A DNA stretch of 64,000 bases from Nitrobacter sp. NHB1 (GTDB taxonomy: Bacteria; Pseudomonadota; Alphaproteobacteria; Rhizobiales; Xanthobacteraceae). The notes beneath the pieces were generated by a model. That model worked only from the letters and a program-made list of their open reading frames with translations. It did not search any database and had not been told where the DNA came from. Location of the stretch: positions 186,001 to 250,000 of the forward strand of contig NZ_JBAMDA010000001.1 in NCBI RefSeq assembly GCF_036964665.1. Reading direction: 5' to 3'. Below, one piece after another: positions 1 to 64,000 of this stretch. The position numbers and the translations under genes are program-made. Position 1 is the stretch's first letter. Every line of letters begins with the position of its first letter.

Positions 1-1
1 G

Positions 2-3000
2 ACGACGCTGTCACGGATCAGGGAAAAGCTGCAACTCGAAGCGGACGGTCTGTTCACGCCGCGCCGGTCGAGCGGCAAGCCATTCTATCTGGCGCTGGAT
101 CGCCGTGACAACGCGGACAGGAGATTGCGCGATGCCATCGTGACGCGTGAGGCTCTACAACAGTCGGAAAGCGCGGCGCGTGACGCGAATGAGCATCTGG
201 AGGCACTGACCGCGGAACATAAGGTGAGTGGCAGTACGCTGGCGCGCTGGCAGCGGACGTTGCGCGTGTACCCGAAGCTGGCGCGGCTTGAGCAACTCGC
301 CGCGGAATTGGCGGCATTTGCTGACCTGCCAGCGGTGCCATCGCAATCGCTCGTGGAATGGCGCCAATCGCTTGACGCGGAAGCCGCGTTCGATCGCGAG
401 ATGTCCACGCTGGACATGGCCGATGCGGCGGATCGCGCAGAGATTGCTGCCTTGGCTGTCAACGAGACGCTGCTATCGGAAAGAGATGCGATCGACGCGC
501 TGCGCGAACGGCTCGGCGCGATACGCAAGGCCATCGAGGATTTGCCGCGACGCCGGCAGGCGCGCGATGCAGCGAGAGACGCGCTGGACGATGCCGCTCG
601 GCGTCTCGGGCTGGCGTCGCATGAGGCGCTGCTGGAACGATTGCCGACCGACCTCGCGCTGGCGCATGTGCGCGATCTGCTCGATCGGGCCGGGCGCCTC
701 CAACAGGCGATCACCGATGCCGACATGCGGCACGCCCGCGCGCAGCAGGAACTTCAGGATATCGCGGCCGGGGAAAGCGAGGCCCATGCCGTGATCGATC
801 CCGAACAGTTGCGGCAGCGCCTCGATGCTTTGGGCGACATTCCCGCGCAAGCCGACCGGCTGCGCCACGACACAGCATCGCTCGATATCGAGTCCGGCGC
901 GCTGGTCGCGGAGGCGGCTTCGCTGGATCCGTTGCCGGGCGCGCTCGAAACGTTACGGTCGCTACCGTTGCCAGACGGGGCCAGCATTGCAAATCATGCC
1001 CGTGCTGCGGAGCGAAACGAAAGCGAGGAGAAGTGGCTTCGCGACGCGCTTAATGCTGCCGACAATGCGATCGCCGCGTCCGAGTCCGAACTCGCCCGGC
1101 TGGCGAGCAGCGGTTCAGGGCCGACGCGTGTCGATCTCGCGGGCGCGCGACAAGAGCGGGACATCCATCTTGACGGACTGCGCGCCGTGCTCGACGGAGA
1201 TCAGGCCTCGCGCTTTGCGCGCCTGTCCGACGTGATGCGATCGTCCCAGATCATCGATAGCATGACGGATTTGTTGCTGGCCGACACCGGACGCGCCGCC
1301 CGGCAGGAAGATGCGCAACAGCGCATCGCCGCCGGCCGCGCAGAACGTGAGCGGATCGTGACGAGACTGGCCAACCTGCGGACGCAGATAACTGCGGCCG
1401 CCGCGGCATGGACGCAGCAATGGGCGCCATCGGGTTTGACACCACGCAGTCCGGCCGTGATGCAGCGTTGGCGCGAGCGTCTGGACGGCATTCTCAATCG
1501 GTTGGACAAACGCGATGCGCAGAAGGCGGGCATCGACGCTCTGGCGGCAACGCTCGATGCAAACAAAGCTGCCGTTATTGCGTTTCTCGAAGGCGCCGGC
1601 CGGTCACCGGATCGTACATTGCCGCCGAATATCCTTTTTCGTGAAGCCAAGGCGCGATTTGATGAATTGCAAAGGGCGTGGACTGAGGCGAGAGCGCGGT
1701 CGGCGTCGAAGATGCGGATCGAACGTGATGTGAGGGAAGCCACTGCGGCGCGCGATGCGGCGCAATCGGGACTCTCGGATCTGCTTCAGGTGTGGCCGAT
1801 GGCAATGACCGGCATCGGCTTGACGGGCGAGGCGACGACGCCTCAGGCCGAAGCGGCGTTGACGGTCTGGAACTCGGTTGTGGTGCCCAAAGCGAGCCAT
1901 GAGCGCGAGGGACGCAGCGTCAAGACCATGGAAGCGGATATTCGGACGTTCGACCGTGACGTGTTCGACATCGCGCGCAGCGTCGCGCCGCATCTTGGAA
2001 GCGAAGACGCGCAAGAAACACTGGCGCGGCTCCTGGCTGCGCTGGCAGAAACGCGGAGCGCTGGTGAGGCTCGCAAGCGTTTGTTTGAGGCGTGCGCGAA
2101 ACGGGCTGCGGCCCGCAAGGGCCTCGAGGCTCAGCGCGCGTCGGCCACGATGGTGCTTGACGAAGCTCGCCGAATTCTGGCCGTCGCCGACAGCGCCGCA
2201 TTGCATGATACGATAGATCGCCTCTCGGCGAGGGGACAACTGGAGAACGAGCGGGCGCGATTGCTGCGCGATCTCCACGAGGCAAGCGACGGCCGCGACG
2301 AGGCGGCGTTGAGGCGGGAGCAAGAGGGGCTCGATCTCGATCAATTACCGGGTGACATCGCGCTGGAAACGATTCGACAGGAGCAATTGCTCAAGGATAT
2401 CACCAGCGCGTCCGCTCTCAGTCATCAAAAGCAGGGCGAGCTAGATGCCTTGTTGAAGGGGCGCGATGCGAGCGGCACGGCTGCAGAACGAGCGGAGGCC
2501 AACGCCGAGCTTTTGTCCGTTGCCGAGCGCTGGCTGCTGCGGGCCGCCGCATCCCGGCTTGCCGCCCGTACCATCGAGCGGCATCGCGCCATGGTGCAGG
2601 ATCCGCTGATCTCGCGCGCGGGCACGCTGTTTGCAATGGCGACCGGCGATGCTTTCACCGGTCTCGGCGTCGCTTATGGAGACGACGATCAGCCGATCCT
2701 TGTCGCGCAGCGTAATAGTAATAACGGAGAGCATGTGCAGATCACGGGTCTCAGCGAGGGGACACGCGATCAGTTGTTTTTGGCGTTACGCCTGGCACTG
2801 CTCGAGCGCCGGACATCGGAGCCAATGCCGTTCATTGGCGACGACCTGCTGACGAGCTTCGATGATGAGCGCACGCTGGCGGGACTTCGGTTGCTGGCCG
2901 CTGCCGGAAAGCATCAGCAGATTATTTTGTTCACGCATCACAGGCATGTCGTGAATCTGGCGAGAACCGTGCAGGATCATGCGGTCGATTTCATCGATCT

Positions 3001-3004
3001 GTGA
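2..3004 (+). CDS. YhaN-like AAA/SMC-type ATPase, 5'-truncated by window
   Basis: The reading frame is open from base 2, so the start lies off the window; about 1,000 codons are visible. Most of the protein is a long Ala/Arg/Glu-rich coiled coil. The C-terminal ATPase head has an ABC-signature-like segment (LSEGTRDQLFLALRLA, from about base 2750), a Walker-B-like PFIGDDLLTSFDD (from about 2828) and a FTHHRHVV histidine-loop segment near the end. This is the layout of Rad50/SbcC-like YhaN proteins, which usually pair with an SbcD-like nuclease; that partner would lie upstream and is not visible. DNA repair or DNA-end processing is inferred from the family. The gene converges with the small secreted-protein gene on its right. 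Confidence 0.85.
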   Translation, partial: TTLSRIREKLQLEADGLFTPRRSSGKPFYLALDRRDNADRRLRDAIVTREALQQSESAARDANEHLEALTAEHKVSGSTLARWQRTLRVYPKLARLEQLAAELAAFADLPAVPSQSLVEWRQSLDAEAAFDREMSTLDMADAADRAEIAALAVNETLLSERDAIDALRERLGAIRKAIEDLPRRRQARDAARDALDDAARRLGLASHEALLERLPTDLALAHVRDLLDRAGRLQQAITDADMRHARAQQELQDIAAGESEAHAVIDPEQLRQRLDALGDIPAQADRLRHDTASLDIESGALVAEAASLDPLPGALETLRSLPLPDGASIANHARAAERNESEEKWLRDALNAADNAIAASESELARLASSGSGPTRVDLAGARQERDIHLDGLRAVLDGDQASRFARLSDVMRSSQIIDSMTDLLLADTGRAARQEDAQQRIAAGRAERERIVTRLANLRTQITAAAAAWTQQWAPSGLTPRSPAVMQRWRERLDGILNRLDKRDAQKAGIDALAATLDANKAAVIAFLEGAGRSPDRTLPPNILFREAKARFDELQRAWTEARARSASKMRIERDVREATAARDAAQSGLSDLLQVWPMAMTGIGLTGEATTPQAEAALTVWNSVVVPKASHEREGRSVKTMEADIRTFDRDVFDIARSVAPHLGSEDAQETLARLLAALAETRSAGEARKRLFEACAKRAAARKGLEAQRASATMVLDEARRILAVADSAALHDTIDRLSARGQLENERARLLRDLHEASDGRDEAALRREQEGLDLDQLPGDIALETIRQEQLLKDITSASALSHQKQGELDALLKGRDASGTAAERAEANAELLSVAERWLLRAAASRLAARTIERHRAMVQDPLISRAGTLFAMATGDAFTGLGVAYGDDDQPILVAQRNSNNGEHVQITGLSEGTRDQLFLALRLALLERRTSEPMPFIGDDLLTSFDDERTLAGLRLLAAAGKHQQIILFTHHRHVVNLARTVQDHAVDFIDL

Positions 3005-3095
3005 TGTCGGCCGGAATCCGATGAGGGGTAGAGCAAGCGATTGGGGAAGGTCCTCGACGTTTTGCATCGCAGCGGGGAAATGAAGCTGAAAGGTC

Positions 3096-3111
3096 GCAAG
3101 TTTCTACTTGC
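3096..3111. terminator. small hairpin between convergent genes
   Basis: A perfect 6-bp stem (GCAAGT/ACTTGC) with a 4-base loop covers the stop codon of the minus-strand gene. There is no strong T-run on either side, so terminator function is only a possibility. Confidence 0.25.
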
Positions 3112-3469
3112 CGTCTGACACGCTCTTCAGCACCTCGCGCGCGCCGGGCGTGACCGTTCCTTCGTTCAGCGCGTTGACATCGGCCAAGGTAAGCTTGCTG
3201 TTTGCAATCCCGTTGGTCATGCGCGTACACCACGCCTCAGTCGCCTTTTCCACCGGCACGCCCATGAGCTTGGCAAGTTTTTCCAGGCTAACGCCGATGC
3301 CTTGCTTGATGCAGGTTGTGATGGCCGACTGCCGCTCCGCATCGTTGGCTTTGAGAGCAGCGGACAATTGCTGAAACTCATGCTCGTTGGCCGCGATCTG
3401 CGCCCATACCGGAGCGGCGGGAAGGAAGCCGAGAAGAACAATCGTCGTGACAATCGATTTCATTTGCAT
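3104..3469 (-). CDS. small secreted protein of unknown function
   Basis: This is a 121-residue protein with a clear Sec signal peptide (MQMKSIVTTIVLLGFLPAAP, ending near VWA-Q). The mature part is a short helical domain with two cysteines (TTCIKQG and EAWCTRM) that could form a disulfide. The frame extends further upstream, but the ATG at 3469 has AGAGAA about seven bases before it and puts the signal peptide at the N-terminus. I do not recognise the family. It is the last gene in a minus-strand series of exported proteins but is about 140 bases from its neighbour, so it may have its own promoter. Confidence 0.7.
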   Translation of the reverse strand: MQMKSIVTTIVLLGFLPAAPVWAQIAANEHEFQQLSAALKANDAERQSAITTCIKQGIGVSLEKLAKLMGVPVEKATEAWCTRMTNGIANSKLTLADVNALNEGTVTPGAREVLKSVSDGK

Positions 3470-3611
3470 GATGGTTCTCTTTTTCTTTCTATCTCGTTTG
3501 CCGCTATCGCCTGCGACGGCGATCATCCATGGCCGGGAATCCATGATTGCCGCGTCAGCGGATGCAGCAAGGAAGTCCTTCACTTGATGCTGTGGCTTTG
3601 CCGACCGCGCA

Positions 3612-5300
3612 TCACTTGCTCCGTGTCATGCTGCCGTCGAAGCCGCAAGAGCCACCGTGATAAAGGGTGCACGGTCCGGCCACTTCAGTCGTCAGCACTC
3701 CCTTGCTATCGAGCGACAACTTCACGCGGCAGACAGGGATGTCACGATTATTCGGCTCGTAGCTTTCGCCGACGAGCACCGCATTGCCCTCGGGCTTGCC
3801 GTAGAGCGTGACGGCGCCCGAGCAGCCCGGCATTCCGGCGACCAGATCGATCACCAGATAGTCCGGTTTGGCCGTGCCGCGCCGGATGGTGGCCGAGACA
3901 GAGCCGTTGCCGCTGCCTTCCCATTTTCCAACCCATGGATCGGGGAGGGCGGTATTTGCCGTTGCCGGGAGTGTTTCGGAAATGGGCTTGGAGGTTGGCG
4001 CGCTGCCAACGGCTTCCAGATAGGCGAGGCACACGCGCCTGGTGCTGTCGTCATCCGCATCCGGGCCGGTCTCTTCAGTGGCATCGCGCGTGCAGGACCC
4101 GCTGGCCCAATAGATGAGGATGTCGCCGTCAGCCGACATGTTGATCGGTCTAGTCTCGGTCGAGCCGCCGCGCGTGCCCTTGAGCCGCCGTGTCACGCGG
4201 CTGTCCGGATCGGTGACGACGAGCCCGTCATCGCCATTGTAGAAAAGCCTGGTGCCACTCGGATCGAGCTGAAAGTCCTTCAGCTCCCAGCTGCCGGAGG
4301 TAATGATGCGCGGCTCCTCGTCGCCGTTGCGCGCAGCCCTGACATCGAAGGAGCCATGTCCCTTGTTCTGAGCCCAGGCGATAAACGCGCCGCCTTTCTG
4401 CTCGTCATAACTGTCATCGTTGAAGCCGGGCGGCCGTTTTTCCTCGGGGATCTCGCTGTTGTAGAATACCGCTTTGCGTGCGGCATTGGAGGCAGCGATT
4501 TTTTCGGCCACGTCCGGGGGCGGCTTCATCTCGGCATAGCCGTCCATATCGGCGCCGAACACGCCGTCCTCGCCGCGCGGTCGGCGCGCGCGAACATAAA
4601 AGCGGCCATCATCCCCCCAAAACCACGAATTGAGTTCCGAAATATCTTCGGGCTTCTCCGCCGCACCCTTGTGCTTGCGCGGCGAGGCAACGGCCAGCCG
4701 TCCGCTTGCCGGCTGGTAGAGCCAGACCTGCTTGACGTAGCCGGCGCCGTCCTCGACGCCCAAAGCCATCAGCGTCTTGTCGGGCGAGAACTGGGCCTGA
4801 TAGCCGGCCGGCTGCCAGTCGTCGGGATAGGCCGCCTTCGACGGCTCGATCGGCACGGTCTTGATGTTGACCGGCACCAGAGGCGGCGCGGCAAGATCCA
4901 TGAGTTGGGCGATGCGTGGCGGATAAATGAACTGGAGGCACATGAGTTGCCCGAATTGCTGCGGGCTCAATCCTTCCTCGCTGCCTTCCCTCGGCTTCAC
5001 GGTCTTCAGCCCGCAGCGGCGGTCGCGCTCGGCCAGCCATGCTTTCTGATCCGCCTTGACCGACGCGATGGCAGCTTCGCCATCGTGGGCAGCAATCGCC
5101 TTCTTGTAAGCCGCCGCCATGCGGCCATCGAGCGACCCCACCGTGTCCCATGCGCAGATCGCCTTGTCGATCTGGCGCGTTGCCTTGGCGCAGTCGAAGC
5201 CCGGACCGGAAGCGTTCGCCGGAGCTGCCGGCAGCAACATCAAGGCGCAGGTCATGATTGCCGGGGCGATCGTATGCCGGACCATGTGTGTCCTCGTCAT
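3612..5300 (-). CDS. secreted LprI-domain / beta-propeller-like protein
   Basis: A 562-residue protein with a signal peptide (IMTCALMLLPAAPANA). Next comes a Cys-containing LprI/DUF1311-like segment (FDCAKATRQIDKAIC ... LAERDRRC, about residues 35-105), as in lysozyme-inhibitor-type proteins. A long region with repeated PDKTLMALG- and PSGTRLFYNGDDG-like strands resembles a periplasmic WD40/TolB-type propeller. The last 110 residues are a further beta-rich domain with cysteines. The ATG at 5300 overlaps the upstream stop as ATGA, indicating translational coupling. It is a paralogue of the gene at 6265-7569. The function is unknown; a periplasmic envelope role is inferred. Confidence 0.75.
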   Translation of the reverse strand: MTRTHMVRHTIAPAIMTCALMLLPAAPANASGPGFDCAKATRQIDKAICAWDTVGSLDGRMAAAYKKAIAAHDGEAAIASVKADQKAWLAERDRRCGLKTVKPREGSEEGLSPQQFGQLMCLQFIYPPRIAQLMDLAAPPLVPVNIKTVPIEPSKAAYPDDWQPAGYQAQFSPDKTLMALGVEDGAGYVKQVWLYQPASGRLAVASPRKHKGAAEKPEDISELNSWFWGDDGRFYVRARRPRGEDGVFGADMDGYAEMKPPPDVAEKIAASNAARKAVFYNSEIPEEKRPPGFNDDSYDEQKGGAFIAWAQNKGHGSFDVRAARNGDEEPRIITSGSWELKDFQLDPSGTRLFYNGDDGLVVTDPDSRVTRRLKGTRGGSTETRPINMSADGDILIYWASGSCTRDATEETGPDADDDSTRRVCLAYLEAVGSAPTSKPISETLPATANTALPDPWVGKWEGSGNGSVSATIRRGTAKPDYLVIDLVAGMPGCSGAVTLYGKPEGNAVLVGESYEPNNRDIPVCRVKLSLDSKGVLTTEVAGPCTLYHGGSCGFDGSMTRSK

Positions 5301-6268
5301 TTTTGCGTGCTCGAAGAAGCGGAATCCGGATCGACAAAGAACAGGACGCCAAGCTGGCGTTCGGGCGTGAGATTCTTTGCCGTCCATTCGAATGTGGTCG
5401 GCGAAACATTTTTCGCTTCCAGCGGGCAGAACGCGACCAGATTGACGGCCGCGCCCTTGTCGACCGTCAGTCGATAGTGGCCGACCGGCCCGCGCCATCC
5501 GCCCGCAGCGAGATGCGTGACGCTGTAAAGCTCATAGGAAGGTTTGCGTAAAAAGGCCCGGCGCACGGCATCGTCGATGCAATAGGCCCGCGTCGCCGAG
5601 CCGCCCGGGTCAACACTCGAACCTATGTCGCTCAAGTATTCGGAAACCGGGGCATAGCTTATCTCGACGCGCGTTTCGCCCGGCTCGAAGGTCTGGTCCC
5701 ACTCGAAATCGGCCTGATAGTTCCATTGCGCCGTGTCACCATGAACCAGGCCGCTCGCTTCAAGCTTCGTCTGCACCTGCGAAGGCAGGTGCTGCCACGG
5801 CGACTCTCCATCGGGGCCGGAGAGCAAGGGCACGCCGGCGTCGAGTAATTGCCGTGTCACGTCCTTTCCATCCAGCAGCGCATGGCCGTGGCCGGCGAAC
5901 GCCAGCGGCTTGCCGTTCACGCGCACGGAAAGGTTCAGATAATTGGGTGGCTGCGTGTCTGCGGCGAGTCCCGCGGCCTCGGAGTTCTCGCTGAGGGCTG
6001 CGATATCGGGATTGGCATCCACCGGCATCTCGGGCATGGCGAAGCTGAAATGTGCTGTCTGATGCGCGGGAGATTTGAAGATATAAGCCAGCCGGACGGA
6101 ATGGAGCGAGATATGCACCTCCTGCCGCTCCACGCTCATGCCGGCCGGCAGATCGAAAACCGGACCGGTGGCGGCATAACCGACGCCGCGCCCTTCGCTC
6201 TCTGCAAGGGCTGGGATTGCAGCGAAGGTGGTCGCGCAACAAAGTGCGGCAAGCAGGGTACGCATCAT
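5297..6268 (-). CDS. DUF4424-like secreted protein
   Basis: A 323-residue protein with a signal peptide (MMRTLLAALCCATTFAAIPA). The mature part matches the general pattern of DUF4424 exported proteins: an N-terminal GVGYAATGPVFDLPAG strand, a central FSFAMPEMPVDANPD segment, and a C-terminal YCIDDAVRRAF ... RLTVDKG block. No catalytic residues are known. Start and stop both overlap the neighbours by four bases (ATGA), so it is co-translated with the two LprI/propeller proteins on either side. Family assignment is from recall of the sequence pattern. Confidence 0.7.
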   Translation of the reverse strand: MMRTLLAALCCATTFAAIPALAESEGRGVGYAATGPVFDLPAGMSVERQEVHISLHSVRLAYIFKSPAHQTAHFSFAMPEMPVDANPDIAALSENSEAAGLAADTQPPNYLNLSVRVNGKPLAFAGHGHALLDGKDVTRQLLDAGVPLLSGPDGESPWQHLPSQVQTKLEASGLVHGDTAQWNYQADFEWDQTFEPGETRVEISYAPVSEYLSDIGSSVDPGGSATRAYCIDDAVRRAFLRKPSYELYSVTHLAAGGWRGPVGHYRLTVDKGAAVNLVAFCPLEAKNVSPTTFEWTAKNLTPERQLGVLFFVDPDSASSSTQK

Positions 6269-7569
6269 TTGCCTGCCTCCGGTTTTGGCAGATGCGCGAG
6301 ACAAAACCGGCCCGGCTTGCTTTCGTCCTGTGCCGTCAGGAATTCGTCGCTGCACTGGTTGCGTGTCGACCACACGAACAGGCAGCGGTCGGCGGAGATC
6401 GCATAAGGTTTGTCGCCGCGCGAAGTGCCCGCGATGCGCCGCTCGCCGCGCGTTGTCATGTCGAAGCTGGTGATTCCCGTATCGGCCGAATAGACGAGTT
6501 GTGAGCGGCGGGTATCGAAGAGATATTGCCACAGGCCCCATGAGCCCCACGCCACCAGATAGTCCGGCGACCCGGACGCCCGCTTGCGCGTTCTCAATTC
6601 GATCGTGCCGTGGCCGAGATCGTAGGCCCATGCGAGGAAGTCGCGATTGCCCCGGATGGTTTCGAGGATGTCCCAGTCGCTTTCCGGCACCTCGTCCTGC
6701 CCGACCACGCCCGGTCGGCTCGCATCGTCGAGCAGTGCGTAGATATCGCCCGGCACCTCGTTCAGCCGGCGATTGGCGTCAACCGTGGCCGCATAGACAA
6801 CGGTCGTGCCTTCCTCGCCTTGGCCGTCCTTGCTCGACACCGCAACGCGCGCGTAAAGCGTGTCGCCCCGCCAGGCCAGCGAGTTGATCGCCAGCGGCGA
6901 GCCGTCGGGATGGGGTTGTTGCTGGTCCGGTTTCGGCGTCGCCGCGACCAGCTTGCGATCGGCAACCCGATAAAGCCAGATTTGGTCGGGGACGTCGAGT
7001 TCTTGGCTGGGCAGCAGGATCGCCAGCATCGCACCGTCGGGCGACGCTTTTATCCCCGCGATGCGCGGTTCGGCTCCCTCGACGATCTCGGGGCGGGCCG
7101 CCGCGATCGGCTTGAGGTTGATCGCCTCGATGTCGCGCAGCGGCAAGGGCGCGGCGGCAATATCCTGCAGCCCGCGGCGGCGATTGAGATAGACACTGTT
7201 CAGGCAGTCATAGGCCTGGCTCCGCAATGCGGTGGACGGCGCGGACAGTTCCGCGAACGAACGGTCGGCGATGCAGCGGCGGTCACGTTCGCGCACCCAG
7301 TCGCGCTGGCTGGCCAGCAGATCGTCGCGCGCGGCGCCGACCACGGCATTGCCCGCGGCACGATAGCTGCGCGACAGGGCAAGGTCGTTCCAGCGCAATA
7401 CCGCCTGAGAGCAGATGAATTTTTCGATCGCGCTTGCGGCCTTCTTGCAATCGAAACTCGCTTCCACGGCGCCCGCGGGATCGGCGCTCGCCAATCCATC
7501 CAGGAGTACGGCGAAACAAAGGAGAAACGCTTTCACCCCGCATACAACGGGCTGCGCAAAGCTAGTCAT
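6265..7569 (-). CDS. secreted LprI-domain / beta-propeller-like protein, paralogue
   Basis: A 434-residue protein with a signal peptide (VKAFLLCFAVLLDGLASA). The LprI-like segment (FDCKKAASAIEKFIC ... VRERDRRC) and propeller-like repeats (SPDGAMLAILLPSQ, LFVWSTRNQC) parallel those of the protein at 3612-5300, but the C-terminal extra domain is absent. The start at 7569 overlaps the upstream gene's stop by eight bases. The two paralogues flanking a DUF4424 protein suggest duplication within one operon and a shared envelope function, which is not known. Confidence 0.72.
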   Translation of the reverse strand: MTSFAQPVVCGVKAFLLCFAVLLDGLASADPAGAVEASFDCKKAASAIEKFICSQAVLRWNDLALSRSYRAAGNAVVGAARDDLLASQRDWVRERDRRCIADRSFAELSAPSTALRSQAYDCLNSVYLNRRRGLQDIAAAPLPLRDIEAINLKPIAAARPEIVEGAEPRIAGIKASPDGAMLAILLPSQELDVPDQIWLYRVADRKLVAATPKPDQQQPHPDGSPLAINSLAWRGDTLYARVAVSSKDGQGEEGTTVVYAATVDANRRLNEVPGDIYALLDDASRPGVVGQDEVPESDWDILETIRGNRDFLAWAYDLGHGTIELRTRKRASGSPDYLVAWGSWGLWQYLFDTRRSQLVYSADTGITSFDMTTRGERRIAGTSRGDKPYAISADRCLFVWSTRNQCSDEFLTAQDESKPGRFCLAHLPKPEAGK

Positions 7570-8386
7570 GGACGACGAACTCGCTATTCTCGCACAGGTT
7601 CTGCGTGCCTGCCGGCTTTCCCATGCTGCAGCATTCCTCATCGTCTTTGGCGAGAATCACGGAGATGTCGAAGGTGCAGATCTTGCGCCCGTCGGGAATG
7701 GTGAACGTCCGGCTGGCGCCCGGTTCCAGTTTCTTGTTACCGAACCCGCCGCTTTCGAAGGAATTCACGCCGGTTTGCGAATAGGCAAAGCTCTGTAACG
7801 GTAGCCCGGCCTTGTTGGTCACCGTCACGTCGAGATCGGCGGCCGGCTTGGGAGAATCACAGGCCGCGATCATCCTGGCCGCCGGCCCGGCTGCGCCATT
7901 CATGGCGAAGCGCTGCGTGTGCCCCGCGACCGTGATTTCCAACGGCTCCTTCGAGGCCAGGATGTGTCGCAAGGCCTGATTGAGGAGCAGGTCGGCATGG
8001 AGTTCAACGCCGCCCGAATCCTGGTTGAGGATGGCCTTTTCGGAAAACTCGACCCGCTCTTTGCCCGCCGCCAAACCAACGAGCAGCAGGTCGCCCTCTT
8101 TGGCGCCGCTTTCCTCGTCCTGCACGTCGACTTTCACGACGGACGCACCCGGCCGGCACGAAAACAATAGAACGACATAGTCGCTGTCCGGTATGCCGTA
8201 GGCGAGCACCGTCTTGTTGTCGAAGCTGCCGCCGAACCAGCGCGGCTGCTCTTTATCCTGCGTCGTGGCCGACGATACCGCCGCCGGTATGAGCGCGATC
8301 ATGATTGCCGCGAGGAAAATCCGGTAAATGCCCTGTCCAAAGTAAACTGCTGACTTGGTTTGCTTCACGTCGGCTCCCTTTTCCAT
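7562..8386 (-). CDS. secreted protein of unknown function
   Basis: A 274-residue protein with an N-terminal hydrophobic export signal (FLAAIMIALIPAAVSSA). The mature part is beta-rich. Cysteines are scattered (LLFSCRPG, MIAACDSP, ICTFD, EECCSMG, NLCEN), which suggests disulfides in the periplasm. No catalytic motif is recognised. The gene is eight bases from the upstream membrane protein gene and overlaps the downstream one, so it belongs to the same minus-strand operon. An earlier or later start cannot be excluded. Confidence 0.65.
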   Translation of the reverse strand: MEKGADVKQTKSAVYFGQGIYRIFLAAIMIALIPAAVSSATTQDKEQPRWFGGSFDNKTVLAYGIPDSDYVVLLFSCRPGASVVKVDVQDEESGAKEGDLLLVGLAAGKERVEFSEKAILNQDSGGVELHADLLLNQALRHILASKEPLEITVAGHTQRFAMNGAAGPAARMIAACDSPKPAADLDVTVTNKAGLPLQSFAYSQTGVNSFESGGFGNKKLEPGASRTFTIPDGRKICTFDISVILAKDDEECCSMGKPAGTQNLCENSEFVVHD

Positions 8387-8394
8387 CCCGTTCG

Positions 8395-9207
8395 TCAGCC
8401 GCCGATCGGCCGGAAAAACGTGATGACCGGCCGGAAATTCCAGCCGGAATGGCGGATGATCTCGATCATCGGTTGCTTCAACTCGTTGAGGTCGAACGTA
8501 TAGGCATAGCTGAGGTCGAAGGTTGGCTTGCCGTCCTTGAATTGCAGGCCGAACACCCGCTCATGCTGGTATTCGTAGAAGGTGATGCCGAGGGAGACAC
8601 TCCAATTAAGACTGACGAGATTCGGCCCACGCCCGGCCGACCAGTCGAACGAGGCATATCGGTCTTGCGCACGGGCGTTATGCGCGCCCTCGTCGAGGCG
8701 GAGCACCAGCCGATAGCCTTTGCTCATACCGTGCAGGCGCATCAAGTCGAGCCATTTGGCGTCGGCGTAGCGCCAGTCGATGACGAGTTCGTTGGCGCTG
8801 CTGCCGCGGCTGACGGCAAAGGGGATGTCCTGCTGGTTGAGCGCCAGCAAGCGTGACATCAACACTTCCTTCGCGATGGGGGGAACGCCCGGAACGGCTG
8901 GCTCGCTGCCGGCCCAGGAGGCGACCCGGCCGAAGATAAAGAACTGCATGCCCGCCCAGACGAAAATGCCGTATTTGGCCGCCGTCTTGATCTGTTCGCC
9001 AAAGGCATCCGGCGGGAAAGAGGGAGGGCCGTCGATCAGGCCGTATTTCGCCTGGACCACCGCAATCGTCAGCGCCGGTATACCGATTGCGAATACGAAG
9101 AAATAGATGAAGAACAACAGCACCCGCACGGCCTTTCCCCGGCGCGACGGCAAGCCTGTCGAGCCTTTGCCACCCGCGCCAGCAGCAACGCCGCCCGGCA
9201 AGTTCAT
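8395..9207 (-). CDS. membrane protein of unknown function
   Basis: A 270-residue protein. A basic, Gly-rich N-terminus (GKGSTGLPSRRGKAVR) leads into a strong membrane segment (LLFFIYFFVFAIGIPALTIA); a second hydrophobic stretch follows (YGIFVWAGMQFFIFG). The remaining 150 residues look soluble, with many aromatic strands (FDLSYAYTFDLNEL). The ATG at 9207 is preceded by GGGGAGA and is preferred over longer in-frame starts. It is the first gene of the minus-strand operon that continues through the DUF4424/LprI proteins. The function is unknown; it could anchor or assemble the secreted proteins (inference). Confidence 0.65.
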   Translation of the reverse strand: MNLPGGVAAGAGGKGSTGLPSRRGKAVRVLLFFIYFFVFAIGIPALTIAVVQAKYGLIDGPPSFPPDAFGEQIKTAAKYGIFVWAGMQFFIFGRVASWAGSEPAVPGVPPIAKEVLMSRLLALNQQDIPFAVSRGSSANELVIDWRYADAKWLDLMRLHGMSKGYRLVLRLDEGAHNARAQDRYASFDWSAGRGPNLVSLNWSVSLGITFYEYQHERVFGLQFKDGKPTFDLSYAYTFDLNELKQPMIEIIRHSGWNFRPVITFFRPIGG

Positions 9208-9356
9208 GTTTTCTCCCCGCGATCCTCGCCTCTGCCGATCATGACGCATCGGCGATGAACCGTCGTGGACAGGAAGGAACAGGATGCGGACGAAACGGAA
9301 CAAAATTGACGCCCCGCCACCGCTGTTGCATCCTTGCGACAGGGGGCGATGCAATC

Positions 9357-10355
9357 GTGAGCTTGAACGACCCGAACTCGACGCCTTCTTCGTCAGTGTT
9401 TCTGTCGACGGCCGCGCTGCCGGCGCGCGACCGGCTTCCGGTCTGGCGTGAAGTGTTCGGGCAGACGATGGTGCGGCTCGATATCGAGCCGGCGAAAGGA
9501 ACGTCCTTTCACGCCGAGGGCGAACTCTGCGCGCTGCCGGGCGCCGCCTTCGCTTCGGTGACTGTTAGCCCCGTTCGTGTATCCCGAACGCAGCGGCTCA
9601 TCTCCGACGACATGGCCGACATGGTCTTTATCGTCACCGCCGACGCACCGCTGCACATCGCCCAACGCGGCCGCGAACAGGTGCTCGCTGCCGGCGACGC
9701 CATCTTTCTGAGGGGAAGCGAGCGCAGCGTCATCCAGTGCCGAGACAAAGCGAGGTTCACCAACATATCGGTTCCGATCGACGACCTGACGCCGCTGCTG
9801 CCGAACCGGGAAGACGTATCGATGACCGTGGTGAGCAGGCAAAACGGCGCGCTCGACCTGCTCGTCGGCTATGTGGGCCTGCTGCAAGCCCGGCAAAAGC
9901 CCTGTCCGGACGAACTCGGCCGGATCGCCGCCGCTCATATCCGCGACCTCATGGCGGCCGTGATCGGAGCCGAACCGGATTGCGAATCACCGTATGATGA
10001 ACGCGGCGGTGTGCGCGCGGCGCGGCTGCGGGCCATCAAGGCAGACATCGGCGCGCATCTTTGCGAACCGGGCCTTTGCATCGACACGATCGCCGCGCGC
10101 CACGGCATTTCACCACGCTATGTCCGCAAGCTGTTTCAGGGGGAGCAGACGACGTTTTCCGATTTCGTCCTTTTCCTGCGGCTTGAACGGTCGCGGCGGC
10201 TGCTACGCAGTCCGCAGCATGCCACCTGCACGATTGCATCGGTCGCACATGCTTGCGGCTTCGGCGACCTGTCCTATTTCAACCGCACATTCCGGCGCCG
10301 CTACGCCATCACACCATCGGACCTTCGCAATGGAATCCAGGAATCCAGAGCATGA
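9357..10355 (+). CDS. AraC-family transcriptional regulator
   Basis: A 332-residue protein with an N-terminal AraC-binding-like domain (residues about 20-190; LPARDRLPVWREVFG, then a cupin-like region with AGDAIFLRGSERS). The C-terminal double helix-turn-helix includes IDTIAARHGISPRYVRKLF and IASVAHACGFGDLSYFNRTF, the two AraC recognition units. The GTG at 9357 has AGGGGG ten bases upstream; the frame runs further upstream but without a better site. The gene is divergent from the minus-strand envelope operon with about 150 bases between, so it could control it (inference). The inducer is unknown. Confidence 0.85.
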   Translation: MSLNDPNSTPSSSVFLSTAALPARDRLPVWREVFGQTMVRLDIEPAKGTSFHAEGELCALPGAAFASVTVSPVRVSRTQRLISDDMADMVFIVTADAPLHIAQRGREQVLAAGDAIFLRGSERSVIQCRDKARFTNISVPIDDLTPLLPNREDVSMTVVSRQNGALDLLVGYVGLLQARQKPCPDELGRIAAAHIRDLMAAVIGAEPDCESPYDERGGVRAARLRAIKADIGAHLCEPGLCIDTIAARHGISPRYVRKLFQGEQTTFSDFVLFLRLERSRRLLRSPQHATCTIASVAHACGFGDLSYFNRTFRRRYAITPSDLRNGIQESRA

Positions 10356-10360
10356 TCACT

Positions 10361-10486
10361 TCATGTTGAAGCGTATCCTGTGTTGGCGAAGTCGTTGGCG
10401 CATTGCTGCAGGGTGAAGCAGGTCGGTAAGGTGCCGATGCGTTTCCAGGTCGCGTCAAAGGCTCGGCCGCTTTGTGCTGATGCCTC
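10361..10486 (-). pseudogene. IS630-type transposase 3' relic
   Basis: The minus-strand frame ends in about 41 codons that resemble the C-terminus of IS630-family transposases (FDATWKRIGTLPTCFT, then ECAN-like QQCANDFANTGY). No catalytic region remains and the upstream part of the frame does not look like transposase. I read this as the remaining 3' end of a lost element. The family call is from pattern recall, and the fragment is short. Confidence 0.55.
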
Positions 10487-10616
10487 GGGAACGTGCAGGG
10501 CCCGTCGGACGGGCGCCTCGACAAGCAGATCGCCTTCGACCTCGGCATCAGTGAGGTCACGGCGAAGATGCGCCGGGGCAATGCCACGCGCAAATTGGCC
10601 GCTACCCCGATGGGAG
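10474..10616 (+). pseudogene. relic of a FixJ/LuxR-type response-regulator C-terminus
   Basis: Two frames together spell the LuxR-type DNA-binding domain: LMPRER (normally LTPREREV) in one frame, then after a frame change GRLDKQIAFDLGISEVTAKM and RRGNATRKLA in another. Intact FixJ-like regulators read LNKQIA-DLGISE-TVKVHRGN at this point. No receiver domain lies upstream, where the IS630 relic begins. This is a broken fragment, not a working gene. Confidence 0.6.
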
Positions 10617-10943
10617 CGGCACGACCCTCGCCGGTATTCTTGGATGGTCGTATGGGGCAATGCCCAATAAGTGAATTTGGGCCCCGTTTCCCCTCTTACA
10701 CATGGGCGCATGGAAGGCTATATAAAAGGTATATCGGAAATCCATCAATTGAGGAGCGCTCTGATGTCGAATTCGCTGATATCCTGACGCGTCGAAACCT
10801 TCGCTCGCGGCTACATCTGATTTCCCCGCATAGGCGCCGAAACCAGACGATCACAACACGCTGGCCGGTTTCACGGCGCTCCCGATAAAACCCCACCGGA
10901 GCTAGTCGGAACGGCCAGGCTTTACAAAACGAAAGGCACGGCT
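10617..10943. other. gene-free stretch after the relics
   Basis: No convincing coding frame, RNA gene or repeat was seen here. It is somewhat more A+T-rich around 10,700-10,760 and probably holds the promoter of the small membrane protein that follows. Confidence 0.4.
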
Positions 10944-11207
10944 ATGGAAAGTATGGGCAAGGGTAGGATCGTTATTTTGGTAGCATTAACGGCCATACTC
11001 ACCATTACCGGCGTGTGGGCGATTTCAATCCTCAACGGGATCTCCAGCACCGACATGACCATACACGGCTGGATCGCGCTCGGTCTTGGCACGTTTTTTT
11101 CGCTGGTCATCGGATGCGGGTTGATGATCCTGATGTTTATTAGCAGTCGCCGTGGATACGATGAGGCGGCAGACCCCTTCAGGAAACGACACCCGCCTTC
11201 GCAGTAA
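10944..11207 (+). CDS. small two-span membrane protein
   Basis: An 87-residue protein with two predicted membrane helices (IVILVALTAILTITGVWAIS and HGWIALGLGTFFSLVIGCGL continuing to MFI), then a short charged tail (SSRRGYDEAADPFRKRH). Codon use and the conserved-looking HGWIALGLGTFFS segment suggest a real gene, of a type I recall as a hypothetical protein in Bradyrhizobium relatives. The function is unknown. A second in-frame ATG lies three codons in. Confidence 0.65.
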   Translation: MESMGKGRIVILVALTAILTITGVWAISILNGISSTDMTIHGWIALGLGTFFSLVIGCGLMILMFISSRRGYDEAADPFRKRHPPSQ

Positions 11208-11501
11208 CACGGCCAGGGCGGCTGCTTCGAGCATCTCCATCGATCATGGGGGCTGTATCTGCCATGCCGGCGGCAGCCTGATGCTGCGCCGGAATGGCTG
11301 CGTCAGCCATCAACATCCGCCGAACAAACAGGGATGTGAAACGTCCAACATACCGTATCCTCGGTCTCGGACCGTCGAAAACGCCTTACGGAGGCATGGC
11401 GGACGGCAATCACCCCTACGGCGCCGCCCGGCAGATCTTGTCGCGTTGATTTTCTTGGATTTTTGAGCTGATCCCCCAGACCCGGATGTCAGGCTCGGGC
11501 A

Positions 11502-12365
11502 TCAGGCGCTTGCCTGGTCCTTGAAATCAAGCCCGATGTCGAGAATGCCGACGCTGTGCGTGAGCCAGCCGATCGAAATCAGATCGACGCCGGTTGAGGC
11601 GACCGACGGCGCCGTCGCTGGCGTGATGCGACCGGAAGCTTCGATCACCGCCCGGCCGGCGACCATCGCGACGGCTTCGCGGAGCATGTCCGGGCTCATG
11701 TTGTCGAGAAGCACCGCATCGATGCCTTGATCGAGTGCTTCGCGCAATTGATCGAGCGTATCCACCTCCAGTTCGATCTTGACCAGATGCCCGACGCCGC
11801 TTTTCGCACGCTTCATCGCTTCGGTGACGCCGCCGGCGATGGCAACATGGTTGTCCTTGATGAGAACGGCATCGTCGAGGCCGAACCGGTGGTTGCTGCC
11901 CCCACCGACGCGAACGGCGTATTTTTCGATCGCGCGTAAACCGGGCGTTGTCTTGCGCGTGCAGACGATCTTCGCCTTATAATCCTGAACCGCGGCAACC
12001 ACGGATGCTGTCGCCGTGGCGATCCCGCTCAGGCGGCACAGGAAATTCAACGCGACCCGCTCCGCCGTCAAGATACCTCGCGCAGGACCAGACAAGGTCG
12101 CGATCACGTCGCCCGGCTTGACCACCGCGCCATCATCGTGCGCGACCTTCATCTCGATCGCCGGATCGATGAGCTGGAAGGCGAGCCGCGCCAGATCGAT
12201 CCCGGCGACGGCTCCCTGCTGGCGCGCGACAACAAGGGCCGTGGCCCGACGTCCAGCGGGCACGATCGCATCGGTCGTGAGGTCACCCGCGCGGCCGAGA
12301 TCCTCAAGCAAGGCCGCGCGAACCAGCGGTTCGATCATGATGTGCGGGAGAGCAGGGAGCGACAT
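11502..12365 (-). CDS. nadC: nicotinate-nucleotide pyrophosphorylase (carboxylating)
   Basis: A 287-residue protein. NadC converts quinolinate and phosphoribosyl pyrophosphate to nicotinate mononucleotide, CO2 and pyrophosphate in the cytoplasm, the third step of de novo NAD synthesis. Family motifs are visible: ERVALNFLCRLSGIAT, the substrate-binding CTRKTTPGLRAIEKYAV and GGSNHR, KIELEVDTL, and LLDNMSP. Length is normal. It is the last gene of the nadA-nadB-nadC operon, 14 bases after nadB, and depends on the promoter upstream of nadA. Confidence 0.96.
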   Translation of the reverse strand: MSLPALPHIMIEPLVRAALLEDLGRAGDLTTDAIVPAGRRATALVVARQQGAVAGIDLARLAFQLIDPAIEMKVAHDDGAVVKPGDVIATLSGPARGILTAERVALNFLCRLSGIATATASVVAAVQDYKAKIVCTRKTTPGLRAIEKYAVRVGGGSNHRFGLDDAVLIKDNHVAIAGGVTEAMKRAKSGVGHLVKIELEVDTLDQLREALDQGIDAVLLDNMSPDMLREAVAMVAGRAVIEASGRITPATAPSVASTGVDLISIGWLTHSVGILDIGLDFKDQASA

Positions 12366-12379
12366 TGTGTTCCAGCGTG

Positions 12380-13912
12380 CTAGCTGACCAAATCGGGAAT
12401 GTAGTTTTGTGCGGCGTCGAGTGCGTCGCAGAGGCGCAGTGTCGAGCGCTCCGCGCGGATTGTTCGCTCGGGAAAGTCGGTGCGCGCATGCGCGCCGCGG
12501 GTTTCCTCACGGCGCAGCGCGGCGATCACGATCATCAGGGCGACGATGGCCGGGTCACTTGCGGCCTGCTGCGAGGCGGCAAGCGGCGAGAGGGCGCGCG
12601 CGGCCGCGCGCAGCCCGTCGCCGTCGCGCAGCACCCCGGCGGCGCGCGACAGGATCGGCCGGATCAGGGTCGGATCGCTGCTGCCGATGCTTCCCTCCGG
12701 CATCCTGGGGTAACGCCGCTTCGCAGACGCTCTCCCGCTGATGTCCTGGGCGACAAAGCCCGCGCACACCACCGCCTCGAGAAGCGAATTGCTGGCCAGC
12801 CGGTTGGCGCCATGAAGGCCCGTGCAGGCGACTTCACCGCATGCCCAAAGACCGTCAATCGAGGTCCTTCCGCGTTTGTCGACGGCAATTCCACCCATGT
12901 GATAATGCGCGGCGGGACGGACCGGGATCGGCTGCGTTGCCGGATCGATTCCCGCGTCGCGGCAAAACGCGGTGATCGCCGGGAAGCGTCGAGCGAAGTC
13001 GATCCCTTTAAGATCGCGCGAATCGAGAAAGACGCGGTGGCCCGCCGCCATATGCCGCCAGACAGCGCGCGCGACGACGTCGCGAGGCGCAAGCTCGGCG
13101 CCAGGCGTGTCAGCGATAAAGCGATCGCCATTTTCGTCAATGAGCCTCGCCCCTTCGCCGCGCACGGCCTCGCTGATCAGTTTCAGCGGGAAGGAGCCGG
13201 TGTCGAGTGCCGTCGGATGGAACTGGATGAATTCGAGATCGGCCATGATCGCGCCGGCCCGCGCCGCGAGCGCGAGGCCCTGACCGCAGGATCCCGCCGG
13301 ATTGGTCCCATGGAGAAACAATCCGCCGATGCCTCCGGTCGCAACGACGACGCGGTCGGTGGCAAAAGCCACAGGGTTGCGGTCGGTCTGGCAGACGACC
13401 CCTCGCACCGTATTGTCCTCGACGATCAATCGCTGCGCGCGGGTCGCCTCGCATACGGTGATCGAAGGCGTCTCATAGACCTTGCGGACCAAGGTGCGAA
13501 TGATGTCGTGGCCGCTCGCGTCACCTCCGGCATGGACAATCCGGCGGCGCGAGTGGGCCGCCTCAAGGCCAAGCGCGAGGTTGCCATCGCTGTCGCGGTC
13601 GAAAGCCACGCCGAGCCGCGATAGCCGTTCGATCGCAGCCGGCGCATCACTGAGGATCGCTGCGGCAACGCTCTCGTCGCAGAGGCCGTCTCCGGCGGCG
13701 AGGGTGTCCGCCAGATGCAGCGATGCGTCGTCATCCGGCCCGATGCTGGCGGCAATGCCGCCTTGCGCGAGGATGCTCGATGTTTCACAGCCCAACGGTG
13801 CGCTGCTCAAAAGCAGCACCGGTTGCGGCGCCAGCGCAAGGGCCGTCATCAGGCCGGCCAGGCCCCCGCCGATGACGACGGCGCCGCCGTTGGTGTCATG
13901 CACAGTCGTCAT
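12380..13912 (-). CDS. nadB: L-aspartate oxidase
   Basis: A 510-residue FAD flavoprotein that oxidises L-aspartate to iminoaspartate for quinolinate synthesis by NadA. The N-terminal dinucleotide-binding motif ([14 protein letters not shown], about residues 12-25), [12 protein letters not shown], the HTAD-like [11 protein letters not shown], the QFHPTALD block and [18 protein letters not shown] are all present. The frame is open far upstream, but the ATG at 13912 overlaps the nadA stop as ATGA and matches the family N-terminus. The helical C-terminal domain is shorter and more Ala-rich than in E. coli NadB. Confidence 0.95.
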
Positions 13913-14892
13913 TTCACCGTCAGCATTCGCTCGACAGCGAGGCGTGCGCGTGCAGCGATGCTGGGGTCGATCGTGACCTCGTGCTGCATCGTCTCCAGCG
14001 CGCGGCGGATATTGCCGAGCGTGATCCTCTTCATGTGCGGGCAGAGATTGCAGGGGCGAATGAACTCTAGGCCGGGATAATCGGTGGCGACGTTGTCGCT
14101 CATCGAGCATTCCGTCAGGAGCACGACCCGAGGCGGCCGTCGGGTGGCGACATAGGAGATCATGGCGGCGGTCGATCCGGCGAAATCGGCTTCCGCCACA
14201 ACCTCCGGCGGACATTCCGGATGAGCCAGGACGACGACGCCGGGGTAATTGTCGCGCAACTGCCGCACCTCTTCGGCGCTGAAGCGCTCATGCACCTCGC
14301 AATGGCCGGTCCAGGCGATCACCTTGACGCGGGTCTCAGCCGCGATGTTCTTCGCCAGATATTCGTCGGGCAGCATGATGACGCGCTCGACGCCGAGGGA
14401 CTCGACGACGGCCTTCGCATTGCCCGACGTGCAGCAGATGTCCGACTCGGCCTTCACCGCGGCCGACGTGTTCACATAGGTGACGATCGGAACGCCGGGA
14501 TAGGTTCGCCGCAACAGCCGCACATCCTCGGGCGTGACCGAATCCGCAAGCGAGCAGCCGGCGCCAAGGTCCGGGATCAGGACCGTCTTTGACGGATTCA
14601 GCAACTTGGCGGTTTCGGCCATGAAGTGCACGCCGGCGAGCACGATCACGTCGGCCTCCACCTGCGTCGCCTCACGGGCCAGCGCGAGGCTGTCGCCAAC
14701 GATATCGGCCACGCCGTGAAAGATCTCCGGTGTCTGGTAATTGTGCGCAAGAACGACCGCGTTGCGGCGCTTCTTCAGCTCGATGATCGCATCGACGTCG
14801 TCAGCGAACGTGGGCCATTCGATCTCGGGGATCGCGTGCCGCACTCTGGGGTAGATTCGGGTCGACGGTCGCAGTTCCATGACGAACGACAT
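13909..14892 (-). CDS. nadA: quinolinate synthase
   Basis: A 327-residue enzyme that condenses iminoaspartate with dihydroxyacetone phosphate to quinolinate using a [4Fe-4S] cluster. Cluster-type cysteines sit in [17 protein letters not shown] and [12 protein letters not shown]. The substrate region has [11 protein letters not shown] and [15 protein letters not shown]-like sequence. The ATG at 14892 is chosen because TTGGAG lies seven bases upstream; another in-frame ATG at 14913 would sit immediately beside the -10 box. It is the first gene of nadABC. Confidence 0.96.
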
Positions 14893-14915
14893 GATTATAC
14901 TCCAATCGAGCATCT

Positions 14916-14947
14916 ATTATACTGATATTGAGTATAAGCCTTGTCAA
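14916..14947 (-). promoter_or_regulatory. nadABC promoter
   Basis: On the minus strand a perfect TTGACA (14942-14947) and a perfect TATAAT (14916-14921) precede nadA. The spacer is 20 bases, longer than the ideal 17, so either the promoter is naturally weak or only one hexamer is used as named. The -35 box overlaps the stop codon of nadQ. The NadQ-type palindrome fills the spacer and touches the -10 box. Confidence 0.55.
14918..14936. promoter_or_regulatory. palindromic operator, probable NadQ site
   Basis: A perfect inverted repeat TATACT-N7-AGTATA lies within the nadA promoter. A lone half-site TATACTC recurs at 14896-14902, over the nadA ribosome-binding site. Position and symmetry fit a repressor site for the NadQ-type regulator encoded immediately upstream. 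Binding by NadQ is inferred. Confidence 0.65.
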
Positions 14948-15894
14948 GCCCCCGAAATCGGTAATTTCGTCCCCGCGATCGCACGCTCCGCCAGCACCGC
15001 GCGGCGGAAACGGAAGAGTTTCGCGGGTCGTCCACCGGTCTCCTGGCTCGTCTCGCCGGTGTCCTCCACCAGCTCCTGCTGCTCGATCAAACGGCGAAAG
15101 TTCGGTTTGTGCACGAGTTTCCCAGCCAGCGCTTCAACGCAACGTTGCAATTGCAGCAGCGTGAACGTGTCCGGCATCAGCTCGAAGACCACCGGGCGAT
15201 ATTTGATTTTGGCCCGGAGTCTCGCGATCCCGGTCGCCAAGATCCTGCGATGGTCCAGAATCATGGCGTCACCCGGCACGGCGGCAGTGTTGGCCGCCGG
15301 AGCGGACGGACGGTCGCCTCTGAGAGCTTCCGGGATCAGTCGCGCCTCGTAGAGCAGCTCGTAGCGTTGCAGGACGAGCTCCTCGTTCCAGATGTGGCCG
15401 TCGAAACCGAACAGCATCGCCGCTCGTTGCCGGCGATTGCTCCGCGTCGCCCGGTCGGCCGCCGCTCCAGTCCATCCTGCAAGGCCGGAGCGGAGCGTCT
15501 TCTCCATGGGCGGCGCGCCGAGGCGATGATCCTCCCAGGGGAAATAGCCGTACCAGCTGCGCCAGCTTGCCTCGTACTGACCGGACTCGGCCTGCTCGCG
15601 GGTGAGGCCGAGGTAACTGATCGAGATGATGTGTTGGTCGGCGGTGCCGGTGCGATCCCGATCCGCGAAAGTGTAGAGTTGCTCGACGTAGCCCAGCGGC
15701 AGCCGCGTCTGGCGCTCGACCCAGGCGCGGAGCCCCGATTGCAGCGACCGATGAGCCAGTTCGAAAGGACCCGACGGCAGCGCGTGCTGATCCTGAATTG
15801 TCAAAACACGGGGATCGCCGGAGGTGACCGCCACCAGCAGCGCAATCAGGTCCGCCGCAATTCCCTGTTTGGATGCGGGAGACACCATACGCAT
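14944..15894 (-). CDS. nadQ: NadQ-type Nudix-like transcriptional regulator of NAD synthesis
   Basis: A 316-residue protein with an N-terminal Nudix-like domain (AADLIALLVAVTSGDPRVLT ... GYVEQLYTFADRDR ... ISISYLGLT) and a C-terminal winged-helix-like part (AKIKYRPVVFELMPDTFTLLQLQR through NFRRLIEQQ). This matches the NrtR-related regulators called NadQ in alphaproteobacteria, which repress nadABC. The ATG at 15894 has CCGGAGG six bases upstream and is preferred; longer starts (15933, 15951) exist without a good site and would add a MSDPLAMSDPLG repeat. It lies directly upstream of nadA on the same strand. Confidence 0.8.
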   Translation of the reverse strand: MRMVSPASKQGIAADLIALLVAVTSGDPRVLTIQDQHALPSGPFELAHRSLQSGLRAWVERQTRLPLGYVEQLYTFADRDRTGTADQHIISISYLGLTREQAESGQYEASWRSWYGYFPWEDHRLGAPPMEKTLRSGLAGWTGAAADRATRSNRRQRAAMLFGFDGHIWNEELVLQRYELLYEARLIPEALRGDRPSAPAANTAAVPGDAMILDHRRILATGIARLRAKIKYRPVVFELMPDTFTLLQLQRCVEALAGKLVHKPNFRRLIEQQELVEDTGETSQETGGRPAKLFRFRRAVLAERAIAGTKLPISGA

Positions 15895-16187
15895 GTCTGC
15901 CTCCGGTCGGAGGCGGCCAAGCGGATCACTCATTGCTAGCGGGTCACTCATCGAGCGGGCTCAAGCACCGAAGTCGGGTCCGGGGTCGCGGACATCGGAA
16001 GAGAGTCTTGTCTCATATGGGCAGTATTTGGCGGAACATTCAACCGGACGTCCCCAGCTTGTGACAATCGCTGCACCCCAGACGCTGTCCCCCGGACGCG
16101 GATATCGCGCCGTGCCGTTAGCGTTGCGTTAGAGTTGATGGCAAGATAGTCATGCGACCGGGATCAACCTTTACTTTACGGCCAGCC

Positions 16188-16481
16188 ATGATTCGTCACA
16201 TCGTTTTATTCACCGCGAAAGACAAGGGCGATATCGACAAGATGATCGACGGTCTGTCGTCTCTCAGGGCGATCCCGCATGCGCGCCGGCTCGAGGTCGT
16301 GCGCAACCGGAAGACCGATCAGCTCGGCAACGACATCGACGTTGTCGTTTACGGTGAATTCGACAGCGAGGCGGAACTCGCGGCGTATAAGGCGCACGAT
16401 CTATACCAGGAGTCGACCAGGCGGGTGCGACCGCTCCGGGACTTGCGCTTCGCGGCCGACTACGATGTTCCGGCCGAGTAG
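16188..16481 (+). CDS. Dabb-domain (stress-response A/B barrel) protein
   Basis: A 97-residue protein beginning MIRHIVLFTAKDKGDIDKMI, the typical start of Dabb domains, with HARRLEVVRNRKTD, VVVYGEFDSEAELAAYKAHD and a final strand. These are small ferredoxin-like dimeric proteins; some are catalytic but most are uncharacterised. A longer in-frame start at 16152 is less likely because the family begins at MIRH. It lies 127 bases before bioF on the same strand; a link to biotin synthesis is not established. Confidence 0.8.
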   Translation: MIRHIVLFTAKDKGDIDKMIDGLSSLRAIPHARRLEVVRNRKTDQLGNDIDVVVYGEFDSEAELAAYKAHDLYQESTRRVRPLRDLRFAADYDVPAE

Positions 16482-16608
16482 AGGGTTGACTTCTGACGGT
16501 CGAATTCGAAAGGGTGTTGATCCCCGCTGGAAGCTTGCCGCGGAATCGCGCGGCACGGCTGCCGTCGTTGGTGACGGAAGCGCGACGCTTCCGCTCCGGC
16601 CGGGATAC

Positions 16609-17745
16609 ATGATGATGCACGAGATTTATACGGCAGATTTACAGGCGCTCGCAGGTCGGGGTCGTCTCCGTGCGCTGCGTGGGCGTTCGGGCATCGATCT
16701 CGCGTCGAACGACTATCTTGGTTTGGCTGAATCCGGAGAATTGCGACAGGCCACCGTCGATGCGCTGGCGCGAGGGGTGCCGGTCGGGGCCGGAGGGTCG
16801 CGCCTGTTACGCGGCAATCATCCTGAACATGAAGCGCTGGAGCGCGAAGCGGCAGCCTATTTCGGCGCCGAGTCTGCGCTCTATTTCGGCGCCGGTTATG
16901 TCGCCAACTTCGCCATCTTCTCGACGCTGCCGCAGCGCGGCGATCTCGTCGTGCATGACGAACTGATCCATGCCAGCGTCCATGAAGGCGTTCGTCGCGG
17001 CCGTGCCGACTCTGTCGGTGTTCCTCACAACGATATCGATGCTTTTGAGTCAGCGATCGTGAAATGGCGTGAGGCCGGCGGCAAGGGCCGGCCATGGTTG
17101 TCGGTTGAAAGCCTCTACAGCATGGATGGCGATAGCCCGAACCTGGCTGAGCTGTTTGCCATCGCCGATCGTCACGATGCGATGGTTGTGATCGACGAGG
17201 CGCATGCGACGGGCGTGCTCGGGCCGCAGGGGAGGGGGCTTGCCGCGCCGTTCGAGGGCCGCGACAATGTCATCACGCTGCACACCTGCGGCAAGGCGTT
17301 GGGGACGGTCGGCGGCTTCATTCTCGCGCCGACGATCATCCGCGACTTTCTGGTTAATCGCGCACGCCCGTTCATTTTTGCCACCGCGCCATCGCCCCTG
17401 ATCGCCGCGGTGACGCGTGTAGCGCTCGAAATCTCCCGGACCGATCCCGAGCGTCGGGAACGCCTGGCGCGTCTGGTGCAGTTCGCGGGAGGCGAACTGC
17501 GTCGGCGCTGCAATATCGAACCATCCGGCTCGCAGATCCTTCCGGTGATCGTCGGCCCCGATCAGGCGGCGGTCGCGCTGGCTGCGTCATTGCAGCGCAG
17601 AGGTTTCGATGTTCGGGCGATCCGTCCGCCGACGGTCCCCGAAGGCACCGCGCGGCTTCGCATCGCGTTGACGCTCCATGTCGATGAGGCGATCGTCACT
17701 GAGTTGTTCGCGGCTTTGGCCGAAGACATGCGGATAGCTGCGTGA
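16609..17745 (+). CDS. bioF: 8-amino-7-oxononanoate synthase
   Basis: A 378-residue PLP enzyme that condenses pimeloyl-ACP (or -CoA) with L-alanine, the first committed step of biotin ring assembly. Visible motifs are [38 protein letters not shown] and the PLP-lysine region [12 protein letters not shown] (lysine about residue 229). The frame runs far upstream, but family proteins start near MHEIYTADL, so the ATG cluster at 16609-16617 is the start. The stop overlaps the bioD GTG start by four bases. Confidence 0.95.
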
Positions 17746-18380
17746 GTACGCGGATTATTGTAACGGGCACGGATACCGGCATCGGCAAGACGGTTTTCTC
17801 GGCGGCTCTTGCCGGCGCTCTCGACGGATTTTACTGGAAGCCGATCCAGGCGGGGCTGGACGAAGAAACGGACTCGCAAACTGTGTTGCGGTTGTCGGGC
17901 CTTGCCGCCGGGCGCGTGTTGCCGGAAGCCTATCGGTTGCGGACGCCGGCGTCGCCGCATCTCGCCGCCGAGCTTGACGGCGTGACCATCGAACACGAGG
18001 CGCTGCATATTCCGGAGAAGGACCGTCCGCTGGTGGTCGAAGGCGCCGGCGGTTTGTTGGTGCCGCTGACGCGCACCATCACCTATCTTGACGTCATGGC
18101 GCGGTGGCGCGTTCCGGTGGTGCTCTGCGCCCGTACGGCGCTTGGCACCATCAATCACAGTCTGCTGTCGATCGAGGCGCTGCGCGCGCGGGGCGTTGCG
18201 ATGCTTGGCATCGCGTTCATCGGCGAAGAGAACGTCGAATCCGAACGGATCATCACCGAGATGGGCAAGGTGCGGCGTCTCGGCCGTCTGCCGCCTGTTG
18301 CACCGTTGACGCGCGATACGTTGCGCGACGCTTTTGCCGGCGGCTTCGCTATCGGTGATTTTCTGAAAGGACCGGCCTGA
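17742..18380 (+). CDS. bioD: dethiobiotin synthetase
   Basis: A 212-residue ATP-dependent carboxylase that closes the ureido ring of 7,8-diaminononanoate to give dethiobiotin. It has the P-loop GTDTGIGKT (residues about 8-16), the FYWKPIQAG segment, [12 protein letters not shown] and a [12 protein letters not shown] block, all typical of BioD. It starts with GTG inside the bioF stop and ends on the first base of the bioA start, so it is translationally coupled on both sides. Confidence 0.95.
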
Positions 18381-19639
18381 TGACGTCGCCATCTCCGGTG
18401 TGGCACCCGTTCACCCAACATGCGGTACAGCCGGAGGCGATACCGATCGCCAGGGGCGAGGGCGCATGGCTCGAAACCGTCGACGGCCGGCGCATTTTTG
18501 ACGCGATTTCGTCGTGGTGGGTGGTGACGCATGGTCACCGTCATCCGCGGATCGTGCAGGCGATCAGGGATCAAGCCGATCGTCTCGATCAGGTGATCTT
18601 TGCCGGCTTCACCCACGAGCCGGCCGAAAAGCTCGCGCGGCAGCTCATCGCGATGACGCCGCCGGCGCTCGAATACATCTTTTTTTCCGACAGCGGCTCG
18701 ACCTCGGTCGAAGTCGCGCTGAAAATGGCGCTCGGCTTCTGGCGGAACCGTGGCGAGCCGCGCAGCCGCATCCTGGCGCTGGAAGGGGCCTATCACGGTG
18801 ACACGATCGGCGGCATGTCGGTCGGCGAACGCGGCGTCTTCAATGCGCCTTACGATCCGCTGCTGTTCGATGTCGAGCGGATTCCCTTTCCCGCTGAGAG
18901 CCGCGAACAGGCAACGCTGGATGCGATAACGGCGGCGTGCCGGAACACCGGCGTCGCGGCGCTGATCGTCGAGCCGTTGATCCTCGGCGCCGGCGGAATG
19001 CTGATCTATCCGCCTTGGGTACTCGCGGAGATGAAGCGGATTTGCGAAGCCCACGGCGTTCTGTTTATCGCCGACGAAGTGATGACGGGGTGGGGCCGCA
19101 CCGGAACGCGCTTCGCCTGCGAGCAGGCTGACGTGACGCCCGATATCGCCTGTTACTCCAAGGGTCTCACCGGCGGTTCGCTGCCGCTGGCGGTGACGTT
19201 GTGCCGCGCGGACATCTTCGATGCGCATTACTCAACGGACCGCAGCAAGACCTTCTTCCATTCCAGTTCCTATACAGCGAACCCAATCGCCTGCGCGGCC
19301 GCTTGCGCGAACCTGGAAATCTGGAAAAACGAACCGGTGATGGAACGCATCGCCGCCGTGGCGCGCGCGCAAACGCACGGCCTCGATCGCTTTCGTGAGG
19401 ATCGGCGCTTTACCAACGTCCGTCAGATTGGAACCATTGCCGCACTCGATCTCGCCACCGATGACGCCGGCTATCTGGCCGGCATCGGACCGCGGCTCTA
19501 TAACGAATTCCTCGGGCGCGGGCTGCTGGTCCGGCCGCTCGGCAATACGATCTACCTCATGCCGCCGTACTGCAGCACGCCGCACGAACTCGACCGCGTT
19601 TTCGATGCGATCAGAGAAGTTGTCGACGGGATCGGATAA
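18380..19639 (+). CDS. bioA: adenosylmethionine-8-amino-7-oxononanoate aminotransferase
   Basis: A 419-residue class III PLP aminotransferase that converts 8-amino-7-oxononanoate to 7,8-diaminononanoate using S-adenosylmethionine as amino donor. Motifs are WHPFTQH, ISSWWVVTHGHRHP, FSDSGSTSVEVALKMA, FIADEVMTGWGRTG and the PLP lysine in YSKGLTGGSLPLAVT (about residue 261). It is the last gene of bioFDA. No bioB (biotin synthase) lies in the window. Confidence 0.95.
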   Translation: MTSPSPVWHPFTQHAVQPEAIPIARGEGAWLETVDGRRIFDAISSWWVVTHGHRHPRIVQAIRDQADRLDQVIFAGFTHEPAEKLARQLIAMTPPALEYIFFSDSGSTSVEVALKMALGFWRNRGEPRSRILALEGAYHGDTIGGMSVGERGVFNAPYDPLLFDVERIPFPAESREQATLDAITAACRNTGVAALIVEPLILGAGGMLIYPPWVLAEMKRICEAHGVLFIADEVMTGWGRTGTRFACEQADVTPDIACYSKGLTGGSLPLAVTLCRADIFDAHYSTDRSKTFFHSSSYTANPIACAAACANLEIWKNEPVMERIAAVARAQTHGLDRFREDRRFTNVRQIGTIAALDLATDDAGYLAGIGPRLYNEFLGRGLLVRPLGNTIYLMPPYCSTPHELDRVFDAIREVVDGIG

Positions 19640-19667
19640 CCGGGCGAAAGCCGTTTTGCCACCCGAC

Positions 19668-19695
19668 GGTGGTCGCGATCAAAAGATCGACCACC
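19668..19695. terminator. hairpin between convergent bioA and membrane-protein genes
   Basis: GGTGGT and CGATC pair with GATCG and ACCACC around an AAAA loop, with two unpaired bases on the left arm. The hairpin covers the stop codon of the minus-strand gene and lies about 30 bases after bioA. It could act on both strands, although neither side has a long T-run. Confidence 0.4.
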
Positions 19696-20155
19696 CATGG
19701 CTGCCTGCGACCGCTGCGAAGACGGTCGCCAGACTGAGCCCGAGCAGAATCCAATGCGCCCGGTGCAGCCATGCAAAGGCAACGTCCGGCCGCTCGGTCG
19801 CCAGCCGATGGAAATGGCGCTGCAATATAAAAGGCTCACCGATGAAGAGCACGAAGGTGAACAGCAGCCAAAGGCCCACCATGGCGTCCATCCACCAGAA
19901 AGCCGGCATCCGAAACCGATTCCAAAGGTCGAGCTGCCACGTCATGTAGAGGCCGCTCAAGCCGACGATGATGACTGACGCGCGGGCTTGCCAGATGAAA
20001 CGCCGCTCGATCGCCTCGAACGCCTTCAGCCAGTTCTGCCCAAGATCGCCGCGCCGGAGCGCCGGCAAGGCCACCGTTGTCGCCATCGAGACGCCGCCGA
20101 TCCAGACCACTACGGCAAGGACGTGCAGGGCACGTGCGACGATGATGTCATTCAT
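19679..20155 (-). CDS. four-span integral membrane protein, CopD-like
   Basis: A 158-residue protein with about four membrane helices (ARALHVLAVVVWIGGVSMAT, ASVIIVGLSGLYMTW, MDAMVGLWLLFTFVLFIG, WILLGLSLATVFAAVAG). The HVLAVVVWIGG start and conserved histidines resemble CopD/DUF2269-type heme- or metal-related membrane proteins, but the family is uncertain. The ATG at 20155 has AGGTG six bases upstream. It diverges from an NnrR-like regulator and shares with it a TTGCG-N4-CGCAA box, so it may be induced by nitric oxide (inference). Confidence 0.65.
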   Translation of the reverse strand: MNDIIVARALHVLAVVVWIGGVSMATTVALPALRRGDLGQNWLKAFEAIERRFIWQARASVIIVGLSGLYMTWQLDLWNRFRMPAFWWMDAMVGLWLLFTFVLFIGEPFILQRHFHRLATERPDVAFAWLHRAHWILLGLSLATVFAAVAGSHGWSIF

Positions 20156-20225
20156 GAAGCACCTGCTGCCCTCTTTGGCGACTGTCGGCTTCCGCAAGCT
20201 GTACGGCAACGCCATTCGCCCGGGG

Positions 20226-20239
20226 TTGCGCAAACGCAA
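20226..20239. promoter_or_regulatory. FNR/NnrR-type box TTGCG-N4-CGCAA
   Basis: A perfect 14-base inverted repeat, TTGCG-CAAA-CGCAA, lies in the 124 bases between the divergent membrane-protein and Crp/Fnr genes, 41 bases before the regulator's start. NnrR-type regulators of alphaproteobacteria are known to use boxes of this form. Autoregulation and control of the divergent gene are inferred. Confidence 0.6.
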
Positions 20240-20279
20240 TTTGCTGTCCTTTTCTGCAAGGCCGCATTACTGTTCGCGA

Positions 20280-21041
20280 ATGAGCAAAGTTCCGCCTCTG
20301 TCCCGGCAGGTCCTTTCAAACCTTGAGCTCTTTCGAGGATTGCCGGCGGCAGCGCTCGATGATGTCCTTGCCTCTGCCAGCACCCGCCTTTTTGCTCGCG
20401 ATTTTCGTGTGTTCAACCAGGGCGAAGCACGCGTGCGCGCTCATGTCCTTATCGATGGCTGGATCAGGATTTCTCAATCCGGCAGCGATGGAGCGCAGAT
20501 CGTCGTGCGCTTCATCGGACCGGGCGACATTTTTGGCGCAATCTCCTTGTTCACCGATCAGCGCTATCCTGCCGATGCCGACACCTTGACGGATGCAACC
20601 GAGGTTAGCTGGAGCGACAGAGCTTTGCTCGACCTGATGAACAACCACCCCGAGATAGCCATCAATGCCGTCCGCATCGTCGGCCGTCGGCTTCAGGAGA
20701 TACAGCATCGGGTTCGCGAACTTGCCACTCAGCGCGCGGAGCAGCGCGTGGCTCATGCGTTATTGCGACTGCTCCGTCAGGTGGGCACCACGACCTCCCG
20801 AGGCATGGTCATCCGCTTTCCGCTTCGTCGAAAAGACATTGCCGATATCGCCGGAACGACGCTTTATTCCGCGAGCCGCATTCTGAGTGCCTGGGAAAGA
20901 GCCGGCTGGCTAAAGACGCTCGACCGGCGCATTGCGGTCGAAAGTCTCCCGGACCTGATGCGGATCGCAGAGGATGAGAGCGGAAAGGACATCGCGCCAT
21001 TACCGCCGTCGATCCATGAGCCAGGTCGAAGCTCATCATAG
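20280..21041 (+). CDS. Crp/Fnr-family regulator, NnrR-like
   Basis: A 253-residue protein with a cyclic-nucleotide-binding-like sensor fold (about residues 15-120; ELFRGLPAAALDDVLA, VRFIGPGDIFGAISLF), a dimerisation helix (IVGRRLQEIQHRVRELA) and a C-terminal helix-turn-helix (RKDIADIAGTTLYSASRILSAWE). The sensor lacks the N-terminal cysteine cluster of FNR. The recognition helix GTTLYSASR resembles NnrR/Dnr regulators of nitric-oxide response genes. The ATG at 20280 matches the family N-terminus; the frame is open upstream. The effector is unproven. Confidence 0.8.
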   Translation: MSKVPPLSRQVLSNLELFRGLPAAALDDVLASASTRLFARDFRVFNQGEARVRAHVLIDGWIRISQSGSDGAQIVVRFIGPGDIFGAISLFTDQRYPADADTLTDATEVSWSDRALLDLMNNHPEIAINAVRIVGRRLQEIQHRVRELATQRAEQRVAHALLRLLRQVGTTTSRGMVIRFPLRRKDIADIAGTTLYSASRILSAWERAGWLKTLDRRIAVESLPDLMRIAEDESGKDIAPLPPSIHEPGRSSS

Positions 21042-21353
21042 AAAACCATCCCTTCCGAATCCGATGGCCGGAACGGCCGTGAGATCGTGCCTTTGCGAAC
21101 GGGGCGGCAGCCGCTCGGGTCATCCGTCATATCCTGTAACGAGGCCTGATTTTTCGGCGGAAACGCCCTTCTCTTCGACGAAAGTGACATTGACAGACTG
21201 GGGCGAAAGGCCTTGGTGTAGCGGTACCCTGGTCGGCGCCGGTTAACGGGCGCGCCAGCAGCCTACTGCCAGATTCGACCCTGTCAGATTCGACCTGTCA
21301 GATTCGACGATGAGTGAAATTGCACACGACACTTTTTGGGAGGATCATGCGCG
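21042..21353. other. intergenic region before the ABC importer
   Basis: No gene was seen in these 312 bases. The stretch holds the triple CAGATTCGACC repeat (21270-21308) and a GGGAGG ribosome-binding site ending at 21343. The importer's promoter should be here; no convincing -35/-10 pair was found. Confidence 0.5.
21270..21308 (+). repeat. three tandem copies of CAGATTCGAC
   Basis: CAGATTCGAC starts at 21270, 21285 and 21299, separated by CCTGT or CTGT, giving a period of 14-15 bases. It sits about 45-85 bases before the substrate-binding-protein gene. It may be a regulator-binding array or only a slippage repeat. Confidence 0.7.
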
Positions 21354-22706
21354 ATGAAGAAGATTTTTGAGCAGGAATTCAATGCGGCGGTATCGCGCCG
21401 GTCCCTGTTGCAGGGCAGCGCGGGCCTGATCGGTGGCTTGATGCTGCCGGGTGGTCTGATCATGCCGGCCTTCGCCGACGACAAGCCGGCGATCGGCACA
21501 TGGCCGGCCGGTTCGGCCGGTTCGTCTGTGACCATCGGCGCGGCGGTGCCGCGCACCGGCACCTACGCCGTGCAGGGCGAGGACGAACTCAAGGGTTGGG
21601 AACTTGCGGTTGAGCATATCAATTCGGGCCACGAGTTGATGAAGAAGTTCGCGCCGAAGCTGAAGAAGGGTTTGCTCGGCAAGGAAGTGAAGCTGGTTGT
21701 CGCGGACTCCGGCGCCAAGCCGAACGAGGCCGTGCAGGCGGAGCAACGCTTCATCAGCGAGAACAAGGTCGTGCTGATGACCGGCTCGACCTCGAGCGCG
21801 GTCGCGGTCGCCCTCAACAAGCTGGCGCAGCGCGAGCACGTGCTCTATGTCGCGGGAATCTCCGGCTCCAACGACACCACAGGCAAGGATTGCGTGCGTT
21901 ACGGTTTCCGTCAGGGCTTCTATGGCCAGACGGCGGCGGCGGCGATCGCTCCGGTGCTGATCAAGCAGTTCGGCAAGAACAAAAAAGTCGCCTATATGAC
22001 GCCGGACTACACCTACGGTCACACAGTGACCAAGTCGATGCAGGACATGACCAAGGATGCCGGCTGGACCACCGTGACCAACCAGGTCTCGCCGCTCGGC
22101 GCGCCGGACTATTCCTCCTATCTGCTCAACGTCGCCAATTCGGGCGCTGACATCCTCATCAACGTCAACTGGGGTCATGACGCAGTGCTGTCGATCCAGC
22201 AGGCCAAGCAATTCGGCGTACTCGACAAGATGAAGCTGGTCGTGCCCTATCAGGTGCCATTCCTGGCGCGCGAAACGGGCGGCCTGATGACCGGCGTCTA
22301 TGCGGCGACGGACTACTGGTGGACCGTGGAGGACAAGTATCCGCTCGCCAAGATGTTCAACGAGTCGTTCAAGAAAAAATACGGCTATAATCCGGAATGG
22401 GGCGCCGAAAACTCCTATGTCAGCTTCGCGCAATGGGCGCACATGGTCGAGGAAGCCGGCACCTTCTATCCGCCTGATGTCATCAAAACCTACGAAAAGG
22501 GCGAGACCATTCCCTCGCTTCTCGGCGACGTCCACTACCGGCCGGAAGACCATCAGTGCGTGCGCCCCGTGATCATCGTCAAGGGCAAGGCCAAGAAGGA
22601 CATGAAAAACGACGAGGACTGGTACGACATCGTCGAGATTGTCCCCGGTGAAGGCATCATCCAGAAGCCGGATGCGTTCGGCTGCAAGCTCGGCGACTAC
22701 ACCTGA
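21354..22706 (+). CDS. ABC transporter substrate-binding protein (Liv/urea/amide type)
   Basis: A 450-residue periplasmic binding protein. The N-terminus has a twin-arginine-like signal (AVSRRSLLQGSAGLIGG) followed by a long hydrophobic stretch. The mature part is a type-I periplasmic-binding fold: IGAAVPRTGTYAVQGEDELKGWELAVEHIN, VVADSGAKPNEAVQAEQRFI, KKVAYMTPDYTYGHT. It captures a small amide, amino acid or urea-like solute for the permeases encoded downstream; the ligand cannot be told. The ATG at 21354 follows GGGAGG. A strong hairpin follows the gene. Confidence 0.85.
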   Translation: MKKIFEQEFNAAVSRRSLLQGSAGLIGGLMLPGGLIMPAFADDKPAIGTWPAGSAGSSVTIGAAVPRTGTYAVQGEDELKGWELAVEHINSGHELMKKFAPKLKKGLLGKEVKLVVADSGAKPNEAVQAEQRFISENKVVLMTGSTSSAVAVALNKLAQREHVLYVAGISGSNDTTGKDCVRYGFRQGFYGQTAAAAIAPVLIKQFGKNKKVAYMTPDYTYGHTVTKSMQDMTKDAGWTTVTNQVSPLGAPDYSSYLLNVANSGADILINVNWGHDAVLSIQQAKQFGVLDKMKLVVPYQVPFLARETGGLMTGVYAATDYWWTVEDKYPLAKMFNESFKKKYGYNPEWGAENSYVSFAQWAHMVEEAGTFYPPDVIKTYEKGETIPSLLGDVHYRPEDHQCVRPVIIVKGKAKKDMKNDEDWYDIVEIVPGEGIIQKPDAFGCKLGDYT

Positions 22707-22721
22707 TCGAAAAAAGCCCTG

Positions 22722-22754
22722 GCGCCGCGGATGGGTCAAGCGCTACCGCGGCGC
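22722..22754 (+). terminator. strong hairpin after the substrate-binding-protein gene
   Basis: GCGCCGCGG (22722-22730) pairs perfectly with CCGCGGCGC (22746-22754) around a 15-base loop. No T-run follows, so it is more likely to protect the upstream mRNA or reduce read-through than to end transcription fully. That would favour high levels of the binding protein over the permeases. Confidence 0.5.
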
Positions 22755-22827
22755 GGGTTGCATACGTTCATAGTGTGCGTCTTGCGAGCTATATTCCGTT
22801 TTCAAGCGTACCGTGCGATTGAGCTGC

Positions 22828-23703
22828 ATGAGCAACTGGCCACTTTTTGTTTCGCAACTTTTCAACGGGCTGGTGCTCGGCGCGCTGCTGGCGCTGATCT
22901 CGTCCGGCCTGACGATCATCTACGGAACGCTCGGGGTTCTCAACCTTGCGCACGGCGCAATGTTCATGCTCGGCGGCTACGCCGGGTATGTCGCCTACAC
23001 CTATACGGAGTCCTTCATCGTCGCCGTCATCGCCGGATCGCTGTTCGTGATGGTGGCGGGAGTCGCGATGGAGCGGATCATCATCCGCCGCTTCTACGGC
23101 CGGCCGGACGAAGACCAGTTGCTGGTGACCTTCGGCCTCGGCATCTGCTTCGTCGAGGTCGTGCGCCTGTTCTTCGGCAGCCTGTCGCTGACCGTGCCGC
23201 CGCCGACGATCTTCTCCGGTATCACCTCGCTCGGCTTCATGTTCTATCCGACCTACCGGCTGGCGCTGCTCGGCATCATCGCGGCGGCGCTGCTGGTCCT
23301 GTTCCTCGTCCTCTACCGGACGCGGCTGGGTCTGATCGTGCGGGCCGGAATCGAGGATTCGGTGATGGTGTCCTCGCTCGGCATCGACGTCTATCGCGTG
23401 TTCATGGTGGTGTTCGGCATCGGCGCGATGGCGGCGGGCTTCGCCGGCATCGTCAACGCGCCGGTGGTGTCGCTGACGCCGGACATGGGCGAGGCGATCC
23501 TGGTGCAGACCTTCGTCGTGGTCGTCATAGGCGGCGTCGGGTCGTTCCCCGGCGCTATCATCGGCGGACTGATCGCCGGCGAGATCATCAGCATCACCTC
23601 GATGATAAATCCTGGCTACGCCTATATCATGCTGTTCGCGGCGATGACGCTGGTGCTGCTGCTGCGGCCGCACGGTCTGCTCGGCGCGCAAGGCCGAGGC
23701 TGA
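22828..23703 (+). CDS. branched-chain-amino-acid-type ABC permease (LivH)
   Basis: A 291-residue inner-membrane protein with about eight hydrophobic segments (LFNGLVLGALLALISSGLTI at the N-terminus). The LivH-type signatures GLTIIYGTLGVLNLAHGAMFMLG and VVVIGGVGSFPGAIIGG are visible. It forms the translocation channel with the LivM half of the next protein. ATG 22828 is preferred; an in-frame GTG lies five codons upstream. It ends 12 bases before the fused permease-ATPase gene. Confidence 0.88.
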   Translation: MSNWPLFVSQLFNGLVLGALLALISSGLTIIYGTLGVLNLAHGAMFMLGGYAGYVAYTYTESFIVAVIAGSLFVMVAGVAMERIIIRRFYGRPDEDQLLVTFGLGICFVEVVRLFFGSLSLTVPPPTIFSGITSLGFMFYPTYRLALLGIIAAALLVLFLVLYRTRLGLIVRAGIEDSVMVSSLGIDVYRVFMVVFGIGAMAAGFAGIVNAPVVSLTPDMGEAILVQTFVVVVIGGVGSFPGAIIGGLIAGEIISITSMINPGYAYIMLFAAMTLVLLLRPHGLLGAQGRG

Positions 23704-23715
23704 CACGGGGCCATC

Positions 23716-25593
23716 ATGCTCAAACAGCGCCCCCTCGTCATCGAGACTCTCACGGCTCTCGGCCTGATCCTCGCGCCGTTCATCCTGCCGCACCTCGGCT
23801 TCGCGCCCAACACCATTAACCGCATCCTGATGTGGGGGCTGTTCGGCATTGGATTCGATATCCTGTTCGGCTTCACCGGGCTGCTGTCGTTCGGCCAGTC
23901 GGCGTTCTACGGCACCGGCGGATTTGTGGCGGCCTATCTGTTGACCCGGGCCGGATTCCCGCATGTGGTGGCGTCGCTGTTCATCGGCATGGTGGCGGCT
24001 GCGGCGGTCGGCTATCTGGTCGGGCTGATCGCGTTGCGCCGCACCGGCATCTATTTCGCGATGATTACGGTGGCGATCGCGGAAGTGTTCTTCTTCGTCG
24101 AGTTTAATCCGCTGGCCCATTGGACCGGCGGCGAGAACGGCCTGCCCGGCGTGCCGACGCCGCATTTCGATCTCGGATTCGTCGACATCCAGTTCAATAC
24201 GAACTGGTCGCTCTATGTCTTCCTCGCCTTCTGGTATTTCCTCGGCATCGTCGTGGGGCTGCGCATCGTGCGCTCGCCGGTCGGCACCATCCTGCGGGCG
24301 ATTCGCGAGAACCCGATGCGGGCGTCGGCGGTCGGCCACAACATCCATTCCTACAAGCTGACCGCGTTCGTCATCGCCGCCGCCTATGCGGGCTTCGCCG
24401 GCGGCCTGCTCGGCGTGATGCAGGCGTTCATGCCACCCGACGCCTTCATGTTCCACACCTCGGCCGAACTCATCATGATGACGGCCATCGGCGGCACAGG
24501 CACCTTGTTCGGCACACTGGTCGGAGCGGGAGTCTGGCTGTTCCTGCAGGACTTCCTGCAGTCCGCGCTCGGTCTCGGAGCGGCGTGGAAGCTGGTGCTC
24601 GGCATTGTGTTCGTGCTGCTGGTCTGCTTCCTGCGGCACGGCATCATCGGCGGCATCGCCGATCTTTACCGCCTTGTCGTCGGCAAGCGCGCCCTTCGGG
24701 AGCCGGTCGCGGCGCCGGCCAGCGCTTTGACGGCCGAGGAAGAACAAGTGGCTGCGGAGGCCGAGGTCGCGAAGGAGCCGGACCCGTTTCCGATGGTCCC
24801 GGTCCATCGCGCGAGCGACGGTTATTCCGGCCCGATCCTGCAGGCGACCGGCCTGACCAAGCGTTACGGCGGTCTCCTCGCCAACAGCGACATCGATTTC
24901 ACCGTCAACCATGGCGAGTTGCGCGGCATCATCGGCCCGAACGGCGCCGGCAAATCGACGTTTTTCAAGATGTTGACCTGCGAAGTCGCGCCGACGTCGG
25001 GCAAGATCGTGTTCGAAGGGCTCGATATCACCGGGATGAACGTCACCGAGGTCTGCCAGCTCGGTCTGACCAAGAGCTATCAGGTCAACCAGTTGTTCTC
25101 CGCACTGACCGTGCGCGAGAATCTGACCATCGCGGCGCTCTCGGAACTGCGCGGCAAGTTCCGTCTCGACATGTTCCGCAGTCTCGGCAGCATTCCGGGA
25201 TTATCCGAACAGGTCGAACGCACGCTGGAACTCGTCAATCTGACGACGCGGCTGGACACGCCGGTGTCCGAACTCGCCTACGGCGAAAAGCGCCGGCTGG
25301 AAATCGGGCTGGCGCTGGCCACCTCGCCAAGCCTGCTGCTGCTCGACGAGCCGCTCGCCGGCATGAGCCCGCGTGAGCGCGTGGAAACGGTCAAGCTGCT
25401 GAAGTCCATCAGCAAGGGCCGCACCATGATCATCATCGATCACGACATGGATGCGCTGTTCGAACTTGCCGAGCGCGTCACGGTGTTGCAGGAAGGCCGG
25501 GTGCTGGTCGAGGGAACGCCGGACGAAATCAAGAACAACGCTGCGGTCCAGGAGGCCTATCTCGGGGGCGTGAACGGAGGGCTCGTCGCATGA
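23716..25593 (+). CDS. fused ABC permease and ATP-binding protein (LivM-LivG)
   Basis: A 625-residue fusion. Residues about 1-320 are a LivM-type permease (LFGIGFDILFGFTGLLSFGQSA, ALRRTGIYFAMITVAIAE). Residues about 325-370 are an Ala/Glu/Pro-rich linker. The rest is a LivG-type ATPase with Walker A GPNGAGKST (about 407-415), signature LAYGEKRRLEIG in place of LSGGQ, and Walker B LLLLDEPLAGM (about 542-552). One protein thus joins membrane and motor parts that are usually separate. It overlaps livF by four bases. Confidence 0.9.
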   Translation: MLKQRPLVIETLTALGLILAPFILPHLGFAPNTINRILMWGLFGIGFDILFGFTGLLSFGQSAFYGTGGFVAAYLLTRAGFPHVVASLFIGMVAAAAVGYLVGLIALRRTGIYFAMITVAIAEVFFFVEFNPLAHWTGGENGLPGVPTPHFDLGFVDIQFNTNWSLYVFLAFWYFLGIVVGLRIVRSPVGTILRAIRENPMRASAVGHNIHSYKLTAFVIAAAYAGFAGGLLGVMQAFMPPDAFMFHTSAELIMMTAIGGTGTLFGTLVGAGVWLFLQDFLQSALGLGAAWKLVLGIVFVLLVCFLRHGIIGGIADLYRLVVGKRALREPVAAPASALTAEEEQVAAEAEVAKEPDPFPMVPVHRASDGYSGPILQATGLTKRYGGLLANSDIDFTVNHGELRGIIGPNGAGKSTFFKMLTCEVAPTSGKIVFEGLDITGMNVTEVCQLGLTKSYQVNQLFSALTVRENLTIAALSELRGKFRLDMFRSLGSIPGLSEQVERTLELVNLTTRLDTPVSELAYGEKRRLEIGLALATSPSLLLLDEPLAGMSPRERVETVKLLKSISKGRTMIIIDHDMDALFELAERVTVLQEGRVLVEGTPDEIKNNAAVQEAYLGGVNGGLVA

Positions 25594-26288
25594 GCCTGCT
25601 CGAGGTCAACGGTCTGAACAGCTATTACGGGGATTCCCATATCCTCTTCGATGTCTCGATGCGTGTCGAGCGCAACGAGGTCGTGGCGCTGCTCGGGCGC
25701 AACGGCGCCGGCAAGAGCACCACGCTGAAGAGCCTGATGGGCGTGGTCACGCCGCGCGCCGGCAGCGTGATCTTTGACGGCACCGACGTGGCCGGCCGCA
25801 AGAGCCACAAGATCGCGCAGGCCGGGATGCAACTCGTGCATGAGGAGCGCCGCATTTTCGGCAGCCTCAGCGTCGAGGAAAACATTGTGCTCGCGGGGCT
25901 GACGGCCCCCAAACGCTGGCCGCTCAGCCGCATCTATGAGATGTTCCCACGGCTGAAGGAGCGGCGCAATAACCGCGGCAACGAACTGTCCGGCGGCGAG
26001 CAGCAGATGCTGGCGATCGCGCGCGCACTGATCCGCGATCCCAAGATCATCCTGCTCGACGAGCCGTTCGAGGGGCTCGCGCCGGTGATCGTGAAAGATC
26101 TCATGAAAGCCTGCCGCGATCTGGCCGCCGCCGGTCAGACCATCGTGCTGGTGGAGCAGAACCTGGCGGCGACGCTCGCGCTCGCCCAGCGCATCTATAT
26201 CATCAACAACGGCCATATCGTGCATGAGGGGCCGGCCGGGGAACTCAAGGCGCAACCGGACATCATGCAACGCTATCTCGGCGTTTAG
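25590..26288 (+). CDS. branched-chain-amino-acid-type ABC ATPase (LivF)
   Basis: A 232-residue cytoplasmic ATPase, the second motor subunit of the importer. Walker A GRNGAGKST (about 35-43), signature LSGGEQQMLAIARAL and Walker B IILLDEPFEGLAP are intact, and VLVEQNL carries the H-loop region. It starts inside the stop of the LivM-LivG gene (ATGA) and ends the operon of binding protein, LivH, LivM-LivG and LivF. Confidence 0.92.
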   Translation: MSLLEVNGLNSYYGDSHILFDVSMRVERNEVVALLGRNGAGKSTTLKSLMGVVTPRAGSVIFDGTDVAGRKSHKIAQAGMQLVHEERRIFGSLSVEENIVLAGLTAPKRWPLSRIYEMFPRLKERRNNRGNELSGGEQQMLAIARALIRDPKIILLDEPFEGLAPVIVKDLMKACRDLAAAGQTIVLVEQNLAATLALAQRIYIINNGHIVHEGPAGELKAQPDIMQRYLGV

Positions 26289-26324
26289 CTACCAGGGGAG
26301 CGACGCCGTTCTTCGAGCGGCTAT

Positions 26325-26362
26325 GCCCGACGATGACGATGATCGAGATGTTTCCGTCGGGC
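26325..26362. terminator. hairpin between convergent livF and HIT genes
   Basis: GCCCGACG (26325-26332) and CGTCGGGC (26355-26362) form a perfect 8-bp stem with a 22-base loop in the 84-base gap between the convergent genes. The loop is long and no T-run follows, so confidence is low. Confidence 0.3.
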
Positions 26363-26372
26363 GGGAAACGAG

Positions 26373-26810
26373 CTACCCGCCGAGCGCGGCGATCAGCCGT
26401 GCCGCGTGATTGTCGAGCACCGCGGCATCCTCTTTCCGGCTCTGGGGCGGCAGCAGGCCGATCCCCGACCTCATCGGCATGACGTGCATATGCAGGTGAA
26501 ACACCACCTGTCCGCTGGCGGCTTCGCTGAACTGCTGGACGATGATGCCTTCCGCATCGAAGGCCTTCATGGCGGCGATCGCGATCGTCTTCGTGGTTCG
26601 TGCGACTTCTGCTAAATCGTCCGCTGAAATGTCGAGGATTCCGCGGGCAGGGGCTTTCGGGATCACCAGCGTGTGGCCCGGCACGCGCGGCATGATGTCG
26701 AGGAACGCGAACGTGCGTGCGTTTTCATAGACCTTGAAGCAGGGGAGTTCGCCGCGAAGAATTTTCGCGAAGAGGTTCTGATCGTCGTAGGCCGGCACCG
26801 TTCCCACCAT
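26373..26810 (-). CDS. HIT-family nucleotide hydrolase
   Basis: A 145-residue histidine-triad protein. The active-site motif HLHMHVMP (HxHxHxx) and the early FAKILRGELPCFKVYEN and PRVPGHTLVIPKAPARGI segments match the Hint/HinT branch, which hydrolyses purine nucleoside phosphoramidates and related adenylates. Length is normal for the family. The gene is single and converges with livF. The physiological substrate is unknown. Confidence 0.93.
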   Translation of the reverse strand: MVGTVPAYDDQNLFAKILRGELPCFKVYENARTFAFLDIMPRVPGHTLVIPKAPARGILDISADDLAEVARTTKTIAIAAMKAFDAEGIIVQQFSEAASGQVVFHLHMHVMPMRSGIGLLPPQSRKEDAAVLDNHAARLIAALGG

Positions 26811-26972
26811 GTTTGTCCCGGGTTGCTTAAATTCGCGTTTGGCTTGTCACCGCATTTCGCACGGCAAATGCCGGACGCAACCAGTTTCCTGCGGGTTCGC
26901 CGCGCGCGGAACGAGATGTCCACCTCGCCGGCCCACTTGCGCTGGTCTCAAACCACGAGCCGGGGCTGAAAG

Positions 26973-27164
26973 CTACTCTCGGCTGCGCGATCGCTCCACC
27001 GGTTTTGTCAGGCCAAGCTGGCTGATCCGCTCGCGGGTGAGTTGATCCCGCGCGCCTTCTTCGATCAGCAAGCCAATGAACGCCAGCCGCTTCGATTCGT
27101 CCGTGGCCTCGGCTAGCAGGTTCCGATAGCGCTTGTAGTCGTATGCCTTGTCCGGCTTATCCAT
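26973..27164 (-). CDS. small conserved protein of unknown function
   Basis: A 63-residue hydrophilic, probably helical protein (YDYKRYRNLLAEATDESKRL, then AFIGLLIEEGARDQL). It lacks a signal peptide or membrane segment. The pattern resembles short hypothetical proteins I recall from Bradyrhizobium relatives. It is on the strand of the HIT gene but about 160 bases upstream of it. Function unknown. Confidence 0.55.
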   Translation of the reverse strand: MDKPDKAYDYKRYRNLLAEATDESKRLAFIGLLIEEGARDQLTRERISQLGLTKPVERSRSRE

Positions 27165-27299
27165 GGATGCGTCTCGCAGATTCTTCCTGTCGTTGCGCCA
27201 ATCCTACGCGTGTCTTTGTAATCGCGCCACGCGCTGTGCACAGATTCGGTCGGTCAGCGCCGTCAAACGCGGACGCGGTTCCCGCGAGCACCAAAGTAG

Positions 27300-27566
27300 T
27301 CAATTGCAGGGATGCGGGCGGCCGTCCTGTCCGCGATAGGAGGCGGCGCTCTGCTTGCAGCGCACGCGGTCCGGTCCGTCGTAATAGGCGAAGGGTTGAT
27401 CCGGCGTGACGGCGGGTCCGTAATTGTGGAGATAGATATCGGTCTCGGACGAATGATGTTGGTGGTATTTGTGGTGGTGTTTGTGGTGATGAGACCGCGC
27501 CAGCGCGGGCACTGAGACGGCCATCGAAACCACCGCGGCCGCTGCCAGAATCCTCAAAGTCATCAT
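27300..27566 (-). CDS. small secreted histidine-rich protein
   Basis: An 88-residue protein with a signal peptide (ILAAAAVVSMAVSVPALA), then a histidine-dense stretch (HHHKHHHKYHQHH) directly after the predicted cleavage site. A short C-terminal part has two cysteines (VRCKQSA and PHPCN). The histidine run suggests periplasmic metal binding (inference). Two adjacent ATG codons are possible starts. Confidence 0.65.
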   Translation of the reverse strand: MMTLRILAAAAVVSMAVSVPALARSHHHKHHHKYHQHHSSETDIYLHNYGPAVTPDQPFAYYDGPDRVRCKQSAASYRGQDGRPHPCN

Positions 27567-27928
27567 CGGGCCGATCTCCTGTGGTGCGGATGGGCATGGC
27601 GGGTGCCCTAGCGTGTGGATTAAACCGGAATTTGTTGCGGGTCGGTTCCATGTTCGGGCCGGCCCCAGCCGCTGTCAATGGCCGTTGTCAGTCTCCGCTC
27701 GCCGGCTGGGTGCTTGAGGAACGCAGGCCCCCCTCCGATGGACGTCACGAATGGCACGCGGGCCGCAACAAGGCGGTCGAATTTGACGCTCCCCCGCGGT
27801 CGTCGGCAAAAGGGGTATTGGCCCGTATTCCCGAGCATTGACGGGCGCGTGCGGGCGCGGGACAACCCTGCCAGATCATGATATTCGACCCTGAACCCCC
27901 ATTAAGAATTTCCCCGAAAGGATCCAGG
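27567..27928. other. intergenic region between divergent small-protein and sgaA genes
   Basis: These 362 bases hold no frame with coding character that I can support. They must contain the promoters of both divergent genes. The sgaA ribosome-binding site is GAAAGGA at 27916-27922. Confidence 0.5.
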
Positions 27929-29143
27929 ATGACGCTGCACACAGGACGGCATTTTCTCCAGATTCCAGGCCCCACCACTGTGCCTGACCGCGTGCTGCGG
28001 GCCATCGATATGCCCGTCCTGGATCATCGCGGTCCTGAATTCGCGGTGCTTGGCTTTGAGGTGCTTGCCGGTATCCAGCGAATTTTCCGCACCAAGCAGC
28101 CGGTCATCATCTATCCGTCGTCGGGCACCGGCGCCTGGGAAGCCGCGATCGTCAACACGCTGTCGCCGGGCGACAAGGTGCTGATGGCGGAGACCGGTCA
28201 GTTCGCCACGCTGTGGCTCGGGATGGCCGAGAAGTTCCGGCTGGACGTCGATGTGCTGCCGACCGACTGGCGCCGTGGCGCACCGCTGGACCAGATCCAG
28301 GAGCGGCTGAAGGCCGATCGGGAGCACAAGATCAAGGCCGTCATGATCGTGCACAACGAAACCTCGACGAGCTGCGTCACCTATCCGCTCGAGGTCCGCA
28401 AAATCCTCGACCGTGCCAAACATCCGGCGCTGCTGATGGTCGACACCATCTCCGGCCTCGGCTCGCTCGAATACGAGCATGACGCCTGGGGGATCGACGT
28501 GTCGATCGCGGGTTCCCAGAAAGGCATGATGCTGCCGCCGGGCCTCGGCTTCAATGCGCTGTCGGAAAAGGCGCTGGCTGCCTCGAAGGCCAACACCTCG
28601 ACGCGGTCCTACTGGGACTGGCACGGCATGATTGCCAACAACAAGCAGGGCTCGTTTCCCTTCACGCCCGCCACCAATCTCCTTTATGGCTTGAAGGTTG
28701 CGGTCGCGATGATGGAGGAGGAGGGTCTGGAGAACGTATGGGCCCGCCACAAGCGTCACGGCGCTGCAACACGGGCCGCCGTGAAGACATGGGGACTGGA
28801 TCTCGTCTGTCAGGATCCTCATGCCTATTCGCCGGCGCTGACCGCCGTCATGGTGCCTGAGGGTCATGCGGATGCATTCCGCACAGTGGTACTGGAGAAT
28901 TTCGACATGTCGCTGGGCGCTGGGCTCGGCCAGCTCAAGGGCAGGGCCTTCCGCATCGGCCATCTCGGCCATCTCAACGACCTGTCGCTGATGGGAGCGC
29001 TGGCCGGCATCGAGATGAGCCTCGACCTTTTCAAGGTGCCGCATCGCTCGGGCGGCGTCATGGCTGCAATGGAGGTTCTCAAGGAACGCCCCGTGATCAT
29101 ATTGCCGAAGTCGCTGTTGCGTGGTCCAAGTGTTCGCGCGTGA
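27929..29143 (+). CDS. sgaA: serine-glyoxylate aminotransferase
   Basis: A 404-residue class V PLP aminotransferase that interconverts L-serine plus glyoxylate with hydroxypyruvate plus glycine, a step of the serine/glyoxylate cycle or photorespiratory-type metabolism. It starts with the family pattern FLQIPGPTTVPDRVLRAID and contains SSGTGAWEAAIVNTLSPGD, HNETSTSCVTYPLE and the PLP lysine in AGSQKGMMLPPG (about residue 198). GAAAGGA precedes the ATG. It is close to alanine-glyoxylate aminotransferases, so substrate choice needs assay. Confidence 0.88.
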   Translation: MTLHTGRHFLQIPGPTTVPDRVLRAIDMPVLDHRGPEFAVLGFEVLAGIQRIFRTKQPVIIYPSSGTGAWEAAIVNTLSPGDKVLMAETGQFATLWLGMAEKFRLDVDVLPTDWRRGAPLDQIQERLKADREHKIKAVMIVHNETSTSCVTYPLEVRKILDRAKHPALLMVDTISGLGSLEYEHDAWGIDVSIAGSQKGMMLPPGLGFNALSEKALAASKANTSTRSYWDWHGMIANNKQGSFPFTPATNLLYGLKVAVAMMEEEGLENVWARHKRHGAATRAAVKTWGLDLVCQDPHAYSPALTAVMVPEGHADAFRTVVLENFDMSLGAGLGQLKGRAFRIGHLGHLNDLSLMGALAGIEMSLDLFKVPHRSGGVMAAMEVLKERPVIILPKSLLRGPSVRA

Positions 29144-29385
29144 GAATAGTGGTAGCCGCGGCAGTCGGTTCAACGCGAGCCGCAACTGCTTCAGACTTTA
29201 TGGCAAAGATTCGCATGACAGGAGCGGGAGGCAACATTAGTTATCATAAGAACCAGCCTTGGCTGATGTGTCTGTTGCGATCGTCTGTCACAATTTGGCT
29301 CGATCGGTGGTGCTATTCTGGCAGCGATGACTGCCTTTTCTCGATTGCGATCTCCTCCGAGCCAAAGCTTGTTAACCCCGCATAC
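29144..29385. other. gene-free stretch after sgaA
   Basis: No coding frame, RNA gene or clear terminator was seen. It is probably further remains of the rearrangement that broke the CoA-transferase gene. Confidence 0.4.
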
Positions 29386-29924
29386 GGTCAATATTCTCGT
29401 GACCGACCTAACCGCCGGCTATTCTGCGCCACCGTCATCCTGACCGCGCTTGCCGACCGGCATCGGTGCCCGGGATCGCCAGTGATCGACATCAGTAGCC
29501 CATGCCTTGCGCCATGTGAAGCTGTGCCGCTCTGCGGTGGGGTCCTCCTGGCTGAAGCTTGAGATGCTGCCGTGACGGGTTAATCTTGCTCTGGCTGTCG
29601 TCATCGGTGCTGAGGCGCGTTTTCACATCGGGGCGGAAGTTTTCGATTATGACGTCTGCCTTTTCGGCCAGCCGCTCGAACGCCGCGACGCCTTTTCTTC
29701 AAGTCGGCGTCGTCGCCGGCTCGTTGCGTGCCGGTTCTGGAAATCCGGGTCGTGGCGCGGCGCCGAGCTGCTCGCTGCCGGCGGCTTCGTTCGGACCCCT
29801 CGACCTTGATGATGTTGGTGCCCAAATTGGCCACTTGCCTCACCGTCGTCCGTGCCGAACCGGCACTGGTGAGGTCGAGGACGGTAAAGCGAGAGAGGGA
29901 CTGGGAGGCGCGGGAAACGGGCAT
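29386..29924 (-). pseudogene. decayed CaiB/BaiF-type CoA-transferase gene, partly inverted
   Basis: Read on the minus strand from 29924, several frames spell parts of a family III CoA-transferase N-terminal domain: SRFTVLDLTSAGSARTTVRQ and ANLGTNIIKVEGSE, then GVAAFERLAEKADVIIENFR with PDVKTRL, then GSISSFSQEDP and a MAQGMG-like stretch with stops between. The next expected piece (VADLTAGLF) appears on the opposite strand at about 29390-29432 as VTDLTAGYSA. At least three frameshifts plus an inversion and 3' loss make this a dead gene. Confidence 0.65.
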
Positions 29925-30025
29925 TCAGGCAGCTTCGGTCGCGTGCTTTTGTCTGCCGGCAGCAGCTGGATTCGCTTCATTCCGCAAATCAAAGGACCGG
30001 CCGAGTCACGCCAACTCCGCAATAC

Positions 30026-31273
30026 CTATGCGGCCGTCACGGCAACCGGCGGCGGTTTGCGAGCCTTCGAAATCATGCCGCCAGCAATGCCGACACCAAG
30101 CACGTAAATCCAGCCCTCGACGTAGTCGGAGAGGTGCGAATTGAACAGGGAGTCGAAGACGTTCTGGCTGACAACGATGATGCCAAGCCAAGATATCCAG
30201 CGCATTTCCGGGAACATCAGAAAATGAACGATCCACATCGCCCACAACAAGATGATTCCGATCACACCCCACTCGATCGCGAAATAGAGCGTCTGGTTGT
30301 GGGGATTGGCGACGATCTGATCGTCGATTACGGTTTTTCCGATTGCCTCGTGCTCGAAAAGGCCCCGTATCGAGCCCGTGCCGTGACCGGCGAGCGGAGC
30401 GCTGCGGATGAACTTGAGGGCTTTGGACCAGTATCCAAGTCGAAGGCCGACGGACGTCGTCTCGCTGTTGTTCGACGTGTATTGCTGCTGAATGCTGTCG
30501 ATCCGCTCCCGCAGGTTGGGTGCAAGGAACCAGGTAAGCACCGCGACAACGGCGATCGCGAGATACAGAACCAGCACGCGGCGCCATGCCACGTATCGCA
30601 GGGTCGATATCAGCAGAAGGATGGGAAGCGAGACAAGGGCCGTGCGGGATGACGCAACAACGGCCATGTTGAGGAAGAACCCGATGCTGAGCAGGGCGAA
30701 TCCGACTGCTGCATAGGGGCGCTGCCTTTGCCACATCACGATCGCCAGCGCAGCTGCGCCGAAAATACAAAGTACGAATTCTACGCCCTGGGTGATCCAG
30801 TTCTTGACGGGGACGCCGGGAATCTTGTCCGCAGTCATGATGACGCGCGGCTCGAACCAACTGAGCCACGACAGCGCAAGCAGAACGCTGCATGACGCGA
30901 GGAACGCGAGAAAGACTTTCAGTCCTCTCTCCGACCGCTCGAACTGATACATGAGTAGAGGGATTGCCAGCAGCTTGACCATCGATCCGGCGGCATGAAC
31001 CCGGGCTCCCCATGCGGCATCGGTCCAAAGCATCCCGACCGCCGCGAGGCAGACCAGTGCGATGGGCAGCCAGCTTGCCGGGCGGCGAAGCTGGGCCTTG
31101 ATCTGCTGCACGTCGATCACGGTTACAATCGTGATCAGCCAAAGCACGGTAAACACGCCGAAGATCGTGGTGGACCACGGCAGCGAGATCGCCATCAGGA
31201 CGGCAAGGTGATCGGCTATCCGGGATCGGCGTGGAACGCTGGTCCAATCAGCCGTGAGTTGGTTCGGGCGCAT
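30026..31273 (-). CDS. O-antigen ligase-like membrane protein (WaaL/Wzy_C type)
   Basis: A 415-residue polytopic inner-membrane protein with about 10-12 hydrophobic segments. The large periplasmic loop sits between the helices around residues 260-330 and holds RIDSIQQQYTSNNSETTSVG, RLGYWSKALKFIRSAPLAGHG and VANPHNQTLYFAIEWG. The arginine-rich start and the HGTGSIRG and PHN motifs are typical of O-antigen ligases, which join undecaprenyl-linked O-polysaccharide to lipid A-core. A Wzy polymerase is an alternative. It opens the surface-polysaccharide locus and diverges from the adenylating enzyme. Confidence 0.82.
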   Translation of the reverse strand: MRPNQLTADWTSVPRRSRIADHLAVLMAISLPWSTTIFGVFTVLWLITIVTVIDVQQIKAQLRRPASWLPIALVCLAAVGMLWTDAAWGARVHAAGSMVKLLAIPLLMYQFERSERGLKVFLAFLASCSVLLALSWLSWFEPRVIMTADKIPGVPVKNWITQGVEFVLCIFGAAALAIVMWQRQRPYAAVGFALLSIGFFLNMAVVASSRTALVSLPILLLISTLRYVAWRRVLVLYLAIAVVAVLTWFLAPNLRERIDSIQQQYTSNNSETTSVGLRLGYWSKALKFIRSAPLAGHGTGSIRGLFEHEAIGKTVIDDQIVANPHNQTLYFAIEWGVIGIILLWAMWIVHFLMFPEMRWISWLGIIVVSQNVFDSLFNSHLSDYVEGWIYVLGVGIAGGMISKARKPPPVAVTAA

Positions 31274-31461
31274 TAAATGCTCGCTGCAAAATCTAGGGTG
31301 CCTTACTCGATCCGGATCGGACTATGACATACGTCGAGCCGTTGGAATAAGCTGCGTAAAAAGTACAAGCAAGGTTGTGAGCCAGCCGACTTGGAGGCGC
31401 TCCTACGAGGGAATGGACGGGCAGCGATTATTGATATTTGGCACTAACAAAGCTAACAAAT

Positions 31462-31476
31462 CGCCTTGAAAAGGCG
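31462..31476 (+). other. small hairpin in the leader of the adenylating-enzyme gene
   Basis: CGCCTT and AAGGCG pair around GAA. The hairpin contains the first possible in-frame TTG (31466), which argues against that start. Confidence 0.35.
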
Positions 31477-31501
31477 GCTTGTCCGCGCACGGATTGAAAT
31501 T

Positions 31502-33085
31502 ATTTTGACCCCTCTCGCAGCATCATTTGTGCACTCGGCCGCTCAATTCAGAGACAGGACAGCCCTTTGGGTTGCCGGTCAGGATTATACCTACGGCGAC
31601 TTGCACCATTTTGCATCATGTCTGGCTGGCGGACTTCCGGCCCCCTCGACGGATGGCGTTGAAACGTGCGCAATCTTTGCTCACCGCAGTCTTGTTGCCT
31701 ATGCGGCCATCGCCGCGTGTCATCTGGCGCGATATGCCTATGTCGCGCTGACACCCGCGCAGCCCATCGGCCGGTCGCGGTCGATCGTCGCGCAGTCTCA
31801 GCCGGCAGCGATCATTGTCGATGCGAAATGTCTGAAAAACCTGCCGCAGCTTTTACAGGGAATAACACGATCAGTAGTCATCCTGCTTCCTGATCAGGAT
31901 TCAACTCCGAATTGGGCAGTCGATTTTCCGCAACACCTGTTTCTGAACAAGGGGCAGTTGATATCTCCAACGAAGCCGTTGCAGGGCAGCGGGCGCGATC
32001 TGGCGTATGTCATGTATACCTCCGGCTCAACCGGCGAACCGAAGGGAGTGATGGTTTCCCATGGGAACGTTGCGGCCTATGTACGCAACGTCGTTGATTA
32101 CTATTCCTATACCGAGGCGGATCGATTCATTCATCTGCCTGAATTGAACTTCGATCTCTCGGTGCACGATCTGTTTTCGGCGTGGGCCGTGGGGGGCAGC
32201 TTGTATTGCATTCCGCAGGATGAAGTCCTGATACCGGATGGTTTTGTGAAGCGGCACCGGCTGACCGCCTGGACCTCCGTTCCTTCCGCTGTCGCGATCC
32301 TCAAGAAGTTTAATAAGCTGCATTCCGATGCCTTCGAGAGCCTCAGGTTCAGCATGTTTTGCGGTGAGCCATTCCCGGGCGCATTGGCTGCGGACTGGAT
32401 GGCTGCGGCCCCGAACTCGCGCGTTGATAATTTTTACGGCCCCACGGAAACAACCGTTGCGGTTACGGCCTATCCATGCGCGCGGGGGACCGACTTCTCG
32501 GTCTTGCCCCTGGGTGAGCCGTTTGCGGGACAGGAGGTCGTTATTTGCGATGCCGACCTCAATCCCGTAAAGGATGGCGACATTGGTGAGCTGTTGCTGG
32601 GCGGCACGCAGGTATCGGCCGGATACTGGAATCGGCCCGATCTGACCAGGGCTCAGTTTGTCGAGAGGCGTTTCCCCGGCCTGTCGAGCAGCCGCTGGTA
32701 TCGGACCGAAGATCTCGTCTGCAATGAAGCGGGCGGCGGTCTGATTTACAAGGGGCGAGCGACACGACAGATCAAAATCCATGGATACCGTGTTGAGCTC
32801 GGAGAAATTGAGGCCACGCTGAGGAAATTCAGCGGAAAGGAATTTGTCGCTGTTGTTCCTGTTCACGGCGGTGCGAACGAGGTCCTTTATTTGTCCGCCT
32901 TTGTCGAGCGGCTTACTTCTGAGGAGGAACAGCTCGTGAAGGCTGAAAGCGCGAAGGTGCTGCCGAACTATATGATGCCGCGGTATATCTTCAGCATTGA
33001 TGAGATGCCGCTCAATCCAAACGGAAAAATCGATTATGCCGAACTCGGACGGATCAATGAACGACGCATCAAAATCGGAAGCTGA
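31502..33085 (+). CDS. DltA/NRPS-type amino-acid-adenylating enzyme
   Basis: About 527 residues of a stand-alone adenylation domain. The P-loop-like YTSGSTGEPKGVMVSHGN, the FDLSVHDLFSAWAVGGSL segment (its Asp is the residue that holds the amino group in amino-acid-activating enzymes), NFYGPTETT, YRTEDLV, the hinge RQIKIHGYRVELGEIE and the C-terminal catalytic-lysine motif LNPNGKIDY are present. It should form an aminoacyl-AMP and load the carrier protein encoded next. The start is uncertain: TTG 31502 fits the family N-terminus, TTG 31466 is possible, and neither has a good ribosome-binding site. The substrate may be D-alanine, glycine or similar. Confidence 0.85.
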   Translation: MLTPLAASFVHSAAQFRDRTALWVAGQDYTYGDLHHFASCLAGGLPAPSTDGVETCAIFAHRSLVAYAAIAACHLARYAYVALTPAQPIGRSRSIVAQSQPAAIIVDAKCLKNLPQLLQGITRSVVILLPDQDSTPNWAVDFPQHLFLNKGQLISPTKPLQGSGRDLAYVMYTSGSTGEPKGVMVSHGNVAAYVRNVVDYYSYTEADRFIHLPELNFDLSVHDLFSAWAVGGSLYCIPQDEVLIPDGFVKRHRLTAWTSVPSAVAILKKFNKLHSDAFESLRFSMFCGEPFPGALAADWMAAAPNSRVDNFYGPTETTVAVTAYPCARGTDFSVLPLGEPFAGQEVVICDADLNPVKDGDIGELLLGGTQVSAGYWNRPDLTRAQFVERRFPGLSSSRWYRTEDLVCNEAGGGLIYKGRATRQIKIHGYRVELGEIEATLRKFSGKEFVAVVPVHGGANEVLYLSAFVERLTSEEEQLVKAESAKVLPNYMMPRYIFSIDEMPLNPNGKIDYAELGRINERRIKIGS

Positions 33086-33308
33086 CCTGACCTCCCTGAT
33101 CCTCGGCTATCTTCGGCAGGCAGCTCCGGAGCAGGCTGCCAGCCTCACGGCCGACGCGAAGATTCTGGAAGTGATCGATTCATTCTCTTTCGTCGAGATG
33201 TTCGGATTCCTCGAGGCGGAAACCAAAGCAGCGATCGATCTCTCGACGGCTGAACCGAAGGACCTTGAAACGGTGCAAAGCTTTGCACGGTTTCTGAGCC
33301 GAACCTAG
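33057..33308 (+). CDS. acyl/peptidyl carrier protein
   Basis: An 83-residue carrier protein overlapping the adenylating-enzyme gene by 29 bases. The phosphopantetheine-attachment serine is Ser42 in KILEVIDSFSFVEMFGFLE (IDSF in place of the usual DSL). Length and the helical, acidic character fit a DltC-like or NRPS-type carrier. It would hold the activated acyl group as a thioester for transfer by the acyltransferase encoded two genes later. The next gene starts directly after its stop. Confidence 0.85.
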   Translation: MNDASKSEADLTSLILGYLRQAAPEQAASLTADAKILEVIDSFSFVEMFGFLEAETKAAIDLSTAEPKDLETVQSFARFLSRT

Positions 33309-34214
33309 ATGCCGACATTCCTGATCACGGGCGACGGTCATCCCGCCTATGCGGTGTTGAAAGCGGTCCATGAATTGTCGGGAGCTTCGGTATCGGCCTT
33401 CATTCCGGGATCGTCTTCGGCCGTCAAGGCGAAGGCCTATGCGGACAGCCATGGCATACGCATTCTGCCGCGCACGATACTAACGGGCAAAGAACCGCTT
33501 CCGGTTGGCTCGCGTGCCGACTGGCTGGTCAATATCAATGGCACTACGATTATTGCTTCTGACATCATCGGTTTATTTCCCGGACGAGCGATCAACATGC
33601 ATCCCGGCTTGCTTCCGCAATATGCGGGCCTGCACTGTCATCAGTGGGCGATCCGCAATGGAGAATCGGTTCAGGGTCTAACCGTCCATGTCATGGACGC
33701 GGGGGTGGATACCGGCCCCATTCTGGCGCAGCAAACCATCCCCATCCAGGCTTCCGACACGGGTCTGTCGCTGTTCATGCGCACGATGGAAACGGGAGCG
33801 CAACTGTTGATCGGTGTTATCGAGCGCATTGCCGCGAACGATGCTCCGCGGGCGATCCCTCAGGATCTGTCGCAGCGAACTTTGTATCGTCACAAGGATG
33901 CGCTCAACGGTGAAATCGATTGGAGTTGGGGCGCGCGCAGGATTTGCGACTTTGTACGTGCCGCAAACTACGAGCCGCTGGTATGCCCGACCTATACGCC
34001 GGCGGCCGTCGTGTCCGGTGTGCCTCTGGTGCTCCGCGCCTGCGACACCGCGCAAGGCCGAAACCGTGTCGCGCGTGGCGTTTTGGCAGTTGCCGAAGGC
34101 AGTCCTGTCATTGGATGTGGCGATGGCGAGGCCGTCCTTGTCAGGCGCGCAATGCGGCAGGGGCGCGTCATGACCCGTGATGATTGGCAGAATCTGGCTG
34201 GTCCCGGACAATGA
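33309..34214 (+). CDS. formyltransferase-family protein
   Basis: A 301-residue protein with the formyltransferase catalytic core: INMHPGLLPQYAGLHCHQW carries the Asn and His of the N-x-H motif, and VMDAGVDTGPILAQQ carries the catalytic Asp. A C-terminal domain of about 90 residues follows (GVPLVLRACDT ... VIGCGDGEAVLVRR), resembling the OB-type end of methionyl-tRNA and sugar formyltransferases. It would use N10-formyltetrahydrofolate to formylate an amine, either on the carrier-bound aminoacyl group or on an amino sugar. It starts one base after the carrier-protein stop and ends inside the next start (ATGA). Confidence 0.82.
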   Translation: MPTFLITGDGHPAYAVLKAVHELSGASVSAFIPGSSSAVKAKAYADSHGIRILPRTILTGKEPLPVGSRADWLVNINGTTIIASDIIGLFPGRAINMHPGLLPQYAGLHCHQWAIRNGESVQGLTVHVMDAGVDTGPILAQQTIPIQASDTGLSLFMRTMETGAQLLIGVIERIAANDAPRAIPQDLSQRTLYRHKDALNGEIDWSWGARRICDFVRAANYEPLVCPTYTPAAVVSGVPLVLRACDTAQGRNRVARGVLAVAEGSPVIGCGDGEAVLVRRAMRQGRVMTRDDWQNLAGPGQ

Positions 34215-34813
34215 TCATCCGCGCAGTGGAACAAGGCGACGTTGATGGCATAGCCCGCGTTCACGAGCGTGCATTGCCTTGGTCGATCAATGGCCGTCTG
34301 GGTTATTCACATTTGAAGATCATGTATGGCAGCCTTCTGAGCGGCGCGGATTGCCTTGGCTATGTCGCGTTTCATAAGGATAAAGTTATTGCGTTCCAGA
34401 TCAGCACGACCGACTGGGTGTCGGCGCGCAAGCGTCTTGCCAATATCGGTTGGCGAAGCAAGTTGCGCGTTGTGGGTACATGCCTGTTGCACCCCTACGA
34501 TCTGTTCGCGCTGTTCGAAGCGGTGTTTTTGATCCCCGGCGCATTCCGGCGTACGAAGGTCAAGGCTGAAATCATGGCGTGGGCGGCGGAGCCCGGTAAT
34601 CCCATTGCCGCCATAGGCGCTCAGCGATGCCTGATCGCTTCGATCGCCGAATTGGCGCGCCGCGGCGAAACCAGGTGCCTTGGCCAGATGCAAAAGCCGA
34701 ACGAGCGCCCGATGCAGATTCTCAACAAGCTGTCGCCTCGCGTTTATTCCAAGTATATTCGGAATGATGTTTTGATTTTCGACTGCGCCGAGATTGCGAA
34801 GACGGCGGTTTGA
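34211..34813 (+). CDS. GNAT-family acyltransferase
   Basis: A 200-residue protein beginning [20 protein letters not shown], the usual first strand and helix of GNAT N-acyltransferases, with [20 protein letters not shown] as the central strands. The segment after residue 80 ([20 protein letters not shown]) is less typical. Four-base overlap with the formyltransferase gene indicates co-translation. In this setting it is the best candidate to move the carrier-bound acyl group onto a sugar amine (inference). It could instead use acetyl-CoA. Confidence 0.7.
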
Positions 34814-34856
34814 TAACCAATTTCCGGCTTCGCGCTGTTTCCCATCTGGAGGCACT

Positions 34857-35939
34857 ATGGTTGACGGAAGTGGGTCGCGCCGGGTCGCTCTCATCACTGG
34901 CGTGACGGGGCAGGACGGCGCATATCTGGCCGAGTTTCTTCTTGGGAAGGGTTATGTCGTTCACGGCGTCAAGCGCCGGTCGTCCTCCTTCAATACGGCG
35001 CGCGTGGACCACCTCTATTCGGACCCGTTGGCGGGCGAAGTGCCGTTCCTGCTGCACTATGGGGACATGACGGATTCAACCAATCTGATCCGCCTCATGC
35101 AGCAGATTCAGCCGACCGAAATCTATAATCTTGCCGCGCAAAGCCATGTCGGCGTCAGCTTCGAGAGCCCGGAATATACCGCCAACGCCGACGCGATCGG
35201 TGTGTTGCGGATGCTGGAAGCGATCCGGATTCTCGGCATGTCGGATAAAGTGCGGTTCTATCAGGCTTCGACCTCGGAGCTATTCGGCATGGCGCAGGAG
35301 GTGCCGCAATCGGAAACCACGCCGTTCTATCCGCGTTCGCCGTATGGTGTTGCGAAGCTTTATGGTTACTGGATCACCGTCAACTACCGGGAAGCCTACG
35401 GGATATATGCGTCCAACGGCATTCTCTTCAATCATGAGAGTCCGATCCGGGGTGAAACGTTCGTCACGCGCAAAATCACGCGCGCGGTGGCGCGGATTGA
35501 AATGGGTCTGCAGGAGACGCTGTATCTCGGCAATCTCGAAGCCAAGCGCGACTGGGGACATGCCAGGGATTTTGTCGAGGGCATGTGGAAAATCCTCCAG
35601 GCGGATCAGCCGGACGACTACGTGCTGGCGACCGGGGAGTGCCGCTCGGTGCGGGAGTTCGTGGAAATTGCTTTCGCCGAGATCGAGCGCCGTATTGAGT
35701 GGCGGGGCAGGGGGGTCGACGAAACCGGTATCGATGCAAAGACCGGCGCGACCCTGATCCGGATCGATCCTGTCTATTTTCGTCCGACCGAGGTCGATCT
35801 GCTCGTTGGCGATGCGTCCAAGGCACGTGCCAAGCTGAACTGGAAACCAACAACGACCTTCACGCAGATGGTGCAGGAAATGGTTGCGAGTGATCTGAAA
35901 GCGGCCAGGCTCGAGCGTGCACATGCGCACTCGCTCTGA
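34857..35939 (+). CDS. gmd: GDP-mannose 4,6-dehydratase
   Basis: A 360-residue extended SDR enzyme that makes GDP-4-keto-6-deoxymannose, precursor of perosamine, rhamnose and fucose. Family motifs are [16 protein letters not shown] (NADP-binding), [43 protein letters not shown] (catalytic Tyr-x3-Lys), [16 protein letters not shown] and the [13 protein letters not shown] block. TGGAGG lies five bases before the ATG at 34857. It follows the acyl-modification genes on the same strand. Confidence 0.95.
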
Positions 35940-36008
35940 TGACGGTTTGTCCAACCAGCCCCGATAAAGATCGTGCCTTACGCCGGATCGAACGGCACGG
36001 GCTTCGCG

Positions 36009-36806
36009 TCAGACTTTGCGCAGGGCGTAGAAGACCAGCGAACTGCCGGCTTCCCGCTTGAATCGACGGTAGATGCCGACGATCAGCCCGTATACCAGGC
36101 CCGCATAGTATCGCCGCAATCCCGGCAGCAGGAACCAGCGCCCGAATAGCCGTTTTGCAGCGATCGATGGTAGCGCGAAGGGCATCAGAAGATCGTAGAA
36201 CGAGGAAAAGTTCGGCGAAGCGTAGAGCCGTTCGTCATCAACTTGAAATCCGGCTGTGGCAAACAATTCACGCCACTCCGTGCGCGAATGCACGTTGTAG
36301 TGCTGCCAGAAACGGTTATGAAAACTGCCATAGCGGGCTTCCAACCCGTCCGCTCCAATCAGATTGAATACGCGCGCCGGCAATGAGTTGTGCTCGAGGC
36401 GATCCGTTGGAATGGTCAGGAAAAGCTGGCCGTTCGGAGCGAGCAGGCGATGCGCTTCTCTCAGCACCGGCATCAGATCGGGGATGTGCTCGATCACGCT
36501 GTTCGACAGGACGGTATTGAAGGCCTGATCGGGCTTCGGAATTCTATCTCCCGGGCACACCAGCAGCTCATGATAGGCATCCAGCTTTTCCGCGCGCGCG
36601 ACTTCTGCAGGATCGAGGTCGATGCCGGTATCGAGCTTTTCATCGAACAGGATGGCCGCAAAGATTCCGTCGCCGCATCCGATATCCAGGATGGGCCTGA
36701 CGAATTCTTGTTCCTTCAGGATGTCGCACTCCACCGCGCGCTCGACGGCGAGTGCGCCGGGAGCAAGATCGAGATAGCGGCGAAGAAAATTGTTTCTGAA
36801 AATCAC
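36009..36806 (-). CDS. class I SAM-dependent methyltransferase
   Basis: A 265-residue protein with the SAM-binding motif ILDIGCGDGIFAAILFDEKLD (about residues 39-60), the acidic GIDLDPAE, and the motif-IV region NTVLSNSVIEHIPDLMPVLREAHRLLAPNGQL. The C-terminal third has hydrophobic helices (LLMPFALPSIAAKRLFGRWF, YYAGLVYGLIVGIY) that suggest membrane association. It is probably a sugar or lipid-linked-sugar O-methyltransferase in the polysaccharide pathway. It is last of four minus-strand genes, three bases after the aminotransferase gene. Confidence 0.8.
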   Translation of the reverse strand: MIFRNNFLRRYLDLAPGALAVERAVECDILKEQEFVRPILDIGCGDGIFAAILFDEKLDTGIDLDPAEVARAEKLDAYHELLVCPGDRIPKPDQAFNTVLSNSVIEHIPDLMPVLREAHRLLAPNGQLFLTIPTDRLEHNSLPARVFNLIGADGLEARYGSFHNRFWQHYNVHSRTEWRELFATAGFQVDDERLYASPNFSSFYDLLMPFALPSIAAKRLFGRWFLLPGLRRYYAGLVYGLIVGIYRRFKREAGSSLVFYALRKV

Positions 36807-36809
36807 GGC

Positions 36810-37931
36810 TCAACCCGCGTTGTGGACGTGGTGACGAAATCGATCGCAGATGTATCCGATCTGCTGCTCGGTCAGGCCAAAAAAGGTCGGCAGCGAGATG
36901 ACGCCGGCACTTGCAGCCAGCACCCGGGGTAGGTCGGGTGCGTCGTAGGGAGGCATCAAGCTCAGGGCGTAAAAGCCTGGGCGCGTTTCGATACCATCCT
37001 CCAGCATCGCGGCCATGATCCTGTCGCGTCTGGATCGTTGTCGCGACAAATCATCGTCCTCGATCAATGCCGCGATGACCCAGAGAACCGGATCAACGTG
37101 CTGCGAAAAGTGCTGCAGGCGAACTCCGGCACAGGCGTTTAGAGCGTTGCGGTACAGCGCGTGTATGCGGCGGCGATCCGCCATGATGTCATCGAGGTGT
37201 TCCAGTTGCGCACAGCCGATGGCGGCCTGCAGATTGGTCAACCTGAAATTGTAGCCGACCACGTCGTGCCAGTATCTCTTGCCCTGGCGCATGCCGTGAT
37301 CCCGGATCACCCTCATGCGTTGTGCAAGCCCGGCGTCGTTGGTCACGACCAGTCCACCTTCTCCGGTTGTGATCGTTTTGGTCGCGTGGAGACTGAATGT
37401 GCCAACGTTTCCGATCGTGCCGGCACATTTGCCGTCGAAGCGCGAGAAAGCTGCCTCGGCGGCATCTTCGAGCACGACCAGACCATGCGCCTTTGCCCGC
37501 GATGTTATCGCGTCCATTTCGGCGACGTTGCCATACAGATGAACGGGCAACACGGCTTTGGTGCGCGGCGTTGCCAGTCGATCGATTTCATCGGGATCGA
37601 GCAGCCACGATTGTTCATCGATGTCGGCGTAGAGCGGCGTCGCTCCAACGGACAGCACCATGTTTGCGGCGGCCACGAAGGTGAATCCGGGTACGATCAC
37701 CTCGTCGCCAGGGCCGATTCCCAGGCCGCGAAGCGCAAGCTCCACTGCGACCGTGCCGTTGGACACCGCGACGGCTTCGGCAACCTGCATGCGTTCGGCC
37801 GCCACTCGCTCCAGTCGCTGGACGTAGGGACCGCCTGAAATCCACACCGACCGAAGCGCGTCGAGCACCATCGCTTCCTCGTTTCCGAAGAGCTTGGGCT
37901 GTGCCCATGGAATATGAACTGGATTGGTCAT
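36810..37931 (-). CDS. DegT/DnrJ/EryC1-type sugar aminotransferase, perosamine-synthase-like
   Basis: A 373-residue PLP enzyme. Motifs are AVSNGTVAVELALRGLGIGPGDEVIVP, FVAAANMVLSVGATPLYADID, VLEDAAEA, the PLP-lysine segment FSLHATKTITTGEGG and GYNFRLTNLQAAIGCAQLE. The TKTITTGEGG form is typical of GDP-perosamine synthases, and gmd nearby makes the required 4-keto sugar. So the product may be GDP-perosamine, a 4-amino-4,6-dideoxymannose (inference). It overlaps the upstream methyltransferase gene by four bases. Confidence 0.85.
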   Translation of the reverse strand: MTNPVHIPWAQPKLFGNEEAMVLDALRSVWISGGPYVQRLERVAAERMQVAEAVAVSNGTVAVELALRGLGIGPGDEVIVPGFTFVAAANMVLSVGATPLYADIDEQSWLLDPDEIDRLATPRTKAVLPVHLYGNVAEMDAITSRAKAHGLVVLEDAAEAAFSRFDGKCAGTIGNVGTFSLHATKTITTGEGGLVVTNDAGLAQRMRVIRDHGMRQGKRYWHDVVGYNFRLTNLQAAIGCAQLEHLDDIMADRRRIHALYRNALNACAGVRLQHFSQHVDPVLWVIAALIEDDDLSRQRSRRDRIMAAMLEDGIETRPGFYALSLMPPYDAPDLPRVLAASAGVISLPTFFGLTEQQIGYICDRFRHHVHNAG

Positions 37932-39220
37932 CGAACCCCGGAGCGCGTTTCGCCGCGGCTGGAATCGGATGCGTGTCCGACCACTTCGAACTCGGGGAGA
38001 GGGAAAATGAGATGCCCGCCACGTGCCATGAAATCGGCTTCACGTGCGACGAATTCGTCGCGGAAGTGCCATGGCAGTACCAGGAAATAGTCGGCGTCTT
38101 TTCGCGCGTCTTCTTCCGACATGATCGGTATGGCCGTGCCGGGCGTGCGCTGACCCCATTTTGACGGATTGCGATCGGCGCATGCCGTCAGCAGTCGGTG
38201 GTCCAATCCGAAATGCTGTAACAGCACATTGCCTTTCGTCGAGGCGCCATAGACATAGACGCGGTTTCCGCGTGCGACTTCCTGGGAGATGAAATCTTTC
38301 AGACGGGACCCAAGTGCCGCGACGTTAGCACGAAACGTAGCAAACGGCTTGTCGGTGGTGATGCCAAGCGCAGCCTCGCGTTTGCGAAGCGCGTCAAGAA
38401 TCGTTCTGTTTTCCGGGTAGGCGGCGTCGCGATGACAGACCCAAATCTGAAAACTGCCGCCGTTGATATCGTTCAATTTGACGTCGAAGACCCTCAGGTT
38501 CTTGTCGCGCGTCAGTCGCTCGATTTGCGACAGCGCGTAGTATTCAAGGTGCTCGTGACAGATCGTGTCGAACGAGTTCCTGTCGAGCATGTTCGGGAGA
38601 TAGCTTTGTTCGAGCACCCAGATGCCGTCCGGTGCGAGCACCGCGGCGATGTCGCCGACGAAGCTGCCGGGGTCTTCGAGGTCGTAGAACATGGCGATCG
38701 AGGTGATCGCGCGAGCCTTACGGCCGGGCATAAGACGGGCGAATGACCCGGCGTTGAAGAAGCCCGCATGGATATTGAAGTCGTCCGGGTACTGACTGGC
38801 GAACGACCCGGCGATCGGATCGATGCCGGTGTGCATCAGGCCCTTGATCGGATAGCTCTTGAGCAAGGTTCCGTCGTTGCAGCCGATATCGAGAACGACA
38901 TCGCCCGGAGCCAGCGCCGCGCGCTCCGCCACGGCGGTGGTGAGTTGCCCAAGATGATTGCGCATCGTCGCGTTGGTGCCCGACCGGTAGCCGTAGTTGT
39001 TTCCGAACATCTCGGCGACGCGCACCGAATGCCGCAACTGGACCAGCCCGCACTCGCCGCAACGCAAGAGCTCCAGCGGCGCCTTGGGGGGATCGGGTTC
39101 GCCGGCGGCCGGAAAGCGTCCGGTCAAGGCTTGCAGTCCGAGGTCGATCGCACCGTGCAGATCAGCGCTGCCGCAGATCCTGCATTTGGAAATGGCGTGA
39201 AACAGCTCCGGAGTCACCAT
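37928..39220 (-). CDS. class I SAM-dependent methyltransferase, sugar C-methyltransferase type
   Basis: A 430-residue protein with the three-part layout of sugar C-methyltransferases: an N-terminal zinc-binding part with four cysteines (SKCRICGSADL ... LLRCGECGLVQL), a central SAM domain (VVLDIGCNDGTLLKSYPIKG, GIWVLEQSYL, HEHLEYYALSQIE), and a C-terminal domain (VYVYGASTKGNVLLQHFGLD). Relatives put a methyl group on a carbon of a keto-sugar nucleotide. It overlaps both neighbours, so it belongs to the sugar block. The exact sugar is unknown. Confidence 0.85.
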   Translation of the reverse strand: MVTPELFHAISKCRICGSADLHGAIDLGLQALTGRFPAAGEPDPPKAPLELLRCGECGLVQLRHSVRVAEMFGNNYGYRSGTNATMRNHLGQLTTAVAERAALAPGDVVLDIGCNDGTLLKSYPIKGLMHTGIDPIAGSFASQYPDDFNIHAGFFNAGSFARLMPGRKARAITSIAMFYDLEDPGSFVGDIAAVLAPDGIWVLEQSYLPNMLDRNSFDTICHEHLEYYALSQIERLTRDKNLRVFDVKLNDINGGSFQIWVCHRDAAYPENRTILDALRKREAALGITTDKPFATFRANVAALGSRLKDFISQEVARGNRVYVYGASTKGNVLLQHFGLDHRLLTACADRNPSKWGQRTPGTAIPIMSEEDARKDADYFLVLPWHFRDEFVAREADFMARGGHLIFPLPEFEVVGHASDSSRGETRSGVR

Positions 39221-39966
39221 CGGTTGATCGCCCTGAAATACATCAGCCGCACCACCTCGCGCGTGTAGCGCATGAATATCGACATAAAACGCGTCTTGCT
39301 ACCCCCGGCTGCCCGCTCGCCATAGAAGACCGGTACCTGTACGTGAGTTAGCCCCGCCCGTTGGGACAGCAGCAAGAGGCGGAAAAAGTAATCTCCGTAG
39401 CCCCAGAAAATCTTGTCGAAATCGAGCTTGAACAGCGCGGTTCGCCGGACCGCGAACAGGCCGCTCAGGTTGTCATCCATGCGCGTGCCGAGCGAAATGC
39501 GCATGAAGATGTTGTAGAGATAACTCAGGAAATATCGTAGCCGGTTCGGCATTCCGCCGCCAAAGATGAACCGCGAGCCGATGCCGAGATCGACCAGCTT
39601 GGCCACCTCGGAAATCAGCACGGCGTCTTTCGGCTGATGGTTGAAATCCGTATCCATGACGAGGACGACGGCGCCGTGCGATTTCTCGATACCTTCACGA
39701 ATCGAAAGCGCGAGCCCGGGATTGCTGCTGCGCTCGATAACGACGACACCGCTGTCATCGGCGAACGCCGATCGCGCAGCCATGGCGGTGCCATCCGGAC
39801 TTTTGTCGTCGACCACCAGGATTTCGTATCGGGCATCGATACGTTTGAATTCCTGACGCAACTCTTCGACGAGCGGAACGATGTTGTCGCGCTCCTGGAA
39901 CGTCGGCAGGATCACGCTGACATCGGGCCGGCCAGACGGGTCGTGGGGTTCGGTCAATGGCATCAC
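39214..39966 (-). CDS. family 2 glycosyltransferase, polyprenyl-phosphate-mannose-synthase-like
   Basis: A 250-residue GT-A enzyme with VSVILPTFQERDNIVPLVEEL, EILVVDDKSPDGTAMAA (nucleotide-binding DD) and GAVVLVMDTDFNHQPKDAV (metal-binding DxD). The C-terminal RFMSIFMRYTREVVRLMYF is amphipathic or membrane-associated. This pattern is closest to dolichol/polyprenyl-phosphate sugar transferases, which make a lipid-linked sugar for transfer outside the membrane. It is the first gene of the minus-strand block and overlaps the next by seven bases. Confidence 0.85.
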   Translation of the reverse strand: MMPLTEPHDPSGRPDVSVILPTFQERDNIVPLVEELRQEFKRIDARYEILVVDDKSPDGTAMAARSAFADDSGVVVIERSSNPGLALSIREGIEKSHGAVVLVMDTDFNHQPKDAVLISEVAKLVDLGIGSRFIFGGGMPNRLRYFLSYLYNIFMRISLGTRMDDNLSGLFAVRRTALFKLDFDKIFWGYGDYFFRLLLLSQRAGLTHVQVPVFYGERAAGGSKTRFMSIFMRYTREVVRLMYFRAINRW

Positions 39967-40281
39967 TTGGGCTCTCGGGACGGCCTTGCCGACGAAACGA
40001 GAATATCTCGGCGCTGAATGCTTTGTCGGCCGGGTTGATCGATCATTAGCGCGACCCTGTCAACGGGCCCTAGTTTGTCTGCGCGACGTATCAGGCTGTC
40101 CAACATATTGCTATCCTTGGCATATTGGCGCCTTACTCGGAGTTCGTATCCAAGCAGAGTGGGGCAGAAGCGGCGGACATTGCGGACGCCCTACTTTGAT
40201 GTCAGAAACCGGCAAGTGCTGCGCCGCTCGGCTCACACTTGCCCAGACGGGCGATCAAATCCTCGCAGCGGAAACCCACCA
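39967..40281. other. divergent promoter region in the polysaccharide locus
   Basis: These 315 bases separate divergent genes and should hold both promoters. The frame of the rightward membrane protein is open back to 40075, so its true start may be earlier. I see no clear repeat or RNA gene. Confidence 0.4.
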
Positions 40282-42132
40282 ATGCCGACCTGGCGCTCGG
40301 TCATCATCTACCTGTTTGCCTCGCTTCTGGTCTCGGCCATCTTCCATTCCAACCTGCTGGCGCGGCTTGCCGTCGACAGTCCGCAGAAGGTCGGCGTCCC
40401 GCTGGCGAGTTCGCGGACCGACGCGAGCGATAACTACGTCTACTTCGACCTGATCAAGCAGGGCGCCCAGGCGTGCAACACCGCAGCCTATCCGGCGGCC
40501 ACGAGGATCGAGGGCAACCCTCTCGCCTGCACGTATATCGGCGGCGTGCTTGTCGGCAACGTTCTGTGGCGCTTGTCTCATGCCGTTACGACCTCGGAGC
40601 GAGCGGCGGTTTCATTGCTGCTGATTCTCTGCACCGGACTTCTGGCGATGTCGCTGATCCTGGCGTTCGGTGCGATTCTGGATCGGCAGTTCGGCCTTGC
40701 GTCATCGTTGGCGCTTGCCGGAATATCGCTGTTCCTGCTCGATAACTTCAGCCTCAGCTTTTACTCCCGTTCCCTGCAACTGAATTTCCGGGAGGTCCTC
40801 GGTCTCGAACCCGGCTTTGCCCGGCTTCTCAACCCTTCAATTTTCTGGTCGCTCGGGCTTCTGACGCTTGCCTGCGTGCTTCTGGCCATGCGTCAGCGCA
40901 GCCGCGTTCTCGCCGGACTCGGATGTGCCGCCGCCGCCGCTTGCGCAACCGCGGGGCTTGCCGTGACGGCGTCGCTGATCGGCGGGTTAGCGCTCTTTCT
41001 CGCTCTTGAGTTCTTGATGAGGCGGCAGCTCGATTGGCGGGTATTTTGCGTGGCCGCAGTGCTGGCCATCGGGGCGGCCTATACCTTGTTCGAGTTTTCG
41101 GTGTTCCACAAAACCCGGCTCGGCGCGAATATGCACCATGGCGAATTCACGAGGGTGCGCATCAACTTCTACTTTATCTGGCTGCTGGTGCCTGTCGTCA
41201 TCGGCACGATCGGCGTTGGTGGGCGCGAGCAAAACTTGCTTATGAAATGCCTGCTGTTGTCGGCCGCTATTATTGGAATGTTTTGCGATTCCGTCGAGTT
41301 GGGTTCACGATTGTGGCTGCGCGGCTCTTGCATCTTTGCCTTTCTGGCAAGCGCTGCTTGGCTGTGGAATCTTGGTGAACGCTACGCCGGTCCGCTGGTC
41401 GGCAGCTTGTTCCGTTGGCGAGAGCGGTGGAATAACAGTCTCCGGTCTGCGTTCTCCGCCGTCGCGGTCGCCGTCATTCTGTTCGGGGCGATGCAAATCG
41501 TTCGTCCCTTCGACCTGGACCAGCCGCGCGGGTTCATCGATCGCGACAAGTATGAGACCCTGACGTGGCTCGAACAGCATACGCCCTCCAATGCGGTGAT
41601 CGCTTCCACCAGTATCGAAGACAGTTTTCTGATTGGCTTCTACACCCAGGGAAAGCCCTATGTTCCCCTCTACGGGCTTTCGATTCTGCCGCAGTCCGAA
41701 TTGGTCAAACGCTACTTCAGGACCGTCGGAGAGGTCGAGGAGGGATCGGCGTTCTTTGACAAGCTGTCCATGATAACGCCGAAGGCGCTGGCAGCATTCA
41801 ATGGCGCACTGACGGGGGGATTGAAGCGGCCGTTCGACGAGACAGCCTACCAGGCTTTTGCGTTCTACCTGATGCTGCTTTACTATCCATATACTACCGA
41901 AAGTCGCACCATCTTCTCGGCGAACGCGCCGACCGCCGGATTCATCGACTGGCTTGGCCGCATGCGGGACGAGTCGCATCGGGAGTGCGCGCGCTTCGAT
42001 TATTTTGTCATCCGCGCTTCGGAGCATCTGATCGACGTCGGCCGATACGAAACGTTGTACCGGAATGCCGACTATGCGGTACTTCGTCAAAAAGCCTCGA
42101 ACGGCGGCAATCTCGCAGTCGCATGTCCTTAA
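40282..42132 (+). CDS. large polytopic membrane protein, possible lipid-linked-sugar glycosyltransferase
   Basis: About 616 residues with roughly ten membrane segments (VIIYLFASLLVSAIFHSNLL, SVLLILCTGLLAM-like, SLGLLTLACVLLAM, GGLALFLALEFLM, FFYFIWLLVPVVIGTIG-like) and a soluble C-terminal half. An early NYVYFDLIKQGAQACN loop contains acidic and aromatic residues, as in GT-C-type enzymes. I do not recognise a named family. The gene overlaps no neighbour upstream. With the glycosyltransferase across the divergent region, a role in adding a sugar from a polyprenyl-phosphate donor is possible. Confidence 0.65.
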   Translation: MPTWRSVIIYLFASLLVSAIFHSNLLARLAVDSPQKVGVPLASSRTDASDNYVYFDLIKQGAQACNTAAYPAATRIEGNPLACTYIGGVLVGNVLWRLSHAVTTSERAAVSLLLILCTGLLAMSLILAFGAILDRQFGLASSLALAGISLFLLDNFSLSFYSRSLQLNFREVLGLEPGFARLLNPSIFWSLGLLTLACVLLAMRQRSRVLAGLGCAAAAACATAGLAVTASLIGGLALFLALEFLMRRQLDWRVFCVAAVLAIGAAYTLFEFSVFHKTRLGANMHHGEFTRVRINFYFIWLLVPVVIGTIGVGGREQNLLMKCLLLSAAIIGMFCDSVELGSRLWLRGSCIFAFLASAAWLWNLGERYAGPLVGSLFRWRERWNNSLRSAFSAVAVAVILFGAMQIVRPFDLDQPRGFIDRDKYETLTWLEQHTPSNAVIASTSIEDSFLIGFYTQGKPYVPLYGLSILPQSELVKRYFRTVGEVEEGSAFFDKLSMITPKALAAFNGALTGGLKRPFDETAYQAFAFYLMLLYYPYTTESRTIFSANAPTAGFIDWLGRMRDESHRECARFDYFVIRASEHLIDVGRYETLYRNADYAVLRQKASNGGNLAVACP

Positions 42133-42157
42133 ACCGGGCCGGAATGTCGATCAGCCG

Positions 42158-43156
42158 ATGACAGCGACGACAAAGCATATGCGTCAGATCCTTGCGTTGG
42201 CCATCAAGGTGGCGGTTTCGATCGCGCTGCTCTTTCTTGCGCTGCGGAAGGTGGATTTTTCGGCCATCGTGGAGCGGATCGATCTGACCACGCTGTGGTG
42301 GCTGATCTTCGCCGTCGTCGCCGTGGTGTCGCAGGTCTTCTTCGGCGCCGTGCGCTGGCGCGAGATCGCACAGGTTTGCGGCGCGCCGCTGACCGTATGG
42401 CAGGCTTTCCGTTTGAACATGATTGCGGCGTTCTTCAACCAGGCGCTGCCGTCTTCGATCGGCGGCGATGCCACGCGCGTGTGGTTCGTCGGCCGTAGTG
42501 GCGTGGGCTGGCGTGCGGCCGGCTACTCGGTTCTGATCGATCGCGCGATCGGACTTACGGTGCTCGCGTTCCTCGTGGTTGCCAGCTTGCCCTGGAGTCT
42601 GAGGCTGATCGCAGATCCGCAAGGTCGCATCGCGCTGCTGCTGGTCGACGCCGCGGCGATCGGAGGAGGAGCCAGCTTTCTGCTGCTGGGAACGCTGCGG
42701 TGGCGGTGGCTCGCCCGCTGGCAAATTGTGCGGCATGCCCAGGCGTGCTCCGAAATCGCCGGCCAGTTGATGGTCAGCCGCGTTCACGTCCTGCCGCTCA
42801 TCGTTCTGTCCCTGCTGGTCAACGTGCTGAATGCGGTGATCGCATGGGCGGTCGTTCGATCGATCGGAGCAGGCGGATCCTTCGCGCAAATCTTTCTGCT
42901 GATCCCGCCGGTCATGCTGGTGACGACGCTGCCGATCTCGATTGCCGGCTGGGGGCTGCGCGAGGCGACGATGGCCCTAGCCTTTGGCTATGCCGCCCTG
43001 CGGCCCGAGGACGGCGTCAGCGCCTCGCTACTGTTCGGGGTCGTGAATTTCGTTGCCGGTGCCCTCGGCGGGCTGATCTGGATCCTGAACCCGAAGCCGG
43101 CCGAGACGGGAATTTCAGAGGAAGTCACAGCGGACAGGTTACCGGACCAGATATAA
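42158..43156 (+). CDS. lysylphosphatidylglycerol-synthase-TM/AglD-like membrane protein
   Basis: A 332-residue protein with about eight membrane helices and the pattern of the UPF0104/LPG_synthase_TM family: LFLALRKVDFSAIVERID, LNMIAAFFNQALPSSIGGDATRVW, YSVLIDRAIGL, LPISIAGWGLREATMALAFG. Such proteins occur in polysaccharide and glycolipid loci as flippase-like or accessory proteins. The start may be 42158 or the ATG seven codons on. Its stop abuts a truncated IS66 gene, and the last 247 bases recur at 50701-50881 in shortened form. Confidence 0.85.
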   Translation: MTATTKHMRQILALAIKVAVSIALLFLALRKVDFSAIVERIDLTTLWWLIFAVVAVVSQVFFGAVRWREIAQVCGAPLTVWQAFRLNMIAAFFNQALPSSIGGDATRVWFVGRSGVGWRAAGYSVLIDRAIGLTVLAFLVVASLPWSLRLIADPQGRIALLLVDAAAIGGGASFLLLGTLRWRWLARWQIVRHAQACSEIAGQLMVSRVHVLPLIVLSLLVNVLNAVIAWAVVRSIGAGGSFAQIFLLIPPVMLVTTLPISIAGWGLREATMALAFGYAALRPEDGVSASLLFGVVNFVAGALGGLIWILNPKPAETGISEEVTADRLPDQI

Positions 43157-43157
43157 C

Positions 43158-43727
43158 TGCTGGGCCCACGTGCGCCGGCGCTTCTACGAGCTTGCCGTCG
43201 CCGGTCCGGCGCCGATCGCCAGCGAGGCGCTCAAACGCATTGTCGATCTTTATGCCGTCGAGACCCAATGCCGGGGCCGCTGCGCCGATGAGCGGCGCGC
43301 GCTTCGGCAGGAGAAGAGCCACCCCATCCTGGAAGCCCTCGAACCCTGGCTGCGTGCCAAGCTCGACCTGATCAGCCAGAAGGCCAAACTCGCCGAGGCT
43401 ATCCGCTACGCGCTGTCGTACTGGGAGGGGCTCACGCGATACCTCAATGACGGCCGCATCGAGATCGACAGCAACATAGTCGAACGCTCAATCCGACCGA
43501 TTGCGCTCAACCGCAAAAACGCGTTGTTCGCCGGCTCCGACGGAGGCGCCGAGCATTGGGCCACCGTCGCGTCCCTGATCGAGACCTGCAAGCTTTGCAG
43601 CATCGAACCGCATAACTATCTGGCCGACGTCATCACCAGGATCGTCAACGGCCATCCCAACAGCCAGATCAACGACCTGCTGCCTTGGGCCTATACCGCT
43701 GCGATGAATACCAGGGAAGTGGCCTGA
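43158..43727 (+). pseudogene. IS66-family transposase, 3' fragment
   Basis: The open frame begins directly after the preceding gene's stop with CWAHVRRRFYELAVAG and continues through GLTRYLNDGRIEIDSNIVER, SIRPIALNRKNALFAGSDGG and LPWAYTAAMNT, the well-known C-terminal half of IS66 TnpC. The N-terminal half, tnpA and tnpB are absent and no IS end is present at the left junction. So this is a recombination or deletion remnant, not a clean insertion. Confidence 0.85.
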
Positions 43728-43925
43728 AAACACCGCTTACCGACATGGCAGCCTGGCTTGGGCGTGTGCCTCGCGAGTACTTGACCGGAGGCAAGACGAC
43801 ACGACTCGGCATTAGCAAGAGAGGGAGTTCGTACCTGCGACGCGTCCTTGTCCATGGCGCCCGGTCGTGCCTGCTCCACCTCGATCGGTCACGCGACTGG
43901 CTCGGAACGTGGATCAAGTATCCGC
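43728..43925 (+). pseudogene. IS110/IS116-type transposase, 3' fragment
   Basis: In a different frame from the IS66 piece, MAAWLGRVPREYLTGGKTTR, LGISKRGSSYLRRVLVHGAR and SCLLHLDRSRDWLGTWI match the C-terminal part of IS110-family transposases. The N-terminal catalytic half is missing and the match stops at about 43,925, where the sequence changes character. It is a truncated relic joined to the IS66 relic. Confidence 0.75.
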
Positions 43926-44036
43926 TTATGGGGAAGCCCGACGGTCACAGCGTCCTGACCGCTTCCGTTTCTTGGCGGTCCTGTTGTGAGCAAGAGGCCG
44001 CGGCGAGGCCGTTGCTTCCTTGCGCAACTTCTAATC
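43926..44036. other. junction sequence between IS relics and the low-G+C genes
   Basis: No feature was recognised in this short stretch. It marks the change from high-G+C IS remains to the lower-G+C glycan gene pair. Confidence 0.4.
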
Positions 44037-45533
44037 TCACGAACTGGAAAGGCCGAGACTTGTTACGGGTTTCGAAACTTGACCTAATCCATTTCGGGAG
44101 CTTGTGACTTCCTTTGCCATCGTGGCGAAGCGCTCGAAAGATTTTCCATCAGCAACTCCCCAATACTTCATCACGGTTCTTTGTTGCTGCGCGAGGTGTT
44201 GCGCAAAGGCAGGATCCTCAAAAAATCTATTCAGGCATTCCCTGAATTCTTGAACGTTTTCGATTGTTAGCACACCAGGCGCGGTGTCGAAGTCAGTATA
44301 TCTGTAGCGAAAAACGTCATAGTTCAGCACAGGAATACCGCAGGAAATCGCCCATCGGATGGTCGCGGAAATCGAGGCCACGTAAAGATCGCATAAGGGA
44401 ATAAGATCAGCGGTGGGATCGGCCACGACCCTTATATGTTCGCTTTCAAGTGAAACCAGCTGGCCAACAGGAATGCGAGGATGCGGCCGGACTAAAATAT
44501 TTGCGTGTTCCGCAATCAGCTCCAGGCTGCTTTTCCACGCATCAATAAGCGCACCATAACTTGCAAACTCGAAGCCGCTTGTGTCGGTACTACGATATTG
44601 ATCGGGCGGGAATCCACAGACGACCAATGGTCGGCCAGGTCTTAGCTTGTGCTTTGTAACAAGTTCCGCTTTCAACCGATTCTTTTCGTTCTCGTCAAGG
44701 TGAGCAATGCCGCTAGTGACGTCTCCGACGATCCAAAGTTGATCATCAAGAAACCCCAGGTGGAGATACAGATCACGCTGAGCCGGGCTTTCCAATGCGA
44801 TCGCTACATTCTCGCCTCTGTTCAAAATCCACGGCGCCGGGGTTGATAGACCTAACAACTCGGTAGTTATTGCGGTGAGCGCCGGCAATCTTATCAATCT
44901 GGTGCCTTCGTATTCGAAACACCAATGAGGATAGGCTCTAAGTAAGGCTTTGGCGAGAAATGAACTCGCGCGGTAAGATCGTTCGTTTCTAAGAATCTGA
45001 GCAGGCTCCGCGGGATTCGGGATGGTGTAGGGTATGATTATGGTCGGGATCCCCATGAGCCGCGCGCTCCCAGCGAAGATTGCGGTTAGATTTCCTACGT
45101 TGAGTTCGCCCATGACCAGGAAATCCGGCGCAACCCTTGCCAAGAACTTTTTGACCTTCCTGGCCATGAGTACGGACCGCACAGCTGGTGCGAGGTCCCG
45201 TCCCATTTTGGTCGAGCGAAAAAACATGCCCGCGCCAACGCGGAACATCTTAACGAAGATCCAAAGCAGCACTAGCGGTGCTCCGATCCAACGAAAGAGC
45301 GAATTTCGGCTACGAGACGCTCGTTTCCTCAACATCGAATTGAGCAGACCAGAAAACAAGCTTGCATAACTATACATTTCATAGTTACGGGTCGTCTCAT
45401 CTATGTGCCTCTCATCGAGACACATCATAACGATATGTGCGTTGAGATGCAGTCGCAAAGCTTCGGCGGCGACCTTGCAATGAGAAAAGGTTGCAGCAGA
45501 ATCGACGTAAAAAAAAACTCTATTGGGCTTCAT
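44037..45533 (-). CDS. putative glycosyltransferase/surface-polysaccharide protein
   Basis: A 498-residue protein that looks like a two-Rossmann GT-B enzyme: an N-terminal VFFYVDSAATFSHCKVAAEAL, FLVMGELNVGNLTAIFAGSA, and a C-terminal half with PLVVCGFPPDQYRS, ILVRPHPRIPVGQL, DLIPLCDLYVASISATIRWA and SCGIPVLNYD. The PHPR and ATIRWAISCGIPV segments resemble CDP-glycerol/capsule-type transferases and UDP-GlcNAc-2-epimerase-like folds. I cannot name the reaction. The ATG at 45533 is preferred because a decayed upstream copy of the 5' end starts at the same ATGAAG. Base composition is lower in G+C than in the surrounding genes. Confidence 0.7.
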   Translation of the reverse strand: MKPNRVFFYVDSAATFSHCKVAAEALRLHLNAHIVMMCLDERHIDETTRNYEMYSYASLFSGLLNSMLRKRASRSRNSLFRWIGAPLVLLWIFVKMFRVGAGMFFRSTKMGRDLAPAVRSVLMARKVKKFLARVAPDFLVMGELNVGNLTAIFAGSARLMGIPTIIIPYTIPNPAEPAQILRNERSYRASSFLAKALLRAYPHWCFEYEGTRLIRLPALTAITTELLGLSTPAPWILNRGENVAIALESPAQRDLYLHLGFLDDQLWIVGDVTSGIAHLDENEKNRLKAELVTKHKLRPGRPLVVCGFPPDQYRSTDTSGFEFASYGALIDAWKSSLELIAEHANILVRPHPRIPVGQLVSLESEHIRVVADPTADLIPLCDLYVASISATIRWAISCGIPVLNYDVFRYRYTDFDTAPGVLTIENVQEFRECLNRFFEDPAFAQHLAQQQRTVMKYWGVADGKSFERFATMAKEVTSSRNGLGQVSKPVTSLGLSSS

Positions 45534-45644
45534 GGCCACATCGATTAGGCGAAATCATTCCGTTTACTCTCCCTCTTCGAGGGGAATATTATCCTACTAT
45601 CTGAGTTAGTCAACGACATCTTAGTAACCGAAAGGAGGTGCTCG

Positions 45645-45742
45645 TGACCGAAGGTGTCAGTCGCAAAATTGCTGCGGAGGCCCTGCGGTGGGAGAAAGTA
45701 GCGGCAGAATCGGCGTAAACTAAAACCCTGAATAGGCTTCAT
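45645..45742 (-). pseudogene. decayed copy of the 5' end of the neighbouring glycan gene
   Basis: On the minus strand AAGGGGATT then ATGAAGCC opens a stretch that aligns with the start of the gene at 44037-45533. After one frameshift it reads YADSAATFSHRRASAA and then ILRL, against YVDSAATFSHCKVAAEALRL in the intact gene. Similarity fades after about 100 bases. It is the remnant of a second, diverged copy lying between the ABC exporter and the intact gene. Confidence 0.7.
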
Positions 45743-45789
45743 AATCCCCTTGGGACTATTCATCGTCCAAATCGGCGGACGATTCCGCA

Positions 45790-47676
45790 TCAAGTCTCAC
45801 CGTCATCTTCCACGAGATCAAGCGATTGCGATTCAATCATTCTCGAATAAATTCCCTGACGCTTGAGTAATTCATTGTGACTCCCGACTTCCGCAATGCA
45901 TCCTCGATCTACTACAATAATCGTATCCGCCAAGCGCACCGTTGATAAACGGTGAGCAATTGCAATGACTGTTTTCCGACGGGACAGTGCAGACAGCTGC
46001 TTTTGAATCGTCTGCTCCGTCAGCGTATCGAGAGCGCTTGTTGCTTCATCGAGAACGATGATTTCGGGATCTCTGATGAATGCTCTCGCCAATGCGAGAC
46101 GCTGCCGCTGTCCTCCGGAAAGACGTCCTCCCCGATCGCCTAGCATCGTGTCGTAGCCATCGGGTAACGATGATATCCAATCGTCAATCGAAGCAAGGCT
46201 AGCTGCGGATTTAAGCCTGTCAAGCGAGACCTCTTCTCGAAGGCCAAAGCAGAGATTCGCGCGAATTGAGCCATTGATGACGATAATATCCTGCGTCACG
46301 ACTCCAAGACGTCGCCACCAGGACTCGACAACCAAATCATTCAGCGGCGTCCCGTCTATCAGGATACTCCCGGAATTTGGCCTGTAGAGCCGTGCGAGCA
46401 AATTTACGATCGTTGATTTACCTGAGCCGGACGGACCGACGATTGCGACCATATGCCCGTGAGGGATGGTAAAGCTGACATCCTTCAGGACGACCGGACC
46501 ATCTGTGGAGTAGCTGAAACTGACTCCTTCGAAGCTTACTGCTTTCTGAAAATTCGGAAGGATAACAGACCCGTCCGTTTCCTGTGCCGACTCGCAAGCT
46601 GACAAAAACGCCTGATACTCCTGAAATGCATCAAGATGAACGAGTATGTTATTCCGCGAGATATTTATAACGCTTAGCGGGGAGACTATTCGAAGCAGCA
46701 GAACAAAGAAGATTACAATAACGCCGATAGCGCTTGCGGCTGTGTCTGCCTTTAATACGCCCACAGCCATCACGATGACGCAGATGAGAATGCCACCAAT
46801 CGTATTGAAGTAGGGTACGGTCATGTTCTCAATTGCCACCGTCCGATCTCGAGCGCGATTGAGTATCCGCACTGAGGACTCTAGATCCTGCTGAACTTCA
46901 CCGGTGGCCCCCGAAAGGCGAATGAGTTTCGCTCCATTCAAGGTCTCAAAGAATATCTGGGAAAATTGCTGGTTGGCTCGAGAAAGTTGAGTCCCGACGC
47001 TTCGGACGATGTTTGTCGTGAAAGCTCGAAACAGCAGCGTCGTTACTAAGATGTAGATTCCGGCGAGAAGGAACAGGAAGGGCGATACGATGCTCAGAAC
47101 GACGACATAGCAAAGCAGGATGAAAATGCTGGAGATTAAGGTTGCAAAAAAACGAACGGCGATGCCGATCCGAGCGGAGTGCCCTACGATAATGTTGGAT
47201 ATTTCACCGGCCCCAATAGTATCCACATATTGCATGCTGGTGCCGATCAAGCCCCTAAAGGCTTTTATTCGAAGCGCCGAGTCCACATGCAGCGGTATTG
47301 AGTAACTCAAGAATTCTTGTGCGAACTGCAGCGCGCCGCGGATAAGAACGACGACGAGCATCAGGCCGCCCGCCCATAACAGACGACTTGCCGCAGGCAA
47401 CCCATCGAACAAGCCAGAAATACTGCCGAGCACAGGAACGTTGGCGAACAAGTTGTTGTGACCCATTGATTGCAGCAGAGGAATCAAAAGGAATACGCCA
47501 AAGCTCTCCGTCACTACGCTGAACACAGCGAGAAAGACGAAAAGCGCAATTTTGCCGTGGTGATTTTGTGCAAACCGCCAAACTAGCGTAAAAAGATCAC
47601 GGTATCCGCGCAATCTACTCGTAAGCGACGTACCCAGCAGGACGGTTCGCGACATCGCACGCGCTCTGATGCCCAA
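45790..47676 (-). CDS. ABC exporter, fused membrane and ATPase domains (MsbA-like)
   Basis: About 628 residues: six membrane helices in the N-terminal 340 residues (IALFVFLAVFSVVTESFGVF, LILLCYVVVLSIVSPFLFLL-like), then an ATPase with Walker A VGPSGSGKST, signature RLSGGQRQRLALARAF, Walker B EIIVLDEATSALD and H-loop AIAHRLSTV. It is probably a lipid-linked glycan or lipid flippase. TTG 47676 is preferred because AGAGGAG lies nine bases upstream; GTG 47736 and ATG 47655 are alternatives. It has lower G+C than the backbone and lies inside the IS-bounded island with the glycan gene. Confidence 0.85.
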   Translation of the reverse strand: MGIRARAMSRTVLLGTSLTSRLRGYRDLFTLVWRFAQNHHGKIALFVFLAVFSVVTESFGVFLLIPLLQSMGHNNLFANVPVLGSISGLFDGLPAASRLLWAGGLMLVVVLIRGALQFAQEFLSYSIPLHVDSALRIKAFRGLIGTSMQYVDTIGAGEISNIIVGHSARIGIAVRFFATLISSIFILLCYVVVLSIVSPFLFLLAGIYILVTTLLFRAFTTNIVRSVGTQLSRANQQFSQIFFETLNGAKLIRLSGATGEVQQDLESSVRILNRARDRTVAIENMTVPYFNTIGGILICVIVMAVGVLKADTAASAIGVIVIFFVLLLRIVSPLSVINISRNNILVHLDAFQEYQAFLSACESAQETDGSVILPNFQKAVSFEGVSFSYSTDGPVVLKDVSFTIPHGHMVAIVGPSGSGKSTIVNLLARLYRPNSGSILIDGTPLNDLVVESWWRRLGVVTQDIIVINGSIRANLCFGLREEVSLDRLKSAASLASIDDWISSLPDGYDTMLGDRGGRLSGGQRQRLALARAFIRDPEIIVLDEATSALDTLTEQTIQKQLSALSRRKTVIAIAHRLSTVRLADTIIVVDRGCIAEVGSHNELLKRQGIYSRMIESQSLDLVEDDGET

Positions 47677-47690
47677 CGAGTTTTTCTCCT

Positions 47691-47885
47691 CTATTCCAGC
47701 GGTTTCTCGGGTAACAACGGATCGGCCTCGCCGCACTGCCTGAGGAGAGGGCTATGGTCAATCCCCGAGACCAGACGCGACGTAGAAATCGCCATCGATG
47801 CGGCCCAGAACCCATCAACATGCAGCCGGACTCGCGCGAGCCCCTGACCATTCTGGTCTCCAAGGACCGAACTTCCTGCCGCTAG
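47691..47885 (-). pseudogene. possible truncated 3' end of an unknown gene cut by IS701
   Basis: A minus-strand frame is open from the IS701 boundary to a stop at 47691 (about 64 codons, ending SPLLRQCGEADPLLPEKPLE) and has ordinary codon use. No family was recognised. It may be the remaining 3' end of a gene interrupted by the element, or chance. Confidence 0.25.
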
Positions 47886-49319
47886 CATTACAGTCGTAAT
47901 TTGTATTGTGCGCTTTAGCGAGTTCTGACTCGATGCATCACCATGATTCGACATCAATCATGGACGACGGGCGGGTCGATCGAAACGGTACTGGAGTTGT
48001 GGGCGTCGTCGCTGCGGGACGTGAAGCGACGGATGCGCCCATTGTTTGCGCAGGCGCGTACGGCGGCGAGCGCGGGCGCATTCATTGACGGACTGCTGAG
48101 CGAAGAACGGCGCAAGACTGGCTGGATGCGAGCGGAAGCGGCGGGCGATCCCGGCCCGTGGCCCAGCAGGAGCTTCTGGGCCGAGACCGCTGGGACGCCG
48201 ACGAGTTGCGCGATCTGGTGCGCGATTATGTGGTCGAGCATCTCGGTGACGAAGGCGCGGTGCTGGTCGTCGACGAGACCGGCTTTCTGAAGCAGGGCAA
48301 AGCCTCCTGCGGAGTGGCGCGACAATACACCGGTTCGGCCGGAAAGATCACGAATTGCCAGATCGGGGTATTCGCGGCCTATGTGTCGCGCCACGGTCAT
48401 GCCTTCATGGACCGCGCGCTCTATCTGCCGAAGAGCTGGACGGACGATCCGCGCCGCCGGAAAGCCGCGCATGCGCCAAGCGATGTCGGATTTTCGACGA
48501 AACCGCGGCTCGCGGCCAAGATGATCGCGCGGGCCATTGCGGCGCGCGTCCCATTCGCCTGGGTTGCAGGCGATACGGTCTATGGCGTCGGCGACATCGA
48601 GCGGGATTTGCGCCAGGCTGGCAAAGGCTATGTGCTCGGCGTTGCCGCCAACCACGGGTTCGGATCCTGGAGCCGGAAGCGGCTGATCGGCGGTTCAGCG
48701 GAAAAGATCGCCAAAGCGCTGAAGCCGACCGATTGGCGCCGCCTGTCGGCAGGCAGCGGAACCAAGGGGCCGCGGCTGCATGACTGGGCGTATCTCGAAC
48801 TCGCCGATCTCGACGCCGGTGAGTTCAATGAGGAGCGCAGCGGCTTGTGGACGCGCGGACTGCTGATCCGGCGCCATATCGCTGACGGCGAACTCGCCTA
48901 CTTCACCACCTGGTGTCCCGCCGGAACGTCCATCAAGCAGCTGGTCACCGTTGAAGGACATCGCTGGGCGATCGAAGACAGCTTTGAGACCGCCAAGAAC
49001 GAGTTCGGCCTCGATCATAATGAAACGCGATCCTGGCATGGCTGGCATCGTCATGTGTCGCTTGTCATGTTGACCTTCGCCATGATGGCCGCCATTCGCC
49101 GAAAAGCTAACGCGCCGCCCCAAAAAAACACTTCGCGCGCAACCCGAACGCGCAAGACCTCATCCGTTGGTCGGTCCAGGAAATCCGCAGATAGCGCAGC
49201 GGCTCGCGCGAAAACGAATTCGACCTGGCTATGTCATCGCATGGTCGCTGTGGCGACGCACTCACCAGGCCGTCGCTCAAAAAGCCCACATCAAACAAAA
49301 ATTACGACCGTAATGCTAG
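47882..49319 (+). mobile_element. IS701-family insertion sequence with intact ends
   Basis: Left and right ends are inverted repeats: CATTACAGTCGTAATTT from 47886 and its near-perfect complement ending at 49315 (one mismatch in the first 17). Both are flanked by CTAG, which fits the 4-base YTAR duplication of this family. The element proper is about 1,430 bases and carries one transposase gene, now frameshifted. Confidence 0.85.
47943..49313 (+). pseudogene. IS701 transposase with three frameshifts
   Basis: The protein is readable only across three frames: TTGGSIETVLELWASSLRDV to GDPGPW (47943 to about 48160), then QQELLGRDRWDADELRDLVR through AVLVVDETGFLKQGK, AGDTVYGVGDIE and HRWAIEDSFETAKNEFGLDH (to about 49125), then NPNAQDLIRWSVQEIR, then IAQRLARKRIRPGYVIAWSL to the stop at 49311-49313. 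The second shift falls at a run of seven A. The DDE-type core lies in the middle segment. It is probably inactive unless supplied in trans. Confidence 0.85.
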
Positions 49320-49487
49320 TTGATGTCCCACCTAGCGGCCATTCATTAAGACCGAGCCGATCAATCATCAATCTACGCCCGAATTAGCACAACTATTCCG
49401 CCTCGCCTCAATTCGGCGCACTTATGCGCCAACCATCCTATCATGCGAACCCTCTCGTCCCAGAAGTCGGCTCTCGCATATGCCTAG
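49320..49487. other. spacer between IS701 and IS5 elements
   Basis: This is A+T-richer than the backbone, with no gene or repeat seen. Confidence 0.4.
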
Positions 49488-50618
49488 GGAAGCTCTGAAC
49501 AACTTGGCGACTATGGCACTCTTCGATCATTGATTCGGGGAGGCGCTCGGATGGCCCAGCTGAGTTTCGCGTCGCTCGATTATGCGGACAAGAAGAAGCG
49601 CACGAAGCGAGATGTGTTTTTGGCTGAGATGGCAGCGGTGGTGCCTTGGGTCGCGCTCGAAGCTTTGATCGAGCCGCATTATCCCAAGGCTGGTCCGAGT
49701 GGCGGTCGGCGACCATTTCCATTGGCCGTGATGCTACGGATTTATTGCTTGCAGCAGTGGTATAACCTCTCTGATCCCGGCGCGGAAGAAGTCCTTTACG
49801 ACATTTGCTCGATGCGCACGTTCGCGGGTCTGGAGCTCGGACGCGACACAATTCCCGATGAGACGACCATCTTGAACTTCCGGCATCTGCTGGAGCGTCA
49901 CGAGTTGACGAAGGCGATATTCGTCGCGATTGCAGAGTTTCTGGAGACTCGCGGTGCTCTACTGCGTGGCGGCACCATCATCGACGCGACGCTGATCGCG
50001 GCATCGCCATCGACGAAGAACAAGGCACAGAAGCGCGACCCCGAGATGCGCTCATCGAAGAAGGGCAACCAGTGGTACTTTGGCATGAAGGCCCACATCG
50101 GTGTCGATGCGACAAGCGGGCTCGTGCACACCGCGGGCGTGACCACAGGCAGTGTGCATGACGCCAAGGTCATGGACAATCTGATCCGCGAGGATGATCG
50201 TGCGGTGTATGGCGACAAGGGATATGCCAACGACCGCAAACAACGACAGGCGGAAGCAGCGGGCGTTCTGTGGGCCGTGAAGGCGAAAGCGAAGCCCGGG
50301 CGCCCCCTGTCGATATCGCAACGCCGCCGCAATCGCCGCTTCGGAAAAATCCGCGCCAAGGTCGAGCACGTGTTCCGGGTGATGAAATGCCAGTTCGGCT
50401 ATCGCAAGGTTCGCTATCGCGGCATCGCCAAAAACGGCGCACAGGTCTTCGCGTTGCTCGCGCTCGCAAACCTATTCCTTGCCCGCAGGACACTTGCGTC
50501 CGCTTGACAAAGTCGCCGGGCGAATGCCGCCCGCGGCAGGTGCAAACAAAGAACCCTTCACCGCCAACGCAAACCTGTTGCGACTGCTTCAGAAAAAGTG
50601 ACGTTGCTCAGAGGTTCC
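49488..50618 (+). mobile_element. IS5-family insertion sequence
   Basis: The ends are imperfect inverted repeats: GGAAGCTCTGAACAA from 49488 and the complement GGAACCTCTGAGCAA ending at 50618 (two mismatches in 15). Flanks are CTAG on the left and TTAG on the right, so a 3-base TAG duplication is possible. The element is about 1.13 kb with one intact transposase gene. Confidence 0.7.
49551..50507 (+). CDS. IS5-family transposase
   Basis: A 318-residue DDE transposase, intact. The N-terminus (MAQLSFASLDYADKKKRTKRD) and RRPFPLAVMLRIYCLQQWYN are typical of IS5-group enzymes. The catalytic acids are in GTIIDATLIAAS, VYGDKGYAND and KVEHVFRVMKCQFGYRKVRY. GGGGAGG precedes the ATG at 49551. The gene fills the IS element and could still be active. 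Confidence 0.92.
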   Translation: MAQLSFASLDYADKKKRTKRDVFLAEMAAVVPWVALEALIEPHYPKAGPSGGRRPFPLAVMLRIYCLQQWYNLSDPGAEEVLYDICSMRTFAGLELGRDTIPDETTILNFRHLLERHELTKAIFVAIAEFLETRGALLRGGTIIDATLIAASPSTKNKAQKRDPEMRSSKKGNQWYFGMKAHIGVDATSGLVHTAGVTTGSVHDAKVMDNLIREDDRAVYGDKGYANDRKQRQAEAAGVLWAVKAKAKPGRPLSISQRRRNRRFGKIRAKVEHVFRVMKCQFGYRKVRYRGIAKNGAQVFALLALANLFLARRTLASA

Positions 50619-50700
50619 TTAGATATCTGTCATACCCTGCACAAACGCGCATACTGCTTTGGAAATCACGTTGAGGGGGTGAACTGATTTTTAACCCACA
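50619..50700. other. short sequence between IS5 and the duplicated gene end
   Basis: No feature was recognised. The duplicated copy of the membrane-protein gene end begins directly after it at 50701. Confidence 0.4.
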
Positions 50701-50881
50701 TCATGCTGGTGACGACGCTGCCGATCTCGATTGCCGGCTGGGGGCTGCGCGAGGCGACGATGGCCCTGGCCTTCGGCTATGCCGCCCTGCGGCCCGAGGA
50801 CGGTGTCAGCGCCTCGCTACTGTTCGGGGTCGTGAATTTCGTCGCCGGTGCCCTCGGCTGGCTGCCGGATCAGATATAACT
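50701..50881 (+). pseudogene. duplicated, shortened 3' end of the AglD-like membrane protein gene
   Basis: This 181-base copy matches 42912-43158 but lacks 66 bases near the end. It reads VTTLPISIAGWGLREATMAL, then FGYAALRPEDGVSASLLFGV, VNFVAGALG and WLPDQI with a stop, in frame throughout. The few base differences outside the deletion edge are at third codon positions and silent. The copy has no start and is a relic marking the right edge of the IS-rich island. Confidence 0.9.
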
Positions 50882-50917
50882 ATCTGTCATAAAAAGATAA
50901 ATTAAGATTCTTATTAT

Positions 50918-50932
50918 GTTCATGACGTGAAC
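50918..50932. promoter_or_regulatory. palindrome GTTCA-N5-TGAAC, first of a pair
   Basis: GTTCATGACGTGAAC spans the possible GTG start of the winged-helix regulator gene. A second palindrome with the same arms and spacing begins 27 bases later. Together they look like an autoregulatory operator. Confidence 0.55.
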
Positions 50933-51652
50933 AAAAAGCTTGACGTTCATGCTATGAACGGGGTAAGCGACACCCGAACCAGCGGGGCGATCAAGGTGCC
51001 GGAGACCATCGACACCAGGGACAGCGAGAACGGCATCATTCTGGGATTATTGCGATCCCTGGATGAGGACGGCGGGCGATCGCAGCGGCGGTTGGCCGCG
51101 GAACTCGGCATCGCGCTCGGACTCGTCAACGCCTACCTGAAGCGCTGCGTCAACAAGGGGCTGGTCAAGGTCCAGAGCGTTCCAGCCCGCCGCTACGCCT
51201 ATTATCTTACGCCGAAGGGTTTTGCGGAAAAGTCCCGTCTCACGGTCACGTACCTCTCGCAATCCTTCAGTTTCTTTCGCGAAGCGAAAAGCGACTGCGT
51301 TGCGATGTTCGAGGCGGCCAAATCGCGTGGCGTGCGCACCGCCGTCTTGATGGGCCGTTCTGATCTGGCCGAGATCGCAGTCCTGTGTGCGATGGAGAGC
51401 GGCGTCGAGGTCATCGCTCTGGTCGATGCCGGGGCCAAGCCGGGTCAATTCCTGGGGGTTCCACTGGTCGGGTCATTCGAGGCGGTCAAACCGAAGTTCG
51501 ACGCCGTGGTCATCACCGATCTGGTCGGCACCTACGAGAGCTGGAATCTGGCGCTGCAGAGCTTTGACAGGGATCGGGTTCTGCTTCCGCGTCTTCTCGG
51601 TGTCGTGAAGAACCGCGACGACGTGAGCGAGCGGGAAGAGCTGGCATCATGA
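50927..51652 (+). CDS. winged-helix (MarR-like) transcriptional regulator
   Basis: A 241-residue protein (232 if ATG 50954 is used; neither start has a good ribosome-binding site). The N-terminal part has a winged-helix domain, GRSQRRLAAELGIALGLVNA then YLKRCVNKGLVKV and YAYYLTPKGFAEKSRL. The C-terminal 110 residues are Rossmann-like (TAVLMGRSDLAEIAVLCAME, EVIALVDAGAKPGQFLGVPL) and may sense a nucleotide or sugar nucleotide. It precedes, and overlaps by four bases, a NusG/RfaH-like gene at the head of the nonulosonic acid operon, and its own start carries paired palindromes. Local regulator of the locus (inference). Confidence 0.82.
   Translation: MNKKLDVHAMNGVSDTRTSGAIKVPETIDTRDSENGIILGLLRSLDEDGGRSQRRLAAELGIALGLVNAYLKRCVNKGLVKVQSVPARRYAYYLTPKGFAEKSRLTVTYLSQSFSFFREAKSDCVAMFEAAKSRGVRTAVLMGRSDLAEIAVLCAMESGVEVIALVDAGAKPGQFLGVPLVGSFEAVKPKFDAVVITDLVGTYESWNLALQSFDRDRVLLPRLLGVVKNRDDVSEREELAS
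50945..50959. promoter_or_regulatory. palindrome GTTCAT-N3-ATGAAC, second of a pair
   Basis: GTTCATGCTATGAAC is a perfect 6+6 inverted repeat and contains the alternative ATG start (50954) of the regulator gene. A bound protein here would block initiation or transcription of the whole downstream operon (inference). Confidence 0.6.
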
Positions 51653-52161
51653 TCCCCTCCGGGCAGCAGTGGTATGTAGTGCGGACTCATCCGTATGCCG
51701 AAGGCAAGGCCGCAGCGCATCTGCAGCGGCAAGGTTTCGAAGTCTATTTGCCGCGCTATGCCAAGCGCCGGCGCCACGCGCGGCGCGCCGACATCACCGC
51801 ATCGCCGTTGTTTCCGAGATACATGTTCGTTGCGATCGATCTCATTCACCAGCGCTGGCGCGCCATCCGTTCGACGGTGGGTGTCACGAACCTGGTCTGC
51901 AGCGGCGACGAACCGATGCCGGTTGCCCACGACGTTATCGGCCGCCTGAAACAGCGCGAGGATTCCGCCGGTTTCGTTCAACTCGATCAGAAGCCACGGT
52001 TTTCCGCTGGCGATGCCGTTCGTGTTGTTGAAGGCGCCTTTTCCGATTGCCTTGGCTTGTTCGAATCGATGACCGATAGCGAACGCGTCATGGTGTTGCT
52101 TGATCTTCTGGGCCGCAAGGTCCGGGTGACGATGAATATGGATACGATCGAGGCCGCCTAG
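51649..52161 (+). CDS. NusG-paralogue/RfaH-like transcription elongation factor
   Basis: A 170-residue protein with an N-terminal NGN domain (QWYVVRTHPYAEGKAAAHLQ then GFEVYLPRYAKRRRH, ASPLFPRYMFVAIDL, residues about 7-105) and a C-terminal KOW-type segment (FSAGDAVRVVEGAFSDCLGL ... VMVLLDLLGRKVRVTM). It is the specialised type found at the front of polysaccharide operons, not housekeeping NusG, which sits beside secE and ribosomal genes. Such factors bind RNA polymerase and suppress pausing and termination over long operons. A hairpin and an ops-like sequence lie 30-75 bases after its stop. Confidence 0.9.
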   Translation: MIPSGQQWYVVRTHPYAEGKAAAHLQRQGFEVYLPRYAKRRRHARRADITASPLFPRYMFVAIDLIHQRWRAIRSTVGVTNLVCSGDEPMPVAHDVIGRLKQREDSAGFVQLDQKPRFSAGDAVRVVEGAFSDCLGLFESMTDSERVMVLLDLLGRKVRVTMNMDTIEAA

Positions 52162-52192
52162 AGCCTGGCTTCGATCGACTTGAATTCGCGGC

Positions 52193-52220
52193 GGGTGAGA
52201 GGATGACCTCCCTTTCACCC
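52193..52220 (+). promoter_or_regulatory. leader hairpin directly before the ops-like element
   Basis: GGGTGAGAGG pairs with CCTTTCACCC over ten positions (one G-U pair) around an 8-base loop. No T-run follows. It lies four bases before the ops-like sequence, as stem-loops precede ops in the E. coli JUMPstart leader. It may pause RNA polymerase (inference). Confidence 0.6.
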
Positions 52221-52224
52221 GAAT

Positions 52225-52236
52225 GGCGGTAGCATG
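52225..52236 (+). promoter_or_regulatory. ops-like RfaH recruitment element
   Basis: GGCGGTAGCATG matches the conserved core of the E. coli ops element (GGCGGTAGCGTG form) in 11 of 12 bases, the difference being G to A. It is on the coding strand in the 119-base leader between the RfaH-like gene and legB, 45 bases before the legB ATG. Function is inferred from position and match. Confidence 0.6.
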
Positions 52237-52280
52237 GTTGTCGCCGGGCGGTTGCGGGGCGGTCGTTGTCGAATGGATCG

Positions 52281-53291
52281 ATGAAACTTCAGGGTAAGAA
52301 AATTCTTGTGACGGGCGCCGATGGTTTCATCGGTTCGCACCTCACCGAGTATCTCGTCGAACAGGGCGCCAATGTGCGTGCATTCGTCTATTACAACAGC
52401 TTCAATTCATGGGGCTGGCTCGACGAAACCAGCACGAGGATCAAGCGCGAACTCGACGTCTTCGCCGGTGATATCCGCGATCCCAACGGTGTTCGCACGG
52501 CGATGCGTGGATGCGACGTGGTGTTTCATCTCGCGGCGCTGATTGCAATTCCGTACTCGTACCATTCTCCCGACGCGTATGTGGACACCAACGTCCGGGG
52601 TACGCTGAATGTCGTGCAGGCAGCGCGGGATCTCGCGGTCGAACGCGTGGTTCACACATCGACCAGCGAGGTCTATGGGACCGCCCGCTTCGTGCCGATC
52701 ACGGAAGAGCACCCGCTTCAGGGACAATCGCCTTACTCCGCGACGAAAATCGGCGCAGATCAGTTGGCCATGAGCTTCCATCTGTCGTTCGGCACGCCGC
52801 TCAGCATCATCCGGCCGTTCAACACCTATGGGCCGCGGCAGTCCGCGCGGGCGGTTATCCCCACGATCATTACCCAGATCGCGTCGGGCGCGAAGCGGAT
52901 CAAGCTCGGCGCGATGACGCCGACACGGGACTTCAACTACGTCCGCGATACCGTGCGGGGATTCGTTGCGGTGGGCGAGTGCGACGATGCGATCGGAAAG
53001 GTTCTGAACGTCGGCAGCAATTTCGAGGTCTCGATCGGCGACACGGCCAGATTGATCGCCGAGCAGATGGGACAGGACGTCGAGTTCGAGCTCGATCAGC
53101 AACGCCTGCGTCCGGCGGGCAGCGAGGTCGAGCGCTTGTGGGCGGACAACGCGAAAATCAACAAGCTGGCGGGCTGGACTCCGGATTACGCGGGCCGGGA
53201 AGGGCTTGCCCGCGGATTGAAGGAAACCATCGCCTGGTTCGGTGACGCCGCCAATCTGCGCCGCTACAAGGCCGAGCTCTATAACATCTGA
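52281..53291 (+). CDS. legB: NDP-N-acetylglucosamine 4,6-dehydratase, LegB-like
   Basis: A 336-residue extended SDR enzyme with NAD-binding TGADGFIGSHLTEYLVEQGA, HLAALIAIPYSYHSPDAY, STSEVYGTARF and catalytic YSATKIGAD. The AYVDTNVRGTLNVVQAAR and FNTYGPRQSARAVIPTIITQ stretches match LegB-type dehydratases that start legionaminic acid synthesis by making the 4-keto-6-deoxy sugar nucleotide. ATG 52281 is preferred to TTG 52266. The leader before it carries the hairpin and ops-like element. The donor (GDP- or UDP-linked) cannot be told from sequence alone. Confidence 0.85.
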   Translation: MKLQGKKILVTGADGFIGSHLTEYLVEQGANVRAFVYYNSFNSWGWLDETSTRIKRELDVFAGDIRDPNGVRTAMRGCDVVFHLAALIAIPYSYHSPDAYVDTNVRGTLNVVQAARDLAVERVVHTSTSEVYGTARFVPITEEHPLQGQSPYSATKIGADQLAMSFHLSFGTPLSIIRPFNTYGPRQSARAVIPTIITQIASGAKRIKLGAMTPTRDFNYVRDTVRGFVAVGECDDAIGKVLNVGSNFEVSIGDTARLIAEQMGQDVEFELDQQRLRPAGSEVERLWADNAKINKLAGWTPDYAGREGLARGLKETIAWFGDAANLRRYKAELYNI

Positions 53292-53293
53292 CC

Positions 53294-54529
53294 ATGCGCG
53301 AAACTGTAGCTTCACCCGCAAACGGAAATCGTCCGATGCACGCACCTGCCGGTCAGCCATCTGGCGTCACAACCTCGGTCGTTGCGGCCGTACGCGGCCT
53401 GCTCGGTTCGCCCGACAAGCGGATTGCGCTGCATGAGCCGGAGTTTCGCGGTGAGGAATGGACCTACGTCAAGGATTGCATCGATACCGGCTGGGTGTCG
53501 TCGGTGGGATCTTATGTCGATCGCTTCGAGCAGGATCTCGCTGCGTTTGTTGGCTGCAAGCACGCGATTGCGACATCCAATGGAACGTCGGCGCTCCACA
53601 TCTGTCTGATCCTGGCGGGTGTCGAGAGCGGCGATGAGGTTCTCATCCCCACCTTGACCTTCATCGCAACCGCGAACGCGGTATCATACATTCACGCGGT
53701 GCCGCATTTTGTCGACAGCGAGACGATCTCCCTCGGCATCGATGCCGAACGGCTCGACAAGTATCTCGAGAGCGTTGCGCAGGTGGTCGACGGCGTTTGC
53801 ATCAATCGCGCCACCGGCCGGCGGATACGGGCACTCGTCGTGATGCACGTATTCGGCCATCCTTCTGATCTCGATGCGCTGATGGAAGTAGCCCGGCGCT
53901 GGAATCTGGTGCTGGTCGAGGATGCCGCGGAGTCGCTCGGTTCCTACTACCATGGACGTCATATCGGCAATTTCGGCCAGTTGGCGGCGCTGAGCTTCAA
54001 CGGCAACAAGGTTGTGACCACTGGTGGCGGCGGCGCCATTCTCACCAACGATTCCGATCTGGCCAAACGGGCCAAGCACATCAGCACGACGGCACGCGTC
54101 GCGCACGAATGGAATTTCCTGCACGATGAGGTCGGCTACAACTACCGGATGCCGAATATCAATGCGGCGCTCGGCTGCGCCCAGCTCGAGCGGTTGGCGT
54201 CGATGGTGGAGCGCAAACGGCGGCTTGCCGATGGCTACGCGAAGGCGTTTGCGACCATCAACGGAGTTCGCTTTGTGGGTGAGCCGCAGGGCACGTCGAG
54301 TAACTACTGGCTCAACGCAATCATGCTGGATAGCGAGCTCGCCTCGCATCGCGACGAATTGCTGGGCGCGCTCAACGATGCCGGCTTCATGTCGCGTCCC
54401 GTATGGACGCTGATGCACAAATTGCCGATGTACCAGTCCTGTCCGCGTATGAATCTTGACGTCGCGGAGCGGATCGAGGCGCAGCTCATCAATCTTCCAA
54501 GCAGTCCGGGACTGGTCGCGTCGTCATGA
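53294..54529 (+). CDS. legC: LegC-type sugar aminotransferase
   Basis: A 411-residue PLP enzyme of the DegT family. An N-terminal extension of about 50 residues precedes RIALHEPEFRGEEWTYVKDC and IDTGWVSSVG, the typical LegC opening. ATSNGTSALHICLILAGV, VVMHVFGHPSDLDALMEVA, VEDAAESLGSYYHGRHIG, the PLP-lysine SFNGNKVVTTGGGG and EVGYNYRMPNINAALGCAQL follow. It aminates C4 of the 4-keto sugar from LegB. It starts two bases after legB and overlaps the epimerase gene by four. Confidence 0.9.
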   Translation: MRETVASPANGNRPMHAPAGQPSGVTTSVVAAVRGLLGSPDKRIALHEPEFRGEEWTYVKDCIDTGWVSSVGSYVDRFEQDLAAFVGCKHAIATSNGTSALHICLILAGVESGDEVLIPTLTFIATANAVSYIHAVPHFVDSETISLGIDAERLDKYLESVAQVVDGVCINRATGRRIRALVVMHVFGHPSDLDALMEVARRWNLVLVEDAAESLGSYYHGRHIGNFGQLAALSFNGNKVVTTGGGGAILTNDSDLAKRAKHISTTARVAHEWNFLHDEVGYNYRMPNINAALGCAQLERLASMVERKRRLADGYAKAFATINGVRFVGEPQGTSSNYWLNAIMLDSELASHRDELLGALNDAGFMSRPVWTLMHKLPMYQSCPRMNLDVAERIEAQLINLPSSPGLVASS

Positions 54530-55692
54530 CCCGCCGCATCTGCGTCGTGACGGGCAGTCGTGCCGAATACGGGCTGCTGCGCTGGATTCTGAGCGATCTG
54601 CGCGACGCTCCCGATGTCGATCTTGAGCTCGTCGTGACGGGAATGCATCTGTCACCGGAATTTGGCAGTACCGTCACGGAAATCGAGAAGGACGGTTTTG
54701 CCATTGCGCGCCGCGTGGATTCGCTGTTGTCGAGCGGTACAGCTGGCGGCGTCGCAAAGTCGATCGGCCTCGGCGTGATCGGCATGTCCGATGCTTTGGA
54801 GGAACTCAAGCCAGACATCGTGCTGGTGCTCGGCGACCGGTTCGAGGTCTTTGCCGCGGTACAGGCTTGTCTCGTGCACAACATTCCCGTCGCCCATATC
54901 GCGGGTGGCGATACGACCGAAGGCGCGATCGATGAAGCCATGCGACATGCCATCACCAAGATGGCGCATGTTCACTTTGTGACAAATCCCGAGTCGGCGC
55001 GCCGGGTGCGGCAACTCGGCGAAGACCCGTCGCGTATCTACCAGGTCGGCAGTCCGGGACTCGATCATTTGCGTCGCCAACCGCTGCTGGATCGGTCGAC
55101 GGTGGAAGCAAGATTGGGCGCGCCGCTGGGCCGGAAGAATCTTCTGATCACCTTTCACCCGGTCACGCTCGAGGCTGCGCACGGCGAAGCGCAGTTCGCC
55201 GCGTTGCTCGATGCGCTCGATATGCTCGATGACGACATCACGCTTTGGTTTACCCATCCGAACGCCGATGCCGGCGGGCGCGCGATGGCGATCAAGCTCA
55301 AGGCGTGGGTAGACGCTCGCTCCGGGCGTGCCCATCTTTATACCTCGCTCGGACAGTCGCTCTACCTCAGTCTGATGGCCCAGGTCGATGCGGTGATCGG
55401 GAATTCCTCCAGCGGGCTCTATGAAGCGCCGTCGCTTAACGTTGCGACGGTCGATATCGGTGACCGGCAATGCGGCCGCCTGGCCGCGGCGTCGGTGCGG
55501 CGTTGCGCGCCGGATCGCGACGCCATTCGCGAGGCTATTGCAAAAGCTATGCAGCTCGATTGTTCGGATACGAAGAATCCCTATGGTGACGGCAAGTCGT
55601 CAGAGCGGATCGTCGAAATCCTGCGGGCACTGCCTCCCGCATCCGAGTTGATCGGCAAGCGGTTCCACATGATTGGACATGCCGATGTCTAA
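54526..55692 (+). CDS. legG: hydrolysing NDP-sugar 2-epimerase, LegG/NeuC-like
   Basis: A 388-residue enzyme that releases the nucleotide and inverts C2 to give the diacetamido-trideoxymannose precursor. It begins ICVVTGSRAEYGLLRWIL, the NeuC/LegG signature, and has VLVLGDRFEVFAAVQACLVH, NIPVAHIAGGDTTEGAIDEA, FHPVT and a C-terminal GNSSSGLYEAPSLNVATVDI sugar-nucleotide region. Position between legC and the NeuB-like synthase supports LegG over NeuC. Start and stop overlap the neighbouring genes. Confidence 0.92.
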   Translation: MTRRICVVTGSRAEYGLLRWILSDLRDAPDVDLELVVTGMHLSPEFGSTVTEIEKDGFAIARRVDSLLSSGTAGGVAKSIGLGVIGMSDALEELKPDIVLVLGDRFEVFAAVQACLVHNIPVAHIAGGDTTEGAIDEAMRHAITKMAHVHFVTNPESARRVRQLGEDPSRIYQVGSPGLDHLRRQPLLDRSTVEARLGAPLGRKNLLITFHPVTLEAAHGEAQFAALLDALDMLDDDITLWFTHPNADAGGRAMAIKLKAWVDARSGRAHLYTSLGQSLYLSLMAQVDAVIGNSSSGLYEAPSLNVATVDIGDRQCGRLAAASVRRCAPDRDAIREAIAKAMQLDCSDTKNPYGDGKSSERIVEILRALPPASELIGKRFHMIGHADV

Positions 55693-56761
55693 GCACACGC
55701 GGATCATCGCTGAAGCGGGCGTCAATCATAACGGTTCGGTCGACCTGGCGCTCAGGCTTGTCGATGTCGCAGCCGATGCTGGCGCCGACATCGTCAAGTT
55801 TCAGACGTTCAAGGCAGATCAGCTCGCCACGTCGAAGGCCGCGAAGGCCGAATATCAGGTGGTCAACACCAACGAATCCGGTTCGCAACTCGACATGCTC
55901 CGTGCGCTGGAATTATCGCCGGCGGATCACCGCGCAATAGCGGATCGCGCCCGCAGCCGGGGTATCGGCTTCATGTCGACCGCGTTCGATGCCGGGAGCC
56001 TGGCGATGCTTGCGGCGTTCGAGATGCCGGCGATCAAGATTCCGTCCGGTGACGTCACCAGCGTCGATCTTCTGTTGCGATCGGCTCGGTTAGGGAAGCC
56101 ATTGATCATGTCGACGGGCATGGCGACCCTCGGAGAGATCGAGCAGGCGCTTGGCGTCGTGGCTTTTGGGCTCATCACAAACAAGGCGCCGGCGTCGCGC
56201 GCGGACTTCGAGGAAGCGTATGGCAGCGATGCGGGGCGCAGCGCCCTGCGCGACAAGGTCACGCTGTTGCATTGTGTGACCGAATATCCTGCGCCGCCGA
56301 AAACGATCAACTTGCATGCGATGACGACCATGGCCGCGGCCTTCGATCTGCCCGTTGGATATTCCGACCATACGATTGGCATCGAAGTGGCGCTTGCGGC
56401 TGTGGCATTGGGTGCGGGGACGATCGAAAAGCACTTTACGCTCGATCGCGGTCTGCCGGGCCCTGATCATAGCGCTTCGCTCGAGCCGGATGAATTGAAG
56501 CAACTGGTAACGTCGATCCGTAACATTGAAAGCGCATTGGGCAGCGCGACCAAGGGACCGGGCGCCCAGGAGATGCGCAATCGCGCCGTGGCCCGCCGGA
56601 GCCTGGTTGCGGCACGCGCAATCCGCAAAGGCAAGATTTTGACGGCCGACATGTTCACAGAGAAGCGGCCGGGGACCGGATTGCCGCCGATCGAGGCACT
56701 GAATCTGATCGGCCGCCCGGCCGGTCGCGACTATCAGCCCGACGACATGATTGAACTATGA
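55685..56761 (+). CDS. legI: nonulosonic acid synthase, LegI/NeuB-like
   Basis: A 358-residue enzyme that condenses the 2,4-diacetamido hexose with phosphoenolpyruvate to the nine-carbon acid. Motifs are RIIAEAGVNHNGSVDLALRL, DIVKFQTFKADQL, KIPSGDVTSVDLLLRSARLG, LHCVTEYPAPPKTINL, VGYSDHTIGIEVALAAVALG and EKHFTLDRGLPGPDH. The last 65 residues form the SAF-type antifreeze domain. ATG 55685 is chosen; in-frame alternatives lie 6-12 bases upstream. The start overlaps legG by eight bases. Confidence 0.93.
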   Translation: MSKHTRIIAEAGVNHNGSVDLALRLVDVAADAGADIVKFQTFKADQLATSKAAKAEYQVVNTNESGSQLDMLRALELSPADHRAIADRARSRGIGFMSTAFDAGSLAMLAAFEMPAIKIPSGDVTSVDLLLRSARLGKPLIMSTGMATLGEIEQALGVVAFGLITNKAPASRADFEEAYGSDAGRSALRDKVTLLHCVTEYPAPPKTINLHAMTTMAAAFDLPVGYSDHTIGIEVALAAVALGAGTIEKHFTLDRGLPGPDHSASLEPDELKQLVTSIRNIESALGSATKGPGAQEMRNRAVARRSLVAARAIRKGKILTADMFTEKRPGTGLPPIEALNLIGRPAGRDYQPDDMIEL

Positions 56762-57405
56762 AGCCCGTAATTGTCATTGGAGCCGGCGGACATGCCGCCG
56801 TTATCGCCGATGCCCTGCAAGCTGCGGGCGTCAACGTCCTTGGCTTTACCGATGCCGATCCGGCCAAGCATCAATCGAAGCAGTGTGATCTGCCGGTGCT
56901 CGGCAGCGATGCAACGGTGCTGGCCGGTAGCGACCGGAACGACGTCCTGCTGGCAAACGGCGTCGGGGGTGTGAAAGGAACCGATGTCCGGCGAGCTCTG
57001 CAACAGCGTCTTCAGGAAGAAGGCTGGCGGTTCGCGACCGTAATCCACCCGACAGCGATCGTCTCGCGCCATGCGCGGATTGGAAACGGTGCACAGCTTC
57101 TCGCGGGTAGCATTGTTCAGGCCTTGGCCGCGATCGGTGAAGGGGCGATTGTGAACACGGCCGCTGTTGTCGAGCACGACGCAGATGTGGGGGACTACGT
57201 TCACGTCGCGCCGCGTGCGCTGCTGTGTGGCGCCGTGACGGTTGGGAATTACAGTCACATCGGGGCCGGCGCGGTCGTGCGTCAGGGAATCCGGCTCGGA
57301 GAGCGCACGCTGGTCGGCGCCGGAGCTGTCGTCGTCAAGGATTTCGATGGCGGCGGAGAACTGGTCGGCATGCCGGCCCGCTCTTCTGCCGAGGGGATCG
57401 CATGA
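56758..57405 (+). CDS. NeuD/PglD-like sugar N- or O-acetyltransferase
   Basis: A 215-residue enzyme with an N-terminal Rossmann-like part (PVIVIGAGGHAAVIADALQA) and a left-handed beta-helix of hexapeptide repeats (ARIGNGAQLLAGSIVQALAA, VGDYVHVAPRALLCGAVTVG, SHIGAGAVVRQGIRLGERTL). In bacillosamine and legionaminic pathways the matching enzyme (PglD/LegH) acetylates the C4 amine made by LegC. It has four-base overlaps at both ends. An O-acetyltransferase role as in NeuD is possible. Confidence 0.85.
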   Translation: MKPVIVIGAGGHAAVIADALQAAGVNVLGFTDADPAKHQSKQCDLPVLGSDATVLAGSDRNDVLLANGVGGVKGTDVRRALQQRLQEEGWRFATVIHPTAIVSRHARIGNGAQLLAGSIVQALAAIGEGAIVNTAAVVEHDADVGDYVHVAPRALLCGAVTVGNYSHIGAGAVVRQGIRLGERTLVGAGAVVVKDFDGGGELVGMPARSSAEGIA

Positions 57406-58451
57406 GGAACTGGGAGACCATTCTGGTCGACCCGGAGCTGTCGCTGCGGGATGCACTCGAGAAAATCGACAAGGCGGGAACGCGCATGGTTCTCGTCGTC
57501 GATGCCAACCGCCGATTGCTCGGGACGCTCAGCGATGGCGACGTGCGTCGTGGACTTCTGCGCGGGCTTGCGCTGACCGACAAGGTTGCGCAATCGATGC
57601 ATCTCAATCCGATCGTTGCGAAATCGAACGAGGATATTCAGGCCATCGTCGCCTCGATGCGGAACAGGGGCGTCTATCAGATGCCCATCGTCGATCCGCA
57701 GGGTATCGTCGTTGGTCTGCAGACCATCGACGATCTGCTGACGACGCCAAAGCGCGACAACTGGGTTGTGATCATGGCCGGCGGCCGGGGAACGCGGCTG
57801 GCCGAACTCACCAGCGAGACCCCGAAGCCGATGCTGAAGGTAGGCTCGAGGCCCCTGCTCGAAACGATCATTTCGAGCTTCGCGCAGCAGGGCTTCCGGC
57901 GCGTCGTCCTGGCCGTCGGCTACAGGGCCGGGCAGATCGAGGATCACTTCGGCAACGGGGCATCGTTTGGCGTGGATATCTCGTATCTCCGCGAGGACAG
58001 GCCGCTCGGGACCGCGGGCGCATTGAGCTTGCTGACCGAGCAGCCGACGCTGCCCCTGGTCGTGACCAATGCCGATCTTCTGACCAAGGAAAATTATGGT
58101 CACATGCTCGACCGGCATGTTGAGTCGAAGGCCGACGGCACCATGGCCGTTCGGACCTACGACATGCAGGTTCCGTTCGGCGTCGTGCGCGAAGGCGACG
58201 CCGGCATCGAGGCGATCGAGGAGAAGCCGGTTCAGAGCTTCGTCGTCAACGCAGGCATGTATGTCCTGTCGCCCTCGAGTCTCGGCCTGATTCCGAAAAA
58301 CATGACGTTCGACATGCCGTCGCTGTTCGACGCGATGATGCGGCAGGGAATGAAGACGCGGTGTCATCACATCGATGGCTACTGGCTCGATATCGGCCGG
58401 ATGGCCGATTACGAACGGGCCAACATAGACTTCGCCGAGATTTTCCGATGA
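57402..58451 (+). CDS. CBS-domain nucleotidyltransferase, PtmE-like
   Basis: A 349-residue protein with two CBS domains (residues about 1-115; MVLVVDANRRLLGTLSDGDV, YQMPIVDPQGIVVGLQTIDD) followed by a sugar-1-phosphate nucleotidyltransferase domain (WVVIMAGGRGTRLAELTSET then PKPMLKVGSRPLLE, LREDRPLGTAGALSLL, VTNADLLT). Campylobacter PtmE, with the same layout, makes the GDP-linked glucosamine used for legionaminic acid, so this gene points to a GDP-sugar route (inference). The ATG at 57402 overlaps the acetyltransferase stop; the frame is open upstream. Confidence 0.85.
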   Translation: MRNWETILVDPELSLRDALEKIDKAGTRMVLVVDANRRLLGTLSDGDVRRGLLRGLALTDKVAQSMHLNPIVAKSNEDIQAIVASMRNRGVYQMPIVDPQGIVVGLQTIDDLLTTPKRDNWVVIMAGGRGTRLAELTSETPKPMLKVGSRPLLETIISSFAQQGFRRVVLAVGYRAGQIEDHFGNGASFGVDISYLREDRPLGTAGALSLLTEQPTLPLVVTNADLLTKENYGHMLDRHVESKADGTMAVRTYDMQVPFGVVREGDAGIEAIEEKPVQSFVVNAGMYVLSPSSLGLIPKNMTFDMPSLFDAMMRQGMKTRCHHIDGYWLDIGRMADYERANIDFAEIFR

Positions 58452-59137
58452 TCGATGGACAATCAGTTCTCGCGGTCATCACAGCCCGCGGCGGATCGAA
58501 AGGCGTTCCTGGCAAGAACATCATGCCGATCGCCGGCCGCCCGCTGATCCAGTGGACCATCGACGCCGCGCGCGGATCGCGCCATGTGGACCGGCTGATC
58601 CTGTCGTCAGACGACGCGGCAATCATCGAGGTCGCCAGGAATGCCGGATGCGACGTGCCGTTCGTCCGCGATGCTGCGCTCGCGACCGACGAGGCCTCGT
58701 CGATGGATGTGGTGGCGGATGCGCTGGGTCGTGTGCCGGGTTATGAGATCGTTGTTCTCTTGCAGCCGACGTCGCCGCTGCGGATCGCTGCCGACATCGA
58801 CGGTGCACTGATGCGATTGATCGAAAGCGGTGCGCCGGCCTGTGTCAGCGTCCGCGAGGCCGACGACCATCCGTATTGGACCTTTCGAGTCGATCCGGCT
58901 GGCCGCCTCGCGCGGTTTGCCGAGCCGGACGGTGGTATGCCGCAGCGTCGACAGGATCTGCCGCAGGCGTGGTGCCTGAACGGCGCGGTCTATGCGGCAC
59001 GCACCGACTGGTTCATGCGAACGCGGACATTCCTCTCGGCCGCGACCGTAGGTTTTCCGATGCCGGCCGAGCGCTCGCTCGACATCGATACATTCGCCGA
59101 CATCGAGCAGTTCAAAAAGATTGCAGGAGAGAAATGA
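58448..59137 (+). CDS. legF: CMP-nonulosonic acid synthetase, LegF/NeuA-like
   Basis: A 229-residue cytidylyltransferase that activates the nonulosonic acid with CTP. The N-terminal VLAVITARGGSKGVPGKNIM then PIAGRPLIQWTI is the NeuA/LegF/PseF nucleotide-binding signature; ILSSDDAAIIEVARNAGCDV and VVLLQPTSPLR are also typical. Placement after LegI and the PtmE-like gene favours LegF. The start and stop both overlap neighbours by four bases. Confidence 0.92.
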   Translation: MIDGQSVLAVITARGGSKGVPGKNIMPIAGRPLIQWTIDAARGSRHVDRLILSSDDAAIIEVARNAGCDVPFVRDAALATDEASSMDVVADALGRVPGYEIVVLLQPTSPLRIAADIDGALMRLIESGAPACVSVREADDHPYWTFRVDPAGRLARFAEPDGGMPQRRQDLPQAWCLNGAVYAARTDWFMRTRTFLSAATVGFPMPAERSLDIDTFADIEQFKKIAGEK

Positions 59138-60456
59138 TAATGGATCGCTATCCCCGTCACCGTGACGTCGACATGACGCCGTTTTTGTCCGAGCGACCCA
59201 ATCATGCGCGTTATGGCCTGCCGTTGCAGGTCTGCTACTGCAAGAGCTGCGTCATTTCCAACCAGCGTCCTAACTCCGCGGTTGAATACGAGCACACGAA
59301 GGACAGCAAGAAGAAGACCATTAATTTCGATGATGAAGGCGTCTGCGATGCGTGTCGCGTTGCGGAGAATAAGACCAAGACCATCGACTGGATGGCTCGC
59401 GAAAAGGAATTGCGCGAACTCTGCGATCGCCATCGCAAGACCAATGGATCGTATGACTGCATCCTGCCAGGATCTGGCGGCAAGGACAGCTTTTATGCAG
59501 CGCACATCCTGAAGACAAAATACAACATGCATCCGCTGACGGTGACGTGGGCGCCTCACATTTATACGGACTGGGGATGGCGCAATTTCCAGTCATGGAT
59601 TCATGCTGGCTTCGATAACTTTCTTTGTACGCCGAACGGCCGGGTTCACCGTCTGGTCACGCGCCTCGCCGTGGAAAACCTATTCCATCCATTTCAGCCC
59701 TTCATTTTCGGTCAGAAGGCGTTGGCGCCGAAGATGGCGCTGCTGCACAAGATCCCGCTGGTTTTCTACGGCGAGAACGAAGCCGAATACGGTAACCCGG
59801 TTGCCGATACGCAAACGGCACGTCGCGACTGGTCGTACTTTGCGGCTCAGGACAAATCCAAAATCTACCTGGGCGGGACATCCGTCGCCGACTTGCAAAA
59901 TCAGTTCGGTGTCGATCCGCACGAACTGCAGCCTTATATGCCTGCCGATCCCGCCGAGATCGAGCGCCAGAAGGTCGAGGTGCACTATCTCGGCTACTAT
60001 CTGAAGTGGCATCCGCAGAGCTGCTATTACTACGCCGTCGAGCATGGCGGCTTCCAGGCTTCGCCTGAGCGTACGGCGGGGACTTACAGCAAATACAACA
60101 GCATCGACGATCGCATTGATGATTTTCACTACTACACGACGTTCATCAAGTTTGGCATCGGCCGAGCGACCTACGATGCGGCGCAGGAAATTCGCTCCCG
60201 CGACATCACGCGCGAAGAAGGCGTCAGTCTCGCTCGCCGTTTCGACGGCGAGTTCCCCGAGCGCTTTGCCGAGGAAATCTTCCGTTATCTGAGCATTTCC
60301 GAAAACGAATTTCCGGAAGCGTCGAAGATGTTCGAGCAGCCCATTATGGATCGTCGATATTTCGATAATCTGGCTGACTCTTTCAGATCACCGCATCTCT
60401 GGAAATACGAGAAGGGCGAATGGTCGCTGCGCAAGACTGTCTGGAACGAAGAGTAA
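59134..60456 (+). CDS. N-acetyl sugar amidotransferase (PseA/WbpG-like)
   Basis: A 440-residue PP-loop enzyme with ILPGSGGKDSFYAAHIL (SGGKDS motif) and two CxxC pairs in the first 90 residues (CYCKSCVISNQRP, GVCDACRVAE) that probably hold zinc. Family members convert an N-acetyl group to an acetamidino group, with ammonia supplied by a HisH/HisF-like pair. Here it is followed at once by those genes, so the nonulosonic acid is probably amidinated. GGAGAG precedes the ATG at 59134, which overlaps the LegF stop. Confidence 0.9.
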   Translation: MIMDRYPRHRDVDMTPFLSERPNHARYGLPLQVCYCKSCVISNQRPNSAVEYEHTKDSKKKTINFDDEGVCDACRVAENKTKTIDWMAREKELRELCDRHRKTNGSYDCILPGSGGKDSFYAAHILKTKYNMHPLTVTWAPHIYTDWGWRNFQSWIHAGFDNFLCTPNGRVHRLVTRLAVENLFHPFQPFIFGQKALAPKMALLHKIPLVFYGENEAEYGNPVADTQTARRDWSYFAAQDKSKIYLGGTSVADLQNQFGVDPHELQPYMPADPAEIERQKVEVHYLGYYLKWHPQSCYYYAVEHGGFQASPERTAGTYSKYNSIDDRIDDFHYYTTFIKFGIGRATYDAAQEIRSRDITREEGVSLARRFDGEFPERFAEEIFRYLSISENEFPEASKMFEQPIMDRRYFDNLADSFRSPHLWKYEKGEWSLRKTVWNEE

Positions 60457-60459
60457 CAC

Positions 60460-61218
60460 GTGACCAACGTACGGCTCATCGCTCGGCTCGACGTCAAGGG
60501 CCCCAATCTGATCAAGGGGATTCATCTTGAGGGACTGCGCGTCATTGGCGATCCCCAGGAGTTCGCGCGACGCTATTACGAGCAAGGCGCAGATGAACTC
60601 ATTTATATCGACATTGTTGCGAGCCTTTACGGGCGAAACAACTTGATGGACATCGTTCAGCATGCGGCCCGCGATGTCTTCGTGCCGATGACCGTTGGCG
60701 GGGGCATTCGCAGTTCCGACGATGTTCGTGATCTGCTGCGTGCCGGCGCGGACAAGGTTACGATCAATACGGCGGTGGTGAAGCGGCCTGAATTGATCAC
60801 CGAAGTCTCGCGTCGCTTCGGCTCGCAATGCATGGTGCTCTCGATCGAGGCGAAATCGCGCAGCGATGGCCGCTGGGAGGTCTATACCGATTGCGGTCGC
60901 GAACGTTCGGGTATCGATGCCGTTGAATGGGCGCAGCGCGGTATCGAGCTTGGCGCCGGCGAAATTCTGCTGACTTCGATCGATCGCGAGGGAACCCGGA
61001 AGGGTTTTGATGTGGAGTTGACCAAGGCTGTAGCTTCTGCCGTGTCCGTTCCCGTTGTAGCAAGTGGAGGATACGGCGAGGCGCGTCATCTTGCGGAGGT
61101 TGTTTCGGCCGGCGCGGACGCGGTCGCGATCGCGGACGCGCTCCACTACAATCGCGCGACAATATCTCAGTTGAGAGACGTTGCGCGTTCCCAGAACATT
61201 CCGGTGAGGCAGACGTGA
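60460..61218 (+). CDS. HisF-like subunit for sugar amidination
   Basis: A 252-residue beta/alpha-barrel of the HisF family ([72 protein letters not shown]). True HisF uses Asp11 and Asp130; this protein keeps Asp11 but has Glu at residue 130 (SIEAK). That, and its place between the PseA-like and HisH-like genes, shows it serves the sugar amidotransferase, passing ammonia from the HisH partner, not histidine synthesis. Starts with GTG; overlaps the HisH-like gene by four bases. Confidence 0.9.
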
Positions 61219-61859
61219 GCAGGCCGGAAATTACTGTCATCGACTACGGCATTGGCAATCTCTTCAGTGTGAAGCGGGCGCTGGAGTACTGTGGTGCGAA
61301 CGTCAGGATGTCGTCGAAAGCGGCCGATATTGTTAATGCCGATCGACTTCTATTACCCGGCGTCGGCGCCTTTGCCGACGGCATGCAGGGATTGCGCGAT
61401 CGCGATCTTGTCGAGCCGCTGACGCAATTCGCCGCGACGGGGCGGCCGTTGCTCGGTATCTGTCTCGGAATGCAAATGCTGGCGACTGCCAGCGAGGAAT
61501 TCGGCGAGCATCAGGGGCTTGGATTGATACCTGGACGCGTCAAACAAGTGCCGTTACGGACCGTTGAGGGTAACCCTCACAAGATTCCTCATATCGGCTG
61601 GAGTGAAATATTTCCAACGTCGGACGGTGGCTGGAAGGGAACGATGCTGGAGGATACGGCGGCGGGTGCGCCGGTCTATCTCGTACATTCATTTCATCAT
61701 GTTCCGGAGAATCCCGCACATCTGCTTGCCGACTGCGACTATGGCGGGCATCGCGTGACGGCGGCCATTCGCTCGGGTCCGATATTGGGAGCGCAATTCC
61801 ATCCGGAAAAGAGCGGCAGCGAAGGCCTGAAAATGATGGCTGCGTTTCTTCGGCTATAA
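61215..61859 (+). CDS. HisH-like glutamine amidotransferase for sugar amidination
   Basis: A 214-residue class I glutaminase. ITVIDYGIGNLFSVKRALEY opens the protein. The catalytic cysteine is in LLGICLGMQML (about Cys83), and the His and Glu in GAQFHPEKSGSEGL. It releases ammonia from glutamine for the HisF-like barrel and the amidotransferase. GTG start inside the previous stop. A histidine-biosynthetic hisH would normally sit with hisA, hisB or hisF of standard type. Confidence 0.9.
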   Translation: MSRPEITVIDYGIGNLFSVKRALEYCGANVRMSSKAADIVNADRLLLPGVGAFADGMQGLRDRDLVEPLTQFAATGRPLLGICLGMQMLATASEEFGEHQGLGLIPGRVKQVPLRTVEGNPHKIPHIGWSEIFPTSDGGWKGTMLEDTAAGAPVYLVHSFHHVPENPAHLLADCDYGGHRVTAAIRSGPILGAQFHPEKSGSEGLKMMAAFLRL

Positions 61860-61877
61860 GCACGCGCAGTATCCGAC

Positions 61878-63200
61878 GTGAAATTCTTTCGAGCCGGTGC
61901 TATCTATGCGGGTGCCAACGTGGCGTCCGCGGCGGTGCCGTTTCTGCTTTTGCCGCTGCTGACGCGGGTGCTTGCTCCCGCCGAATACGGGCACATTATC
62001 GCGTTTTCGCTACTGGTGACGTTTTGCACGCCATTTGCGGGACTGGGTATGCATTCCGCGGTAGGCGTCGCCTGGTTCACGATACCGCGCGCCGAAATAC
62101 CGGCTTACAACGGTACGGCTCTGGCCCTCGCCATCGGCACCACGCTGCTGGTGGCGCTGCTGGTTGCCCTCGTTGTCACGACGGTGCCTTCACTGGTTGC
62201 CGACCTTCCCGCGCCGTGGGCGTCCGCGGCGGCATTGACCGCCGGCGCGAATGTTATTTTGCAATGCCGTCTGGTGCTTTGGCAGAGTCAGCAGCGGCCG
62301 TTCAGAAATGCGATTCTGCAGGTGACGGCGAGCGTGTTGAACGTTGGTTTGTCGTTGATTGCGGTTCTCTGGCTTGGGTGGGGAGCTGGCGGCCGCAACG
62401 CGGGGATTGCGTTGTCCGCCGTTGCGATGGCGTCCGTGTCGCTCACTATATTCACGCTATCGCGCGATGCCGTCTGGTCGATCCGTGCCGATGATTTGAA
62501 ACACCAGATCGGCTACGGGCTACCGCTGGTTCCCCACGTGCTCGCCGGCGTTCTGCTCGCAACCATCGACAGATGGATGGTCTCGACTCAACTCGGCCCG
62601 AAGGTGCTTGGCATTTACGGCGCCGGCGCCCAGCTGGGAATGGTGATGGCCATTCTCGCCGATGCTTTTGTCAAAGCCTATAACCCCTGGCTTTACGCAA
62701 AATTGGGATCGGGTAGCACGAGCGACAGGCTTCGTGTCGTGGGAGCGATTTATGTCGCCGCGCCAGCCTTTTTGTGCCTGGCGATTGTGATCAATCTTGG
62801 CTTGCACTGGACCAGTGGTCTTTTGCTTGGTGCGCGCTATGCGGAAGCTGTGCAGATGCTTCCCTGGTTTGTGCTCGGCGGCGCCTTCAGCGGCGTCTAC
62901 TTCTGCACCTCCAGCATCTACTTCTTTCGAGGGCGGACAGGCTTATTGGCATCGTCCACGGTGAGCGCGGCGACAATAGGCTCCGTGGTGGTCTGGGGAC
63001 TCGTCTCTAGCCTTGGCATGCAGGGGGCGGCGATGGGATATGCCGCCACACAAGGCATTCTTGCCGTATTCGCAACCGTCATCGCGATCAAGAGTTTTGA
63101 TTTGCCTTGGTTCGAAGTCCGCCGCGCGGTGGGTGCGTTATTGCATGATGCCACCGTTCCAAACTCTCTTGAATCTTCCAACTTTCAGGATCGCTTCTGA
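61878..63200 (+). CDS. Wzx-like oligosaccharide flippase
   Basis: A 440-residue polytopic membrane protein with about 12 helices. The N-terminal FFRAGAIYAGANVASAAVPF then LLLPLLTRVLAPAEYGHIIA matches the polysaccharide biosynthesis/MATE-like flippases of O-antigen loci. It should move undecaprenyl-diphosphate-linked repeat units to the periplasm for polymerisation and ligation. GTG start, 18 bases after the HisH-like gene. The last 20 residues are soluble. Confidence 0.87.
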   Translation: MKFFRAGAIYAGANVASAAVPFLLLPLLTRVLAPAEYGHIIAFSLLVTFCTPFAGLGMHSAVGVAWFTIPRAEIPAYNGTALALAIGTTLLVALLVALVVTTVPSLVADLPAPWASAAALTAGANVILQCRLVLWQSQQRPFRNAILQVTASVLNVGLSLIAVLWLGWGAGGRNAGIALSAVAMASVSLTIFTLSRDAVWSIRADDLKHQIGYGLPLVPHVLAGVLLATIDRWMVSTQLGPKVLGIYGAGAQLGMVMAILADAFVKAYNPWLYAKLGSGSTSDRLRVVGAIYVAAPAFLCLAIVINLGLHWTSGLLLGARYAEAVQMLPWFVLGGAFSGVYFCTSSIYFFRGRTGLLASSTVSAATIGSVVVWGLVSSLGMQGAAMGYAATQGILAVFATVIAIKSFDLPWFEVRRAVGALLHDATVPNSLESSNFQDRF

Positions 63201-63201
63201 T

Positions 63202-64000
63202 ATGACAACGAACTCTTCCGCTCCCGCGGGTTTGCGGGCGGCTGTTATCGGCCTTGGCCGCATGGGAATGCGGCACATCGAGGCTATCACGGGTATTGGA
63301 ATGACGGTTTGCGGCGTGTCCGATATCGCGGAGCAGGCCCGCGCCACCGCATGCGAAACCTGGAAGCTCGATTCGTCTGCAAGCTTCGCCGACGGAGTTG
63401 AAATGCTCCGGAGCGTCCGTCCGGATGCTCTCGTGGTAGCGACAACGGCACCATCGCACGCTCCGCTTGTCGTGGCCGCGGCCGAAGCCGGGGTGCGTTT
63501 CATCCTGTGCGAGAAGCCGATGGCGACCTCGCTCGCCGAGGCACGGGAGATGATGAACGCGTGCAACCGTTCAGGAACCGTTCTGGCGATCAATCACCAG
63601 ATGCGCTTCATGGAGCAATACACGCGGGTAAAAGCCTTGATCGGGTCTGAGCAACTCGGGCCGCTTGCCAGCGTCGTGGTTGCGGCCTCGAATTTTGGAT
63701 TGGCGATGAATGCCAGTCACTATTTCGAGATGTTCCGGTATGTCAGCGGCGTTTCCGTTCAATCGGTCAGCGCCTGGTTCGAAGACGCCAAACTTGCCAA
63801 TCCGCGCGGCGCGCAATTCGAAGACAGATCGGGCCGCATTCTCGCCCACAGCGAGGGTCCATCATTGTATCTCGATTTTTCTGTCAACGCCGGCAACGGT
63901 ATCAATGTCGTTTACATCTGCCGCTACGGCCAGATCGTGGTGGACGAATTGAACGGCACCATGCGCGTGGTTGCCCGAAAGAGCGAATTCCGCGATCTTC
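63202..64000 (+). CDS. Gfo/Idh/MocA-family oxidoreductase, truncated by window end
   Basis: 266 codons are visible and the gene runs off the right edge. The N-terminal NAD(P)-binding motif AVIGLGRMGMRHIEAI (about residues 14-29) and the family motif RFILCEKPMATSLAEAREMM are clear; the substrate half begins after AINHQMRFMEQYTRVKALIG. It probably oxidises or reduces a sugar or sugar nucleotide for the nonulosonic acid or O-antigen pathway, but the substrate is unknown. The ATG at 63202 lies one base after the flippase stop. Confidence 0.87.
   Translation, partial: MTTNSSAPAGLRAAVIGLGRMGMRHIEAITGIGMTVCGVSDIAEQARATACETWKLDSSASFADGVEMLRSVRPDALVVATTAPSHAPLVVAAAEAGVRFILCEKPMATSLAEAREMMNACNRSGTVLAINHQMRFMEQYTRVKALIGSEQLGPLASVVVAASNFGLAMNASHYFEMFRYVSGVSVQSVSAWFEDAKLANPRGAQFEDRSGRILAHSEGPSLYLDFSVNAGNGINVVYICRYGQIVVDELNGTMRVVARKSEFRDL

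Follow-up and report, generated by a model that had tools for sequence, protein, structure and literature searches.

Among the closest described relatives of the locus reported here is the E. coli RfaH system, which acts on polysaccharide targets through ops/JUMPstart leaders. RNA polymerase pauses at U11 of the E. coli ops element. Other specialised NusG paralogues are UpxY, TaA and LoaP, the last of which uses an RNA hairpin for recruitment. For cis-encoded NusG paralogues, how they are recruited to their operons is stated to be unknown in the accessible part of PMC7593976, where the RfaH cluster CL4 of Wang et al. 2020 is associated with HTH regulators and no recruitment signal is given for it. 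For cis-encoded RfaH homologues with a predicted constitutive β fold, the available portion of a preprint argues for ops-independent recruitment in cis (PMC13015549). As far as the accessible sections of these sources go, the current evolutionary account places ops recognition late, along with autoinhibition and action in trans (PMC7593976, PMC7819879, PMC13015549). Our literature search turned up no published account of ops in this class, the Alphaproteobacteria.

We analysed a window of 64,000 nt from Nitrobacter sp. NHB1 (GCF_036964665.1, NZ_JBAMDA010000001.1, positions 186,001-250,000; genome 3.79 Mb). On its forward strand, a gene for an RfaH-like NusG paralogue of 170 aa (51649-52161) is followed by a hairpin with an 11-pair stem whose 3′ arm ends in TTTCACCCG (52192-52221), the ops element GGCGGTAGCATG (52225-52236) and legB, the first gene downstream of the leader (52281-53291). 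The assignment of legB in the initial annotation held, its product matching the NAD-dependent 4,6-dehydratase model TIGR04180 at 531.7 bits. Genes for a LegC-family aminotransferase (53294-54529, TIGR04181), a NeuC/NnaA-type UDP-GlcNAc 2-epimerase (54526-55692, TIGR03568) and a NeuB-type nonulosonic acid synthase (55673-56761, TIGR03569) come next. The remaining co-directional genes (56758-63200) encode a hexapeptide transferase, a cytidylyltransferase, a His_biosynth protein, a Polysacc_synt flippase and others, as called from ORFs and from a Pfam scan covering ORFs 56758-57402, 58361-59134, 60460-61215 and 61878-63197. Transposase genes are present upstream in the window. From sequence and by analogy with E. 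coli, we consider it about 85% probable that the locus is a cis-encoded, ops-dependent RfaH/ops antitermination module.

The RfaH model TIGR01955 was the best-scoring model for the window protein (128 bits, under its curated cut-off of 144.5), compared to 69.6 bits for nusG, which bears out the earlier call of a NusG-paralogue gene. The lower scores of the UpxY (80.2 bits) and LoaP (37.4 bits) models set the protein apart from those paralogues. It also matched PF02357, and its top PDB sequence matches were E. coli RfaH. Like RfaH, it has F56, H20, R23 and Q24; unlike RfaH, it lacks E48, K10 and R73. The residues by which E. coli RfaH contacts ops, K10, H20, R23 and R73, are H, H, R and V in the window protein, two of the four being kept. 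Across 41 leader-linked proteins, F56 and Q24 are present in 41/41 and R23, which sits with Q24 in the ops-contacting pocket of E. coli RfaH, in 36/41, while K10 is K in one and R73 is R in two. Since K10 and R73 are changed, the protein must owe its specificity to fewer contacts or to different ones. F56, associated with tight RNA polymerase binding, is F in 144/144 aligned homologues and L in the organism's own NusG. As in RfaH, the IFG of the NusG Rho-contact loop is lost: the loop reads LLG in the window protein and IFG in the organism's own NusG, with the G retained.

The E48 position is S in the window protein and E in 0/41 leader-linked proteins, and F130, R138 and L142 are retained, so that the residue evidence on autoinhibition is mixed. 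AlphaFold2 (AF2) predicted a NusG-like β-barrel C-domain, unlike that of E. coli RfaH, at pLDDT 85 in a model built on 27 sequences only; a single-sequence AF2 run gave pLDDT 38 and was set aside. Together, the model and residues suggest that the protein probably lacks RfaH-style α-hairpin autoinhibition. In its predicted fold, and in adjoining its operon, the factor resembles the homologues described in the accessible part of PMC13015549, but a conserved ops stands behind its gene, unlike the arrangement described there.

The initial annotation had recognised an ops-like site, and GGCGGTAGCATG indeed matches 11/12 bases of GGCGGTAGCGTG, the ops of the waaQ leader from E. coli K-12; the first base is T in most relatives, unlike in E. 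coli. GGCGGTAGNNTG has two copies in the 3.79-Mb genome, one of them at the 52225 locus, compared to 20 copies of a reversed control pattern. The window holds a single GGCGGTAGNNT where 0.23 would be expected, and 20/100 shuffles contained it at least once. The motif by itself is thus unremarkable, whereas its conservation is remarkable, and our ground for rejecting a chance origin was this conservation rather than the count in one window.

For the 55 nt from 52186 to 52240, the folding energy is -25 kcal/mol (z -2.9), and 3/200 shuffles were equally good. A strong hairpin had previously been placed at 52193-52220, four bases from ops; the hairpin stands, but its best fold is one base longer at each end (52192-52221) and leaves a gap of 3 nt. 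We rejected the hairpin as a terminator, a scan of 50500-52400 having given no terminator-like site. A hairpin directly ahead of ops is also found in the waaQ leader, but the window stem differs in sequence. The Rfam JUMPstart RNA (RF01707) matched the waaQ leader, our positive control, at 55.2 bits, but gave no match at E<=10 in 52140-52300, nor at E<=5 in 19 homologous loci; an Rfam search of the whole window at gathering scores returned nothing. Conversely, E. coli leaders score just 11-13 bits in our own covariance model (see below).

To follow the motif in orthologous loci with varying flanks, the check suggested in the initial annotation, we searched up to 260 nt behind the factor gene in two overlapping sets, 28 named contigs and 29 family loci. 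A (T/G)GCGGTAGC core was present 48-111 nt behind the gene in 21/28 contigs and 27/29 family loci, mostly with TCACCCGGA and a covarying stem just ahead; 9/57 loci (the two overlapping sets summed) had no such core within 260 nt. Flanking bases and the next gene differ between loci, while the core keeps its position relative to the end of the factor gene, in support of the interpretation given in the initial annotation. At class level, 28/90 factor genes have a core within 350 nt behind them; 29 core matches lie forward at 0-300 nt, compared to at most three per 100-nt bin elsewhere. Outside Alphaproteobacteria, ops also follows RfaH-like genes (16/60 phylum loci). First genes behind the leaders, called as the longest ORF at 58 loci and in some cases implausible (e.g. 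L053, L151, L165), vary; 30 were picked and 20 scanned, and those scanned were mostly sugar or export genes.

Because plain MAFFT failed to align the stems (RNAalifold returned only a 2-pair ops hairpin), we seeded a covariance model from 10 sequences in one loop register and rebuilt it on 42 leaders, which were chosen by their core. The stem covaries in two mostly separate sets, with 40 two-sided cells against 19.2 shuffled (0/500) in the first and 45 against 18.6 (0/500) in the second; the alignments were fitted to the seeded model, a bias in its favour, and slid controls were far lower. The hairpin is part of the conserved element, a point beyond the initial annotation.

This covariation would also be expected if the factor, like LoaP, recognised the hairpin in the nascent RNA instead of ops in the non-template DNA, with ops serving mainly as a pause. 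The 3′ arm bases C28 A29 C30 C31, invariant in the 42 leaders, likewise favour such recognition, being more constant than pairing needs. However, RfaH is known to bind the GCGGTAGC core (the invariance of this core among the 42 leaders is no argument, since they were selected by it), ops follows other stem sequences in E. coli and several non-alphaproteobacterial leaders, the RfaH pocket residues R23 and Q24 are retained, and the LoaP model gives just 37.4 bits. We therefore regard hairpin recognition as unlikely.

The leader and the factor also occur in the same genomes. In the family, leaders of at least 30 bits were found in 41/58 factor-bearing and 0/140 factor-less genomes; in the class, in 39/88 and 2/297, respectively. 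They were missing from 17/58 factor-bearing family and 49/88 factor-bearing class genomes. Two class genomes, G231 and G424, have a strong leader and a weak match (57-59 bits) to the RfaH model. Several genomes carry leaders distant from the factor gene, which goes beyond what had been claimed; at 30 bits or more, 6/6 such leaders in the family and 13/15 in the class are in factor-bearing genomes, although contig breaks may fake some of these distances. Factor and leader could instead be a horizontally moved cassette, their co-occurrence coming from linkage and not from function. The patchy spread of the factor (58/198 family genomes), the dominance of the cis arrangement (33/43 family matches of at least 30 bits), the gene-cluster setting and the upstream transposase genes are all in keeping with such a cassette. 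Nevertheless, stem pairing and core are kept beside proteins 40-60% identical, which needs selection, and the distant leaders still occur in factor genomes, making linkage without function improbable. It is more improbable still that the element is a mere polymerase pause, or an RNA structure for legB translation or stability, unrelated to the NusG paralogue, given its absence at 30 bits or more from the 140 factor-less family genomes, the varied first genes it precedes and the location of distant leaders mostly within factor genomes.

Directly upstream of the factor gene, an ORF on the forward strand (50927-51652) encodes a MarR_EPS-type winged-helix regulator (TIGR04176 at 64.6 bits, cut-off 88; HTH_24). 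By this neighbour alone, the locus is like CL4 as far as that cluster is described in the accessible text of PMC7593976. Two palindromes of the GTTCA-N5-TGAAC type occur in the window against 0.27 expected: GTTCATGACGTGAAC (50918-50932), a candidate operator of the regulator, and GTTCATGCTATGAAC (50945-50959), which adjoins a TTGACG -35-like hexamer spotted by eye. The GTG start listed for the regulator ORF and the first palindrome overlap, and translation therefore probably begins further downstream. Across 178 homologous loci, 115/130 palindrome copies start 601-800 nt ahead of the RfaH-like gene. A promoter scan of 50500-52400 found none.

For the ops-dependent module, we infer co-transcription, pausing, ops binding, antitermination and coupling, with pausing, recruitment and antitermination drawn from E. 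coli RfaH. RNA polymerase would start ahead of both the MarR_EPS gene and the RfaH-like gene, transcribe them, and pause on reaching the hairpin and ops. At the U11 pause, the nascent RNA hairpin would lie 14 nt behind the RNA end and may prolong the pause; in relatives this distance would be 11-15 nt. The RfaH-like protein would then bind ops at the GGTA loop of its non-template strand, replace NusG on the polymerase and accompany it along the long nonulosonic-acid/polysaccharide operon starting at legB, shielding it from Rho and probably keeping it ribosome-coupled. The Nitrobacter genome has one clear leader, with the factor gene directly upstream of its own ops, unlike the free-standing gene of trans-acting E. 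coli RfaH, and the protein therefore probably acts only at its own locus. In relatives with further leaders, action of the RfaH-like protein in trans is probable as well.

That cis-encoded factors of Alphaproteobacteria without E48, and mostly without R73, are followed by a conserved ops is a misfit to a simple late-ops order, and existing in vitro assays could test this. We tentatively propose that ops recognition may be old in the RfaH lineage and may have begun in cis. Many proteobacterial RfaH-like proteins, some without autoinhibition, would load at ops and a pause hairpin directly downstream of the gene that encodes them, whereas E. coli RfaH, with its free-standing gene, its fold switch and its action in trans, would be derived. 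Alphaproteobacteria would have a two-tier system over one polysaccharide regulon, with initiation controlled by the MarR-type regulator through its GTTCA-N5-TGAAC operators and elongation by the RfaH-like protein. The leader also offers a way to trace polysaccharide regulons by sequence in many bacteria where we found none described. An RfaH-like gene, a stem-loop and ops recur together ahead of sugar-coat genes in many related bacteria, an arrangement that points to a compact switch able to load itself and that is relevant to the evolution of RfaH.

The RfaH-like NusG paralogue gene (51649-52161, + strand) is followed on the same strand by a hairpin (52192-52221) and the ops-like element GGCGGTAGCATG (52225-52236). 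legB and then legC-, neuC- and neuB-type genes lie 3' of the element on the + strand, with a long run of co-directional genes beyond the neuB-type gene. An ORF for a MarR_EPS-type regulator (+ strand), with two GTTCA-N5-TGAAC palindromes (50918-50959) at its start, precedes the RfaH-like gene. Two transposase genes (DDE_5 type, IS5 family; 48158-49387 and 49530-50507) are located immediately 5' of this module. The closest named loci are those of Nitrobacter winogradskyi (L035) and Nitrobacter sp. Nb-311A (L036). The top PDB sequence matches of the window protein are E. coli RfaH, and a probable housekeeping NusG (28% identity) is encoded at a separate site, G000:C1:1315523-1316035.

The initial annotation's observation of a hairpin and an ops-like site beside a NusG paralogue was correct, and both the named and the family loci revealed conservation. 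The motif in the window alone is unremarkable (0.23 expected), and we judge it to be more than chance because it is conserved in relatives; on sequence comparison, conservation settles this point. The core (T/G)GCGGTAGC was found within 260 nt 3' of the gene in 21 of the 28 named contigs encoding a relative and behind the gene in 27 of 29 family loci (own locus excluded), the family count covering the best 30 of 63 matches and leaving the weaker 33 outside. Seven genomes, with identical leaders, belong to both sets. The core was not found within 260 nt behind the gene in L046, L055, L056, L059, L060, L061 and L062 of the named set; L056 has GTGCGGCAGCATG instead, after CACCCGG, and L062 has CGCGGTAGCGCG at 146, which was left out of the count. 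It was also absent from the counted stretch in the family loci L012 and L019, the latter having a strong leader slightly farther downstream (48.6 bits). The leader consensus is TTCACCCGGA(C/G)TGCGGTAGC(A/G/T)TG. In the 3.79-Mb genome GGCGGTAGNNTG occurs twice, compared to 20 times for the reversed pattern, and a search with R1, a covariance model of the leader trained without the window leader, gave one clear match (22.5 bits, E 0.003; runner-up 13.6 bits, E 1.5).

In the class sample, 88 of 385 genomes encode the factor (91 genes). GCGGTAGC was present within 350 nt downstream in 28 of 90 genes (window's own excluded); four of the 90 have a contig end less than 350 nt downstream, and four class genomes (G574, G497, G493, G561) are also in the named set. 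Around these genes the first 300 nt hold 29 forward matches, and other 100-nt bins hold 0-3 each. A variant core, GCGGCAGC, follows the conserved TTCACCC arm in L163, L172 and L180; it carries C at T6, the base flipped in E. coli ops, and would need an altered pocket. The core also occurs on the opposite strand ~270 nt (L201, L205, L211) or ~890-920 nt (L152, L154, L157) before the factor gene start, as if in the leader of a divergent operon. Same-strand GCGGTAGC copies 326-424 nt before the factor gene start (L132, L215, L220) could reflect ops control of the factor gene itself, or chance.

The stem pairs of the hairpin show covariation. Two leader alignments, both fitted to the covariance model, were examined. 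In the first (42 leaders, 41 distinct), 82.7% of cells were paired, compared to 28.7-48.1% in slid controls, and cells with a change on both sides numbered 40 against 19.2 after shuffling (0/500 shuffles as high). In the second (51 hits, of which 47 are distinct, drawn from 52 sources, mainly class genomes, including one antisense match on the minus strand of L105 and the training genomes G574, G497 and G493), there were 45 such cells against 18.6 (0/500; slid controls 38.3-50.5%). By a separate measure, the count of pairs changed on both sides, neither alignment was exceptional, 27 and 112 of 500 shuffles being equally high. Single-sequence folds of the 42 leaders placed the stem end 0-4 nt before ops, and at 0 nt in 19. 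The E. coli waaQ leader likewise has a stem immediately 5' of ops (CAGGTAGCTGTTGAGCCTG then GGGCGGTAGCGTG). The Rfam JUMPstart model scored this leader at 55.2 bits and gave no match in the window leader or the homologous leaders searched; conversely, our covariance model scored the E. coli waaQ, rfb and wza leaders at only 11-13 bits. The elements have their plan in common, and not the sequence of the stem. A study of the E. coli element places the ops pause at U11 (PMC11001881). With a pause at this position, the stem end would lie 11-15 nt behind the 3' end of the RNA. Such spacing is close to the range of pause hairpins. Since the same study sets the ops pause apart from hairpin-stabilised pauses (PMC11001881), we propose only as a hypothesis that the hairpin contributes to pausing.

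The tie between the ops-like leader and the RfaH-like factor, also proposed initially, is well supported by comparison across genomes. Among 198 family genomes, 41 had both a factor and a leader of at least 30 bits, none a leader only, 17 a factor only and 140 neither (Fisher 3.9e-29, kinship between genomes ignored); training sequences came from many family genomes, making the count of 41 partly circular and leaving the zero unaffected. The corresponding numbers for 385 class genomes were 39, 2, 49 and 295 (Fisher 2e-26, kinship again ignored). At E<=0.01 there were 12 leader-only genomes in the family and 20 in the class, of which 0 and 2 reached 30 bits; searches spanning more than 40 genomes applied stricter filters and lost weak matches. 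Matches of at least 30 bits lay within 350 nt behind a factor gene in 33/43 family and 21/43 class cases, and 6 and 13, respectively, came from factor-bearing genomes and sat on a contig other than that of the gene or over 20 kb from it. These distant leaders suggest that the factor acts in trans, noting that contig breaks can mimic distance; in G080 one leader is adjacent to the factor and a second is 362 kb off on one contig. Strong leaders were also seen in two genomes that have no clear RfaH-like gene (G231:C16:275894-275935, L230; G424:C125:1223-1263), where the best matches to the RfaH model were weak (57.2 and 59.3 bits) and are perhaps housekeeping NusG.

Of 58 first ORFs listed behind leaders, 20 were scanned. 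They encode galE (L039), pseB (L047), neuB-like proteins (L050, L185), a PseC-like aminotransferase (L054), a PglK-like ABC transporter (L057), an epimerase (L245), NDP-sugar dehydrogenases (L194, L251, L289), a glycosyltransferase (L148), an FkbM methyltransferase (L140), a nucleotidyltransferase (L285) and, unlike this sugar/export set, a radical SAM protein (L274). Those of L042, L058 and L150 matched nothing in NCBIfam at 1e-40, and those of L196, L176 and L134 nothing in Pfam at 1e-15. Behind nine non-adjacent leaders (a tenth, L222, was excluded as adjacent), the next ORFs resemble, by translation alone, aminotransferases, SDR enzymes, glycosyltransferases or ABC transporters.

All 41 leader-linked proteins retain F56, Q24, T72 and L142, with R23 in 36, H20 in 26 (N in 13) and K or R at the R16 position in 39. 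The K10 position holds Q in 24, H in 14 and K in one; R is found at R73 in two and E at E48 in none. The wider cis sets are less uniform: R73 is present in 9/27 class cis genes, and K10, R73 and E48 in 13, 8 and 7 of 16 phylum cis genes, so E. coli-type residues occur in some cis-ops factors outside Alphaproteobacteria. AF2 on 27 sequences (window and named relatives) predicted a beta-barrel C-domain (pLDDT 85, pTM 0.63), taken in PMC13015549 to indicate that a homologue is monomorphic and constitutively active. Autoinhibition of the window protein is therefore predicted to be unlikely, and no more than that, given that alternate folds can escape AF2 and that F130, R138 and L142 are retained.

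With TIGR01955 (E<=1e-20), RfaH-like genes were detected in 62 of 299 phylum genomes (67 genes). Excluding the window's own, three family genes and the last three listed left 60 loci, 58 of them outside the class by kinship label. (T/G)GCGGTAGC was found within 600 nt downstream in 16 of the 60, all outside the class (L245, L249, L251, L253, L258, L259, L266-L268, L270, L274, L276, L285, L288, L289, L291). By eye, several have possible stems abutting ops, some with other stem sequences, such as ATTCAG...CTGAAT and CAACAG...CTGTTG ahead of TGCGGTAGCGTGC in L289 and L291. A quick tree dispersed the cis-ops rows through its alpha and non-alpha parts and placed E. coli RfaH within a 19-row group holding one cis row. 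This tree, with many open forks and flagged long branches, is compatible with an old cis-ops arrangement from which trans-acting RfaH derived, and is too weak for proof.

No report of ops in Alphaproteobacteria was found in the literature searched (supplements lay outside the search), and part of Weinberg et al. (PMC2864571) lists JUMPstart for Gammaproteobacteria only. RfaH/ops antitermination is the proposed reading, well supported by comparison of these loci. GTTCA-N5-TGAAC was counted 130 times across 178 homologous loci, comprising 28 named, 90 class and 60 phylum loci. Of these copies, 115 start in one 200-nt bin located 601-800 nt ahead of the RfaH-like gene; in the window this position corresponds to the beginning of the MarR_EPS ORF. 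A MarR_EPS relative is encoded within 1,600 nt upstream in 26/28 named, 70/90 class and 1/60 phylum loci, and the palindrome lies within 200 nt before five of the nine non-adjacent leaders (L223, L225, L226, L228, L230). It is a candidate operator of TIGR04176-type regulators. As a lead only, we suggest that neighbouring genes may exert two-tier control, over initiation and elongation.
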